Assembly (NCBI GenBank): GCA_963924555.1
Contig: OZ004592.1
Location: 5,642,001-5,706,000 of the forward strand
Origin: Crambe crambe
Lineage: Eukaryota; Porifera; Demospongiae; Poecilosclerida; Crambeidae
Length of the DNA stretch: 64,000 nucleotides
Direction of reading: 5' to 3'
Position numbers and translations under genes: made by a program. Below, in pieces: positions 1 to 64,000 of this stretch. A model generated the notes under the pieces. That model worked only from the letters and a program-made list of their open reading frames with translations. It did no database searches and was not told where the DNA came from. Every line of letters starts with the position of its first letter. Position 1 is the stretch's first letter.

Positions 1-149
1 CATTTGGGGATAGTATGTACTTCAAGTTCTTGAAAAATATAAACACAACTGATTGAAAGTAAAACTACTGCTAATCATTGCCAGACAAAATAAACTTGGC
101 AGATACAGTACGTGCACACATTATTATACTTAAATTAAGTAGGACAATG

Positions 150-1768
150 TCAGTGTTGAATTCGTTGCGAAGTAGCCACGTGCTCATCATAAATGTTTTC
201 ATCTCTCCTTCTCTTTTTGTACCACTTCACGATCCCACACACCACGACTGTCATGATAGCAGTAATCACCGACATGGCCAAGAAATACCAGACCCCACAT
301 CCCAGCTTGAAACTCCTATCCACTAAATGTGCAAAAGGAAGCTTAAAAAATAATCGATATGCCAAAAATGCCATAAACACAACCACTGATTAGGCCTTTC
401 ATGGAATAGGGACTCTGAGCACATAAGAACTCTATAGTGGTTGTGGCAAGGAAGTACCAGCTGACGCCCTGGAGCATTTGTGGTATAGCCAGCCACTTAA
501 AATCGAAGACTAGTGTTCTATCCAACTCTACATCTTTGGTTGTACTCTTCAATAAACATGTTACAGTACGATTAGAGTCATCTCTTAGTGTTGTTTGGTG
601 ACCTATAACCTCTAATACTAGCAGGCTCACTTGAAAGAAGAATTGCAGGACCATACCCAGAATGAACTTTTTAACGATACCAAGTCTTGATAAGCATTTC
701 CAAAATAATGGATACACGATAATCTCGAATAGCGGTACAATTATTACCAGCATAGAAGAGGACAAAAAAACAAGAGCTCGCTCGAAACAGTCTTGTATAA
801 TACTTGGAGTGTAGGAAGAGCAATATTTGTGCTATTATAGTTGTGGTCTTGAAAGTGGTATATCATAGCAGTGGCAGTCCCTCCATTAACTAAAACTAAT
901 CCAATGAGAAAACACTTATCGCCATTATTGCCATAATTCAAAAGAATGTTTTTACATCTTCCACTTGTTCAGAAGTGAAGGGACCACCAAACTTCTTCTT
1001 AGCAAGGTCAATTCGGGAGTAACATTTATCATCCCAGTAGGCAAAGGCACTCCTGAGACGAGGGTATCTGTCCTTTAGAGCGTATCGGAGAACTTTAAAA
1101 ATCAAAATGAAGTCTTTTCTTTGATCAACCAATGGTTTAAAAAAATGTTACTGGACAGTGATAAAGTCAAGACGATAGGCAAAAGAAGGGAAGAAACTGC
1201 AGTGTACTCCTTACAAATGCACATTTGAGAAAGTATTACTACTGCTTTACTGAGATAGAACATCCATACATACCAACTGATATAAGAAGAGATATCATCT
1301 GATGATGCATCCACTAGTTGATCAAGTCCAAATTGGACAGCATTGGTTTGATATCCTCCAAGTAGTCCCAACAATCCAACTCCATATAAAAATCCTGTCA
1401 CTAATTTCCTAATTACACCATCACTTAATATGACCGACGTAATGACTGGCAGGAATACATGCAATAAACATGCCAAAACTCATGACTTTGTACCTTCGGA
1501 AGTAGATATCAGTTACCCATCCAGCTATGGGACAAGTTAGTGCAGCAGCTCCAAGCCAGTAATCAAAGAAAATACAATCATACTTTTTTTGAACATTGGA
1601 GTTAAGAAAATAGCAGATGACGAAGAGAGCAGAAAACCTCCATAATAAAGTGAGGAAAGCACCCTTGTTTTTGAATCTCCTTGGCTTGTAGGAAGGCCTT
1701 AAAATTGTATCCAGATACACATTGATGCCTGATACTTGCTCTTGATGAGAACCAACTGCTCCATACAT
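150..1768 (-). pseudogene. POT/SLC15-like transporter pseudogene (copy of the 8335-10002 gene)
   Basis: Read on the minus strand, six overlapping fragments together give nearly the whole 555-aa transporter encoded at 8335-10002, starting with MYGAVGSHQEQVSG at 1768. Compared with that gene it has several lesions: about 15 bp missing near 350, single-base deletions near 825 and 915, a 13 bp deletion near 1105, and a larger deletion with rearrangement near 1450. The frame is therefore broken at least four times. Recognisable blocks remain, such as the GWVTDIYFRRYKVM loop, the KFGGPFTSEQVEDVKTFF loop and AQSPYSMKGL. A functional protein is very unlikely. Confidence 0.9.
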
Positions 1769-1824
1769 GGTTTGCTCAATCTAGCTGTAACTGCTAAGAA
1801 AATTCCAGTACCATAAAATATATA

Positions 1825-2111
1825 CAGGGTTTCATCTAAGGAGGGGGGCGCAGGGGAAGCTTCCCCTCCAAACAGCTCAACTTCCCCCCCAAACTGACCC
1901 AGCTTCCCCCCCAAGATATAGCCAAAAGAAAGAGTTTTAGGACAAAAAATACTTCTAAGTAGTACATTTTTAGGAACAAGCATTTGGCTTCACACTCTGT
2001 GCGGGAGGGGGCACATCTCCCTCCCGCACCCTCCCCCCCCCCCACCATGGCCATATGGCCACACATTCCATGAGCTTCCCCTCCAAGGTGAAATTCCTAG
2101 ATGAAACCCTG
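1825..2111. mobile_element. Non-autonomous DNA transposon (MITE), 287 bp, perfect 14 bp TIRs
   Basis: The ends are perfect inverted repeats: CAGGGTTTCATCTA at 1825-1838 and its reverse complement at 2098-2111. The paralogous unit has an uninterrupted AT-rich site at about 10045-10060, so this copy was interrupted after the duplication. The target-site duplication is hard to fix because the site is a TA repeat; 5-6 bp (ATATA) are repeated. The CAGGG terminus resembles hAT elements, but the family is uncertain. The interior is rich in G and C runs and has no coding capacity. Confidence 0.85.
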
Positions 2112-2165
2112 ATATATAAAAGTTATCCAAATAATGACGTTGACTTTCAGTATGAAAATCCAAAC

Positions 2166-3301
2166 ATCCCTGTCCCGCTACTTGTAAAGCCATCACACTT
2201 AAAATTCCCATGAAAATAAGCAAACCCCCAATAACTAATTGCTTTAGAATTCTCATTTCCATTAAGTACTTCCACAGTATAGGCATGATGAGAAATTCGT
2301 ACAGAGGAACAGATACCACCATCACAATGTACCCAAAATTTGAGATGACGAGCTTAGAGAGACAATCTTTTATCATGCAGTAACTTGCTGCTTCACGGTA
2401 GTTAGCATCCTGAAAGTGATATACAAAAACTGATGAAACTCTGTCAGTGTGACTGACTAAACCTCCAATAATAAGGAGTCCAAGAAATAGCATACATATG
2501 ATCCAAAAACTTTTAACATCTTCCACTTCCTTTGCACTAAAGGGTCCTCCGAACTTGTTCTTACACAAGTTGATTCTGGAATACCATTTATTATCCCAAT
2601 ACATTAAAGCACTTCTGTTACGAGGGTACTTGTTCTTCGTGGCATACAAGAGAACTCTAAAGATCAACTTTAAGGGATTGTGGGTCACAGGCTCCTTGAT
2701 AAGCAGGTGGGTGAACAAGAAGTCTAAGCACAGAGCCACAGAAAGCAATCCACAGAGGAATAAGGGGAAAAGGAAACGATAATACTTGCAGAATTCGGTG
2801 CAATCGTGAGTGAGTTGTAATGTAACCACACTGGCACAGTAGGTCCATGCATACCACATGATATAGGAAATGATATCACTTGACGAGGAATCAGGTAGTT
2901 GATCTATGCCGAAATGGCGTCACTTGGAAGCCTCCGAAACCAATGCACAAGAGAATAATCACAAGACGATGGAAGTAAACCATCGCAGACACATGATAGT
3001 GCAATAAAGGTATCAAACAAAATAAAATACTAGAAATCCACATGACTATCATGCTGATCTTGATGATTTTGTACCTGCCAATGAAGGCGTCAGTGAACCA
3101 CCCAGCTATGGGAAACAATATGGAAAGGCTGAACAATATTAAAAAATTGCGATCGTTTTTTTGACAATTGGAAGGATTGCTTATATATTCACTGATAAGG
3201 TAAAAAATACCTCTGTGAAATGATTCCTTTGCGCTTATGAAGAGAGTGCCGATCACCAATGACACAGTGGATGGGATATCTCTCCTGAGCAGTACTTTCA
3301 T
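2166..3301 (-). pseudogene. Truncated POT/SLC15-like transporter pseudogene
   Basis: Minus-strand sequence from 3301 gives an N-terminal part without the usual MYG start (MKVLLRRDIPSTVSLVIG, then FPIAGWFTDAFIGRYKIIKI, the POT loop between TM2 and TM3). A frameshift follows near 2890-2930, inside the conserved GGFQ..FGIDQL segment. The frame then resumes as WYAWTYC, NPLKLIFRVLLYATKNKYP and NKFGGPFSAKEVEDVKSFW. The C-terminal quarter is missing because the neighbouring duplication begins at about 2165, so an open frame that runs on to 1990 reads into foreign sequence and the MITE. It is more divergent from its neighbours than they are from each other. Confidence 0.8.
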
Positions 3302-3913
3302 TACCCAAATATCCCGACATTTCTGCTAGTCCTGCTGCCAGATTGTGAGATAGGTAATCCAGGTTCATTAATGATCTAGTTGACTGACCAAAAATTTCGT
3401 CCGCTTCTTAGCTAAGACTAAAAGGTAGCAGCTATAAACAGTGAGAGCAAGGACTACAGAGGAGCGCTAGCGCTACGATAATATGAGTGCACGTGCGCAA
3501 TTCGGATTCATATATTTTTTTATTTATTTTTAAAAAAAAATACATGTAGCGCACGCCGCGCCCTGGCCGGCTGGCCGGCCGGCCTGAGTTTACTCAGAAT
3601 CTGCCACTTGACTTATCAGATTATAAATACACTACATTGCTGTTTCATAAACTATAACAGGCATATACAGTATAAACTTTGGTTCCTAGCCAAAAATAAA
3701 ATCCCTCCTTGTGTAAAGATGCAGCTTCCGTCCATAATGAGATGACAGAACTTAGAACTGTCTCTTTCTTTCTCTATGTCTGTAGCTGCTAGGCAAGGGT
3801 TTACAACAGCATACTGCATGACAGTTAATCATTACTAAAATCCATTTAAAAATAGTAAGTATTCACACAAAAATATTGTCAAGCTAGTGATTAGCTAACA
3901 CCAATTATAACAT
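3302..3913. other. Intergenic spacer between POT genes
   Basis: No gene is visible in 612 bp. It holds a GC-rich palindromic patch at about 3564-3587 (repeated GGCCGGC units), a 12 bp palindrome AGCGCTAGCGCT near 3463 and an A/T run near 3514-3540. It separates the broken transporter at 2166-3301 from the intact one that starts at 5557. Confidence 0.5.
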
Positions 3914-5557
3914 TCAAGCAAAACCAATGCAACGATCATTAGGGTAGTCATCAACGATGACATGCTCATCATTTTCATCCCTCCTTCTCTTTTTGTACGA
4001 CTTCACAATCCCACACGCCACGACTGTCATGATAGCAGTAATCACCGACACAGTCAAGAAATACCAGATCCCACATCCCGGCTTGGATTCCACATGTACA
4101 GAATATTTTATGACGGCAACCAAAAGAACCAATAAGCCAACTATCAAATATATTTCGCCCATGACGAGACCTTTCATTGAATAGGGAGTTTGGGCTGTGA
4201 CAAATTCTATGGTGGCTATGAGAAGAAAGTAGATACTGGTCCCTCTGAATATTGCTGGCATGACTAGCCACTTGAAACTTAGGCTTAACACATTACTATC
4301 TTCTACAGCATCAGGCTTAATGTGCAACAAGCAGGTTACATTTTGACTGCTAGGGGTTACCTGATGACCTATAACCTCTAATAGTAGTAAGCTCAACAAG
4401 AAGAAAAATTGCAGGATCATACCCAGTACAAATTTCTCCATGATACCAAGCCTTCTTGGCATGCACTTCCATAGTACTGGATAGATGATAATCTCAAATA
4501 AAGGTACAAGAACTGTCATAATCAAGGCAAAGGAAGAATAGACAGAAACTCGCTCTGCTAAATTTCTTGGAGAGTGTGAGCAGTCTTCGATATGAAGGCC
4601 ATAAAAACTCTGATCTTGATAATGGTACATCATGCTGTTGGCAACAGTTCCAATATCATAGCACAATCCGGCAAAAGAACTGCCTAATATCACTACAACT
4701 AGAATCTTAAAGAATGTCTTCACATCTTCAACCTCCTTTGTAGTGAAAGGCCCTCCAAACTTCTGCTTAGCAAGATCAAATCTGGAGTAACGTCTATCAT
4801 CCCAGTACATGAGAGCACTCCTCCGTAGGGGGTACTTATTCTTTATAACAAATCGCAAGACTTTAAGAATCAATTTCAAAGGATTAAACGAAACTGGCTC
4901 TTTGACTAACAAATGATTGAATAATGCGTTGGTGCTCAGTGATAGAGTGAGAAAGATGGGTAATACAAGAGAAGATACAGCTTCATAACCTTTACAAGAA
5001 TATCCATTTGAGAAAGACGTTAAAACATAACAGAGAAAGAAAGTCCATATGTACCAACTGATATAAGATGAGATATCATTTGACGACGCATCGATGAGTT
5101 GATCTACTCCAAATTGGATGGAATTGGCCTGATATCCTCCTAGTCCCATCATCCCAAGTATAAAAATGATCGATGATACATAATCATGAGTGTTCGTGAT
5201 TAAATCAGAAGGAATCAGCTTAAGCACAACATAGAGAACTGAAGCAGCCCACATGATAAACATGCAAAAACTCATAACCTTATACCTCCCAAAATAGACA
5301 TCAGCTAAACATCCAGCTATAGGATAAATGATGAAAGACACTCCTAGCCCATAATGAAGTAGGAAGTTATCCGATGGAAGAGATACCGTAAGAGCGTAAC
5401 AAATGACAATAAATGCAGATAAGTTCCACAGCCAAGTGAGGGCTGCCCCTTTATTCTTGAATCTCCTTGGCTTGTATGAAGGTCTTAATATGGTGTGAAG
5501 GTAAATATTTGAAGTTGCAGCTGATCTTGGTTCTTGTTGGGCAGTAGATCCATACAT
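3914..5557 (-). CDS. POT/SLC15-like (peptide/histidine transporter type) membrane protein, 547 aa
   Basis: An intronless reading frame encodes a 12-TM-type transporter of the proton-coupled oligopeptide transporter (PTR2/SLC15) superfamily, expected in the plasma or an endosomal membrane. Visible family marks are the TM2-TM3 loop GCLADVYFGRYKVM, the TM5-like FGVDQLIDASSNDISSYISW, a long conserved central cytoplasmic loop (KNKYPLRRSALMYWDD, then KFGGPFTTKEVEDVKTF) and the late motif AQTPYSMKGL, which corresponds to the QxPxSMKS block of POT proteins. The TM1 ExxER proton-coupling motif of classical POTs is not present. The start is the conserved MYG shared by all intact members of this array. 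The C-terminal tail is basic (KKRRRDEN). Substrate is not predictable. Confidence 0.85.
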   Translation of the reverse strand: MYGSTAQQEPRSAATSNIYLHTILRPSYKPRRFKNKGAALTWLWNLSAFIVICYALTVSLPSDNFLLHYGLGVSFIIYPIAGCLADVYFGRYKVMSFCMFIMWAASVLYVVLKLIPSDLITNTHDYVSSIIFILGMMGLGGYQANSIQFGVDQLIDASSNDISSYISWYIWTFFLCYVLTSFSNGYSCKGYEAVSSLVLPIFLTLSLSTNALFNHLLVKEPVSFNPLKLILKVLRFVIKNKYPLRRSALMYWDDRRYSRFDLAKQKFGGPFTTKEVEDVKTFFKILVVVILGSSFAGLCYDIGTVANSMMYHYQDQSFYGLHIEDCSHSPRNLAERVSVYSSFALIMTVLVPLFEIIIYPVLWKCMPRRLGIMEKFVLGMILQFFFLLSLLLLEVIGHQVTPSSQNVTCLLHIKPDAVEDSNVLSLSFKWLVMPAIFRGTSIYFLLIATIEFVTAQTPYSMKGLVMGEIYLIVGLLVLLVAVIKYSVHVESKPGCGIWYFLTVSVITAIMTVVACGIVKSYKKRRRDENDEHVIVDDYPNDRCIGFA

Positions 5558-5852
5558 GATCTGCTTTTACTGAATTAAGACAACAACAACTAGATAACAG
5601 ATAAGCTATACCTGGCTAGCTATATAAGACCTGTATGACTTAGAGTCAATGCAGCAGAATGTCAAACGATCAATGATTGAAAAGTTTTGAGAAATTGAAA
5701 GTTTATTTTGATAACATAGCACGTGTATGTATGATAAGGTTATTGTCTGATGTACTGAAAGTTAATTCTAAATATACAATAACACATGCAAAATTCACAT
5801 ATACACTGAAAGTAAACACATATAAAGTAACATTTCAGCACAGATGGAACTG

Positions 5853-7487
5853 TCATGCTGACCAACTTGATGGTGATCCCACAGTAAATATATTTTCATT
5901 AATGCTCTGATTCCTCTTTCTCTTGCTATACCACTTCACGACCACACATGCCACCACTGTCATAACACCAGAGAGTAACGACACAGTCATGTAATACCAC
6001 ACCCCACACTCAACCTTAACTATCCGGAAAGGAAGTCGAATGCATGCAGCCACGATGATAGAAAAACCACTTAGGCAATATATTAAACCACTCACTAAAC
6101 CTTTCATTGAATAGGGAGTCTGAGCACACACAAACTCTATGGTAGAAGTGGAAAGGAGGTAAACACTGACTCCTCTAAATACTTCCGTCAACGCCAACCA
6201 CTTGAAATTCACACTTAGGGTATTATGCAATTGTACATCTTTATATGTACTTACCAATAAGCATATTACATTGCTAGTAAGGGAATGATCCCTGGACATC
6301 ACATAGTGACCGATCACTTCGAACAACAGCAGGCTAACTTGGTATAAAAATTCCAGCACCATACCCACTAAAAATCTTCCACTGATACCAACCCTTGGCA
6401 AGCATTTCCAAAGTACTGGAAAGATGATGATCTCAAATGTAGGTATAAGAACTACCATAATCAAAGAAGATACAGAAGACACAATGGCTCGTTCTATACA
6501 ATTTTTAGTAACATTTCGAGTAAAACAGGAGTTTCCGACAGGATAAAAGTTTTGATCCTGGTAGTGGTATATCATGTTGTTGCCAGTGTTCTGAACGATG
6601 ATAGCCAATCCAACAAACGTACTACCTGCTAACAATATGACTAAGATTTTGAAGAACATTTTCACATCTTCTACCTGTTCTGAAGTGAAAGGTCCTCCGA
6701 AATTCAGCTTAGCAAAATCGATTCTAGAATGACACTTATCGTCCCAATAGTCAAGGGCACTTCTTCGGATGGGATATTTGTTTTGTATAGCAAATCGCGA
6801 AACTCTGAAAATCAATTTGAGAGGATTGAATGAAACTGGTTCCTTGAGTAACCAGTGATTGAATAGCATATTAGCACCCAACGATAGAGTCAAGGCAGTA
6901 GGCAATAGAAGAGTAAACACAGTGATGTACTTGTCACAAACACACATATGAAGGAAAGTTACTACCAAGTCACATAAAAAGTAAAGCCAAATATACCAGC
7001 TGATGTACGATGAGATTGCACTCGATGGTGCATCGATAAGTTGATCGATCCCAAATTGGATGGAGTTGGCCTGATAACCTCCAAGAGCTAGCACCCCAAT
7101 TACTAAAAGAGACAATATAATCACTCTAACAGCGTCATGTGGCAGAAAATCTTCAATCAGTCTAAGGACCATATAGAGAATTGTAGCAACCCACATGATA
7201 AACATTCCTAGACTCATAACTTTAAACCTTCCAAAATAGACATCGGCTAACCATCCGGCTATGGGATAGGTCACTATAGATGCCCCAAAAACATAGCTAA
7301 CGTGAAAATTATAGGACTCATCAGATCTTAGTTTAAGAAAATAGCAGATGACTAGAAATACACTAAAGTTCCACAGCAGAGTGAGCAAAGCTCCCTTGTG
7401 ATTGAATCTCCTTGGCTTATAAGAAAGCCTAAATACTCTGTAGAGATATTGCTTAGAAGGTTCTCGTTCTTGACTAGTTCCATACAT
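5853..7487 (-). CDS. POT/SLC15-like transporter, 544 aa
   Basis: This intronless full-length paralogue begins MYGTSQEREPSKQ and carries the same blocks as its neighbours: GWLADVYFGRFKVM, FGIDQLIDAPSSAISSYISW, a central loop with NKYPIRRSALDYWDD and NFGGPFTSEQVEDVKMFF, and AQTPYSMKGLVSG near the C-terminus, ending in a basic tail (KWYSKRKRNQ). It differs from the 3914 and 8335 genes throughout, so it is an older duplicate. Just upstream of its start a 45 bp direct repeat (7476-7520 and 7521-7561) creates extra ATGs that open an upstream frame overlapping the main start in another register (7564 down to 7352), which could lower translation. Confidence 0.85.
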   Translation of the reverse strand: MYGTSQEREPSKQYLYRVFRLSYKPRRFNHKGALLTLLWNFSVFLVICYFLKLRSDESYNFHVSYVFGASIVTYPIAGWLADVYFGRFKVMSLGMFIMWVATILYMVLRLIEDFLPHDAVRVIILSLLVIGVLALGGYQANSIQFGIDQLIDAPSSAISSYISWYIWLYFLCDLVVTFLHMCVCDKYITVFTLLLPTALTLSLGANMLFNHWLLKEPVSFNPLKLIFRVSRFAIQNKYPIRRSALDYWDDKCHSRIDFAKLNFGGPFTSEQVEDVKMFFKILVILLAGSTFVGLAIIVQNTGNNMIYHYQDQNFYPVGNSCFTRNVTKNCIERAIVSSVSSLIMVVLIPTFEIIIFPVLWKCLPRVGISGRFLVGMVLEFLYQVSLLLFEVIGHYVMSRDHSLTSNVICLLVSTYKDVQLHNTLSVNFKWLALTEVFRGVSVYLLSTSTIEFVCAQTPYSMKGLVSGLIYCLSGFSIIVAACIRLPFRIVKVECGVWYYMTVSLLSGVMTVVACVVVKWYSKRKRNQSINENIFTVGSPSSWSA

Positions 7488-7561
7488 TGTCGTCTATAAT
7501 AATTATGGAAAACAAAAAGCAGTTCCATACATTGCCTATAATAATTATGGAAAACAAGAAA
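7476..7561. repeat. Tandem 45 bp direct repeat over a transporter start codon
   Basis: The string AGTTCCATACATTG followed by CTATAATAATTATGGAAAAC occurs at 7476 and again at 7521. On the coding (minus) strand the repeat duplicates the start-codon context of the 5853-7487 transporter and places two more ATGs upstream. Confidence 0.8.
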
Positions 7562-8189
7562 CACTTAGCAAACTAACTTGTACGACAGATGTAATTTTAC
7601 TGTAGCTCTAAGGCTCTGTTATGATGCAAGTACCATCTGTGTGTGTATATTTTATGCCTAGCATAAATGCATTATGTTTGTATACTAGCATCATTATGAA
7701 AGTAGAGTATGGACTTCCCAAGAATTAATGATGGCTATAAAAAATCATCACGCATGCTCAGTGTACTCCACTACCTAAAATTTAAAAACAACAACAAAAA
7801 AAACATTTATTCAAATAAATGAAGATGATGTAGGGATGACTAGTTAATTGGTCAGAAAAGAGTTGGACAAGGGCTGAATGGATGAGATTATGCAAGGATG
7901 AAGTCAATGTGGGCACATACTGAGTGGTGCATGCACTGAGCACATGCCATTAGTATTATGATGATTTGTGCTCTTCCATGTTGAGTCTTTCAGCCTCCAA
8001 ATTCTCCTGCATGATAAGAAAGTCACTTTTACAAATTTTGTCATCTTTTCTGGTAATGGTTATTTTGGCTTTTAAACATAAATACAATGCATAAGTTAAC
8101 CCATTATAGACAAAGTGCATGATTGGAGCACCCAGATATAAACTCATCAACAATTACTCCACTAAGAGTGTCATGTAAATATTTATCAT
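7562..8189. other. Intergenic spacer, no gene recognised
   Basis: The interval is AT-rich. On the minus strand at about 8016-7967 there is a short exon-like stretch (acceptor-like ATCATGCAG, then codons for ENLEAERLNMEEHKSS and a stop), but no upstream exon joins it. I see no other support for a gene. Confidence 0.4.
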
Positions 8190-10105
8190 TTGGGGATAGT
8201 ATGTACTTTAAGTTCTTGAAAAATATAAACACAACTGATTGAAAGTAAAACTACTGCTAATCATTGCCAGACAAAATAAACTTGGCAGATACAGTACGTG
8301 CACACATTATTATACTTAATTAAGTAGGACCATGTCAGTGTTGCGAAGTAGCCACGTGCTCATCATAAATATTTTCATCTCTCCTTCTCTTTTTGTACCA
8401 CTTCACGATCCCACACGCCACGACTGTCATGATAGCAGTAATCACCGACATGGTCAAGAAATACCAGACCCCACATCCAAGCTTGAAACTCCTATCCACT
8501 AAATGTGCAAAAGGAAGCTTAATGACAGTGGCCAAGATAATCGATATGCCAAAAATGCCATAAACACAACCACTGATTAGGCCTTTCATGGAATAGGGAC
8601 TCTGAGCACATAAGAACTCTATAGTGGTTGTGGCAAGGAAGTACCAGCTGACGCCCTGGAGCATTTGTGGTATAGCCAGCCACTTAAAATCGAAGACTAG
8701 TGTTCTATCCAACTCTACATCTTTGGTTGTACTCTTCAATAAACATGTTACAGTACGATTAGAGTCATCTCTTAGTGTTGTTTGGTGACCTATAACCTCT
8801 AATACTAGCAGGCTCACTTGGAAGAAGAATTGCAGGACCATACCCAGAATGAACTTTTTAACGATACCAAGTCTTGATAAGCATTTCCAAAATAATGGAT
8901 ACACGATAATCTCAAATAGCGGTACAATTATTATCACCAGCATAGAAGAGGACAAAAAAACAAGAGCTCGCTCGAAACAGTCTTGTATAATACTTGGAGT
9001 GTAGGAAGAGCAATATTTTGTGCTATTATAGTTGTGGTCTTGAAAGTGGTATATCATAGCAGTGGCAGTCCCTCCATTAACTAAAACTAATCCAATAAGA
9101 AAAACACTTATCGCCACTATTGCCATAATTCGAAAGAATGTTTTTACATCTTCCACTTGTTCAGAAGTGAAGGGACCACCAAACTTCTTCTTAGCAAGGT
9201 CAATTCGGGAGTAACGTTTATCATCCCAGTAGGCAAAGGCACTCCTGAGACGAGGGTATCTGTCCTTTAGAGCGTATCGGAGAACTTTAAAAATCAATTT
9301 GAGAGGATTGAATGAAGTCTTTTCTTTGATCAACCAATGATTAAAAAAAATGTTACTGGACAGTGATAAAGTCAAGACGATAGGCAAAAGAAGGGAAGAA
9401 ACTGCAGTGTACTCCTTACAAATGCACATTTGAGAAAGTATTACTACTGCTTTACTGAGATAGAACGTCCATACATACCAACTGATATAAGAAGAGATAT
9501 CATCTGATGATGCATCCACTAGTTGATCAAGTCCAAATTGGACAGCATTGGCTTGATATCCTCCAAGTAGTCCAAACAATCCAACTCCATATAAAAATCC
9601 TGTCACTTTACGAACTAATTTCCTAATTATACCATCACTTAATATGACCGACGTAATGACTAGCGAAATCGTGGCAGGAATAGAAAATAACCACACGATA
9701 AACATGCCAAAACTCATGACTTTGTACCTTCGGAAGTAGACATCAGTTACCCATCCAGCTATGGGACAAGTTAGTGCAGCAGCTCCAAGCAAGTAATCGA
9801 TGGCAATGTAATCATACCTTTTTTGAACATTCTGGTTAAGAAAATAGCAGATGACAAAGAAAGCAGAAAAGCTCCATAATAAAGTGAGGAAAGCACCCTT
9901 GTTCTTGAATTTCCTTGGCTTGTAGGAAGGCCTTAAAATTGTATCCAGATACACATTGATGCCTGATACTTGCTCTTGATGAGAACCAACTGCTCCATAC
10001 ATGGTTTGCTCAATCTAGCTGTAACTACTAAGAAAATTCCAGTACCATAAAATATATATAAAAGTTATCCAAATAATAACCTTAGTTGACTTTCAGTATG
10101 AAAAT
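8190..10105. repeat. Segmental duplication copy 2 (paralogous to 1-2165)
   Basis: This is the intact partner of the block at 1-2165. It contains the functional-looking 8335-10002 transporter plus about 150 bp of 3' flank and 100 bp of 5' flank shared with the other copy, and it preserves the empty target site of the MITE. Confidence 0.85.
8335..10002 (-). CDS. POT/SLC15-like transporter, 555 aa
   Basis: This intronless transporter starts MYGAVGSHQEQVSGINVYL. Its motifs include GWVTDVYFRRYKVM (R replaces the usual G of the GRY motif), FGLDQLVDASSDDISSYISW, KDRYPRLRSAFAYWDD, KFGGPFTSEQVEDVKTFF and AQSPYSMKGLISG, with a basic C-terminal tail. It is the intact parent or sister of the pseudogene at 150-1768. 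The frame is uninterrupted and the spacing of hydrophobic segments matches a 12-TM MFS fold. As in the rest of the array, the ExxER signature of TM1 is not seen, so the transport mechanism may differ from classical proton-peptide symport. Confidence 0.87.
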   Translation of the reverse strand: MYGAVGSHQEQVSGINVYLDTILRPSYKPRKFKNKGAFLTLLWSFSAFFVICYFLNQNVQKRYDYIAIDYLLGAAALTCPIAGWVTDVYFRRYKVMSFGMFIVWLFSIPATISLVITSVILSDGIIRKLVRKVTGFLYGVGLFGLLGGYQANAVQFGLDQLVDASSDDISSYISWYVWTFYLSKAVVILSQMCICKEYTAVSSLLLPIVLTLSLSSNIFFNHWLIKEKTSFNPLKLIFKVLRYALKDRYPRLRSAFAYWDDKRYSRIDLAKKKFGGPFTSEQVEDVKTFFRIMAIVAISVFLIGLVLVNGGTATAMIYHFQDHNYNSTKYCSSYTPSIIQDCFERALVFLSSSMLVIIIVPLFEIIVYPLFWKCLSRLGIVKKFILGMVLQFFFQVSLLVLEVIGHQTTLRDDSNRTVTCLLKSTTKDVELDRTLVFDFKWLAIPQMLQGVSWYFLATTTIEFLCAQSPYSMKGLISGCVYGIFGISIILATVIKLPFAHLVDRSFKLGCGVWYFLTMSVITAIMTVVACGIVKWYKKRRRDENIYDEHVATSQH

Positions 10106-10404
10106 CCAAACATTGCGGTACGATCATAATACATTGAAATTTATATTATAACTGATGATATAGAAAGTATACAGCCATTGATTATGAAAATTCTGTGGTA
10201 CTTAGGTTACATGATTACCATAGAATTGATTCTATCTAAATCATACAGGGATTCCAGTGTCTATCAAGTCTTATCATCAGTCAATCGTGCAACTAGCAAC
10301 AGTAATAATTATTTGCATATAATTTCAGTACAGTGTGACTTACCAGCATATCCCAACTGTCTATAGTGATGTGATCTACTTATTACTACTTAGAGCAATC
10401 TCAC
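10003..10404. other. Spacer between POT array and EXOC6 exons
   Basis: The first 100 bp belong to the duplicated transporter unit. The rest is AT-rich sequence in which I could not find EXOC6 exon 3 or any other coding segment. Confidence 0.5.
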
Positions 10405-10933
10405 CTTTAGTTTCAGAGCATCAGATTTGACCTTGTGGAGTTCACTGACAGACTCTATGAACCCCTGGTAATTCTTGTTGCACATTCGCTCAATGTCCTT
10501 CTCATGGTTCTTTATGCGAGTGCTCAAGCTTTGAAGAAAATCCTGTTGTTCTTCTCCCTCATAGAGTGTACTGATAATGAGATATTCATGATCATTACAA
10601 GTTTAGGAATCGTACCATAAGGATAAAGTGAAGCAACCTAAGATGTATATTCTAAAAGATGATGAAAACCTCTAATACCCACTCAGAGGGTTTCACTCTG
10701 TAGCTCACTGAATAATGCAGAGGGGGCGTGGTCAACATAGACCTTTGAACTCTCTCCCATTCCAATGCCACATAATGGGTGAATGGACAAGGAATAACTC
10801 ACCGAAGTATGGCCCCAAGTTGTCCTTCAGCAGCTTCTACTTCATTGAGCAGGTGCTCATGTTGAGTGGAGAATGCTTCGGCTACCACACCCAATTGTGG
10901 GCTAGATGAGATTGAGATCTTCTGCTCTTCCAT
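10405..10933 (-). CDS. EXOC6: Exocyst complex component 6 (Sec15), first two coding exons only
   Basis: Two minus-strand exons join in phase: exon 1 at 10933-10803 (starts MEEQKISISSSPQLGVV) and exon 2 at 10570-10405 (ends at the donor CTAAAG|GTGAG). The 98 residues match the Sec15 N-terminus, including LRTLYEGEEQQDF and then KNHEKDIERMCNKNYQGF, which lines up with the conserved region of EXOC6 that precedes the DSL1/Sec15 helical core. EXOC6 is the exocyst subunit that binds Rab GTPases during vesicle tethering at the plasma membrane. The family is about 800 aa, yet no further exon is found in the next 10 kb downstream, which is occupied by the POT array. Either a very large intron hosts the array or the gene is truncated here. 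Confidence 0.75.
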
Positions 10934-11095
10934 ATCACGTATACTAATGTAGCCCAGCTATACCTATTCTCTCACTTTCTTTGGCTACTGAACTGCTAGG
11001 ATCCAGAGGCGCTGATGGTGCTCCCGATCCCCCGGCCCCTAATACATAAACACAAGGTTTAAAGGTCAATTTTATTTGGCGCGCGCGTTGGATTA

Positions 11096-11108
11096 ATCAC
11101 CTAGCAAC
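11096..11108 (+). promoter_or_regulatory. RFX X-box in the EXOC6/DYNC2I2 divergent promoter
   Basis: ATCACC-T-AGCAAC fits the X-box consensus RYYNYY-N(1-3)-RRNRAC exactly. It lies 58 bp upstream of the DYNC2I2 start codon inside the 232 bp shared promoter (10934-11165). RFX factors control ciliary genes in animals through X-boxes at this distance, and DYNC2I2 is a ciliary gene. A GC-rich GGCGCGCGCG patch lies just upstream. Confidence 0.6.
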
Positions 11109-11165
11109 AACAGAAAAGAGATATATTTTCCTAATAAAGCGCATCAGAGTCCTGACGAGATTAAA

Positions 11166-13524
11166 ATGTTTAAAAATGTAGATAATGGTTGCTTAAATAT
11201 TTCTTCATGTTGGAAAAAAGAGAAGTGAGTTCAACCAACCATATTGTATAGAGTTTATCCTCTCTCTACTCAAGAAAAAGAGTGTCCTTAATTGTGTTTA
11301 TCCAGGTCACTATCAGTGGCTACATCACAGACCAGCGAAGTTCTGACTAATGATGTTCGTATCCAAACCATTGGCGTATCCAGCATAGCTGTAAGTAATA
11401 AATTAGAGATACACACAAGTAATGTGAATATAATTATTTAAATGATGCAGCTTCAAACAGATGTGGAACCGAAGAAAAGTTTTACACTGATAGTGGATAA
11501 TTCCTCGGTAGCTGGACCATATTATAACAATGCCAACATAATTACATACAACTTGATTTGACACAGGAACTGAAGGAATTCCTTAGACGAGTTGAACCCA
11601 TGATCAGCAGCCAACTGAAAAGGAATATAGAAAGTCATGCATTTGATGGTATATACATGCTATGCTGTTTTCATTGATTCAGTATGTTTATTCAGGGTAC
11701 ACTGTTCAGTGGGAAGAAGAGTCCACAGCAGTCACTTGCACTCACACACTGACTGAAGAATCAACTAATTTAGAAGTAAGGTGCATGCAGCTAGGTACCA
11801 TCCTATGAGCTAACTATGATAATCACAGTTTCATTGTACTGGACTCTCCTGGAATAGCACTGGATCTGTACTAGCAGTTTCTTATGGAAGATTTGATCAC
11901 CAGGATTGGTGTGCCCACAGAGTAATTTCTATTTCATACTCACTCGTACAGTTATGATATCGAACACTTTCTTTCAGTCTTACTTGTGTACATGGAACTT
12001 GGATCGACGGTCACTCGATAGCTCCAAAGCCGATATCACCATTGATGTCCCAGTGAGTACGATGGCTTATTATGCATTCAAAATATCACATTTTTGTCTT
12101 CATAGAGTTGTCTAATGTGTGTGAGTTGGCATCCAGAGCAGCCAGCAGTCGTAGCTGGGGGTACATTCAGTGGTGATATACGTATCTGGAACACTGGCCT
12201 GTCAGGAGATCCTCTACTAGCATCATCTGGGCTCTCTGACCTTGGACACAAAGAACCAGTGGCAAAGGTATGTGTGTGTTGCTTGAACCCCAACATAAGT
12301 ATAATTGAGACTAATTTTTGGATATTAGGTGACTTGGATTCTGAGTGAGGAGGATCGTAGGCACCATCACCTTCTTTTGAGTCTGGGCAACGATGGAAAA
12401 GTGCTTGTTTGGGACCATGAACCTGGAAATAAGGAACTCAAAATCGTCAAGGGATTTAGATTACTTACAGAGAGTGTACCTCGCAGTGTCCGTATTAGCA
12501 GAGCAAAGGGCAGTGCCGAGATTGGAGGTAATATTTTCATAATTCACTATTCACATCAAAGATAACAATATGAAACTGCAAAGTATTATACCCAAAGTGT
12601 TATGATTGTGACAAACAAGATCAAAACAGTTTACTACTCAATTTTATAACAATGTTCAGGTACATGTCTATCATTTTCCAATGAAGATAAGAACCTGTTT
12701 GTGGTTGGTTCTGAAAATGGGGGTATCTACAAGTGTTCCCTTCAATCCTCACTTCCACAATCCCTGGATCCTACGGCCATCATCGACTCTAACTTCACGT
12801 CACCAATAAAATTTGCATTCCGTCCACATCATGGCCCAGTATATGACATTTGCTGTTCACCTTTTCATCGGAATCTCTTTCTCACATGTGGGACTGACAC
12901 TACTGCACAACTTTATTCCTTACTTGATGTAAGTGCTGGTTCGTTGGAGAGAATGTCTTTATATAGCTACACTAGCTGACAATGGCAGCTCTCTATAATA
13001 AGTAGAGCCATTACTTCAGCCAGCATACTCCCTTATAATATATGTCTCTCTAGCCTAGCCCTATTCTGTCCCTTGAACCTGGTTGTGGCTACCTATTCTC
13101 TGTATGTTGGTCTGTGTCAAAGCCACTTGTGTTTGCTGTGGGCACAGGAGATGGCCATGTCTTCCTCTATGACCTAAAGGTACTGTACTGTGTATTCAGG
13201 ATTAGTAATATAACGTTAAATATACACCATTCCAGTCCAGCCATATAAAGCCAAGGGTATCTCTGGAAGCCAGTCCACACATGAGAGCCATATACTCCTT
13301 GGAATACAATCCTAAAAGGTGCCTTACCAACCTCAAATTTTCAGTGCTGCCGTAGTTTAGAGTTACATTGTTTGGTGGTGTACAGGTCTCACTTGTTGGC
13401 TTCTGGAGATGCCAGTGGAGTAGTGAAGATATGGCACCTGAGTACCGAACTCACTGCACAAACAAGCGGTGAAATGGAACTGCTCAATTCTCTGGCACTG
13501 GAGACTCCCTCAAGCACACTATAA
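11166..13524 (+). CDS. DYNC2I2: Cytoplasmic dynein 2 intermediate chain 2 (WDR34)
   Basis: Thirteen exons join with consistent phase to give 502 aa: 11166-11224, 11306-11390, 11451-11507, 11567-11648, 11696-11775, 11829-11921, 11978-12052, 12106-12267, 12329-12527, 12660-12928, 13054-13179, 13236-13318 and 13386-13524. The product is the WD40 intermediate chain of the retrograde intraflagellar-transport motor dynein-2. The N-terminal part has the light-chain-binding style QTSE/LQTD motifs and the conserved ELKEFLRRVEPMISSQL helix followed by SHAFDGYTVQW. The beta-propeller follows with blades ending LCTWNLDRRS, IRIWNT, VLVWDHE, AQLYSLLD, VFLYDLK and VKIWHLS. Length matches vertebrate WDR34 (about 536 aa). 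Introns are 47-132 bp. AATAAA at 13862 is a candidate poly(A) signal. Confidence 0.93.
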
Positions 13525-14613
13525 ACCTTTAACCATTTTCATGACAACTTTTTGCAACACTCATCACTTTGCCTATGTAACAGTATTATTAACCATCAGT
13601 GTTGGCACTCTCCTGTTTCCATAGCACATCCCCTTTAAAGAGGAGAGCTTTCTCCATTAGTAGCCTTTTGGGAGGAATATGTGCAGTCTCTACCACTCTT
13701 TAGGGTGGCCCCTTTTTAGAAAGAGAATTGATTATTGATACAATCTTCACTTGCTAACCCTTTTTAGAGAAGGGTATATAGTCTCCTCCACTTCTTGGGA
13801 AGATCTCAAAGGCAAAACCGTAGTGTGTATAATATTGGGAATTTCATAATGTTTATACAGTAATAAAGTATTGTTGTGTGAACTCAATAGTAGGAGATCA
13901 ATTGTTGATGTTGTGGGTAGATATAAGGTAGCCCACATGAATCCCCACTTCTTTTTGATTCATTGCTATTAATGTATCATTTATGGTCAAAGAAATGTCA
14001 GGAGGTTGACATATATTCCCCACCCCACCTTCCTTTTTCTCCCTCCCCTTCTTTGTATACACCTCTCCCACTCCATTGATTTCTGCTACCAGGTTCAATA
14101 ATGCTAAAGCCTATGATTACACATTCCCCCTCTTCAGCCTTTGGTCAATAGGCCTTGATGGATATTCTATTCTCAAATTCTTTTTTTTTTCTTTCTATTA
14201 TTCTAAATTATGCTGACCTTTTTTCTAATAGCAAACATTTATGAATGAGAATTGTACAGTCTCAGCATTGGTGCTTATAAAACAGCTACTTTTATTTTCA
14301 TTATGGTCAGACCCTCGTTCAGAGTCAGTTAAAACTAATTCTACTGCTCCTTCTGTTGCCATTAGATTCATAGCTGACTCTGATTGATGCCCACTACCAT
14401 GATGTCATAATAGAATTGCATAATAATACACACAATAATAAAACCCCCTATTATTCAAATACATAGGCATAGCTAATTCATCAAGGCCTAGTCATGCATG
14501 CATCTGAAAAACATAATCCTCATCCCTAATACCATCATGTCATATGTGTGCCAGCATAATGATCTTTCAATAAAAGTAATGATTTCATTATTAGTTATAA
14601 CAATGTACTACTA
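13525..14613. other. Convergent 3' interval between DYNC2I2 and the Ig receptor
   Basis: About 1.09 kb without a supported gene. It includes the presumed 3' ends of both neighbours, a possible AATAAA at 13862 on plus and TTTATT at 14291 (AATAAA on minus). There is no strong repeat. Short open frames here lack any family signal. Confidence 0.5.
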
Positions 14614-16404
14614 TCATGCTTCTATGGATTGGTTCAGTATACTTCTGGGAAGGGTACTGCAAACTGAATATGCTTCATTTCGTTTCATCAGCATAGGGTT
14701 CACAACTCCCATATTCACTGACTCTGTGAATATATCTTCATAGTCATGATAACTACACTCGAACACTTCGGATCTTTCTTGCTGCTGCTGCTGAAGCCAA
14801 TATGTGACGTATTCTTCTGATATATAGAGTGGATTGTCTGCCTTCAGTGAGTGGACCTGCAATAGCTGGTGACGCCTGTCATGCTCCGTCAGTGATAAAG
14901 GGACCAGATAATCTGATGCAGTGATGGATGGCCTTTGAATCACTATTCTTGGATAGTTATGCCGAGTGGAATCAAATTGTCCACTATGCTTTTCTACACA
15001 CACATAAAAAGTTTAAAAATTTTTTTAAAAACAACCAATAGCTACAGATTATGCCATCTTTTATGGTGACCCTTTGACTTATCAGACAATTGAAGTGTCT
15101 ACACCCAGTGTTTGACTAGCCACAGGCTGTGGCACCAGTTTGAATAGCTAAATTCCAATTCCACAATGCAAACTACTTTACAATAGTTTTATTACTATAG
15201 TACTTTTTAAACAATTTTTTGCTAGACGAGCCAATTCCTTATGCCCATATTTATGATAGACATCATCCCTCCAAGTCATTCAGCCAATTAATAAATTTGG
15301 CATCCATTAAACTCCCACTTGACTGTGCTTTCCAGGGCCCCTTATTATGCTTTTTAGCTGCTCTAACATGATTAGTTAACATTAATTTTTTCTGCACATA
15401 ACCAGTGGCGGACTTTTCTCTTCAGTTTGATCATGCATAATAGCTGGCTAATTATTACCTTTCGTGGTCAGTTTCCTGTGTTTGATGCACACGCAAGCCA
15501 ATATCGGAGCAAGGACTGTAATGATCACTCCAAAGGTGACTAGAAACCCCGCAGCTATGTAGAATCCCATAAAGGGCCTGTCATCCCCCTCTAGGGATGC
15601 TTTATTTGATTGATTTGTAGGAGGAACGTCCCCATCAGAGACTGAAGGAGACGTGTTATTCAGTGAAGGAAATGAAATATGAGTTGGAATATTGTCTGTG
15701 TAGTTAGATGTTGAAGGAGATGTTGGAATGGTGTTAGCAGTGGTAGTACTCTGATGCAATAATGGATCCTCTTCCTTCCACATAACACACTTCCTCTCTT
15801 GTTTTGACTGAGCTTCTGTAGTGTTGCATGCATCGATGCCAACATATATGCTAGGATGATGCAGAAACATGGAGTTGCTACCATTCATCACTTCAGTTGA
15901 GTTGATGCGAATCCTACACCAGTACTGGCCCATGTTGACGGCTCTCAAACTGCTCACTTCCAAGTGAGAATGTACAATCATATGTGAATTATTAGTGCAC
16001 CTTTCTTCTGAAATATTTACATTTTTATGTGAACTATTGAGCATGTTGACTACATATGACCACAGTGATCGACTGGGTTCAAGCTGCAAATAACCATGGA
16101 ACCAATCTACTTCCAATTGTTCGGCCTGTGCAGTGTCCGATAGAAGCAGGCTCACTTTGCAGTCTAACTTTAGCCCAGCATTTGTATAAGGGTTGCATTG
16201 GAGTTCACTCAAAGGCTGTTCTAAATATTTATACTGACACTTGCTATCTTCCTTTAAACCTGAAATAAATGGAGGAAAAATCTAGATCATTGCACATTAC
16301 ATATGTAAGGAGAGCTTACCTTGCAATTGCATGCTTTTCCCTACTCCTAGAAACAAAAATATGCCCAAAATGGCAGCGTATCTTTCTGAAATTTTACCGT
16401 GCAT
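14614..16404 (-). CDS. Single-Ig-domain type I membrane receptor with tyrosine-rich tail, 421 aa
   Basis: Three minus-strand exons join in phase: 16404-16320, 16259-15459 and 14993-14614. Exon 1 encodes a signal peptide (MHGKISERYAAILGIFLFL). Exon 2 has one Ig-like domain with the disulphide pair near C62 (LDCKV) and C143 (GQYWCRI) and the core W81 (VDWFHG), then a Ser/Thr/Asn-rich, N-glycosylation-prone stalk and a transmembrane helix near residues 267-293 followed by KHRK. Exon 3 is an intracellular tail with many tyrosines (NYPRIV, DYLVPL, LYISEEYVTYW, YHDYEDIF, AYSVCS). Some are YxxI/L-like, but none is a perfect ITIM. It is probably a cell-surface recognition or adhesion receptor. I do not recognise an orthologue. 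Confidence 0.75.
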
Positions 16405-16497
16405 CTTGTTATAACTTAGAAATAGCTCAGGATCAGTGTTCATGCAACTTTTATGTTCTGAAAAGAGCATGCGCACTGTGACATTAGGGTACGCATG

Positions 16498-16509
16498 TGC
16501 GCATGCGCA
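16498..16509. promoter_or_regulatory. NRF1-type palindrome upstream of the Ig receptor gene
   Basis: TGCGCATGCGCA is the palindromic NRF1/erect-wing consensus. It lies about 95 bp upstream of the receptor start codon (16404, minus strand), with an ATTGG (CCAAT on minus) at 16512-16516 and a further GCATGCGCA at about 16468. These elements mark the core promoter of this minus-strand gene. Confidence 0.5.
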
Positions 16510-16738
16510 TCATTGGTTCGTCCCACTCGAACTCCCGTTCAGGAGAGAGCATGGCCTACAGAAGCAAACTATCATCAAATAGCTAGCTACACATGTACGT
16601 TTTTATGCATACACAACACCTTTCAGTAATAATTTTTCATCAGAATTATTGGAAGTGATAATATGAAATGATTGTAAAGTAAATTGAATCAATGGGAATA
16701 AGCAGCTATAAAGCTGAATAAGTGATCTTAAAAATAAT

Positions 16739-19700
16739 TCACATGTGGGTAAAGAATTTTTCTCTTTTCCTACAATTGTAAGTGGAGTGATCAAAACCTC
16801 CACAAACCACACAGTTTATCTTGCCAAAACCGAGCTGTTTCTTAGTCTCACTGGACGAAGCTTTTTCTGAAGACGGTGAAGAGGAATATGGCTTTCTAAC
16901 GGCAAGGGGAGGAAAACTACTCTCGTATGAAGGAGAGTTCGGGCTATCAACCTCACTTGGAGGGGCAGACCTCATTCCTACAGATTTAAAGAGGAAGGGG
17001 TGATATAAATCCAAGACGAACGTTATCACACTTACCTTCCTTTTGTTGCACAGATGACACAGGGTTCTGCAAGACTCGCTGTCCTGTAGCAGGGGAACCT
17101 GATCCTGCCATCTCACTCGCTTGTAGTGGATGTTGCTGCTGCTGCTGAAAGTGACTGGTAGACATTCGCTGTTGCTGTGTCTGCTGTTGCTGAAGGTGAC
17201 TGATAGGAACTTGATCAGAGGATATTTGCTGCAGAGGTTGTTGTTGAAGGTGACTAGTAGATAGAAGCTGATTAGAGGACAATTGCTGCAGTTGAGAATG
17301 ATCTGGTTGTTGTTCAAGGTGACTAGCAGCAGATAGAGGCCGGCCAGCAGATATTTGCTGCGGTTGAGAATAATCTTGCTGCAAAGATTGTTGTTGACGG
17401 TGACCAGCAGATAGAGGCTGACTAGAGGGCATTTGCTGTAGTTGTGAATGATCCGGCTGCTGAAGCTGCTGCTGTTGAAGGTGACCAGCAAGTAGTGGGT
17501 GACTAGCATGCTGTTGAAGGTGACTACCAGCAAGTTGAGACTGACTAGCGGACATTTGAGAATGATTTTGCTGCTGAAGATGACTTGTAAGTAGTGGCTG
17601 ACTAGCAGATACTTGAGAATGACCTTGCTGCTGAGGTTGTTGAAGGAAACCAGCAGATACTTGCTGTTGAAGGTGCTGATTAACAGGCACTTGCTGTTGA
17701 GCAGACATTTGCTGCTGCTGCTGCTGAAGAGGACCAGCAGGTACTTGCTGCTGAGGTTTATGATTAGCAGACATTTGAGGATGGAGTGGATGTGTTGTGA
17801 TAGATACACATTGCGGAGGCATTTGCTGCTGCTGGAGAGGAGCTGATGAAACCTGATGACCATGAGCCGATAGAGAAGGTTGCGGAGGTTGCTGCTGGGT
17901 ACGGTTGGGGTGGCCTAGAGGAGGTGGCAACATCATTTGGTGGGAAGTTAGCATTGGAGATGCAGGCTGACTGGCACCTGTGTAAAATACACCTTCCGGT
18001 GGTATCATCAGGTCAGGCCTACCAGAGAGACTACTAGGGCTGTACATGTTGGAAGAATTCTCCCTTTGATACGAGACTTTTCTTTGTTGTCCAATATTAC
18101 AGCAAGAGGAACTGTTATTGGCCCCACTACCATTTCCACAAGCATTGGAGTAATTATAGTGCTGTGTGTCTACTGCAGATCCAGGAGTAACAGGGCTAGA
18201 CTGCTGAGAGTGTTGTGAAGGTGGCTGAGGATTGGAGTAGGTCAGATAATCAGCAGGACTGGGTGGTTGGGAGGGCTGTTGTTGTTGTTGTTGTTGTTGA
18301 TATGAGTAGGCATAACTATCAGTCTGCGAGTGCTTTGAGGACTCCAGGTATTGCATTATTTCCACCACAGCTCCAGCAGGAATCCCTGCTTCCTGTAAAC
18401 ACAATAGAGAGGTCATACCTTAATCCCTTTTGTGAACAGACCTGAGAGGAGGGTGTGTGTGGGTGAGTCAGTGTTTTCGGGAAAGTATTAGGAAGTGTTG
18501 GTCAAAAGCCCCCCCCCCCTTTTGGGCCATATTCTGTACACATAATGCACTATCTTTGCTCTGCAGTTCCCATATAATATTATACAAAAAGTAGTGTGCT
18601 CTATTTGAAAAAATTAAATATGTACCTTCAAACATTCTCTGATCTGGTGTACATCACAATCCAGTACAGAGTCCTATATAAGAGAGAATACTCGCCAATA
18701 GTCTAGTTTTCTATAAGAGGACAGTTCATACTACCTTGATCAATGCAGCTCTGAACTTTGGCAGGAGTTCCAAGAGGTTCAATTTCTCTAGCATAATCAT
18801 AACCTGGGTGTATGAATCCATAGCCACTTTTTCAGTCCCAGCAGGAGGCACTTAAAAGAGAATTTAAAATAAGGAATACATATTTATCTTGAAAAATGAG
18901 GTAGTTTCAAATTCACCTTGTGATATGATATGAGGAGGTAGAGGACACGCAAGGGAAATTAAGCTGGAAGGAGATGGCCGAACTTGCTGAGGATGTGGGA
19001 CTGTAATTTGCCGTTCTGTTCCAGAGACAACATTGGTACTATTGATATTAGCAACTTGTTTTTGGTTGTCTTGGTTATCATCATACTGGACCCCTACAGC
19101 AGTTGTCTTGGCTTCAATTACTGTGATATCCTCCCGAGATTGCTCAACGATTTTTTCTTCAATAGCAGCTGTTGTTACTAAGAACTGAGCAGATCGTTCA
19201 CAGCACTTCTCCAAAATCATAGCAATTACATCAAACCACACTTCACAACTATGCCTGGTTACAATCGACATTGTATAAAGTTTTACACAATATTATTATA
19301 ATCAACCCACTAACATTGGCCGATCTCTGCAAACAATACTCTCTCTTATAGGACCCTTGATCTGCTTAATGATGATTTCTTTTCTGTTGGAGTTCATGCA
19401 GAGCATGAGGGAATGAGATTAAGGACAACTTCTTACAAAGTGGACGCATCAGAGAGGAGGCTACCACTTTCAATCAGAAAACCAAAACACAAGGCCCGAA
19501 GCTTCTGCTGCTGCTCACCTTCCTGGAGTATACAAAAATGTTCATGAATGAAGATTGATGGACGACAGCAACCATAAAGGGTCACCTCAGAAATGAGCAC
19601 CCATCCACAAATTCCTTCAAAGGTACTCAACTAGATATCATACAATTCTACTTACAAAAGGAATAGATCTCGACCACATGTTAAGGCAGTCGCTTATACA

Positions 19701-22700
19701 CACGAGAACTTCTTCCTTATACCTGACAAATAAAATAACACACAACTTATCAATAGAGTCCTTAGGCTAAAAAATTTTTCTCCTCACTTAGATTTGTCAT
19801 TGAACCTAGCAAAAAGGGATCCTAGAAACTTGCAAAAGACTTGGCACTTCTTTTTCCCTTCATCGTAACTTGTTGACTGCAAAACGGGAATGGAATTGCT
19901 GTCTTTGTGAACTGAATCAAACACACATCAAACAAACCTCGGTGATCTGGTGTGCCATCTTGTTCAGCGTGGTCCATAGAGTTTGACAAGCTTCTTTCCC
20001 ACATGGTCCTACATGTAGTATCTCATAACTCTTCTGTGGATGAGTGAATGCACCGACTGTACCTTGTATCAAGTTGTCCACAGCTGCTACAGCCACTTGC
20101 AGGTCCTGCATCCAGAAAATGGCCTCCTTCAAAGTATACTGAACTATGATCTCCATGGGAGACTTGGATTTGGGCAATTTACCGAGTTTTTCAGCTGTAG
20201 AACCTAATAAGATAAGAGACCACAGAGGAGAAGGACATCATAAATCTCTCCTTCCCTTCCCTTCTTACCATGAGTCAGCTCTTTCATTTGTCTGCTGAAC
20301 TTGCCTATACATGTCATGTCGAGGGAACTTAGAATCTGCATCAAAAGAGACTATGATACTGCAGGAGCTTGGAGACATTTCACAGGTTAAGAGCCTGACT
20401 CTCGATCTCAAAGTGAACAAAATATAGAAAGGTTTAGGTATATCCTTTTTTCTTCTGCTCACTTTGTTAATCTCCTTTTCAATCTTCCATGTCTGCCACT
20501 TGGTTTCATCCACGAGCTCCTGATCACTCATTCCACTGATCTGGTCACTGTAGGTCAGTGTGGTCCCCACAGGGACATCCTTGGTCCCCACAGCTGGAGC
20601 ACACTGCGGTAAATTATGGCTAGATGAAACGTGTTCAATCTTCTGTTGGCTTTTGGGCTGCGTGAAGACCATAGAAGACTTCTCATCAGATGAGGGAGTG
20701 TTTTCGAAGTGCCGGGGAGCCTGCTGGGACTGGGTGGTATTCTTAGGGAAACGACGAAATGGAGGTTGCATGGAGTTCCTGAATGCCTACATATTGCACA
20801 GAAATATAAACAGCAGAAAACAGAACTTTCAACTTCACCCCCGACATGTGAATGATGATTTTTGAGGTGATAAAAACAAATTTCAATTCCCCCAGTTTTT
20901 CCTTCCAAAAAATAATGCTTTTATCATTACCTTGTCATGACTGCCACGCCCTTTTCCTCTCCACGACCATTCCCGTCTCTCTCCATCATCCTCACTCCTT
21001 CCCACTCTGCTCCTAAAGTTCCCATGACCACGCCCTCTTGGGACAGTCTTTGATTGCTGGTGATCCTTGTCCTTCATTGCATCCAGAAAGGCTCCCCTCA
21101 GGTTCCGGTTACTGGTGAGCAGCCGTGATTGGTGGTGTGAGGCTGGATGGGGGGTGTTCCCTGTCGAAGAAGAAAAGCAAGAACAGACATCACTACTGCT
21201 TCTTTGTCTTTTGACCTCTAGAAATGTTAAGAAATCATGAAGCATCAGAGGTAAGAGTGTAATGTCAACACCAGTACATCTGATCGGCGAACAAATTTAT
21301 ACATCATCTGCTCCATTCCAATTGGCAACATACACTAGTGTTCTCCACACTTCAATTTTCCACACCCATAAGAATTAAAATTTTAAAAAAACACGATAAA
21401 CCTCACTACTTGCCTGGATTATCGTATCTTTTGAAATAGTCCCAATTGGTTGACTGCTGACTTGCCAGACCACTGCCTGGAGATGTGCTCAACAATGTCT
21501 CGTTCTCTGGAGTTTCCAACAGACCATCCTTCAAAGGCGAGTCTGCTGAGCTCTCAGAATTTCCAGATCTTCCAAAACAATGAACATTATTATAATCATG
21601 GCATCACCTTCAGCTAAGAACTGAAGGGGGAGAGCTCGAAGCACCATCTTGTGCATGAAACACTAAATTGTGGTGCATGTGACCTCTAAATCTCCTTTTG
21701 TGCAAAAAAGATCCCCTTTTACCCCTCCTAATTATAGAACCCAATTGCATTCACACCTGCGAGGCAACAGGTCTTCATCCAACCAATCGTTATCACTCAG
21801 AGAAGAACCAGATGAAGCTGAAGGCACTATCACAGGATCCTTCTGACTTGTACCGTTCTTATGCTCAAGCGGCCTGTCTGGTTTGGAGCCATGAATTTCA
21901 GAGACCTTTGCCTTGCCAACTTCAGCTCCAAGAAGAGTGCTCTTTGTCACTGTTTTATCTGAAATTCCCCCCTGGTCAGTACACACGTGCACAGTAGCAT
22001 CAGACGCAGGTACCGATGGAGTGTGCATACTCCGAACCTCCTTAGTAGGTGGAACTAAAGGAGGGGTCATTGGACCACCACCAATACACACATGGTGGGC
22101 ATTAACTGGAGTTGCACATGGAGTGATTGTAGCAACACTGCTGCTGCTATGGGTATAAGGATCTTGATCCAGGTTAGGAACTGCTCCTGGTTCCTTACTG
22201 GCTGGAGGAGAGTAATTCTCAAGCAAGACATCTTCAGAGTCACTGGATTCAGTGGCGGATGGAAAGGTAAGAACAGGTGATTTCCTGGTGCTGTCGACAG
22301 GCACAGGGATATCAAGGGTTGTAGGGTAAAGTGGCTCGTACTGCAAGAGACAGTATTAGATATTGTGACTAAAGTGAGGCGTTTCCAACTCACTTTAACC
22401 AATCCTTCCTTCTTCAAAATCTCTCCAACTGACAGATATTGACCTTCATATCTAAAGTTTGAAGTAGAAAACCAAAATCTTGAGTTACAGTAACATTTGA
22501 TTGGACACACCCCACTTACGGAATAAAGATGGTGAGAAGTATGCGGCTTCCTTCCAGTATTTTGTGAACAATGGCCTTCACAGGAGCTGAAGTGAGTTCA
22601 ATAAAGCGAGCTTTGGCCTTGTTCTCCTGATCCACCTACAAAAACATATCACAATGTGAATCTGTTTGGATAAGGGCACTATTATAATATTAGTTGGATG

Positions 22701-23775
22701 GAATAGCTTCAGCTTATTGTACATCTCAACACAATAATTCAGTTCGGCGAACGAATATTGACATCATCGGCTATTCTCAAAACCAATGAGCAAAATTATC
22801 CTAGCAACTATTCCACAGCAGCCACCATCCAAACCTTCGTAGGTATGGCTAGTGGGCTTTAATTAGAATGATCAAGGGCAGCAACAAGAGAAAGCCATCA
22901 CTATTCAATGGCAGCATCTTATCAAGGAAATACAGTACTCTAGAGCAATGCAAAGGAAGATGATGAGGACTAAAGATTTTCAAATCAGCTCATCCCAATT
23001 TCCAACTACACCAGTGAATGACATTAGGCAGAATAATTACCAGGGTGATCCCACTGAGAGTGCACTGGAGTGCCTGCTGAGGACTCTGGAGCAGCATGGG
23101 AGGATTTTCACAGCAGATGTCATTGATGTCGACATAACCAGTGGAACCAATATCAACAAAAAATAAATCCACCAATCTAATCAAAATAAAGGTTACTAGA
23201 TATATACTTTTTTTTTTTTGTTGCTATGATAGATAAAACATGGAAGAGAATCATAAAGTATTCTCTTAGCACCTTATTTAACTATAAAAGGAATTTGAGA
23301 CATCAGATTCGAGCAACAGATATCAACACGTAAGGATATATCTGATCGGCGAACGAATGTACACATCATTTGCCATTATTGCAAAAAAACAAAAAAACAA
23401 AAAAAAACAATTATTACCTGTTATTAACATAGTTGTTGACCTTTGCCCTGACCCACGTGCCTTTCTTCTCTCCACGCACAGCAACCATGTCTTCTAGCTT
23501 CAAGGAGAAGGTGGTTTTGAAATGGCTAGTCCTTTTTTCACACCAAGCAGACATCTCGGCTTGTTGGGCATCAAATACAGCCAGGTGATTGGCTACATAA
23601 AGAAATAAGAAATATGCAAGAAAATGAAACATAAAACCACAACTGCTTTCTTACGAGTTCCAATCTGAGCCCAGAAGGTTGAAAGATCAGGGACTTCCTT
23701 TACCCTAATGTCCATGACAGCCATTTTCCGAGTTGCAGAAGTATCACCTGCTTGAGAAGCATCTACTGTGTCCAT
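16739..23775 (-). CDS. Tudor + SAM + poly-Q + CCHC zinc-knuckle protein, 20 exons, about 1587 aa
   Basis: Minus-strand exons: 23775-23655, 23592-23418, 23176-23041, 22635-22520, 22451-22394, 22340-21757, 21568-21414, 21160-20931, 20786-20463, 20350-20269, 20203-19938, 19876-19788, 19722-19656, 19630-19437, 19383-19315, 19254-18917, 18850-18735, 18673-18626, 18392-17036 and 16977-16739; all phases agree. Exons 1-4 encode an extended Tudor domain (KLEDMVAVRGEKKGTWVRAKV, then VDLFFVDIGSTGYVDINDI). Exon 8 has RG-type motifs (RGRGHGNFRSRVGR). Exons 11-16 look like a helical-repeat or MIF4G-like region. Exons 17-19 form a SAM domain (LEKLNLLELLPKFRAALIK to GIPAGAVVEIMQYL). Exon 19 continues as a long Gln-rich region. 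The last exon ends with a CX2CX4HX4C knuckle (CVVCGGFDHSTYNC). It is probably an RNA-binding germ-granule or translational regulator. Intron 7 has a GC donor. No clear vertebrate orthologue. Confidence 0.85.
21239..21314 (-). ncRNA. Intronic box C/D snoRNA copy 3
   Basis: The 76-nt minus-strand element lies in intron 7 of the Tudor/SAM gene. C box ATGATGT at 21307-21301, D box CTGA at 21248-21245, C'-like TGTTGA between them, and a terminal stem GGAGCA/TGCTTC (one G-U) just outside the boxes. The guide-like TTGTTCGCCGAT precedes a D'-like CAGA. It has the same length and layout as copies at 22701 and 23299. Confidence 0.72.
22701..22776 (-). ncRNA. Intronic box C/D snoRNA copy 2
   Basis: The 76-nt minus-strand element lies in intron 3 of the Tudor/SAM gene. 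C box ATGATGT (22767-22761), D box CTGA (22712-22709), a clean D' box CTGA (22742-22739) preceded by the guide-like TTCGTTCGCCGAA, a C'-like TGTTGA, and a perfect 7-bp terminal stem GAATAGC/GCTATTC. This is the best-formed of three related copies. Confidence 0.78.
23299..23374 (-). ncRNA. Intronic box C/D snoRNA copy 1
   Basis: The 76-nt minus-strand element lies in intron 2 of the Tudor/SAM gene. C box ATGATGT (23369-23363), D box CTGA (23306-23303), C'-like TGTTGA, guide-like ATTCGTTCGCCGAT before a D'-like CAGA, and a short stem GGCA/TGTC. It shares the guide-like core with copies 2 and 3. Confidence 0.72.
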
Positions 23776-24103
23776 GGCAATGCTAGCAGCTTCTCCAACT
23801 GCAACAAGGACAGCAGCCCAACTGCACTTGTTGAAGGCCAGCAGCCCTACTGCAGCACTATAGCCGGCTGCACGCTGCTCTGCAGTATCATGTGGGCACT
23901 AAGTTCGAGCATGCGCGTTTCTTAAGGAGGCGGTTCCCTTTTCCAATTAATGCTCCCCTTGTTTTCAAGTACCGGACACAATGACATTCCTATGCTGCAC
24001 TGGTAGCCGGCCTAGAGTGAAGTTATGACTATTTAACCGACAGGGAAAAGAAAATGACCAGGTATGACTTTTTAAACCGTAGATCTCGCTAACTACAACA
24101 ACA
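23776..24103. promoter_or_regulatory. Divergent promoter, Tudor/SAM gene (minus) and ENTPD (plus)
   Basis: The 328 bp between two divergent start codons contains GAGCATGCGCG at about 23909, an NRF1-like half palindrome also seen upstream of the Ig gene. No TATA box is evident. Sharing of one short region suggests co-expression of the two genes. Confidence 0.5.
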
Positions 24104-25757
24104 ATGGTTTTACCAATATTCTGTAGCTCTAGCGGCTTGAAAAGCCGTGGAAGCTATAGGAGACGTTTCCTGTCCCTTTGTGCTTCATATTTGCTCCATC
24201 CTCGTCTTCTGCTCTTTTTTTCCTTGATTCTTCTTGCCACCATCACATTCATGATGTTTTGGAATTACAGGATCACTTCCATTATTAGTACAACAACTAC
24301 TGGTGAGTGAAGAACAACCACCATAGCATGAGTAGTGCTTATAGTTAGTGTCATAGTTATGTGACTGTGTAGAACCCAATATAGTGGAACCCATTCAATT
24401 CATGATACACAGAATGCTTTTTTATGTTTCAGTATAATGAGGGACACCTCTCTAATCCAGGCACTTCTTTCCAGGTGTCTACATTGACACTATAGCATTG
24501 TATGTCAAGGACTGTGTGTGTTCTAATGTTAGTTTGGGAACTGAATCTGATGGCATTATTTCACAGCTGCCCAATTTAGTAATTAATTTAGTTCTGTGAT
24601 GTGTTTTCATCCCTCTTTATTGCTTCAGTGGAACTGCATACCATTACCTTGCACAGCATGACACAATATCAGGTGGGCTTCCCAGAAAAAGGATATCAGG
24701 TGTTCCAACTTAGAAAAGTGTTTTGGTGGTTAGATGGACCTTTGCTTATGTTGTCTAAGAATAACAAAATTTTATTTTGACTCCTGCTGTCTTTATGTAT
24801 ACAGCTGAACGGAACTATGGAGTGGTGATAGATGCTGGAAGCAGCAGTAGCAAGATCCATCTGTTCCAGTGGCCACCTCACGATGGAGACCCTTCAAAGC
24901 TGCTCACCATTAAACCTGTCACTGATGAACTGGGAGACCCTCGCATGAAGAAAGTGGAACCAGGTACGTAGTAGGCAATACAAAGTGGAGTGAGATGACA
25001 TGTGCCTTTGCATGTGAGAGTGTCTCACCTTTGCATGTGTTGTGCATGTGCTCAAGCTCACTAGGTTTCTCCCATCTGTTCCCCAACTGCTTCAGTGTCT
25101 TTCATGACAGGATGCCATCTGTCAAGTGAATGACCACACTACATACTGTTGTAGGACTGAGTTGCACCGGACACTATCTAGTTTCTTTAACCACATACCT
25201 GCATACATACCTTCCAGGTATAGCCACATTTGCCAGGAGCCCAGACACTGCTTTCACATCCATCCAGCCACTCCTTGAGTTTGCCCTCAATTACATCCCT
25301 TCCTCTCGCCACCAGCACACTTCTCTCTACATCTTCTGCACTGCCGGTATGAGACTCCTCCCCAAACAGGACCAGGAGCGCATCGTGGATGTCCTCTATG
25401 AGAAAGTATCTAAGAAATACCCTTTCTTCTTACCTAAAGACGGTGTTCAAGTGATTTCTGGGAAGCTTGAAGGTGTGTGTGTTTGTGTGTGTAGGGAACT
25501 ATGGAAGGTCCTTTTTTATGCCTGTCATATTTATACAGGTGTATTCAGTTGGATATCCCTCAACTACTTGCTTGGACAGCTGAGCCCAGGGCACCAGCAT
25601 GGTATGGACAAGTCTGTCCCACCACTCTCATCGACTCCTCTGGAAGTGGAAGTCAGTGGTACTGAGGAGGAAGTCTCTCAAATCAAGACCGTTGGTTGTT
25701 TAGACATGGGTGGAGCTTCTTTACAAGTGGCCTTTGAAATATCCCCAGATGTGAGAG

Positions 25758-25822
<65 letters not shown>

Positions 25823-28013
25823 AGAGGGGTTTGGTCTTGAGACTATCGACTTGTTCTGCTTCAGGTGAAGATTTCTCCAGACTACACAGTGGACATCAAC
25901 TTAGGGTGTGGAATTAGTGGTCCTCAGGGGAGCCAGCACAAACACAGGATCTTCGTCAGCACTTACCTTGGATATGGCACCAATGAGGCTCGCACGAGAT
26001 ACTACGAGCACCTTCTCAGCACCCATTTGGAAAAGAGGTACATGTAGAAATGATGTTGTAGTAATGAGCCATTGTTTGCATATATTTGCTCTACATTGAT
26101 CACCCCTTAAAAACTGCTAATATGACCATTATACCAGTGAAGAGCTATTCAGGACAACTTCAATTTGCCCCATAGGTGCTAATTTCACTGCACAGTTTCA
26201 TGTACATTGTCCTGAAAGAGGACCATACAAAATAACTTCCAAATGAGATAACCTCTCTACAAAGGATAAAAGGTTGGGACCCTAAGTGTGTCCAGGTTCC
26301 ACTGCAGTACCTAGTACTCTTCTAACGTACCCCACCTGTTTGCCTTTCCAGTAACCAGAGCCACTTTGACTCAAATGTTCACCTGCACTCCATCCGAGAC
26401 CCCTGTGCTCCCTTAGAATCCCTGGAGAACATCAGCATCAGAGGCCACACCCTCAAGATCCGGGGGTTGGGGGACTTTAGGGGGTGCAAAAAAGCACTGC
26501 TCCTCCTGATGCAGAACACTAGCAGCACTACTGACAAGGGCTCTGGTCAGGAGTCACAGTCTCAAGCTCCTTGCAAGGAATCTGACCGAAACTGCAGCCA
26601 CATTCTCATTTTCCAAAGGTAAGTCATTAGAAGTATTGAAATTTTGGTACCAGAAAGAAGTAACCTTGATAGAAAGTTGTCCTTATTTCGATGTTAATAC
26701 ACACAAGTGTCCTTACAGGGTGTGAGGAGTTTCAGTACTTCCAACTTTTTCGCGAACAGATGGAGAGACGGTGTTTTTAGGGGATGACAGCATGATAGTT
26801 TGGCAGAAAGGGCTAGGGCTAGGGTTTCGTTATTTGAGGGATTTTTAGGGCTAGGATATTGTTATTTGAGGGGATGACAGCTATGACAGACAGTTATGGC
26901 AGAAAAATGTCCTAGTTCTGGAATGGTGTTAATGTTCCACCGTACGCAATGTATCTGGGTGAGCCAATAATAACAATTGCACTTAATAACCACAGGCCAC
27001 CTTTTCCCTTCAAGTACGAGTCTCTGGACTTTTATGGAACGTCAGAGTTTTGGTACACCATGCGAGATGTGCTGAGGATTGAAGGCCACTACACTGCTTA
27101 TAGCTATGAGAGAGCTGCCATTGACTACTGCCAAACCAACTGGAAGGTCCTGCTCAACAGGTTCAAGAGGAACTTGTACCTCTATGCAAATTATTATCGT
27201 CTAAAGTGAGTATAGTCATTCAATACATATCATGAGAGTGAAAAGCTATCCCATTGATTAGTTGTGACTACAAATGGTCTTATCCATTAGTTTCTGTAAC
27301 ATAAACAGATGGGTTTCAGATTTTGATACAGAATATGCTCACTTCCAGGAGCCAGTGCATGAAGTCAGCATGGCTATCACTGATCCTCCATGAGGGACTC
27401 GGCTTTCCCAGGGACACCATTTCTCTCCATTCTGCAGCCAGCATTGATGGCCAGAGTGTGCAGTGGGCTCTTGGAGCACTCCTCTACAACACCAGATTTC
27501 TACCACTAAGGTATATATTGATGATGACCCTTTACCATAATTATTTAGGAAGTGACGACCCTTTACCATAAAATGATGTATTATAGGGAAGTGCAATTGC
27601 ATCAGTTGAAATCACCTCCCACCACTTCTCACTGGGAAGTTCCCTATCTCTCTTCCTTTATCCACTCCTCCTTCCTCCTACCTTTCCTCATGGTCCTCTC
27701 CGTCGCCCTTCTCCTCCTCTGCTGTCGACATCGGACAAGGCCACACCCTAATCCCCAGGACACCACAGGGTCCACACATGATGGCCTGCATCACAGCCAG
27801 TCACTGAACACAATGCTAAAACTGCATCGAAGAACAAGTTCCATGATGGGATCAGGCATACACATTGACATGCTGGACATCTCAGATACAGCTGGAAAGG
27901 GTAGAACACTGGGAGATGTTACAGGTGGACTTGGGGCTTCAGGGACTACAGGATTCGAGTTCAATAAAGAGGATAGGAATTGGAGTAGCAATAGACTGAA
28001 ATTCACAATCTAG
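24104..28013 (+). CDS. ENTPD4: Golgi/lysosomal apyrase, ENTPD4/7-like, 687 aa
   Basis: Nine exons join in phase: 24104-24302, 24805-24963, 25218-25472, 25539-25750, 25865-26037, 26352-26618, 26996-27205, 27349-27510 and 27587-28013. The enzyme hydrolyses nucleoside di- and triphosphates in the secretory-pathway lumen. Topology is that of ENTPD4/7: an N-terminal membrane anchor (about residues 33-55), a lumenal apyrase domain and a C-terminal TM helix (about 575-597) with a short cytosolic tail. Apyrase conserved regions are visible: VVIDAGSSSSKIHLF (ACR1), YIFCTAGMRLLP (ACR2), GVFSWISLNYLLG (ACR3) and CLDMGGASLQVAFE (ACR4), plus ENTPD4/7-specific DFYGTSEFWYTMRDVLRIEG and GALLYNTRFLPLR. ENTPD4 and ENTPD7 are vertebrate co-orthologues, so the symbol is approximate. 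AATAAA lies 7 bp after the stop, at 28021. Confidence 0.92.
25764..25819. repeat. (GA)n microsatellite in ENTPD intron 4
   Basis: About 28 GA units occupy half of the 114 bp intron between exons 4 and 5, starting directly after the donor GTGAGAG. Confidence 0.95.
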
Positions 28014-28020
28014 ATCTTTT

Positions 28021-28026
28021 AATAAA
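28021..28026 (+). terminator. AATAAA poly(A) signal of the ENTPD gene
   Basis: AATAAA begins 7 bp after the ENTPD stop codon in a 216 bp convergent interval with the helicase gene, which ends at 28230 on the other strand. The very short 3' UTR fits the compact layout. Confidence 0.5.
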
Positions 28027-28229
28027 TAATCAATTCATTCTGCATTATTTAATATTTAATCAGCATATTCTCAATAACATTGGAATGACATTGATTGCAT
28101 GGGAATGACTAACTGATAATCAAGTCGTATGGAGATAATGATTAAAATAATGGTTACATGCATTATTGAAAACCACACACACACTAATCAATGTTGTGTA
28201 GTGAAGTGGTATCTTTTGCACAGCTTGGT

Positions 28230-31200
28230 TCAGGTTTTCTCTCTGTCCATTGGCCTTGTCTGTTGATCTTCGACAATCTCTCTTCCACTCCTGTATGAAT
28301 CTCTTCCTCTTCCACTGGCACTACCTGGTTCCACCCCCCGAAACAACTTCCCCCTGGTGCTCCGCTTCTTCTTTTTCTTCCTATAACTACTCTTCCATTC
28401 ACCCCCATCTTTTTCGCCTCTCTCACGATCAACCGGAAAGGGTCTTTCAGCACCTCCCCTAGTATTGCTAACATCACTAGCTCGGACTGGACCCAAATCT
28501 TCTCTGCATCTCACTGAGTGAGTCTTGTACTTTTTACTATCACCAGCACCACTCTGTCTAGTTCTGCTCTTGTCATCAAATGCACAGAAGCTCTGCTGCC
28601 TACTCACAGGTGAGTGACTTTGCCAATCTTGCTTCCTTTCCTTCTCTATTCTGTTCTTATCAGGCAAAATCTCGCTATCTTCAACACATTTCTTAGGTGG
28701 TGTGGCTCCCTTTTCAGTTAAGAAGACATGGAAATCTCCTTCATCCATATCAAAGTTATCTGTGGAAACTTCAAATTCTGGCTTTCTTTCAAAGAATTGC
28801 TTGTCCAGTTTCATACTTACATCCCTGGACAAGATTTTAGCAAGATTTTCATCTTGAAGGATTTCACTGAAAAATCTTGCTCGGTTATTGTTTGTTAAGA
28901 TACTAACAAGTTCTTCAACAATTTCTTTCTCCAATTCACTTCTGGATACTGAAGGCAACTCTGTGAATTTCTCGCCTGGTTTCTGAATCTTGGAGCTCTT
29001 TTTGCTAAGTGACTTGAGTTGAAAGGAAGTGAGAGTGATGAAAAAGTCCCTGCCACTCTGGTAGCACTGGAAATGATCCGGGTTGTCCCAGAAAAAGGTG
29101 GAATCGATATGGTATGAGATTTGGTATTTGTTTCTGTATAAGTTGATAAGTCTCCTAGGAGTGAGACGGCCATGTCTTAGCAGCTCACTTTGGCAAAATT
29201 GCATAAAATGGCTGCTGTAAGGAAATGGTGGAGGCTTACTGAGTAGTTTCCAGCTCTTTGAGCGCTTCTTTGTGACTTCTGGAGGAGAATAGAGCTTTCT
29301 ATCAGGAAGGCTCTTCACAGAGAGAGCACTGCTCGATTTCACACAAAAGTCTGGTTTGTTGCTGTCAAATTCCAAGGTATGGGACTCACATTCTTGCTCT
29401 GCCACATTCTCATACTGGCTACCATAACTCTCACTCAGAGCTGAGGAAGGTTGAATCAAGACATGTGTAATTTCCTCTCCTACAGGAAGTGATTCTACAT
29501 CAGATTTATCCATATAAGGTATAAAGGGTTTCCCATCTTCAACAGTAGAATACTGATGCAAATCCTCGTCTTTCTCATAGTCCTTTTCCCTTTCTAATGA
29601 ATCCCACATACATGTAATAGTGTCCTTCTTAGTAGAGATTATATCGCATTTCTCTTTCCCTCCACTACAAACAGAGATTTCCTCAGTCAGTGCTTCTCCC
29701 ACAATCAACACATCACCAGATTTGGTTATCTCTTGTCCTTCTTCATATTTTTGTGGACTCCTTTTGGCCTCTGCTGCATCTTTGCATGGACTAACAGAGG
29801 ACTTCAGTACTGACTGCAACCACACACCCTCCACACCAGCAGTATCCACTGCCTCATTCTCTTCCCGAGATGTTGCCATGTTAACATCATTGTCACATGG
29901 GCTAGTGGATGACTTCCATGCCCATAAATCCTCATTGGCTACACCCACTACCTCACTCTCACCTTCCTGCTGCCTCAAACAAGTCTCTGGAGTGGTTTCA
30001 TTGCATAAGCTAACCGATGACTTCCAGACAGAACGAGACCAAGAGTAGTCACTCAACCCACCTTCTTTTCTCTCCAGCTCTCGAGGGAGATTACTGTTGT
30101 GAAGTGGGCTAACTGAATGCCTCCACACGGGTCGAGAACCCACCTTATCTTTGATAGCAATATTATCACCTGCACTCGATGACCGCTTGCGGTCTACACC
30201 AGCACCAGTTCTTACCTGTTTGGGATTCTTCAATTCAGGCCACACCTCGGCATAAAGGTTGAACTCCTTCATGGGTGATAGAGTGGTCTCTCCTGAGTGG
30301 AAAATATGGTGAATTGACAGTGGAGATGTTGAATCAGTTGGCAATGGCATGATATTCTCCAGGTGGGCTTCATTTGGAGGAACAACCATAGCAACATCTT
30401 TGAGGTTAGCGCCACACAGTACATCTTGATGCTTGACATCAAGAGATGATTCCATTCCTTCAGGAGGAAGAACACTCGAGGATGACTGCATAGCTGAAAG
30501 ACCTTCAAATGGCTTAGAAGCAGCCCCGAACTCGCACTTGCAAGTCGTGCTCTCCTCAGTTCCAATAAAAGGCTGTTGATGTTTCTGTTGTGGTAAATCA
30601 GAACTGGTGTACATTTCATGCAAGTCCTCATCACTGTCCAGTGGTTTGCCAGCTTTTCGATTTGAAGCTAGCAACTCAGGCCACGAATGAGAACTCAAGT
30701 CAAAACTGGGAGTTCTCTGCACAGGAGTGGATTTCAAACAACTGCACTGTTTGGGTTGTTGGTCTTTGAGTACATTCACTAAATGTTTTCCACTTCCTGA
30801 TACCACCAAACACTCAGAACTTCCAACACCTGAAGATTCTTTTGATGTCGGATCCTCTAGTGAATTAGACACATCTGCAGAAGTTTGCTCCAATGATGAC
30901 AAGTTAGGGAGGGCTTTTTCGGAGGTTTCTTTCAGTGGCAGTTTCGAAGTCACATCCAAATGACCAAATGGCATAGATTTTGCATGCTTCACTCTCTCAA
31001 TTGACTTCAAAGCTACGGCCAAATCTTCCTGAGAAGTGATTCCATAGCGACAGAGTGCAGTACACAGTTCCGTCAAAACAGAGTCAGATGCACTCCTATT
31101 GGCTGTGTCAGAAATTCCCCTGGGAGGTAATGATTCTTCATTAACAATCTCACCAGATCTATAAGGAGGTAGTTGAGAAAAATGTCTACATTGACCACTT

Positions 31201-34200
31201 GCACTACTCACAGAAGTAGTACCAATACCACTTCCTTGAAGCTCTGAAGCACTATCTGTACTCGACTTTACCAGTGGGGAAATACTTTGATCATCTTCTT
31301 TTGCACATTCTTCTTGCTCAGGTGGAAGTCTCTCTCTCACTTCTCTATCATCTTCAGTAGCATCTTGGAGTGCACCACCATCATCCACATCAAAGTTACA
31401 CACTTCACCGGTTGAAGGTGATACCAAGACATCTCGTGACTTTTCTTGTGTACTGGTGAAAGGTGACACAAAGACTTCTCTTGTCTTCTCTTCAATATTG
31501 GAGGAAGGTGACAGCAAGATCTCATCGGTAGATGCCGAAACTTCTTGTACTTTCTCTCGAATATTGGTGGATAGTGAAACTTGTGCTTTCTCTTGCACAT
31601 TGGTGGATAGTGAAACTTGTGCTTTCTCTTGCACATTGGTGGATAGTGAAACTTGTGCTTTTTCTTGCACATTGGTGGAAGATAATTTCTCTTGCACGGA
31701 GGTCGATGCTGAAACCAAGACACTTCGTGATTTCTCTTGTGCACAGGCTGAAGTGGCGTCTCGTGGTTTCTTCTGCATGCGTTCAGCAATAGTTTTCGCT
31801 TCTGTTTCTTCCAAGTTCAGACCTTCCTTCAGTGTCACCACACCATCATAACTAATACTGAAGATTTCAGAACGGTTGGTTAGAAAGGAGATCGGTAAGA
31901 ACTCCATTGGTCCAGCTGGGGGTCTACCACTTGAGTTAAGTAGAAACCAGTATACTGGTCCACACAGGAGTTTCAGAGGACACACCCCAACAGTTTTCAA
32001 ATAGTGGTACAAAAACCGCACCACAAACTGATCTCTGATTCCAAGTGTCTTATGGTTTGGCAACTTGGACTTTCTGCCCCTGGAAAGAGGTGCTGCTGGT
32101 ATACCCCAAATGTTGCTCACTTCAGGAATGTTTTCTGCACTGAACATCTGGCGGACAGGCCAAGGCTTGCTGAGTAAGTCATTATTGATTGTCAGTGATT
32201 CTCGAGGTGAATCTCCTGATATCTTATTGTAAACAAGAGCAGGGTCTACTCTATTCGAAGCACAGAAGAGGTTCGAGGTCCATGGTGGATGCCGATAACG
32301 AGCGTAGTATTGATTAGTGAAAAATGCTGATAGACTTCGCTGCTCCCTCTCCTTATTCGATATCTTTTTTCTCCTCTTCCTCTCATCAAGAATTTCCCCT
32401 TGGGTAGTGCCATGATTTTGCTGCACTGCTAAAGGTGGGAGTGGCATACATATAGGACTCGTATATCTACATGTCACTCTAGCCTTGTTTTCTTGAAAGG
32501 ATACATGAGAAGCTCGACTCAATCGAAGTGCGCTATCACTTTGACTTGGAGGTGTCTGCAGAACCGAGTGCCTCCCACTTGCATCAGTATCCTTGAAAGG
32601 GTAGAGCAATGGTATAGCCATACATGGAGGACACAGGGATGGCTTTCCTGTGTGGTGGTGTACATTATTTGGATTTGGAAATAAATGATGCCCACCAGTC
32701 CTAAAAGGTAGAGAACTCGAATGTGTGATCCCACTTGCAGTACTGGTAGTGGGGGAGCCATCTTTCAGAAATGTGGCAGTTGGACCCCGTTCTTCGATAC
32801 TACAACTACTCATGGTCCCAGCAACAGAATCACTACTACTTGGATCTGCATTCAATGTATCATGGCCAATAGACGTGTTCTTTTGGTGGTCAAGTTCATC
32901 CAACTGCTGGCCTCCGGTAGTTGGTCTCTGGTTTTTCACTTCATCAGGACCCATAGTAGCACTCTTGATTTCAGTTCCACTCTTAGCTTCTGAAGCTTCC
33001 TCCATCGAAAAAGGTTGAAATACAGCAATTCCAGTCTGGGGTTCTGGTTCTGGTTCCACCTGAGCCTGGGGTTTCGGTTCCTCTTCAATCAGGGGTCCTG
33101 GTTCCACCTGAGCTTGGGGTTTCGGTTCCACTTCAATCAGGGGTCCTGATTCCACCTGAACCTGGGGTTTTGGTTCCACCCGGAGTGATTTCTTCTCTTC
33201 AATTTGGCATTCTTCCACTTCGGTCTTGCAATCTGGTTGGGTCATCTGAGCACAGTCAACTATTTTAGCCTGTATTTCCATTACACCAGTTTGTGGTTCA
33301 ACCACTCTAGCAGCCCGAGAGTCAGTTCCCTTAGACTCTTCCTCTCTCTGAATCCAAGAGTCAGATTTCTGAGACTCCACCATTCCAGTGATAACTTCAC
33401 TAGACTCTTTCTCTCTCTGAATCAAAGGGTCTGCTACCAGTTCAGCTTCAGCTGCAACTTGCAACTTTTTCACTTCAGCCTGATCATAAGCTAGAGCAGG
33501 CTGGCTGCTATCACCTCCCCTCTTCCAGAGCAGCTGGTTGAAATTTTTCATTAAGGCTGTAAAGAACTGTATATATCTCTGAAGATGTTCTTGGCTGATG
33601 TCACTTGCTCTTGTATATGGATTCAAGAGCTCAGAAAGAGAAGGGTGAGATGTGGGGCCATAATTAGACTCTCTATTTACAGTAGCATTGATTGCAAGTG
33701 TCAAGGGATTGAATAGGCTGTGGCTAGGTGAGTGTATGGGTCCAAATCCAGGAAAAGTGGGAAAGAGTGAGACCAGATGAGAAATATCGAAACTGTATCG
33801 ATCGGCCATGGGACTTGGATGGGTTGGTTTACGCTGGAACAATTCTAGATTTGTATTGGAGTCCAATCCTTCGATAGTGGGGAAATTTCCAGCAAGAAAG
33901 GTAGGCGTTAGTCCACTTTGCCGCTGGGCATCAAGATCACTTTTGCAAACTGTAGTGGGTGGAATATGAATCTGCTCTGATTTAGAATGGGAACAAGAAC
34001 TGATTTCTTTATGTGATACCATATTCGTCATTGCAGCAGTACTGGGTGGAATAGCAGTGACCATACCAGAAGGCTGGAATGATTTGGCCAGAGGAGACAA
34101 CTTGAAATGTGGACGTTGTTTTAATTTGCTTTGCTTATCAAGAGAGTACACAACAGATTCCTTAAAGGCCTCGTCAGTGCAAAAAAGCTTACTGATCTTT

Positions 34201-37200
34201 AGCTGATCCTCTGGAATCTTACTAACTTCCACTTTACTCAAAAAATCACAGCTGATTTGGGGGTAATAGCAGAAAGAACTGAGAGAAGGATACTCAAACT
34301 CTTCAGTAAAGCTCTCTTCTTCCCCAGATTCATTTTGATACATCACAGCATCCCATTCTAACAATGCAAACTGGTTCTCCGAGACATCTTTGGATAGATT
34401 AAACAAGTTCCCTGGACTTCTGCTCAGCACACAGTCTAGCAGTGAATGGATCCTTGCAATTTCTTCCATAGGAAACAAAGCCTCATCTTCACCATAGTAA
34501 CAGAGAACGACAGAGATAGCTTTCCGAAGGGCATTGATTCTGATTAGATCGTCCCGAGTCAGGAATTGCAATTCATTAAAGGGCACAATAAAGTTGTTAA
34601 AGCTCATGCTAATGATGTTCTCTGCTCGTTTATCCACCAAAAATTTGATGCTTGAATTGTGTGGCTGGAAAGCAAGTAAGAGAAGGAGACCCAAACAGCA
34701 GTCTCCACAGTTGGGGAGAAGAGTAACATCCCTTGCAGTGAGGAAATTCCGATTATTACCGCCCTGCATAGTTGCTGTGACTCCAAGGAAATGTTTGGGT
34801 TCCCTACCCACACTAATGGCACAACAGGATGGCTGCCTCCAGTTCACCAGAGATGCCGTTTCGCTATGTAGACTCAACCTGTTCCAGTGCACAGCCAATG
34901 GGTGGTGTGGTCTTGTGAACTGTTCCTTGATACCTTGAACAGACCATGAAAACTTACGTTCACCAAACTGCCAGAAATGGACCATATCTGGTACAATCTT
35001 GTCCTTGACAATGGAAGTTTCCGTCATGAATGGATTCCAAGAACTGTTTCCAGTTTCAGTTTTGATAATATTCTCACCCCGAGCGAGTGCCTGCTGGACC
35101 ATGAGATTTGTCTTGGGGTTGGTTCCAAATTTTGGCACGAGACTGATATAACCTGTGTTTCCATTAATCATCACACGGCAGTTTTGATGAGGAAGGATGC
35201 TTAAAGTCAAAAGGTCAAGAGACTGAAGGGTAGGCTCTGGGAGGTCATTCATCACAACAGTATTAGCTGGATCCAAGCAACAGTCTTTCATTGTATTCAA
35301 TACTTTAGTAGCTCGCTTTCGGATGTTTGGGTTTTCAGAATTCACTTCCTGGCAACCAATGATTAGCTGATTGGTAAATGAAGCTACCAATAGTGCTTTC
35401 ACAACCAAGACATTGCTGCAAACATGAATGTTGATTTTGTGAAGATGTTTTTTCTTGGTGGATTCATGCAACTGGGCAATTCCTCCACTACTGTCAGTTA
35501 GAGATACAAGACTCATAAGTTCCCTGTAGATCTTATGGTCTTTGGGGAGATAAATGCTGGCTCTGTTTGCAATGTGTGCCACGGAAGTCTCCAACTGAAG
35601 CAATCTCTCCCAACGAATGGCATTGTTCTTGCAAAACGCTCGAATCAAGGCATACTTGGAACGAATCGATGATCCAGTGAGGTGGCTGTTTCGAAATTCA
35701 ATCCAGTCACGAAACATGTTGCACACCATCACAGAGTCACTGTATTGCCCCCTGTCAAAATAAGCACGTGATTCAGTACTATTCTTTAACTTGTAAGAGT
35801 ATGCGCTTGCATTCTTGATAACAATTCGACTGGGAAGAGTGAAGACATCTTGATAAAGAGAAAGGGAGGCAGCTATCGTAATTCCTTCAAAAGGAATGCC
35901 AAAAAAGATACTAAATAAGATCAAACGACTGAGAACCAGGTCTACAGGAAGTGAGAGACTGAAATAACCAATCAAAGTGATGTCAGCTTCTTCATTTACA
36001 GATCCATCACCAGAACTCGTGATGGCACCGAGCTCAGCAAGATCATTCAGAGCAGATTCCATCTGTTCCAAGGAAGGTCTTTCAATGGCACTGCATAGGA
36101 ATTCAGATGGCGATGACATTCCCAGCTTCCCACCAATCACCTTGGCCTGAAGCACAAGTCTAGCCAATGGAGAGTTCATAATTTCAGGCTGGTCATATGC
36201 AGGAAGAATAATCTCATAAAACTGCCTCGTGAAGAGGTGGATAGCCACTCCGTTGAAGACTCTGCCAGCTCGACCTGCACGTTGGGCACAGGAAGCGTGA
36301 GAACACCACTTCTTCTTCAGACAGGATATCCTCCTTTTCTGATCGTACTGGAGCTGGTGGTAGATCCCAAAGTTGATCACCATACGAAGTTTGGGGAGAG
36401 TGATAGAACTCTCCGCAATATTTGTGGCAAGGATGACATGAACAATATCTGAAGGTGGATCCTTGAACGCATCCTTCTGGTCTTCAAGGGGAACCTGGGA
36501 ATGAAGAATGAAAACTCTGAAGTGATTAGCCAATTTGTTCTCCTCAATCCATTCATGAAAGGATTCGAAGTATTTTGAGATGGAGGAGATGCCAGGCATG
36601 AAGACAAGTATCGACTCTCCTAACTTGCACTGGGATACAATGATGTACGTGCATAAAGAGGTTGCCATATCTGTCACCATTGGAACGGACTTCATGGCGG
36701 CTTTCAAATTTTCACGAGGCATGGTTTTGACCATCGCACGGAGGGCTTTACATGCTATATCCTGTCTTTGATGCCAGTAGGACGCATCTGCTAAGGAATC
36801 CAATTCATCCATAAAATATGTTTGCACTGGATAGCGCTTAGTGCCCACAAAGTATGGGGAAGAAACTTTGGAAAAATGAAACTGCTCTTCAAAATACTTC
36901 ACTAGCAGGTTCCCCTGCATTGTGGCAGACATAATTATGATTTTTTGGCTCCTGCTCTCAGCGACCAATTTCCTGATAACTAGCATAGCAAAGTCCATGT
37001 CGGTTGAACGCTCGTGTATCTCGTCCAGAATGATGTGGCTATACCACTGAATGGCAGCTGGGTGATGGATAAGGACCTGTGTAAATAAAGACACACCATT
37101 AAAACTGTGCTATTACTGCAATTAAAATGAAATTTTTTAATGTTTGAGGCCCAAACTTTTTTTATCATTGTTGCTGTTTGACTCACTTAATCTACATCAT

Positions 37201-40088
37201 GCAATCAGGGTTTTGTAGAAAAGAAAACTCAGTCTATACAGGAATTGTGGCACGAAAAGCCCTAGAACCTCCCTGTTATCACAGTAGCACACACAACTCA
37301 CTTGCAATAGATATCCCACAGTACAGTAAGTCAGCATGGTTTTGGCAGCACGATGATGCTCTCCCCCGACACAGTAGCCTACTATCTTTCCCACCTTCTC
37401 ATTCCTCTCTGCAGCAACTCTCTCTGCCAACTTAATGGCTGCTACTCGACGTGGTTGGGTCACTATTATTCGACATAAACCAGGCGATTCCTTGCTGATA
37501 GCCTCATCTAGGATGAACTGAGGGACTTTAGTAGACTTTCCACAACCAGTCTCACCTTCAATACACACCACAGTGTGATCACGGACTAATTCCAGAATCT
37601 TGGAGCGATGTTCCATGATGGGTAGCTGTGGTTCTGGGATTTTTGGTTTGGAGGTTTTCTTTCTTCTCTTCAGCAGACGAGTGCTAACTTCAGGAGTAGG
37701 GGAGTCTATAACCAAGACCGATGGTTCCTTTTTAGCTTCGGAGTTTTTGATGTCCTTTGACACAGTATTATCATCTTCATGTGTGCTTTGGAAAGGTGTG
37801 CTTGAAATAGAGTCATCAATTGCCCCCTCGCTTATCACTGATACTTGATTTCCCTCCACGAGCACACCTTCATTGCACTCCAATTCAAAAAAATCACTGT
37901 TAAGTTCATCACCTGACTCCATATCACAATCTTGGTACAGACTCTGACTGGAGAAATAGTGATCCTCTTCTGTTGCAATGCACTCTTGTGTCGAGGATAA
38001 TTCCTTTCCGTCCAGAGAATGCTCAGAATCAACTCCACTGAGCACACTCTCGTCCAAATCAAGCACGAACCCACAACCTTCTGCATTTGGAATCCAGCAT
38101 TTCGAATTCACAGACTCTCCCTCCTTCACCAGTTCCAACAGTGTCACATCTGTAGCCACTTCATTTACAGCTGAGTTACAAAGGTCAGTTATGCTCGATA
38201 TTGAAGGAATACATTCTTTAAGAATTTCAGCACGTAATTGGAGAACTGGCGGGAGCTCCCAAATCCTCCGATAATAATCACAAGCTTGTTTGAGCTGAGA
38301 ACTGGGACACGCACTGTGATCTTGTTTTGTGCTTTCTTCGTGTTCTTCACAAATATGGCTAGCAAGGTGGAAAGGAATGTAACTATGAGCAGAAAACAAT
38401 GCTCCAGGGGGTGGAAGGTCACATGACAGTCCCAGGGAAGAAGCAAGCCAGTAGATCTGGTCTATTAGATGAGAGAACCATGAACTCAGTGTAACTGCTT
38501 TGCCAGAGGGGAGATCTGGAATACTGAAGGGTGGGTGGTCAACTATGCAACTCAAAATGGTCACCATTAGTGCCTCTAACTCGCAAATAAACACATTCAG
38601 AGAAGGAAGCATTCTCAAGTTGGCCATTTTCATAAAAATCAGAGATGAAAAGAGAAGGACCGCTCTGCTGTCTATACATTCAATTCCCTTAACATCTCTC
38701 GTTGCTTTGGACAAAAGTTGTTTCAATTCACCATCTTCCTTCAGCACATGTGGATATGTCACACTATGATAAAGAATACAGAGTTTTTCAGTTGTAGACG
38801 AGGCATGAATTTGCTGCATACCGTCGTTAGCAGCACAAGCCAAACTCAAAGGTATCTGCACTAAGCTGCTGCTGGCAGTGACACGACCCAATTCTGTGAC
38901 ACTAGTGAGTCCCATAAGAGCGTATATGAACATTCTGATGAGAATGGTGACATCATTGAAACAAGGATGACTAAGAACCTCGGGCTCGGTCAAAATGGGT
39001 CGCCAGTACCATCCATTTACAATAGACGTCATCCGACGTGATAAGAATCCCCCTGTAGATATGAAAGATGACTCCTTAAACAAAGGGATAGGTGACTTTT
39101 CTCTCAAGTAGACTTCATAAGAAGCTTGCATTCCGATTTTGAATTTAGGATACTTCTCAAGAAGCTCCTTCATTTCACTGAGGCTTGCATCTTGGCCACG
39201 AATCCACTCGACGATTGCTGAGAGCTTGGAGTTTGTTACACCCAGGGTTCGCAAAAGCTGAGACTTGTGATCAAATGATTGGGTGTACTCATTGCCACAC
39301 AGGACAGCCAGGTCTGCAAGCTGTGGTACGGAGAGGTCAAGAGAGCTAGCAAGCCATGTACTCCACACAACTTCACAACTCAAATCTTGCTCAGAGTCAA
39401 AAGCAGGGAGAGTGGGTGAGGGTTGGTGCACATCTAACCCAAATAAATCAGGCAAAAACAGCCCACAACCAGAAACTATGGCATAATTAGTGTTGGTGGA
39501 AAGAATACCACAAACATGCTTATTGCTCCTCAAGTATGAAACTGCCTCGGAAGCAACTTTCCCTTTACAATACACCAAGTCAACATTCTCAGCCAATTCC
39601 AGCAAATATATCACATGGCTGATAACACCCTCCTTTAAGCTCCACTTGACCTGTGACATCTCTCGACGACCAGCACAAATCTGCAGGACATCAACACACT
39701 CGCTGACCTTCTTGCTATAATCAGCATGACAAGCATCATAAAGAGCATCTGTCTTGTCAATACAAAAAGGAGACTCTTCCACACAAAATATCACTTTCAA
39801 ACCAAGACTTTCAATAGCTTTAACAAAACTGAGGACTCTGCTGCCATAATTTTTCAATGACCCACCATATATCAAGCTGTATGGAGACTCCTTACCACTC
39901 TCAATCAGTGCATAGTCACAGCTGGACAGAAGCCAGTTCAGCACAGGGAGGAAGTCACACAGGATTTCTGGTTGTTTTCCTGTCCTCTCCAAGTGGGCTC
40001 GGGCGAACTGACGGAGCTGGACCTTCTCCCGCGTGGAAGGGTTATTCAAGATGTACTTCGATAGACCTTGCACTCCTGGATGTCCCAT
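28230..40088 (-). CDS. PIN(FAM120-like)-DEAH helicase(TDRD9-like)-LOTUS fusion protein, about 3877 aa
   Basis: Two exons, 40088-37302 (929 codons) and 37076-28230, join in phase across a 225 bp intron (donor CAA|GTGAGT, acceptor ACAG|GTC) inside the helicase core. Residues 1 to about 420 resemble the XPG-fold PIN region of FAM120/asteroid proteins (MGHPGVQGLSKYI start, LAVLCGNEYT). A DEAH-type RNA helicase follows: Walker A GETGCGKST near 845, TQPRRVAA, DEIHERS near 946, SATMQGN near 978, TNIAESSIT and QRAGRAGR near 1190, then HA2-like sequence; spacing is closest to TDRD9. The rest is mostly disordered with Pro/Glu and Ser-rich repeats, plus two winged-helix segments that look like LOTUS/OST-HTH domains (about 2610-2680 and 3550-3610), ending in an Arg/Ser-rich tail. 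Probably an RNA-processing or small-RNA factor. The 8.8 kb second exon is open throughout. Confidence 0.88.
31560..31680. repeat. 36 bp coding minisatellite in the helicase gene
   Basis: Three near-identical 36 bp units encode STNVQEKAQVSL repeats in the disordered part of the helicase protein. Related, more diverged units continue on both sides (about 31420-31760). The unit is a multiple of three, so the frame is kept. Confidence 0.9.
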
Positions 40089-40243
40089 TTCCTTCGAACT
40101 TGTTACCCCATTCGCTATCCCTTTATATTAAAAGGACTTAATTTTCAGCACACATTCAGTGAGACATTCACTTACTTTTCAAAGCACTTCTACTCTCACA
40201 CGAAATAACTCGACAAAAAAATGCAGCTGCCCAATTATTTTCA

Positions 40244-40256
40244 CACGTGCCACGTG
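40244..40256. promoter_or_regulatory. Twin CACGTG E-box in helicase/GH57 divergent promoter (unit A)
   Basis: CACGTG occurs twice with a 1 bp gap (40244-40249 and 40251-40256) inside the 220 bp between the helicase start (40088, minus) and the GH57-like start (40309, plus). The pair is preserved in unit B at 51592-51604. Tandem E-boxes suit bHLH-ZIP factors of the MYC/USF/MITF type. A GCGCATG element follows at about 40289. Confidence 0.5.
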
Positions 40257-41239
40257 GTCGAAATAGTGCTTACGTGGTATTTTCTAATGCGCATGACAAA
40301 ATTAGGAAATGGAGAATTTCTTCTTATTGTGTTCAATGCTGTCAGTAGGATGTGGTGCTAATGTTCATACTACATACCTATGGTCAGTTTTCTGCCTATG
40401 CAAAAGGTAAAATTTTTATTGTGATTTTGTAGGCACATGCAGCAACCTATATATTGGCCAGCTCTGCTTCCTTCCAATAATAATACCTACCAGAAAGCGT
40501 ATGATTCCATCCAGCTTAAATCTTCACAAGGTGGTCACCCTAGGGACAACCTAGATGATATTTTTGGAAAAGGCGAGTTCACCCAGCCTGCCCCACTCCT
40601 GAATGAATCACTGTATGCATACTTACTCAGATGACAGAGTGAACGACTACCAGCATTATGGACTGGATGCAGTACAAAGCTGCTCAAAGTACCCAGACAT
40701 GGGAGCACAGGTTAGGTAACTTACATACAATGAACATACCCATGAATATTATGATACATTCATCCAGTAGCCATGTAGTCTTCTCTAATTATTTGAAATG
40801 TCCCTATTATAGGGCTAGTAGGGCTAGGGCACTAGAGCTAAAGTGTCCTTTCATGAGGTCCGCGTACTCTATGGCTATAAAATCACACTGAGGCAACAAA
40901 TAACTCCTTTCTTCTTTAGATCAGCTTCAGTGGGTGTCTGATTGAGAACTTGAATAATTTGGCAGAGAACAACCACATCTATGCTCCTGGCTGGAGTGAA
41001 AAATACAAACAAGGAATGAATGACCTCACTACGTCAGGCGGCTTCATGAAACTTGATTTTGTGTCCTTTACCTACCACCATGCCCTTACTACCCTCATTG
41101 ATAGGTATGTTTACTCTGGTATCCTACATGATTAAAGAGGTTTTTCTTAATCCTGTTGTCTTCAGAAATGCCTTGGATAAGGAGATAAGCATCCATAAGT
41201 TGATTTATGACAAGACTTGGGGACACAAGTATTCAAAAG

Positions 41240-41565
41240 GTCCAATGTTGTTAAGCCAAAGAAATTTCCTGTTTCTCATTTCATTCCTCATGCACCTCAG
41301 CTCATCAGAAGGTTCTCTCCAGTGAAACTGATCAGAGCGGTGCTTGAATACCACTTGTGGCTATTGTTCAACCACATGAAAGAAAAATGAGATCCATTAA
41401 AGTGGTGTTGCACCTCTCTAACACCCTTTGGGGAGAACCCTGCGATAATAGTCACATGCTGCATTGTTGTTGTTGTTTTTTGTTGTTGTTTGGATGATTT
41501 AGGAATAAGAAACAGTTAATAATGGAATGATACATGCTCGTTTACACATACCTACGTACATACAG
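41240..41565. other. Intron 5 of GH57-like copy A, conserved interior
   Basis: The intron contains a stretch (about 41320-41460) that is well conserved in unit B (52540-52730) and, read in either direction, gives a short open frame. It is followed by a GTT-rich run. It may be remains of an older insertion; I see no splice sites that would make it an exon. Confidence 0.35.
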
Positions 41566-41686
41566 GTTTTTTCCCAGCTGAGATGGTGTTCACTGAACGG
41601 GCCATCCCTGTGCTGGTCAAGCAGGGCATTGAGTGGGTCATAGTAGCCAACAATCACATATCTAGGGCCTGCAAGGTAAGAGGCTC

Positions 41687-41717
<31 letters not shown>

Positions 41718-42004
41718 CCCCCTTCTCCACATCCCCTGAACTCTTAAGTCTGTGTGAACCTGACCCCTGATCACATCTTGAACCCTTCAATATGAACCCT
41801 CAGTCTGTGAACCAGACCCCTCCCCCTCCCCTCCCAATGAAATGAAGTCTCTAATATGAACTCTCCCCTCCCTCCCTCCCTTCTATGACTTCCAATCTTT
41901 TCTTGATTCCCTCATAGAATTATCCTTACTCTCCTCATGGTGATAACAACAGTCCTCCTAACCGTGCAGATCAGGTAAACCAAGTTGTGTATAGTAGGAA
42001 TATT

Positions 42005-42165
42005 CTGATGCGTAGTTAGGGATATGTATGTATGTCTGATGCGTAGTTAGGACTATGTATGTATGTCTGATGCTTTAGGGCTGTGTATCTATGTCTGATG
42101 TGTAGTTAGGGCTGTGTATGTGTATGTATGTATGTCTGATGTGTAGTTAAGGGCTATGAATGTAT
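42005..42165. repeat. Intronic minisatellite, unit about 31 bp (TGATGCGTAGTTAGGG core)
   Basis: Four to five imperfect units built on TGATG(C/T)GTAGTTAGG plus GTATGTATGTC fill intron 7 of GH57-like copy A. The same array with a different unit count lies at about 53325-53490 in copy B. Confidence 0.8.
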
Positions 42166-42614
42166 GTAAGTGTATTCATTCATTGTCTATGCAGGTCAAT
42201 CCTGAACAATCATCCTACTTCAGTGAATCTGTTTCCAGGGGTTGCACTCCAAACAACGCACACCCATTTTCATATCGCCAACATGTGGATCCGGAATCTG
42301 GGAATATCTCCAAGATAATAGTCGTTCCTGCCGCCATGGTAACTAGTAAATTATACCATGGTAACTACCGCGTAACTAATGGGAAATGTTGATATCATGA
42401 TTGTGGACTGTGGATAGTATAATGTTAATTTTATCCATTGCTTCAGGCTATGAGCTGGCTCGACGGTTATGAGTGCTATAGCACTTCAGACATAGACAAG
42501 ATAGCCGTTTCATCTGAACAGGATCATCCGGTTTTGGTCCTGCTTGCTCACGATGGAGACAACGCCTTTGGTGGAGGTAACTCTTACTATCAGCAGTGTG
42601 TCAGCGGTTTTGTC

Positions 42615-42905
42615 AATGAGGCAGCAAGCAAGGTGAACTTTATAGCCAAATATGAGGTTGTGAATGAGGCTATCCAAACATTATGAGGAAAGTGAACTCT
42701 GTACCCAAGGAATTGAGCTTGAGGCAGAAAGCAACATGAACTCTGTACCCAACATTATGAGGTTGTAAATGAGGCAGCAACCAAAGTGAACTCTATACCC
42801 AAACATTATGAGGTTGTAAATGAGGCAGCAACCAAAGTGAAACATTATGAGGTTGTAAATGAGGCAGCAACCAAAGTGAAACTCTATACCCAAACATTAT
42901 GAGGT
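42615..42905. repeat. Minisatellite seeded by the exon 9 donor of the GH57-like gene
   Basis: The last codons of exon 9 and its donor (AATGAGGCAGCAAGCAAG followed by GTGAAC) recur downstream as AATGAGGCAGCAACCAAAGTGAAC in several units of about 35-52 bp with ACCCAAACATTATGAGGTTG between them. The array sits wholly inside intron 9. Copy B has a shorter version at about 54030-54230, where a hAT-type element then inserted. Confidence 0.8.
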
Positions 42906-43723
42906 TGTTTAAGCCATTTCTTCAATCCAGAAATGACTGGTAACGAGTTTTTATTCTTTAATAGCTTTTGGATACGTGGAAACATTACAATCAATATGCA
43001 TAGGATTTTTATGGAGGGAAATTTTTTGTGGGTTTCATGAATTTGTATAGTTCATGCACCCACGAAAATTTGACACTTATTGGTATCATGTGTACCCGGG
43101 GGTATGTCGCCACCACAATCCAGCAGTACTTGGGCCAGTATCCAGTGGATGAGAAGGACGTAGTACATGTGGAAGATGGCGGCTGGATTAACCCTGATGG
43201 AGACTTCGGTTCACCACAGAGTCTCAACTGGAATTGGCCACTCATCCCAAATAATGCCCAGGTATGATGTATCATAATTTAAAATGTGTTTGTTTAAGTA
43301 GCAAGAACTTTAGGGTAAGATAACGATATTGTAATCAAAGCAATTTCCCTTCCCAATTAACACAACACATTCATATAATAAAAACAGCAATCTCCCTTCC
43401 CAATTAACGCAACACAATTAATGTATGGATTGAGCAATAACAAGGCACCTGCAATATGGAATTTTACAGGCTGGTCAGTTTGATATTGAAAATGGTTGGT
43501 CTGTTGACGAGAGAAACTGGGCCATCTTGACTGCAGCTGAAAATGCTGTTGAAACTACTGAACAGGTATAATCAGGATAGTGGCGGAATTTGTGAAAAGC
43601 CTTTCCTTGTTGATGAACAATGGGGTGAGACTGAGTGAAGTACAGGAGCCCACGTCATCTGCCAATGTGTGTTATTGTATATTTATGTACACATATAATG
43701 CATACATGCGAGGGAAACAGCAA

Positions 43724-43801
43724 CACACACACACACACACACACACAGCCATATATTATTGTATTTTCATGCGAGTAATAACACACACACACACACACAC
43801 A
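43724..43801. repeat. (CA)n microsatellites in GH57-like intron 11
   Basis: Two CA runs (about 43724-43747 and 43779-43801) lie upstream of exon 12. The matching intron of copy B has only short interrupted CA runs near 56725-56797. Confidence 0.9.
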
Positions 43802-44807
43802 CTTCCCCTTTCTTACTCGCAGGGTGCTGAACTAGCCTGGCATTTCTTCTTGCCTGGCCTGACCTCTGGCTATATGTACTATGGTTCAGTGGAGGACATG
43901 CCAGTGAAGCAAACCGTTGCGGCCAACATTGCTGTCTCATACGCCACCAAGTTCATAGAATAGTCAGTCACATGACGTCCTTATTATCCAATCACCATAC
44001 TCTGTCCATACCGTACATAAATGACAGGTGCAAGTGTGCCGATCAGACTCCTCCCACTGTTTGGACATTACAGCGGTTGCCATGGAACCCAGGTGCCTGT
44101 GGCAGGGAGAACTCTGGGGGTATAAGTACACACCCATGCCTAAGTAGGCGGAGTCACCACACCCACATAGAGTGTATATTATCTAATTCCAATATCCTCT
44201 CCGTGACTTCTATGTGTGGACCTTCATTTATGATGTTTCTGGTGTGAAATCCGTGCTCTTCAACTACAGGATGGACGAGGATGGTTTCAATCTAATAGAT
44301 GACAATGCAAATGAGGTTTATCTGTCAGGTATGGCTTCTCTAATCTTGTTAGATCCAATTCTGAAACATGGAGCAGTTAACGTTATGTAAGATGAATTAT
44401 TGATGTGTGACCGATTAGCAGTGCCATTCTGAACTAATCCAACTGCTCAATAATGGAAGTTCCTGATTACAACTTACTTTGTATGCTGTTTTTAATATAT
44501 TCATTTTTGTAGTGGAAGATGACTATGAATAGTCTGTTGGTATATACATGTGGTAGAAGTTCAGTATTGTACGGTGAGCTTTTGGTCATGTGTTTAATAA
44601 CATCCTTCCATGAGATATGGGAGCAGAATTGGCCAGAGAGTGAATGCATCATTTCTACCTGGGACACTGATGTTGGTATATAAACATTGTAAAAGCATAC
44701 GTAACAAGTTTCAATATCATAATGGAATATTATTCTTTGAGTGTTTGGCTTCTGCATGTGTACATAGAGTTACTGCAAGTCTTCATTTGAGCGAGTTAGT
44801 ATATATC

Positions 44808-46481
44808 ATGAAAATGACCTCCAATAATAATTCTACTCTTGATCTGTGCAATATCTCCAATGTGGACATCATATCAAGACCAGAGGTTGGTGTGACAAAA
44901 AAGTCTTTGTTGCGTTATCGATTCCAAATTTTCAAGAGCAAAGGAGCTGTCATTGCTCTTCTGTGGTGTTTCACTGGTTTATTAATGTACTGTTTTCTTT
45001 CGCAAAATCAGTCACCATTATTGATCCATGACAAGGCCATCAGTGGAAATGTTGTGGTTAGTATTGGAGTCTTTGTGTATCCCATATTTGGCTGGCTAGC
45101 TGACGTGCATTTTGGTAGATACAACACAATCAAATGGAGTTTGAGGTTTATGTGTTTCATTTCAATTGTCTTTTGCTCAGTTTCTGCTGTACTTTCATCT
45201 GGAATAATTCTCACATCAGCATTCAACACTTATCATCGTGCCATTAGGTGGATCATGTATCTCTTCAATGCTGTATCTCTCGGTGGACTCCAGGCTAATA
45301 TGGTTCAATTTGGTATTGATCAGCTTATTGATGCATCATCTGGTGAAATCACTTCGTTCATACGATGGTTCTGTTGGATGTTTTATCTTGCTGAGTTTAT
45401 GGTCAGTTTAACTCAAGTTTGCGTCTGTCATCAGTACAAACTGGTGGCTCTTTTATTACTCCCAGCTTGTCTCAGTTTTGCACTGTGCATTGATTTTTTC
45501 TTCAATGACTTACTTACCAAAGAGCCTACATCTAAAAATCCACTTACACTAATCTTCCGAGTGTTGAAATATGCCATAAAGAACAAGTACCCTCGTCTAA
45601 GGAGTGCCTTTGCCTACTGGGACAGTCAGCATTGTTCTAGAATTGATCTTGGCAAGAGTAAATATGGAGGACCATTCTCTACAGAAGAGGTGGAAAGTGT
45701 GAAAATATTCTGGCGTATTGTGGGTGTGATGGTTGCTTGTAGTTTCTTTGCTGGATTGGTCATCAATATCTTGTCTGTTGGTTTCAAAATGGAATATCAT
45801 TTTCGCGATAACAGTTATGTGCGTGAGAATAAGAACAATGGTTGTGATTATGGCTTCATGAGGAGCTGTTTGCGACACATTCTTATCAAGCACTCTGGGG
45901 CTGTATCTATGATTCTTTTCATTCCTATATTCGAGTTTGTATTTTATCCCCTTTTCAAGAGGTATTTTAATCCGTCTATCTTGAAGAAGTTTTTGGGGGG
46001 AATTATCCTATCTATGCTTGGTTTGTTGGGATTCATGTGCTTAGAGTTCATAGGTCATCACCAAAGCGACACAAATAACACCATTGTTTGTTTATTATCA
46101 GCAAAGGAGTATAAAAGTGGCCATGTTCTGCCACTGAGTTACGAGTGGATAACAATTCCCAGCATCATATTGTACATTGGCTGTTTCACCCTATTAGCAT
46201 CAGGTGGGGAGTTTCTCTGCGCTCAGTCACCTTACTCCATGAAGGGGCTTCTGTTTGGTCTTCTTTATGGTTTTATTGGATTCTTTGTCATCGTTCTTAT
46301 TGCTGTGTTGCAGTTAGTCCTATGGCTTATCAACAAGTTTTCAACCGTTCACTATGGGTGTGGCATTTGGTACATGCTCTTCATCTTTGTCCTTTGTTTG
46401 CTCAGCCTAGTGCTATACTGCTGTGTGTACAAGTGCTACTACAGAAAGAGACTGAGAGATGAAAACTCACAAAATTCGTAG
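44808..46481 (+). CDS. POT/SLC15-like transporter (unit A), 557 aa
   Basis: This intronless transporter belongs to a second subgroup. I start it at MKMTSNNNSTLDLCNISN (44808, or Met at 44814, which matches the start of the unit B copy); the frame is open further upstream, but that part is not conserved as protein in B. Family blocks: GWLADVHFGRYNTIKWS, FGIDQLIDASSGEITSFIRW, KNKYPRLRSAFAYWDS, KYGGPFSTEEVESVKIFW, AQSPYSMKGLLFG, and a C-terminal GCGIWYM helix with a basic tail (YYRKRLRDEN). About 95% similar to 57821-59509. The upstream spacer begins at the 3' end of the GH57-like gene. AATAAA at 46728 is a likely poly(A) signal. Confidence 0.87.
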   Translation: MKMTSNNNSTLDLCNISNVDIISRPEVGVTKKSLLRYRFQIFKSKGAVIALLWCFTGLLMYCFLSQNQSPLLIHDKAISGNVVVSIGVFVYPIFGWLADVHFGRYNTIKWSLRFMCFISIVFCSVSAVLSSGIILTSAFNTYHRAIRWIMYLFNAVSLGGLQANMVQFGIDQLIDASSGEITSFIRWFCWMFYLAEFMVSLTQVCVCHQYKLVALLLLPACLSFALCIDFFFNDLLTKEPTSKNPLTLIFRVLKYAIKNKYPRLRSAFAYWDSQHCSRIDLGKSKYGGPFSTEEVESVKIFWRIVGVMVACSFFAGLVINILSVGFKMEYHFRDNSYVRENKNNGCDYGFMRSCLRHILIKHSGAVSMILFIPIFEFVFYPLFKRYFNPSILKKFLGGIILSMLGLLGFMCLEFIGHHQSDTNNTIVCLLSAKEYKSGHVLPLSYEWITIPSIILYIGCFTLLASGGEFLCAQSPYSMKGLLFGLLYGFIGFFVIVLIAVLQLVLWLINKFSTVHYGCGIWYMLFIFVLCLLSLVLYCCVYKCYYRKRLRDENSQNS

Positions 46482-46925
46482 GAAAATAATTTCTCATAAG
46501 ATAAATAATTAATGTTCATTTAATTTATGACTAATTCCAAGTTTGTGTATCATATGGAGTTTGATGTGCTGTACTATGTGAGTATGTGTTACTATTGAGT
46601 CTTGAGGGGAAGTCTGTCTGACATTGGCTACAAATATGGTCTGAAAAACTTATAGGACTTAGCATTCCCAAAGTGTACTTATTTGAAGTGTGTGATGGCT
46701 TTGAAAAATAGTTTACATTATGTTCTCAATAAACTGTTGTGCAAACAAACTGTACTAGTAAATGTTTCTCATGTATGTGATTGAAGCCACGATATCGTCA
46801 GCAGCCTGTAATAAAATCTGTGCACTGTGCATGCATACTAAGTTCAGGTATTGTAGTGTTGCAGTGTTTGCATACATGTATTATAATAGAGCAGCTGTTC
46901 TGTGCTATAGCTATATCTAACAACT

Positions 46926-47660
46926 ATGGCAACTAAGAATGCTTCAACTTTACGCAATGTCTCCAATATGACCCAGGACAGTAGCATGGTGAGATATCTA
47001 CCTCTCTCCAGAGCTGGACCTAGACCGATAATCTCCATGACGAAAAAATTACGTTTACCTCACTACAATTTCAAAATTTTCAAGAGCAAAAGTGCTCTCA
47101 TAGCACTACTGCTGTGCTTCTGTGCACTCTTTGTGTATAACTTTCTCATGCTTCAGCTGCCACCACTGCATCTCCACTCCTTGATGGCAATCTTGCTGTT
47201 AATATGGGCCTCTTCCTGTACCCAGTGTCTGGTTGGTTGGCTGACGTTCATTTTGGAAGGTATGGAGTCATCAAGTGGAGTCTTCGCTTGCTGTGGTTTG
47301 CGTCAATCACGTTCTGCTCGATATATACTCTGTTAACGTACTTGCCTTTACAATCTAAATCATTTCTCGCCATGAAATGGATTTTTTTCCTATTCAGTTC
47401 TTTATGCCTTGGTGGTGTACAGTCCAACATGGCTCAGTTTGCCGTAGACCAGCTTGCAGACGCATCCTCTGATGAAATCACCTCACTTATACGCTGGTCC
47501 TTTTGGGTGTGGTTCCTGAATGAAGCTCTAGTGAACGTTTCTCAAGTTTGCATCTGTCATCAGTACAAACTGATGGCTCTTTTATTACTCCCAGCCTGTC
47601 TCAGTTTTGCACTGTGCATTGATTTTTTCTTCAATGGCTTAGCTGATCAAGCAGTTGATG
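46926..47660 (+). pseudogene. POT/SLC15-like transporter pseudogene (unit A, second copy)
   Basis: It starts MATKNASTLRNVSNMTQDS and continues through TM1 (KSKSALIALLLCF). The frame then shifts near 47150-47205: the following GLFLYPVSGWLADVHFGRYGVIKW lies in another register. The coding match ends at FALCIDFFFNG (about 47640), after which the sequence is unrelated. The protein would lack its C-terminal half. Related fragments lie at 59894 and 62579. Confidence 0.85.
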
Positions 47661-47895
47661 AGGTTATGCAAAGGAAATGCAAATCCAACAGAGTGTATTT
47701 GGTTTGTGTGGCCATTGCAACTGTTAAACAAACTTATATGTCCGGGATCTCACACACTGTAGGCCCTTTGGGCAATGTTTATTTTATTACTTAATTTCAT
47801 TTGTATAGTACTTTCAGTTTATTTAAATTATACTTGTCCATGCATGCATGGCATAATATCGATTTCATTTCTACCTAGTGGATTCATACTCAACC

Positions 47896-49594
47896 ATGGC
47901 TACAAGAGGTAATCTGAGTCTACAAAATGTTTCCCACTCTGCTCAGTCTCCTGAAATAGCTGTGCCAAGACCAAAAATCTCTGTCACTAGGAAATCCTTC
48001 CACCCTCGTTACCAGTTCAAGATTTTCGAGAGTAAAGGGGCCATTATTGTGCTGTTCTGGTGTTTCTGCATCGTGTTTGTCTTCAATTTTCTGTCACAGG
48101 ACCATCCCAAGTTACTTGTTCGGCAGTATTGTAGTCAACATGGGTGTTTTCTTGTATCCGATATTCGGTTGGCTGGCTGATGTTCACTTTGGTAGGTACA
48201 AGACTATCAAATGGAGTCTGAGACTAATGTGGCTTGTTTCAATTCTCTTCTGCCTCGCCTCTATCGTTGAATTGTCCATTACGATACAATTACAACACAG
48301 TGTGAAGAAAAAGTTCTATACCGCCGTGAGATGGGTTTTGTATATATGCAGTGCTCTGTGCCTTGGTGGAGTGTTTACTAATATACCTCAATTTGGTATT
48401 GATCAGCTTATCGATGCATCATCGAATGAGATCACTTCATTCATACGATGGTTCTGTTGGGTGTGGTTCCTGGCTGAACTATTGGTCGGCTTATCTCAAA
48501 CTTGCATCTGTCACCAGTATGAGTTGGTGGCACTCTTATTACTCCCAGCCTGCCTCAGTTTTGCACTGTGCATTGATGTTTTCAACAGAGTATTTGTCAA
48601 ACTGCCTACATCTAAAAATCCACTTACACTAATCTTCCGAGTGCTGAAGTACGCCATAAAGAACAAGTACCCTCGTCTAAGGAGTGCCTTTGCCTACTGG
48701 GACAGTCAGCGTTGTTCTAGACTTGATCTTGGCAAGAGTAAATATGGAGGACCATTCTCTACGGAAGAAGTGGAAAATGTGAAGACGTTTTGGCGTATTT
48801 TTGGTGTAATTATCATTGCTACATTCTCAGTCGGATTGTATGTTAACAGTTCTTCTATTCGCTCTAAAATGATGTTTCATTTCCGAAGTGAGAATTTCGT
48901 GCCTGAAGATAAAACTAAGGATTGTGACCACGTCTTTATGAGAAGCTGCTTCCAAAGGTTAGCCGTGGATGCATCTGGAGCTGGCTTTTTGGTGGTTTTT
49001 TTCCCGCTCTATGAGTTTGTCTTCCATCCTATCTTCAAGAGATACGTCAGCATATCTATAATGAAAAAGTTTTTCATTGGCATTATCTTCTCTCTGTGTG
49101 GTCTGTTGGGATACATGACCTTAGAGTTCATAGGTCATCACCAAATAGGTCACAATAACACCATTGACTGTTTACTATCAGTGAAGCATTACTACGATGA
49201 CAATGTGCTCCCACTGAGGTACGAATGGACAGCGATTCCCAATGTACTCACTTATATCGGCGATTTCATTCTTTTAGCATCAGGTGGAGAGTTCCTTTGT
49301 GCTCACTCACCTTACTCCATGAAGGGGCTTTTATTTGGTATCATGTTTGGAGCAATCGGGTTCTTCACCATACTTTTGTATGGTCTATTGAGCCTTGTTT
49401 ATTTACTTATCAAGCGATTTCCGCCCAGTCACTATGGGTGTGGCATTTGGTACATGCTCTCTATCTTGGTCCTTTACTTGCTTTCTTTATTTTCTTTCTA
49501 TGCCATTTACAAATGGTACACGAAGAGGCTCAAGAAACAGAACCTGCAAAATGAGCAGTTGATTGGAAGTGAGCATGCTCTCATAGGACAGTGA
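47896..49594 (+). CDS. POT/SLC15-like transporter with one apparent frameshift, about 566 aa
   Basis: From MATRGNLSLQNVSHS at 47896 the frame runs through TM1 to about 48115. It then needs a 1 bp shift between about 48110 and 48135 to reach the long downstream frame (VVNMGVFLYPIFGWLADVHFGRYKTI) that continues without interruption to 49594. All family blocks are present: FGIDQLIDASSNEITSFIRW, KNKYPRLRSAFAYWDS, KYGGPFSTEEVENVKTFW and AHSPYSMKGLLFG. The rest of the gene is intact, so this is either a very recent pseudogene or an assembly error of one base. It is the only plus-strand member outside the duplicated units. Confidence 0.7.
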
Positions 49595-50154
49595 TGTGGT
49601 CATGGAGAGATAACAGTGTGCGTACTTCTTAAATACAGATCCCAAAAAACTTTCAGTAATTTTCTTTAGTTATCAGAGTGCGGTAGCACTCTCTATGTAG
49701 TGATGACTCGGATGGCCGCGCGCGCCGCCTATAGACTAATACGAAAGTGAAATTCTAGTTCCCCCACTTAGACCTAACAAAAGCTACTGTGAATGATTAT
49801 CCAGCCTACTAGAGCCTACTACAATGTGCAGACCAAGTTTCAGGACCAGGGAGCTTACCGTTTCAGAAATACGGCAAGCAGGTAAATTGTTGGATTCTTC
49901 TTCTTCTCTATTATTATTATTATTATTCTTAGACAACCATATCTCTCGAACCACTCAAGCTACAGCTATGATTTATGGATAAATCCACTCCAAATTCAAC
50001 GAACTACGATCTTTTCTACTCGTTGATCCTCGAAAGAGTCGATGAAAAAGGAGACACTACGGAGCACAGCATAGCACTCGACTAATTCAGCCATCTTTTC
50101 TATAATACGCATGCACATATATTTGATATCCAATTATTCGAAATTATAATATAC
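49595..50154. other. Spacer between POT gene and unit B
   Basis: It contains a GC patch (GGCCGCGCGCGCCGCC near 49714), an ATT/CTT-rich run near 49900-49931, and a short exon-like stretch at 49810-49880 ending in a donor-like AGCAG|GTAAAT. No gene can be built from it. Confidence 0.45.
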
Positions 50155-51436
50155 TATGATAAAGAATACAGAGTTTTTCAGTTGTAGACGAGGCATGAAT
50201 TGCAGCACAAGCCAAACTCAAAGGTATCTGCACTAAGCTGCTGCTGGCAGTGACACGACCCAATTCTGTGACACTAGTGAGTCCCATAAGAGCGTATATG
50301 AACATTCTGATGAGAATGGTGACATCATTGAAACAAGGATGACTAAGAACCTCGGGCTCGGTCAAAATGGGTCGCCAGTACCATCCATTTACAATAGACG
50401 TCATCCGACGTGATAAGAATCCCCCTGTAGATATGAAAGAGGACTCCTTGAATAAAGGGATAGGTGACTTTTCTCTCAAGTAGACTTCATAAGAAGCTTG
50501 CATTCCGATTTTGAATTTAGGATACTTCTCAAGAAGCTCCTTCATTTCACTGAGGCTTGCATCTTGGCCACGAATCCACTCGACGATTGCTGAGAGCTTG
50601 GAGTTTGTTACACCCAGGGTTTGCAAAAGCTGAGACTTGTGATCAAATGATTGGGTGTACTCATTGCCACACAGGACAGCCAGGTCTGCAAGCTGTGGTA
50701 CGGAGAGGTCAAGAGAGCTAGCAAGCCATGTGCTCCACACAACTCAAATCTTACTCAGAGTCAAAAGCAGGGAGAGTGGGTGAGGGTTGGTGCACATCTA
50801 ACCCAAATAAATCAGGCAAAAAAAGCCCACAACCAGAAACTATGGCATAATTAGTGTTGGTGGAAAGAATACCACAAACATGCTTATTGCTCCTCAAGTA
50901 TGAAACTGCCTCGGAAGCAACTTTCCCTTTACAATACACCAAGTCAACATTCTCAGCCAATTCCAGCAAATATATCACATGGCTGATAACACCCTCCTTT
51001 AAGCTCCACTTGACCTGTGACATCTCTCGACGACCAGCACAAATCTGCAGGACATCAACACACTCGCTGACCTTCTTGCTATAATCAGCATGACAAGCAT
51101 CATAAAGAGCATCTGTCTTGTCGATACAACATAAAATATCACTTTCAAACCAAGACTTTCGATAGCTTTAACAAAACTGAGGACTCTGCTGCCATAATTT
51201 TTCAATGACCCACCATATATCAAGCTGTATGGAGACTCCTTACCACTCTCAATCAGTGCATAGTCACAGCTGGACAGAAGCCAGTTCAGCACAGGGAGGA
51301 AGTCACACAGGATTTCTGGTTGTTTTCCTGTCCTCTCCAAGTGGGCTCGGGCGAACTGACGGAGCTGGACCTTCTCCCGCGTGGAAGGGTTATTCAAGAT
51401 GTACTTCGATAGACCTTGCACTCCTGGATGTCCCAT
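50155..51436 (-). pseudogene. 5' fragment of the PIN-helicase gene (unit B)
   Basis: This is a minus-strand copy of the first 440 codons of the 28230-40088 gene, from the start MGHPGVQGLSKYI at 51436 to the duplication edge. It covers only the PIN-like region, with no helicase. Three deletions relative to unit A are visible: about 16 bp near 51128, 8 bp near 50741 and about 18 bp near 50199. The first two shift the frame. It may still donate the divergent promoter for the GH57-like gene. Confidence 0.88.
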
Positions 51437-51591
51437 TTCCTTCGAACTTGTTACCCCATTCGCTATCCCTTTATATTAAAAGGACTTAATTTTCAGCACA
51501 CATTCAGTGAGACATTCACTTACTTTTCAAAGCACTTCTACCTCGACACGAAATAACTCGACAAAAAAATGCAGCTGCCCAATTATTTTCA

Positions 51592-51604
51592 CACGTGCCA
51601 CGTG
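51592..51604. promoter_or_regulatory. Twin CACGTG E-box, promoter of GH57-like copy B
   Basis: CACGTG at 51592-51597 and 51599-51604, preserved from unit A, within the 221 bp between the dead helicase 5' end (51436) and the GH57-like start (51658). Confidence 0.5.
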
Positions 51605-51657
51605 GTCGAAATAGTGCTTACGTGGTATTTTTCTAATGCGCATGACAAAATTAGGAA

Positions 51658-53022
51658 ATGGAGAATTTCTTCTTATTGTGTTCAATGCTGTCAGTAGGAT
51701 GTGGTGCTAATGTTCATACTACATACCTATGGTCAGTTTTCTGCCTATGCAAAAGGTAAAATTTTTATTGTGATTTTGTAGGCACATGCAGCAACCTATA
51801 TATTGGCCAGCTCTGCTTCCTTCCAATAATAATACCTACCAGAAAGCGTATGATTCCATCCAGCTTAAATCTTCACAAGGTGGTCACCCTAGAGACAACC
51901 TAGATGATATTTTTGGAAAAGGCGAGTTCACCCAGCCTGCCCCACTCCTGAATGAATCACTGTATGCATACTTACTCAGATGACAGAGTGAACGACTACC
52001 AGCATTATGGACTGGATGCAGTACAAAGCTGCTCAAAGTACCCAGACATGGGAGCACAGGTTAGGTAACTTACAATGAACATACCCATGAATAATGATAC
52101 ATTCATCCATTAGCTAGTTATGTAGTTAGCTATTTGAAATGTCCCTACTATAGAATCACACTGAGGCAACAAATAACTCCTTTCTTCTTTAGATCAGCTT
52201 CAGTGGGTGTCTGATTGAGAACTTGAATAATTTGGCAGAGAATAACCACATCTATGCTCCCGGCTGGAGTGAAAAATACAAACAAGGAATGAATGACCTC
52301 ACTACGTCAGGCGGCTTCACGAAACTTGATTTTGTGTCCTTTACCTACCACCATGCCCTTACTACCCTCATTGATAGGTATGTTTACTCTGGTATCCTAC
52401 ATGATTAAAGAGGTTTTTCTTAATCCTGTTGTCTTCAGAAATGCCTTGGATAAGGAGATAAGCATCCATAAGTTGATTTATGCCAAGACTTGGGGACACA
52501 AGTATTCAAAAGGTCCAATAATTGTTAAGCCAAATTTCATTCCTCATGCACCTCAGCTCATCAGAAGGTTCTCCCCAGTGAAACTGATCAGAGCGGTGCT
52601 TGAATACCACTTTGATATTCTTGTGGCTATTGTTCAACCACATGAAAGAAAAATGCGAACCATCAAAGTGGTGTTGTACCTCTCTAACACCCTTTGGGGA
52701 GAACCCTTTGATAAAAGTCACATGCTGCATTGTTGTTGTTGTTGTTGTTGTTGTTTTGTTGTTGTCATTTTTGTTTGTTTGTTGTTTGTTGTTGTTTTGT
52801 TGTTGTTTTTTGGATGATTTAGGAATAAAATTTGCTTAATAATGGAATGCTACATGCTTATGACTGCTCATTTACACATACCTACATACATACATACAGG
52901 TTTTTTCCCGGCTGAGATGGTGTTCACTGAACGGGCCATCCCTGTGCTGGTCAAGCAGGGCATAGAGTGGGTCATAGTTGCCAACAATCACATATCTAGG
53001 GCCTGCAAGGTAAGAGGCTCTT

Positions 53023-53056
<34 letters not shown>

Positions 53057-56000
53057 GCCCCCTTCTCCACATCCCCTGATCTCTTATGTCTGTGTGAACC
53101 TTGACCCCTGATCACATCTTGAACTCTTCAATATGCACCCTCAGTCTGTGAACCAGACCCCGCCTCCTCCCCTCCCCTCCCAATGAAATGAATTCTCTAA
53201 TATGAACTCTCTCCTCCCTCCCTTTTATGTCTTTTCTTGATTCCCTCATAGAATTATCCTTACTCTCCTCATGGTGATAACAACAGTCCTCCTAACCGTG
53301 CAGATCAGGTAACCAAGTTGTGATCTGATGCGTAGTTAGGGCTTTGTATGTATTATCTGATGTGTAGTTAGGGCTGTGTATGTATGTATATGTTGATCTG
53401 ATACATAGTTACTAGGGCCATGTATGTATCATCTGATGTACGTGTAGTTAGGGCTGTGTATGTATGTATGTCTGATGCGTAGTTAAGGATGTATGTAAGT
53501 GCATTCATTCATTGTCCATGCAGGTCAATCCTGAACAATCATCCTACTTCAGTGAATCTGTTTCCAGGGGTTGCACTCCAAACAACGCACACCCATTTTC
53601 ATATCGCCCTCACTATGCCCAACATGTGGATCCGGAATCTGGGAATGTCTCCAAGATAATAGTCGTTCCTGCCGCCATGGTAACTAGTAAATTATACCAT
53701 GATAACTAGTAAATTATACCATGGTAACTAGTAAATTATACCATGGTAACTAGTAAATTATACCATGGTAACTACCGCATAACTGGTGGGAAATGTTGAT
53801 ATAATGATTGTGGACTGTGGATAATATAATATTTATTTTGTGTGTCCCTCCATTGCTTCAGGCTATGAGCTGGCTCGACGGTTATGAGTGCTATAGCACT
53901 TCAGACATAGACAAGATTGCTGCCTCATCTGAACAGGATCATCCTGTTTTGGTCCTGCTTGCTCACGATGGAGACAATGCCTTTGGTGGAGGTAACTCTT
54001 ACTATCAGCAGTGTGTCAGCGGTTTCGTCAATGAGGCAGCAAGCAAGGTGAACTTTAAACATTATAAGGTTGTGAATGAACTCTGTACCCAGCTTGAGCC
54101 AGCAAGCAACATGAACTTTGTACCCAACATTATGAGGTGGCAGCAACCAAAGTGAACTTTATACCCAACATTATGAGGTTATAAATGAGGCAACCAGAGT
54201 GAACTCTATAACCAACATTATGAGGTTGTAAATAGGGACATGTAAATTATGCTGTCATAGTTTTGGGCATAATGGGTTGAACCTTAATGCCAGCACAATG
54301 CTGGCATAATAGGGGATTTTTACTTCCAGGGGTTGGCAGATATGGAGGTATTGATGTCGACTCTTGAGTTCCTTTGTATAAACTGCTGAATTAGAGTAGC
54401 CACCTATGTAATTGGTGGTGGCAACAAAAAAAAACAACTATTATTCAGAGCCGGAGCCACCTCATTTATAGTGGTACAGCCATAGCTACCATCTGGAGGG
54501 TCTGGGGAATTCCCTCCAGTAAGTTCAATATCAATTTCAATCTGGTATGATCCAGGCAGTGCCATGTACTAACTTATAAGTCAATATTTAAATTGCATAC
54601 ACACTCTGAATGGTGGTACGGCCATGGCTGTACCAGCTGTAGCAGTGCCTCCGGCCGTGTTATTACAACTGTCTTCTGCTGCTGTTTTCTTTACTAAATG
54701 TTCCAGCAAACTAACTTGCTGCTGATAAAATTATGATGGATGACTAAAAGAGGCTGCAATTATAAACCATCACTTATTAATTTTCTTACCAATTTTTAAA
54801 GCATAATAGGCATTTTTGTTGAGCATAATAGAGCAGGGGTTCTGGCATTGGAGCATAGCATAATAGGGAAGGAAAAAAAGCATAATAGGGAAGGAAAAAA
54901 AGCATAATTTGCATGTCTCTAGTTGTAAATGAGGCAGTGAACTCTATACCCAGGCTGTTAATTTAGCCATTTCTTCAATCCAGAAATGAAGTTTTTGCTT
55001 TTGGATACCGTAAATCGGGAAATTTTCACTGTTAAAAATAATTCGCGGTTGGCTCAAACAACAAAAATTAAACATGTGAAATATTTTGCTACAACGGATT
55101 ATTAAAACATTGAAAATATACGGTAGGAAGCACATTGCGTACTAGCTAGCTTGCAGAAGTATTTGAAGCAGAAGGATGGTCTTCCAGCTATTGCTTGAGC
55201 GAAATGTGAAGTGAAGGCAGAGTTAGTTAGTTTGAGATTTTCTTTCGACCACATGTCCTGATTTCTTCACTGTCACCACGTACCTGTCGTTTTCATTCGT
55301 TGGCTCCCTCACACTCTAGTGTTTTACCTAGACTGGCATCCCACATGTCACGGTACCATGAACACACAGTAAGCGATCTGGAACTCTACGCTAGCACTTG
55401 CCGCCATTTTCTCCAGCTAGCTGGATTTAGTAGTGAAATTTTCATTGTTGAAAATGATTCGCGGGTGATTCAAAAAAACGAATAATAAACACATCGAAAA
55501 AATAAAGCGCAAAGATATTTCATGCGAAAATTTCCCGATTTACGGTATGTGGAAACATTACAATGCTTTATATAGTTCATGCACCCACGAAAATTTGACA
55601 CGGTATCATGTGTACCCAGGGGTATGTCGCCACCACAATCCAGCAGTACTTGGGCCAGTATCCAGTGGATGAGAAGGACATAGTACATGTGGAAGATGGC
55701 GGCTGGATTAACCCTGATGGAGACTTCGGTTCACCACAGAGTCTCAACTGGAATTGGCCACTCATCCCAAATAATGCCCAGGTATGATGTATCATATTTT
55801 AAAATGTGTTTGTTCAAGTAGCAAGAACTTTAGCGTAAGATAACGATATATATATTGTACCCTCATTGTAATCAAAGCAATTTCCCTTCCCAACACAAAC
55901 ACATCCAATACAGTGGCGTATCTAGAATTTGAGCTAGGAGGGTGCTAGATAGAGAATGCGCGCGTAAGCGCACGCGAAAGTTTTGCGAACCACGCCCACT

Positions 56001-57517
56001 TTTGATTAACCACATCCTCTTTATTATACCCAGATGATGGCCTAAGTATTAGCTACCCTACTTTACCAGCGTACAGGATCAGAAGTGAGGTGCAGGCTGA
56101 ATAAAGAAGCACAGAAATTTTAGATCGAGATGTGCATTATTTAGGGTAAAAACGTGCTGGGCGCATGCGCCTCACCGATGTGATTATTGAACTCTGACCC
56201 AATGCTGCTCTTTCTGTGAGTGTAATATTAAACTGCTTGCTAGATGATCAGCTTTAGGATAGATAACTATAGAAGCGAGCCTACTGAAAAAGCTAGCTAG
56301 CAGCTGAGGGGGGTCCTCGAGCACCCTGAGCACCTCGCTAGATACGCCACTGCAATAGTAAAAACAGTGGATTCCCTTCCCAATTAACACAATAAAAACA
56401 GTGAAATAATTGAGCAATAACAAGGGACCTGCAATATGGAACTTTACAGGCTGGTCAGTTTGATATTGAAAATGGTTGGTCTGTCGATGAGAGAAACTGG
56501 GCTATCTTGACTGCAGCTGAAAATGCTGTTGAAACTGCTGAACAGGTATAATCAGGACGTGTTTTAGTGGTGGAATTTGTGAAAAGCCTTTCTTTATTGA
56601 TTACCCACAGATGAACAATGGGGTGAGACTGAGTGAAGTACAGGAGCCCACGTCATCTGCCAATGTGTGTTATTGTATATTTATGTACACATACATATAA
56701 TGCATATATGCGAGGGACACAACAACACACACAACCATGTATTATTGTATTTTCATGTGAGTGATCACATACACACACCATACACACATACACACACTTC
56801 CCCTTTCTTGCTGGCAGGGTGCTGAACTAGCCTGGCATTTCTTCTTGCCTGGCCTGACCTCTGGCTACATGTACTATGGTTCAGTGGAGGACATGCCAGT
56901 GAAGCAAACCGTTGCGGCCAACATTGCTTTCTCATACGCCACCAAGTTCATAGAACAGTCAGTCACATGATGTCCTCATTATCCAGTCACCATACTCTGT
57001 CCATATCATACAAATTACAGGTGCAAGTGTGCCGATCAGACTCCTCCCACTGTTTGGACATTGCAGCGGTTGCCATGGAACCCAGGTGCCTGTGGCATGG
57101 GAGAACTCTGGGGGTATAAATACACACCAATGTCTAAGTAGGCGGAGTCACCACACCCACATACAGTGTATATTATCTAATTCCGATATCCTCTCAGTGA
57201 CTTCTACGTATGGACCTTCATTTATGATGTTTCTGGTGTGAAATCCGTCCTCTTCAACTACAGGATGGACAAGGATGGTGTCAATCCAATAGATGACAAT
57301 GCAAATGAGGTTTATCTGTCAGGTATGCAAGTGGTTTCTCTTATCTTGTTAGATCCAATACTGAAACATGGAGCAGTTCACATTATGTAAGATGAATTAT
57401 TGATGTGTGACCAATTAGCAGTGCCATTCCAACTGCTCAACACTTGCTCCAAGTGATTACAACTTAGTTTTTAATACGTGTAATTTCATTTTTGTAGAGG
57501 AAGATGACTATGAATAG
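51658..57517 (+). CDS. Secreted GH57-like glycoside hydrolase, intact copy B, about 581 aa
   Basis: Fifteen exons join in phase: 51658-51755, 51782-51921, 51980-52059, 52193-52377, 52439-52512, 52900-53009, 53252-53308, 53524-53679, 53862-54047, 55620-55781, 56450-56545, 56818-56957, 57021-57137, 57198-57322 and 57498-57517. The start MENFFLLCSMLSVGCGA looks like a signal peptide, so the protein is secreted or vacuolar. The body resembles prokaryotic glycoside hydrolase family 57 proteins (alpha-glucan-active): HPRDNLDDIFGKDDRV, SFTYHHALTTLID, GFFPAEMVFTERAIPVL, EWVIVANNHISRAC, LLAHDGDNAFGGG, HVEDGGWINPDGDFGSPQ, AWHFFLPGLTSGYMYYG and DFYVWTFIYDVSGVKSV. Catalytic residues cannot be assigned by eye. 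Intron 2 uses a GC donor. The protein stops soon after VYLS with EEDDYE, which looks shorter than the family, so the C-terminus may be truncated. Confidence 0.78.
53673..53775. repeat. 22 bp minisatellite seeded by the exon 8 donor
   Basis: The exon 8 end and donor (CCATG|GTAACTAG) are followed by TAAATTATA, and this 22 bp unit is repeated four times in copy B but present about once in copy A (42331-42365). Each unit recreates an ATG|GTAACT donor-like site. Confidence 0.85.
54233..54921. mobile_element. hAT-type non-autonomous transposon, 689 bp, 8 bp TSD
   Basis: Terminal inverted repeats TAGRGACATGYAAATTATGC at both ends; the exact 8 bp target duplication GTTGTAAA flanks it (54225-54232 and 54922-54929). 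An 8 bp TSD and a TAG-type terminus indicate the hAT superfamily. It sits in intron 9 of GH57-like copy B, within the donor-derived minisatellite, and is absent from copy A. The interior is AT-rich and carries repeated GCATAATAGG motifs, with no transposase. Confidence 0.85.
54446..54659. mobile_element. Possible nested element inside the hAT-type MITE
   Basis: CAGAGCCGGAGCCAC at the left and the reverse complement of CACGGCCGGAGGCAC at the right form imperfect inverted repeats about 214 bp apart, flanked by TTATT on both sides. The internal GTGGTACAGCCATAG and GTGGTACGGCCATGG are related. Element status is tentative. Confidence 0.45.
55008..55545. mobile_element. Tc1/mariner-type MITE, 538 bp, TA target duplication
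   Basis: Perfect 20 bp TIR CCGTAAATCGGGAAATTTTC at 55008-55027 and its reverse complement at 55526-55545, flanked by TA on both sides. Copy A has the empty site GGATACGTGG near 42970. A subterminal stretch (AATTCGCGG followed by TCAAA) occurs as a direct repeat near 55045 and 55458. No coding capacity. Confidence 0.9.
55911..56352. mobile_element. TIR transposon remnant (hAT-like ends), 442 bp
   Basis: The 15 bp TIR CAGTGGCGTATCTAG at both ends; flanked by CAATA on both sides (5 bp visible duplication). Absent from the matching intron 10 of copy A (about 43365-43375). It contains a GCGCATGCGC palindrome at 56161-56170. CAGTGGCG ends are common in hAT-like MITEs, but an 8 bp TSD is not seen. 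Confidence 0.8.
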
Positions 57518-57820
57518 TCTGTTTTATATGTACTTGTGATATTTCCGTGTAGAAGTTCAGTATTGTACTGTGAGCTTTTGGTCATGTGTTTAATAGCTAT
57601 CCTTCCATGAGATATGGGAGCAGAATTGGCCAGAGAGTGAATGCATCATTTCTACCTGGGACACTGATGTTGATATATAAACATTGTAAAAACATGATAA
57701 GTTTCAATATCATAATGCAATGCTATTCTTTGAATGTTTGCTTTCTGCATGTGTACATAAGAGTTAGCTACTGCAAGTCTTCATTTTGAGCGAGTTAGTC
57801 GTATATGATATTATCATGAA

Positions 57821-59509
57821 ATGACCTTCAATAATAATTCTGCTCTTGATCTGTGCAATATCTCCAATGTGGACATCATATCAAGACCAGTGGTTGGTGT
57901 GACAAAAAAGTCTTCTTTGCGTTATCGATTCCAAATTTTCAAGAGCAAAGGAGCTGTCATTGCTCTTCTGTGGAGTTTCACAGGTTTATTAATGTACTGT
58001 TTTCTTTCACAAAATCAGTCACCGTTATTGATCCATGACAAGGCCATCAGTGGAAATGTTGTGGTTAGTGTCGGAGTCTTTGTGTATCCCATATTTGGCT
58101 GGCTAGCTGACGTGCATTTTGGTAGATACAACACAATCAAATGGAGTTTGAGGTTTATGTGTTTTGTTTCAATCGCCTTTTGCTCAGTTTCAGCTGTGCT
58201 TTCGTCTGGAATAATTCGGCCATCAGCATTCGACACATATCATCATGCCATTAGGTGGATCATGTATCTCTCCAATACTGTGTCTCTCGGTGGACTCCAG
58301 GCTAATGTGGCTCAATTCGGTATTGATCAGCTTATTGATGCATCATCTGGTGAAATCACTTCGTTCATAAGATGGTTCTTTTGGATGTTTTATCTGGCTG
58401 AGTTTATGGTCAGTTTAACTCAAGTTTGCATCTGTCATCAGTACAAACTGGTGGCTCTTTTATTACTCCCAGTCTGTCTCAGTTTTGCACTGTGCATTGA
58501 TTTTTTCTTCAATGGATTACTTACCAAAGAGCCTACATCTAAAAATCCACTTACACTAATCTTCCGAGTGCTGAAATATGCCATAAAGAACAAATACCCT
58601 CGTCTAAGGAGTGCTTTTGCCTACTGGGACAGTCAGCGTTGTTCTAGAATTGATCTTGGCAAGAATAAATATGGAGGACCATTCTCTACCGAAGAAGTGG
58701 AAAGTGTGAAAATATTCTGGCGTATTGTGGGTGTGATGGTTGCTTGTAGTTTCTTTGCTGGATTGGTTATCAATATCTTGTCTGTTGGTTACAAAATGGA
58801 ATATCATTTTCACGACAACAGTTATGTACGTGAGAATAAGAACAATGGTTGTGATTATGGCTTCATGAGGGGCTGTTTGCGACACATTCTTATCAAGCAC
58901 TCTGGGGCTGCATTTATGATTCTTTTCATTCCTTTATTCGAGTTTGTATTTTATCCCCTTTTCAAGAGGTATTTCAATCCATCTATCCTGAAGAAGTTTT
59001 TGGGGGGAATTATCCTATCTATACTTGGTTTGTTGGGATTCATGTGCTTAGAGTTCATAGGTCATCACCAGAGCGACACAAATAACACCATTGTTTGTTT
59101 ATTATCAGCAAAGGAGTATAAAAGTGGCCATGTTCTGCCACTGAGTTACGAGTGGATAACAATTCCCAGCATCATATTGTACATTGGCTGTTTCACCCTA
59201 TTAGCATCAGGTGGGGAGTTCCTCTGCTCTCAGTCACCTTACTCCATGAAGGGGCTTCTGTTTGGTCTTCTTTATGGTTTCGTCGGATTCTTTATCATTG
59301 TTCTTATTGCTGTGTTGCAGTTAGTCCTATGGCTTATCAACAAGTTTTCAACCGTTCACTATGGGTGTGGCATTTGGTACATGCTCTTCATCTTTGTCCT
59401 TTGTTTGCTCAGCCTAGTGCTATACTGCTGTGTGTACAAGTGCTACTACAGAAAGAGACTGAGAGATGAAAACTCACAGAATTTGGAGGAAAATAGTTAT
59501 TTCTCATAA
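57821..59509 (+). CDS. POT/SLC15-like transporter (unit B), 562 aa
   Basis: This intronless gene starts MTFNNNSALDLCNISN at 57821 and is the unit B duplicate of 44808-46481. Blocks are the same: GWLADVHFGRYNTIKWS, FGIDQLIDASSGEITSFIRW, KNKYPRLRSAFAYWDS, KYGGPFSTEEVESVKIFW and SQSPYSMKGLLFG. Differences from the unit A copy are scattered conservative substitutions with the frame preserved over 1.69 kb, as expected if both copies are under purifying selection. It ends with EENSYFS after the basic tail. A poly(A) signal AATAAA follows near 59715. Confidence 0.88.
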   Translation: MTFNNNSALDLCNISNVDIISRPVVGVTKKSSLRYRFQIFKSKGAVIALLWSFTGLLMYCFLSQNQSPLLIHDKAISGNVVVSVGVFVYPIFGWLADVHFGRYNTIKWSLRFMCFVSIAFCSVSAVLSSGIIRPSAFDTYHHAIRWIMYLSNTVSLGGLQANVAQFGIDQLIDASSGEITSFIRWFFWMFYLAEFMVSLTQVCICHQYKLVALLLLPVCLSFALCIDFFFNGLLTKEPTSKNPLTLIFRVLKYAIKNKYPRLRSAFAYWDSQRCSRIDLGKNKYGGPFSTEEVESVKIFWRIVGVMVACSFFAGLVINILSVGYKMEYHFHDNSYVRENKNNGCDYGFMRGCLRHILIKHSGAAFMILFIPLFEFVFYPLFKRYFNPSILKKFLGGIILSILGLLGFMCLEFIGHHQSDTNNTIVCLLSAKEYKSGHVLPLSYEWITIPSIILYIGCFTLLASGGEFLCSQSPYSMKGLLFGLLYGFVGFFIIVLIAVLQLVLWLINKFSTVHYGCGIWYMLFIFVLCLLSLVLYCCVYKCYYRKRLRDENSQNLEENSYFS

Positions 59510-59893
59510 GGCTCTGAATAATGTTCATTTAATTATATAACCAATTCCATCATATGGAGTTTGATGTGCTGTAACTATTTGAGTATTGAGTCTTGAAGGG
59601 AAGTCTATCTGACATTGCATGGCTATAAATATGGTCTGGGACTTAGCATTCCCAAAGTGTACTTGTTTGAAGTGTGCAATGACTTTGATTTTGAAAGTAG
59701 AGTAGCTATTTATCAATAAACTGTTGTGCAAACATAAACTGGATAACGTAAATATTTCTTATTTATGAGATTGAAGCCACGATAATTATCGTCAGCAGCC
59801 TGTAATAAAATCTGTGCATAGTGCGTGCATACTAAGTTCAGTGTTGCATATATTATAGAGCAGCTATTCTGTGCTAGTTATATCAGACAACTA

Positions 59894-60202
59894 ATGGCAA
59901 CTAAAAATGCTTCAACTTTATGCAATGTGACCCAGGACAGTAGCATGGTGAGACATCCACCTCTCTCCAGAGCTGCACCTAGACCAATGATCTCCGTGAC
60001 GAAAAAGTTACATTTACTACGCTACAATTTCAAAATTTTCAGGAGCAAAGGTGCTCTCATAGCACTACTGCTGTGCTCTTGTGCACTCTTTGTGTATAAT
60101 TTTCTCATAATTTTCTCATGCTTCATCTCCCCACCACTGGATCTCCACTCCTTGATGGCAATCTTGCTGTTAATATGGGCCTCTTTCTGTACCCAGTGTT
60201 TT
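59894..60202 (+). pseudogene. 5' fragment of a POT transporter (unit B, second copy)
   Basis: It encodes MATKNASTLCNVTQDSS and TM1 like 46926-47200, then is cut at about 60202, where sequence jumps to a copy of the POT upstream region. Only about 100 codons remain. Confidence 0.85.
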
Positions 60203-60571
60203 TGTAGTGGAAGTGACTACGAATAGTCTGTTCCAATTCCACATATGTACGTGTGATATTTCCAGGTAGAAGTTCGGTTTTGTAATATGAGCTTTTGGTC
60301 ATGTGTTTAATAGCTAATTCTAACATCCTTCCATGAGATATGGGAGTGGAATTGGCCAGAGAGTGAATGCATCATTTCTACCTGGGACACTGATGTTGGT
60401 ATATAAACATTGTAAAAGCATGATAAATTTCAATATCATAATGCAATCTTCTTCAACGATAGCTTTGTGCAGCAGCTGAATGTTTGGCTTGAGTATGTAG
60501 AGTTACTCCAAGTCTGCATTTTGATTATAACCAGCAAGCTAGCTAGTTTTCGTTATGTATATATCATAAAA

Positions 60572-61762
60572 ATGACCTTCAACCTTCAATAATAAATCTG
60601 CTCTTGATCTGTGCAATATCTCCAATGTGGACATCATATCAAGACCAGTGGATGGTGTGACAAAAAAGTCTTCATTGCGTTTTCAATTCCAAATTTTCAA
60701 GAGCAAAGGAGCTGTCATTGCTCTTCTGTGGTGTTTCACAGGTTTATTAATGTTCTGTTTTCTTTCACAAAATCAGTCACCGTTATTGATCCATGACAAG
60801 GCCATCTGTGGAAATGTTGTAGTTAGTATCGGAGTCTTTGTGTTAGCTGACATGCATTTTGGTAGATACAGCACAATCAAATGGAGTTTGAAGTTTATGT
60901 GTTTCGTTTCAATCGCCTTTTGCTCAGTTTCAGCTGTGCTTTCATCTGGAATAATTCAACTGTCAGCATTCGACACATATCATTGGTCAGTTTAACTCAA
61001 GTTTGCGTCTGTCATCAGTACAAACTGGTGGCTCTCTTATTACTCCCAGCTTGTCTCAGTTTTGCACTGTACATTGATTTTTTCTTCAATGGCTTACTTT
61101 CCAAAGAGCGTACATTTAAGAATCCACTTACACATTATAATCTTCTGAGTGCTGAAATATACCTTAAAGAACAAGTACCCCCTTTACCTACTGGGACAGT
61201 CAGCATTGTTCTAGAATTGATCTTGACAAGAGTAAATATGGTGGACCATTCTCTACCGAAGAAGTGGAAAGTGTGAAAATATTCTGGCATATTGTGGGTG
61301 TGATGGTTGCTTGTAGTTTCTTTGTTGGATTGGTTATCAATATCTTGTCTGTTGGTTACAAAATGGTTTCACGACAACAGTTATGTACGTGAGAATAAGA
61401 ACAATGGTTGTGATTATGGCTTCATGAGGGGCTGTTTGCGACACATTCTTATCGAGCACTCTGGGGCTGCATTTATGATTCTTTTCATTCCTTTATTCGA
61501 GTTTGTATTTTATCCCCTTTTCAAGAGGTATTTCAATCCATCTATCTTGAAGAAGTTTTTTGGGGGGAATTATCCTATCTATGCTTGATTTGTTGGGATT
61601 CATGTGCTTAGAGTTCATAGGTCATCACCAGAGCGACGCAAATAACACCATTGTTTGTTTATTATCAGCAAAGGAGTATAAAAGTGGCCACTGAGCTACG
61701 AGTGGATATCAATTCCCATCATCATATTATACATCGGCTGTTTCACCCTATTAGCATCAGGA
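60572..61762 (+). pseudogene. POT/SLC15-like transporter pseudogene (unit C, first copy)
   Basis: Similar to 57821-59509. The start region has an early stop (ATGACCTTCAACCTTCAATAA). The YPIFGW segment before LADMHFGRYSTIKWS is deleted. A large deletion joins DTYH to SLTQVCVCHQ, the central loop is frameshifted near 61130-61200, the MEYHF segment is lost, and the last 150 codons are missing. No functional product is possible. Confidence 0.9.
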
Positions 61763-61790
61763 TCATATGGAGTTTGATGTGCTGTAACTA

Positions 61791-62230
61791 CCGTAATCGT
61801 ATAAATTTTCGGAGGTTTAAAATTTCGTGATTTCCGGATTGTTCCTATAATAAAAAATTTCCACAGGTCTAATTTTCGTACGTACGTAGCAAGCACATGC
61901 GCCGCGTATATTAATAGCTATATCATTGCCTGCTGCTGGGGCCGAGTGACATGCAAGAAAAGCTGGGCTGGCGACGGCCAAACTAAAATCTAGACTGCTA
62001 TGGAAGGCGAGACGCTTCGTTGTAGAAGCAAGAGAGACAGGTAACGGCGGTAATGAAGCATGATACTCTCGACTATCTGTTTTCCAGCTGCTATCGATAT
62101 CACACACGCATGCGCATCGTCGTCATATATGACGTCATAGTACTAAGACTTAGTTTATTATTTTCGAGGATTCTGATCGACTACGAAAAAAACGAAAATA
62201 AAACCCCATCGAAAATTTATACGATTACGG
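61791..62230. mobile_element. Tc1/mariner-type MITE, 440 bp, TA target duplication
   Basis: Perfect inverted ends beginning CCGTAATCGTATAAATTTTC, 21 bp in total (61791-61811 and 62210-62230), flanked by TA. The empty site is seen in units A (46560-46575) and B (59570). The ends resemble the 55008 element (CCGTAA...) but the interior differs. It carries CGCATGCGCA (62107-62116) and a full CRE TGACGTCA (62130-62137). Confidence 0.9.
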
Positions 62231-62578
62231 TATGTGAGTATGTGTTTTAATAGCCTTGAGGGGAAGTTTGTCTGACATTGGCTATAGGACTTAGCATTCC
62301 CAAAGTGTACTTACTTGAAGTGTGTGATGGCTTTGAAAATGGTTTACATTGTGTTCTCAATAAACTGTTGTGCAAACATTATGATATCTTAACTGGATAA
62401 CGTACATATTAGTTCTTATTTATGAGATTGAAGCCACAATAATTATTGTCAGCAGCCTGTAATGAAATCTGTGCATTGTGCATGCATACTAAGTTCAGGT
62501 ATTGTAGTGTTGCAGTGTTGCATGCATATATTATAGAGCAGCTGTTCTGTGCTATAGTTTATATATATCAGACAACTA

Positions 62579-63665
62579 ATGGCAACTAAGAATGCTTCAA
62601 CTTTACGCAATGTCTCCAACGTGACCCAGGACAGTAGCATGGTGAGACATCCACCTCTCTCCAGAGCTGGACCTAGACCGATAATCTCCGTGACGAAAAA
62701 GTTACGTTTACCTCGCTACAATTTCAAAATTTTCAGGAGCAAAGGTGCTCTCATAGCACTACTGCTGTGCTTCTGTGCACTCTTTGTGTACAACTTACTC
62801 ATGCTTCATCTCCCCATCACTGCATCTCCACTCCTTGATGGCAATCTTGCTGTTAATATGGGCCTCTTCCTGTACCCAGTGTCTGGTTGGTTGGCTGACG
62901 TTCATTTTGGAAGGTATATGGAGTCATCAAGTGGAGTCTTCGCTTGCTGTGGTTTGCGTCAATCACGTTCTGCTCAATATATACTCTGTTAACGTACTTG
63001 CCTTTACCATCTAAATCACTTCTCACCATGAAGTGGATTTTTTTCCTATTCAGTTCTTTATGCCTTGGTGGTGTACAGTCCAACATGGCTCAGTTTGCCG
63101 TAGACCAGCTTGCAGATGCATCCTCTGATGAAATCACCTCACTTATACGCTGGTTCTTTTGGGTGTGGTTCCTGAATGAAGCTCTTGTGAACGTTTCTCA
63201 AGTTTGCATCTGTCATCAGTACAAACTGGTGGCTCTTTTATTACTCCCAGCTTGTCTCAGTTTTGCACTCTGCATTGATTTTTTCTTCAGACATTTTGGC
63301 ATGTAGTAAGTGTGATCGCTGCTGGTAGCTTCTTTGCTGGATTGATCATTAACATTGATTCACTTCGCTATAACATGGCGCAACATTTCCAAGACTACAA
63401 TTTCGTACATGAAGATAGAGGCAGTAGCTGTGATCGTAACTTTATGAGGAGCTGATTTGTTGTGGAGCATTCTTGAGCCTGCTTTTTGGTTGTGTGTGTC
63501 CCCATATATGAATTTATGTGCATCCAGTTCTCAAGAGATACTTCAATCCATCCATCTTGAAGAAATTTTCGATTGGAATTGTCTTCACTCTGTTAGGGCT
63601 GTCAGGATTTTTGTGCATAGAGGTCATAGGGCATCACCAAGACAACTACAATAGCCAACAATCCC
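62579..63665 (+). pseudogene. POT/SLC15-like transporter pseudogene (unit C, second copy)
   Basis: It begins MATKNASTLRNVSNVTQDSS and is open through GLFLYPVSGWLADVHFGRY. It is then frameshifted by a 2 bp insertion near 62917 relative to 47262, resumes as LLWFASITFC to FALCIDFFF, loses the whole central loop (a jump to FWHVVSVIAAGSFFAGL near 63290), and has in-frame stops near 63450-63475. The last recognisable segment is FLCIEVIGHHQD near 63650. It keeps 5' sequence that the 46926 copy has lost. Confidence 0.88.
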
Positions 63666-63731
63666 TACATATACGTCGGGTAGCTTCAGATTATAGTGTA
63701 GTAATGTACGTATATGTAGGGATTGTTGGCT
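63653..63731. repeat. Perfect 24 bp inverted repeat with 31 nt loop
   Basis: The arm at 63653-63676 (AGCCAACAATCCCTACATAT, then ACGT) is the exact reverse complement of 63708-63731. It lies exactly where the transporter similarity ends, so it may be a foldback element or a palindromic break-repair scar. Confidence 0.85.
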
Positions 63732-64000
63732 GGATATACAGAACAAAGATTGATCCTTGTTTCCTTACTTTTTTGAGCAGTGGTCTCCCTACATCTTTTT
63801 TCATTTCAGGAAATGATTTTTCCCTTACTTGTTCCTGGTCTTTTTTCTTCTCTTTTATGGTTTTAGCTTTCATTCTTCTATGTGTATGCAGGGATAGATG
63901 AAAGAAGAATAGTTCTCCAATAGCATACCAGCCCACGAGTCAAGGTGTTGTGTCATTGTTGTATACTTGGAGGTCGAAGATGTTGAAATAGAGTCTACCG
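63732..64000. other. Right end of window, no gene recognised
   Basis: AT-rich sequence with pyrimidine-rich acceptor-like stretches but no coding similarity that I can recognise. Confidence 0.4.

Follow-up and report, generated by a model that had tools for sequence, protein, structure and literature searches.

A putative fusion of an asteroid/FAM120-like region with a Spindle-E/TDRD9-clade helicase in the sponge Crambe crambe

Gene model and coding signal

The window, a stretch of 64,000 nucleotides from the Crambe crambe genome, carries a fusion gene on the minus strand at positions 40088-28230. It comprises two exons and encodes 3877 aa (Table 1). The intron borders read CAA/GTGAGT and TTTACACAG/GTC. 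The spliced product restores YLLQ-VLIHHPAA, which is alignable with Spindle-E; the unspliced reading from exon 1 to exon 2 runs into stops. Exon 2 is stop-free over 2948 codons. Among the 26 100-codon segments that do not overlap the training regions at all, the correct frame outscored the five other frames in 25; over the whole gene it did so in 38 of 39 segments. The sole exception among the 39 is a tandem-repeat stretch, aa 2701-2800, with a higher score for a reverse frame. The scan gave no sign of hidden introns in exon 2. The fusion gene is genuine and coding along its full length. An earlier note on this DNA had proposed a two-exon gene of about 3877 aa, and splice sites, open frames and coding signal bear this out. 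Its single intron within the helicase core was recovered as a 225-bp GT-AG intron (37301-37077) in RecA1, and the PIN-helicase join is exonic as claimed, with the head and the helicase start both within exon 1. A Microcephalin match at aa 742-829 (E 0.0011, below the cut-off of the Pfam model) and several further weak Pfam models in exon 1 were dropped.

Table 1. Features of the fusion gene and of its decayed partial copy (window coordinates).
Feature	Position	Strand	Basis or remark
Exon 1	37302..40088	-	codons 1-929; ATG at 40088, open frame, GT donor at 37301
Intron (single, 225 bp, GT-AG, phase 0)	37077..37301	-	inside helicase RecA1
Exon 2	28230..37076	-	codons 930-3877 and stop TGA
Putative XPG/asteroid-like region, aa 1-345	39054..40088	-	hhalign to five same-genome asteroid-family proteins
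Region collinear with C-terminal half of asteroid-family proteins, aa 346-600	38289..39053	-	shuffle test and alignment
Polar linker, aa 601-810	37659..38288	-	composition and coding signal
DEAH helicase with HA2-like extension, aa 811-1430	35574..37658, intron excluded	-	Pfam, PDB relatives, tree
Post-Tudor-like C-terminal region, aa 1650-1830	34374..34916	-	alignment to own TDRD9-like gene
Long polar tail, aa 1831-3877	28233..34373	-	composition; short tandem repeats, basic RG-containing end
Short tandem repeats in tail	31414-31679 and 33046-33180	-	within the long polar tail
W[KR]xSxS[PL] (three times) and LKSSVSP (once), aa 3247-3360	29784..30125	-	spacing about 33-37 residues
Small hydrophobic island, aa 2610-2680	31824..32036	-	winged-helix-like by eye
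Small hydrophobic island, aa 3550-3615	29019..29216	-	winged-helix-like by eye
Decayed tandem copy of codons 1-442	50153..51436	-	codon 234 is a stop; 16, 8 and 18 nt deleted

A tandem duplication affects the 5' part of the gene: positions 38763-47633 recur at 50153-63289. The boundary at 38763 falls within the head and is separated from the helicase start (37658) by about 1.1 kb. Head and dead copy differ by seven synonymous and three non-synonymous changes, at an expected non-synonymous share of 72-78% (P 0.002-0.007). This comparison, which spans 442 codons and 10 changes and could be mimicked by gene conversion between the copies, suggests past purifying selection on the head.

Helicase and asteroid-like head

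The helicase module contains the motifs GETGCGKST, TQPRRVAA, DEIH, MSAT, LATNIAESSIT and QRAGRAGR and matches Pfam Helicase_C (5.2e-15). The best PDB relative is Spindle-E (9nhs_G) with 276.7 bits vs 235.4 bits for the next, a lead of 41 bits; with the short helicase portion of exon 1 alone, other DEAH proteins outscore Spindle-E. In a tree, the fusion, Spindle-E and a TDRD9-like gene of the same genome split from seven other DEAH sequences with 99%; the fusion sits on a long branch, and the seven include four that are near copies of each other. Sequence comparison thereby confirmed that the DEAH helicase is intact and belongs to the Spindle-E/TDRD9 clade. The TDRD9-like RNA helicase of the earlier note is upheld by the Spindle-E match and the 99% split. 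Long-framed DEAH genes on C16 were rejected as relatives: the scanned one is DEAH11-like, and those included in the tree lie outside the Spindle-E group.

The own genome assembly comprises 143 Mb in 119 contigs. The separate TDRD9-like gene, located elsewhere, has a Tudor domain, and its frame is uninterrupted at the site of the fusion's intron. With only about 41% identity to this gene and intact motifs, the fusion's helicase appears old and kept. After the helicase, aa 1650-1830 show a weak match to the post-Tudor region of the TDRD9-like gene (score attained by 4 of 1000 shuffles), and a TDRD9-type C-terminal domain is weakly supported. Pfam TUDOR had no match in the fusion at E<=10, and the Tudor of the TDRD9-like gene against aa 1430-1900 gave a score attained by 513 of 1000 shuffles, i.e. 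a Tudor domain is not detectable. The fusion thus shares with Spindle-E/TDRD9 the DEAH core, the HA2-like extension and the weak post-Tudor match. It differs in the undetectable Tudor, the long branch, and about 810 extra N-terminal and 2050 extra C-terminal residues.

The head (aa ~5-445) aligned collinearly with five same-genome asteroid-family proteins over 383 columns, with an hhalign score of 32.7. For aa 1-660, this score was reached by 0 of 301 controls (300 shuffled versions plus the reversed one; highest score 26.9) and by 0 of 300 in a second set of shuffles (top 30.1), together 0 of 601 randomised heads. Tested separately, the scores of aa 1-345 and aa 346-620 (profile columns 328-423) were attained by 0 of 200 and 0 of 300 shuffles, respectively, and the register of the latter matches the N-terminal half. 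The likeness of aa 346-600 is supported to about aa 445 and past that point by eye. The best of 23 real-protein decoys reached 28.2 over 51 columns, and hmmsearch gave the head an E of 0.015 among 310 sequences. The hhalign probability for aa 1-660 was only 9.2-9.7% (E about 0.0035), vs 100% for all five true family members in a leave-one-out control; the likeness to the asteroid family is therefore remote. When the head was compared with each of the five proteins singly, the values were 0.1-4.9%. EXO1-like and XPG-like exons of the same genome reached 5% and 37%, respectively. A Pfam scan of the head had no match, including XPG_I_2, a model that does find other genes of this genome, nor did a PDB sequence search. 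A weak YcgN family match at aa 46-98 (E 0.08) was dropped.

An asteroid/FAM120-like XPG-type region is thus supported but remote. The claim of the earlier note stands in that no randomised head attained the score, and is tempered by the hhalign value of 9% and the missing Pfam match; the likeness does not separate FAM120 from asteroid. Mkt1, ASTE1 and FAM120 have been proposed as one class, and FAM120A has been described as a stress-granule protein (PMC12345631, in excerpt). Common to this class and the head are the MG...GxxxL start, collinear N- and C-terminal halves, and matching blocks around STNTNY, GNEY and IRMFIYALMG. Unlike the class, the head is diverged, several catalytic acids are replaced, and it is joined to a helicase. 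In the alignment, the asteroid-family SxDSDF corresponds to STNTNY, GND to GNEY, and DG to EE. The aligned catalytic positions are altered to E104, N199, N201 and E267, while E181 is retained; D45 is a possible first acid by eye only. The full metal-binding aspartate/glutamate set of active XPG/FEN1 enzymes is absent according to this remote asteroid alignment, on which the reading of an altered active site rests. Nuclease activity of the head appears unlikely because the aligned catalytic acids are changed. These exchanges had gone unmentioned in the earlier note.

The tail and the LOTUS question

The last ~2050 aa are probably mostly disordered. A crude composition measure gave 60-73% disorder-prone residues vs 51-53% in the other, globular modules. 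Two small hydrophobic islands had been described as LOTUS-like winged helices. Pfam OST-HTH did not match at aa 2600-2690 or 3540-3625 (E<=10), and a genome-wide OST-HTH search found seven places, six above the cut-off, the fusion gene not among them. Against a profile of the six same-genome LOTUS domains, the scores of aa 2600-2690 and aa 3540-3625 were attained by 42 and 18 of 200 shuffles, respectively. The leave-one-out controls reached 86-98% in six of six cases. At the sensitivity of these searches, with chance-level scores, the two LOTUS-like domains are not supported. The Egalitarian winged helix WH_Egal (PF23713) was considered for the islands; a search of the genome for it (E<=1) came up empty. 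PDB matches of the islands (antibody chains, viral envelope protein, tetanus toxin fragments, potempin and others) were short with E of at least 0.039 and were discarded. An own-genome paralogue of aa 2505-2690 was not found; a 36-residue match of aa 3540-3720 in C1 (E 0.245) was judged a chance hit.

Interpretation and alternatives

An asteroid/FAM120-like head followed by a Spindle-E/TDRD9-clade helicase and a tail, without LOTUS, is the likely architecture. The best explanation as a whole, one gene for a single chimeric RNA-handling protein that acts as a granule ribonucleoprotein remodeller, is about evenly balanced. The remodelling mechanism is tentative and falls somewhat short of even. 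The head with its decayed nuclease site would bind RNA or a granule partner, and would not cut. The ATP-driven DEAH motor may move along the head-bound RNA or strip it. The disordered tail could keep the protein in a condensate, substituting for the missing Tudor domain. Cytoplasmic RNA granules would be the site of action, and a tie to transposon silencing is conceivable.

In an unlikely alternative, the head acts as a structure-specific nuclease by means of a non-canonical metal site, and is one to which the helicase supplies unwound RNA or R-loops, a one-chain counterpart of the FAM120B (SAN1)-Senataxin pair. E181, E267 and perhaps D45 (by eye only) could still bind metal, and FAM120B is a 5' exonuclease working with the helicase Senataxin (PMC6030175, in excerpt). 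However, both SxDSDF aspartates are aligned to asparagines and the DG aspartate to glutamate, and the single exchange D90A abolished the activity of SAN1 (PMC6030175, in excerpt). It is rather improbable that the head has another fold with a chance resemblance to asteroid proteins and that the gene encodes a helicase of the Spindle-E type to which long novel extensions are added. The hhalign value of 9% vs 100% for true members and the missing Pfam and PDB matches favour this; the 0 of 601 randomised heads, and two halves that pass separately and in register, contradict it.

A young, perhaps neutral chimera of unsettled function, a TDRD9-like retrocopy behind an intronless asteroid-type gene, also has a low probability. 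In its favour, the five compared asteroid-family genes are single open frames, the fusion's intron sits where the TDRD9-like frame is uninterrupted, and relatives of the fusion did not turn up in the prokaryotic and viral collections scanned. Against it are the identity of about 41% to that gene with intact motifs, 2948 stop-free codons, and the seven synonymous against three non-synonymous changes that separate the head from its dead copy. The claim that two tail LOTUS domains stimulate the DEAH helicase in cis is very improbable. While aa 3553-3585 resemble the initial portion of LOTUS (18 of 200 shuffles attain the score), OST-HTH is unmatched, and the profile scores are at chance level vs six of six strong controls. 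The claim also fits badly with published work: eLOTUS binds and stimulates the DEAD-box protein Vasa (PMC5458760, in excerpt), and Tejas without LOTUS left Spindle-E localisation unchanged, recruitment proceeding via SRS/eSRS (PMC10412688, in excerpt). A misjoining of neighbouring genes or alleles in assembly or gene model is extremely unlikely. The tandem duplication overlaps the 5' part, but its end in the head leaves about 1.1 kb to the helicase, and exon 1 is open there with a steady coding signal.

Comparable proteins are known. In the FAM120B (SAN1)-Senataxin pair, unlike in the fusion, two separate proteins are involved and the nuclease is active; Senataxin is not known to be a DEAH helicase. 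The likeness is the pairing of an XPG-type FAM120 protein with an RNA/DNA helicase (PMC6030175, in excerpt). MARF1 belongs to another nuclease branch, is without a DEAH helicase, and has LOTUS, which is unsupported in the fusion. NYN domains are PIN-like. MARF1, consisting of NYN nuclease, RRM and LOTUS domains, resembles the fusion in its nuclease-fold domain within a multi-domain RNA-silencing protein (PMC6294520, in excerpt). The statement that these modules occur only in separate proteins was too strong for nuclease fold plus LOTUS, given MARF1 (PMC6294520, in excerpt). A published head-helicase fusion was not found among the matches listed from open-licence PMC full texts. Prokaryotic and viral contig collections contained no relatives of the fusion, which is uninformative on animals.

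To our knowledge, the engagement of piRNA precursors by Spindle-E/TDRD9 and the roles of FAM120/asteroid proteins are poorly understood. The combination hints that nuclease-like and piRNA-pathway helicase types work together. In a speculative extension with little likelihood, the fusion is a 'Rosetta stone': asteroid/FAM120 proteins would be physical partners of Spindle-E/TDRD9 across animals, serving as a non-cutting RNA clamp in germ granules, fixed here as one chain. A natural one-chain fusion would suggest a direct and testable partnership between asteroid/FAM120 and Spindle-E/TDRD9, and also a granule recruitment alternative to the Tudor-based route.

Gene structure and helicase of the fusion

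The fusion gene was studied in an assembly of 143 Mb (119 contigs). An intron links its two long frames, and splicing recovers the helicase sequence ...GYLLQ/VLIHHPAA.... The protein has 3877 residues, in agreement with the earlier note. Codon log-odds scoring, trained on aa 1-600 and 811-1430, ranked the correct frame first in 38 of 39 scoring windows, including 25 of the 26 lying wholly outside the training regions. Only aa 2701-2800, a run of tandem repeats, broke this pattern.

The main DEAH helicase motifs are all present. Spliced aa 811-1816 scored 276.7 bits against Spindle-E (9nhs_G); DHX29 and DHX36 came next with some 235 bits. When only the exon 1 portion was used, Spindle-E scored 84.5 bits, below other DEAH proteins (best CG9323, 95.2). 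In a phylogeny of ten DEAH proteins built under LG+G4 from 454 columns, the fusion, Spindle-E and the genome's own TDRD9-like gene separated from the other seven sequences, four of which closely resemble one another, with 99% ultrafast bootstrap. Spindle-E paired with the own TDRD9-like gene (92%), while the fusion formed a long branch. The own gene comprises several exons with TUDOR matches. Its post-Tudor region, from hand-joined exons, aligns to about aa 1673-1787 of the fusion (equalled by 4 of 1000 shuffles); its Tudor gave no alignment to the fusion (513 of 1000 shuffles equalled the score). The fusion is a single chain that carries a DEAH motor and no detectable Tudor, and clade placement and the missing Tudor match identify it as a divergent second clade member without Tudor. 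A Tudor-gene survey covering Porifera gives TDRD9 one Tudor domain along with DEAD/DEAH, HELICc and HA2 (PMC12147562). The name TDRD9 is not applied, because one of its defining features was sought and not found.

The probable XPG-type head

The head had no Pfam match (aa 1-660) and no PDB match (aa 1-420, phmmer) at E<=10. A genome search with XPG_I_2 yielded six places, four of them in an asteroid-family gene cluster on contig C16, the remaining two in genes judged by eye to be EXO1-like and XPG-like. A profile of five C16 asteroid-family proteins aligned collinearly with the head (aa 1-660) over 383 columns, aa 5-445, with a score of 32.7. This was reached by none of 301 randomised sequences (300 shuffles and the reversed sequence; top 26.9) and none of a second set of 300 shuffles (top 30.1). 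Aligned separately, aa 1-345 scored 30.7 (0 of 200 shuffles; top 29.4) and aa 346-620 scored 32.7 (0 of 300; top 28.7), both in the register of the full-head alignment. Among 23 decoys taken from real open frames, the top score was 28.2 over 51 columns; eight other segments of the fusion reached 19.7 at most. The hhalign probability of the head was 9.2% (E 0.0036), against 100% for five of five family members in a leave-one-out control, 5.3% for the EXO1-like exon and 36.9% for the XPG-like exon. Matched singly against each of the five proteins, the head gave 0.1-4.9%; in hmmsearch the head ranked first among 310 sequences (E 0.015). These figures indicate likeness only at the wider XPG superfamily distance. 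Because of the C-terminal-half match and the shared order, the head is probably an XPG-type region of the asteroid/FAM120 class.

The alignment supports an altered active site. E104 is aligned with the family's DG aspartate, E181 with an aspartate of most members, STNTNY (N199, N201) with SxDSDF, and GNEY (E267) with GND. D45 is a possible first aspartate by eye only and is unpaired in the MAFFT alignment. If the alignment is correct, the changed acids make a working nuclease unlikely. FAM120B (SAN1) D90A lost activity and kept single-stranded DNA binding (PMC6030175); such binding without cutting is the behaviour proposed for the head.

A tandem segmental duplication repeats codons 1-442 in a dead form that has one stop and three deletions; its breakpoint falls within the head, some 1.1 kb away from the helicase. 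The copies differ by 10 substitutions in 1326 coding bases (0.75%), 7 synonymous and 3 non-synonymous, one of the latter being the stop itself. Without selection, a non-synonymous share of 72-78% is expected (P 0.002-0.007 for 3 of 10), which fits purifying selection on the head. In the upstream flanks, divergence is 1.3-3.2% close to the gene and some 5% past 41.5 kb. The drop from the far flank to the coding part suggests selection or gene conversion; conversion between the copies could contribute to the low coding divergence.

Tail and neighbouring loci

The C-terminal ~2050 residues form a polar tail that carries short tandem repeats and ends in a basic stretch with RG; a search of the own genome gave no paralogue. 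A recurring W[KR]xSxS[PL] element is possibly a repeated binding motif. The earlier note placed two LOTUS-like winged helices in the tail, where two small hydrophobic islands look winged-helix-like by eye. Scored with a profile built on six LOTUS domains from the same genome, the islands reached 12.3 and 14.0, equalled by 42 and 18 of 200 shuffles. Their probabilities were 0.5% and 1.1% (head 9%), compared with 86-98% for six of six true domains left out in turn. OST-HTH matched seven places in the genome, six above cut-off and none within the fusion; WH_Egal matched none. Two LOTUS domains are unsupported; a very divergent winged helix could still be present. The suggested action of LOTUS on a DEAH helicase also fits badly with two reports, in which eLOTUS binds Vasa (PMC5458760) and Tejas holds Spindle-E by its SRS/eSRS (PMC10412688).

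Downstream on the same strand lies a stretch with a candidate Tudor-domain gene; its TUDOR match reached 22.0 bits (cut-off 23). A Tudor-domain gene beside the Tudor-less fusion is possible. On C16, XPG-type and DEAH genes are linked within the same genome.

Positions of the fusion, its surroundings and other loci (within the window unless a contig is named)
Feature	Position	Strand	Remark
Exon 1 frame	from 40088	-	963 codons, read without splicing
Intron	37301-37077	-	GT-AG, 225 bp, phase 0
Exon 2 side	~37.1 kb to 28230	-	stop-free to TGA
Tail motif	29784-30125	-	W[KR]xSxS[PL] three times, LKSSVSP once, ~33-37 residues apart
Duplication	38763-47633, repeated at 50153-63289		tandem
Candidate Tudor stretch	about 23650-20268	-	downstream of fusion
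Tudor-like exon pair	23650-23417 + 23223-22993	-	by eye
TUDOR match	23050-23175		below cut-off
RG-rich open frame	21296-20886	-	
GDA1/CD39 nucleoside phosphatase frame	25130-25840	+	between fusion and Tudor-like neighbour
Repeated-frame array	44610-49594 + 57821-59509	+	623, 196, 515, 562 aa; in duplicated block; 623 and 515 aa without Pfam match at E<=0.01
Repeated frames, 544-555 aa	1-10058	-	two scanned: one PTR2 (POT transporter) above cut-off, one none
Own TDRD9-like gene	C13, about 6955938-6960644		
Asteroid-family genes/fragments interleaved with DEAH frames	C16, about 1.90-2.19 Mb		L020, L021, L023, L024, L026-L039, L044, L045; L044 (1565 aa, single DEAH frame scanned): DEAD, Helicase_C, KH_DEAH11, sub-threshold IBR
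SecA_DEAD-type ATPase	L043 (C9:1833000-1842900), 3360-9887	-	E 1.6e-33; in 3681-aa open frame; C9 is an 8.8-Mb contig of this eukaryote
Single open frame, 3325 codons	C15:2978457-2987768		14 listed TUDOR matches
Single open frame, 3301 codons	C15:4583376-4591493		13 listed TUDOR matches

Proposed function

The leave-one-out control of the head lowered our confidence slightly, and we hold the architecture of head, helicase and tail, without LOTUS, with high confidence. The best explanation as a whole is given an even chance, a little less than before that control, and its mechanism slightly under even. In it the protein would be an RNP remodeller: the non-cutting head would hold RNA or a granule partner, the DEAH motor would remodel the RNP so held, and the disordered tail would concentrate the protein in RNA granules. 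Two precedents make the model plausible by analogy: FAM120B has the helicase Senataxin as its partner (PMC6030175), and granule roles are described for the asteroid/FAM120 class (PMC12345631). Among the matches listed from open-licence full-text literature, none described an XPG-type head fused to a Spindle-E/TDRD9 helicase. The fusion is rated as a new domain architecture built of known families. Since a Tudor-bearing TDRD9-like gene is present elsewhere in the genome, it is probably a specialised extra factor.
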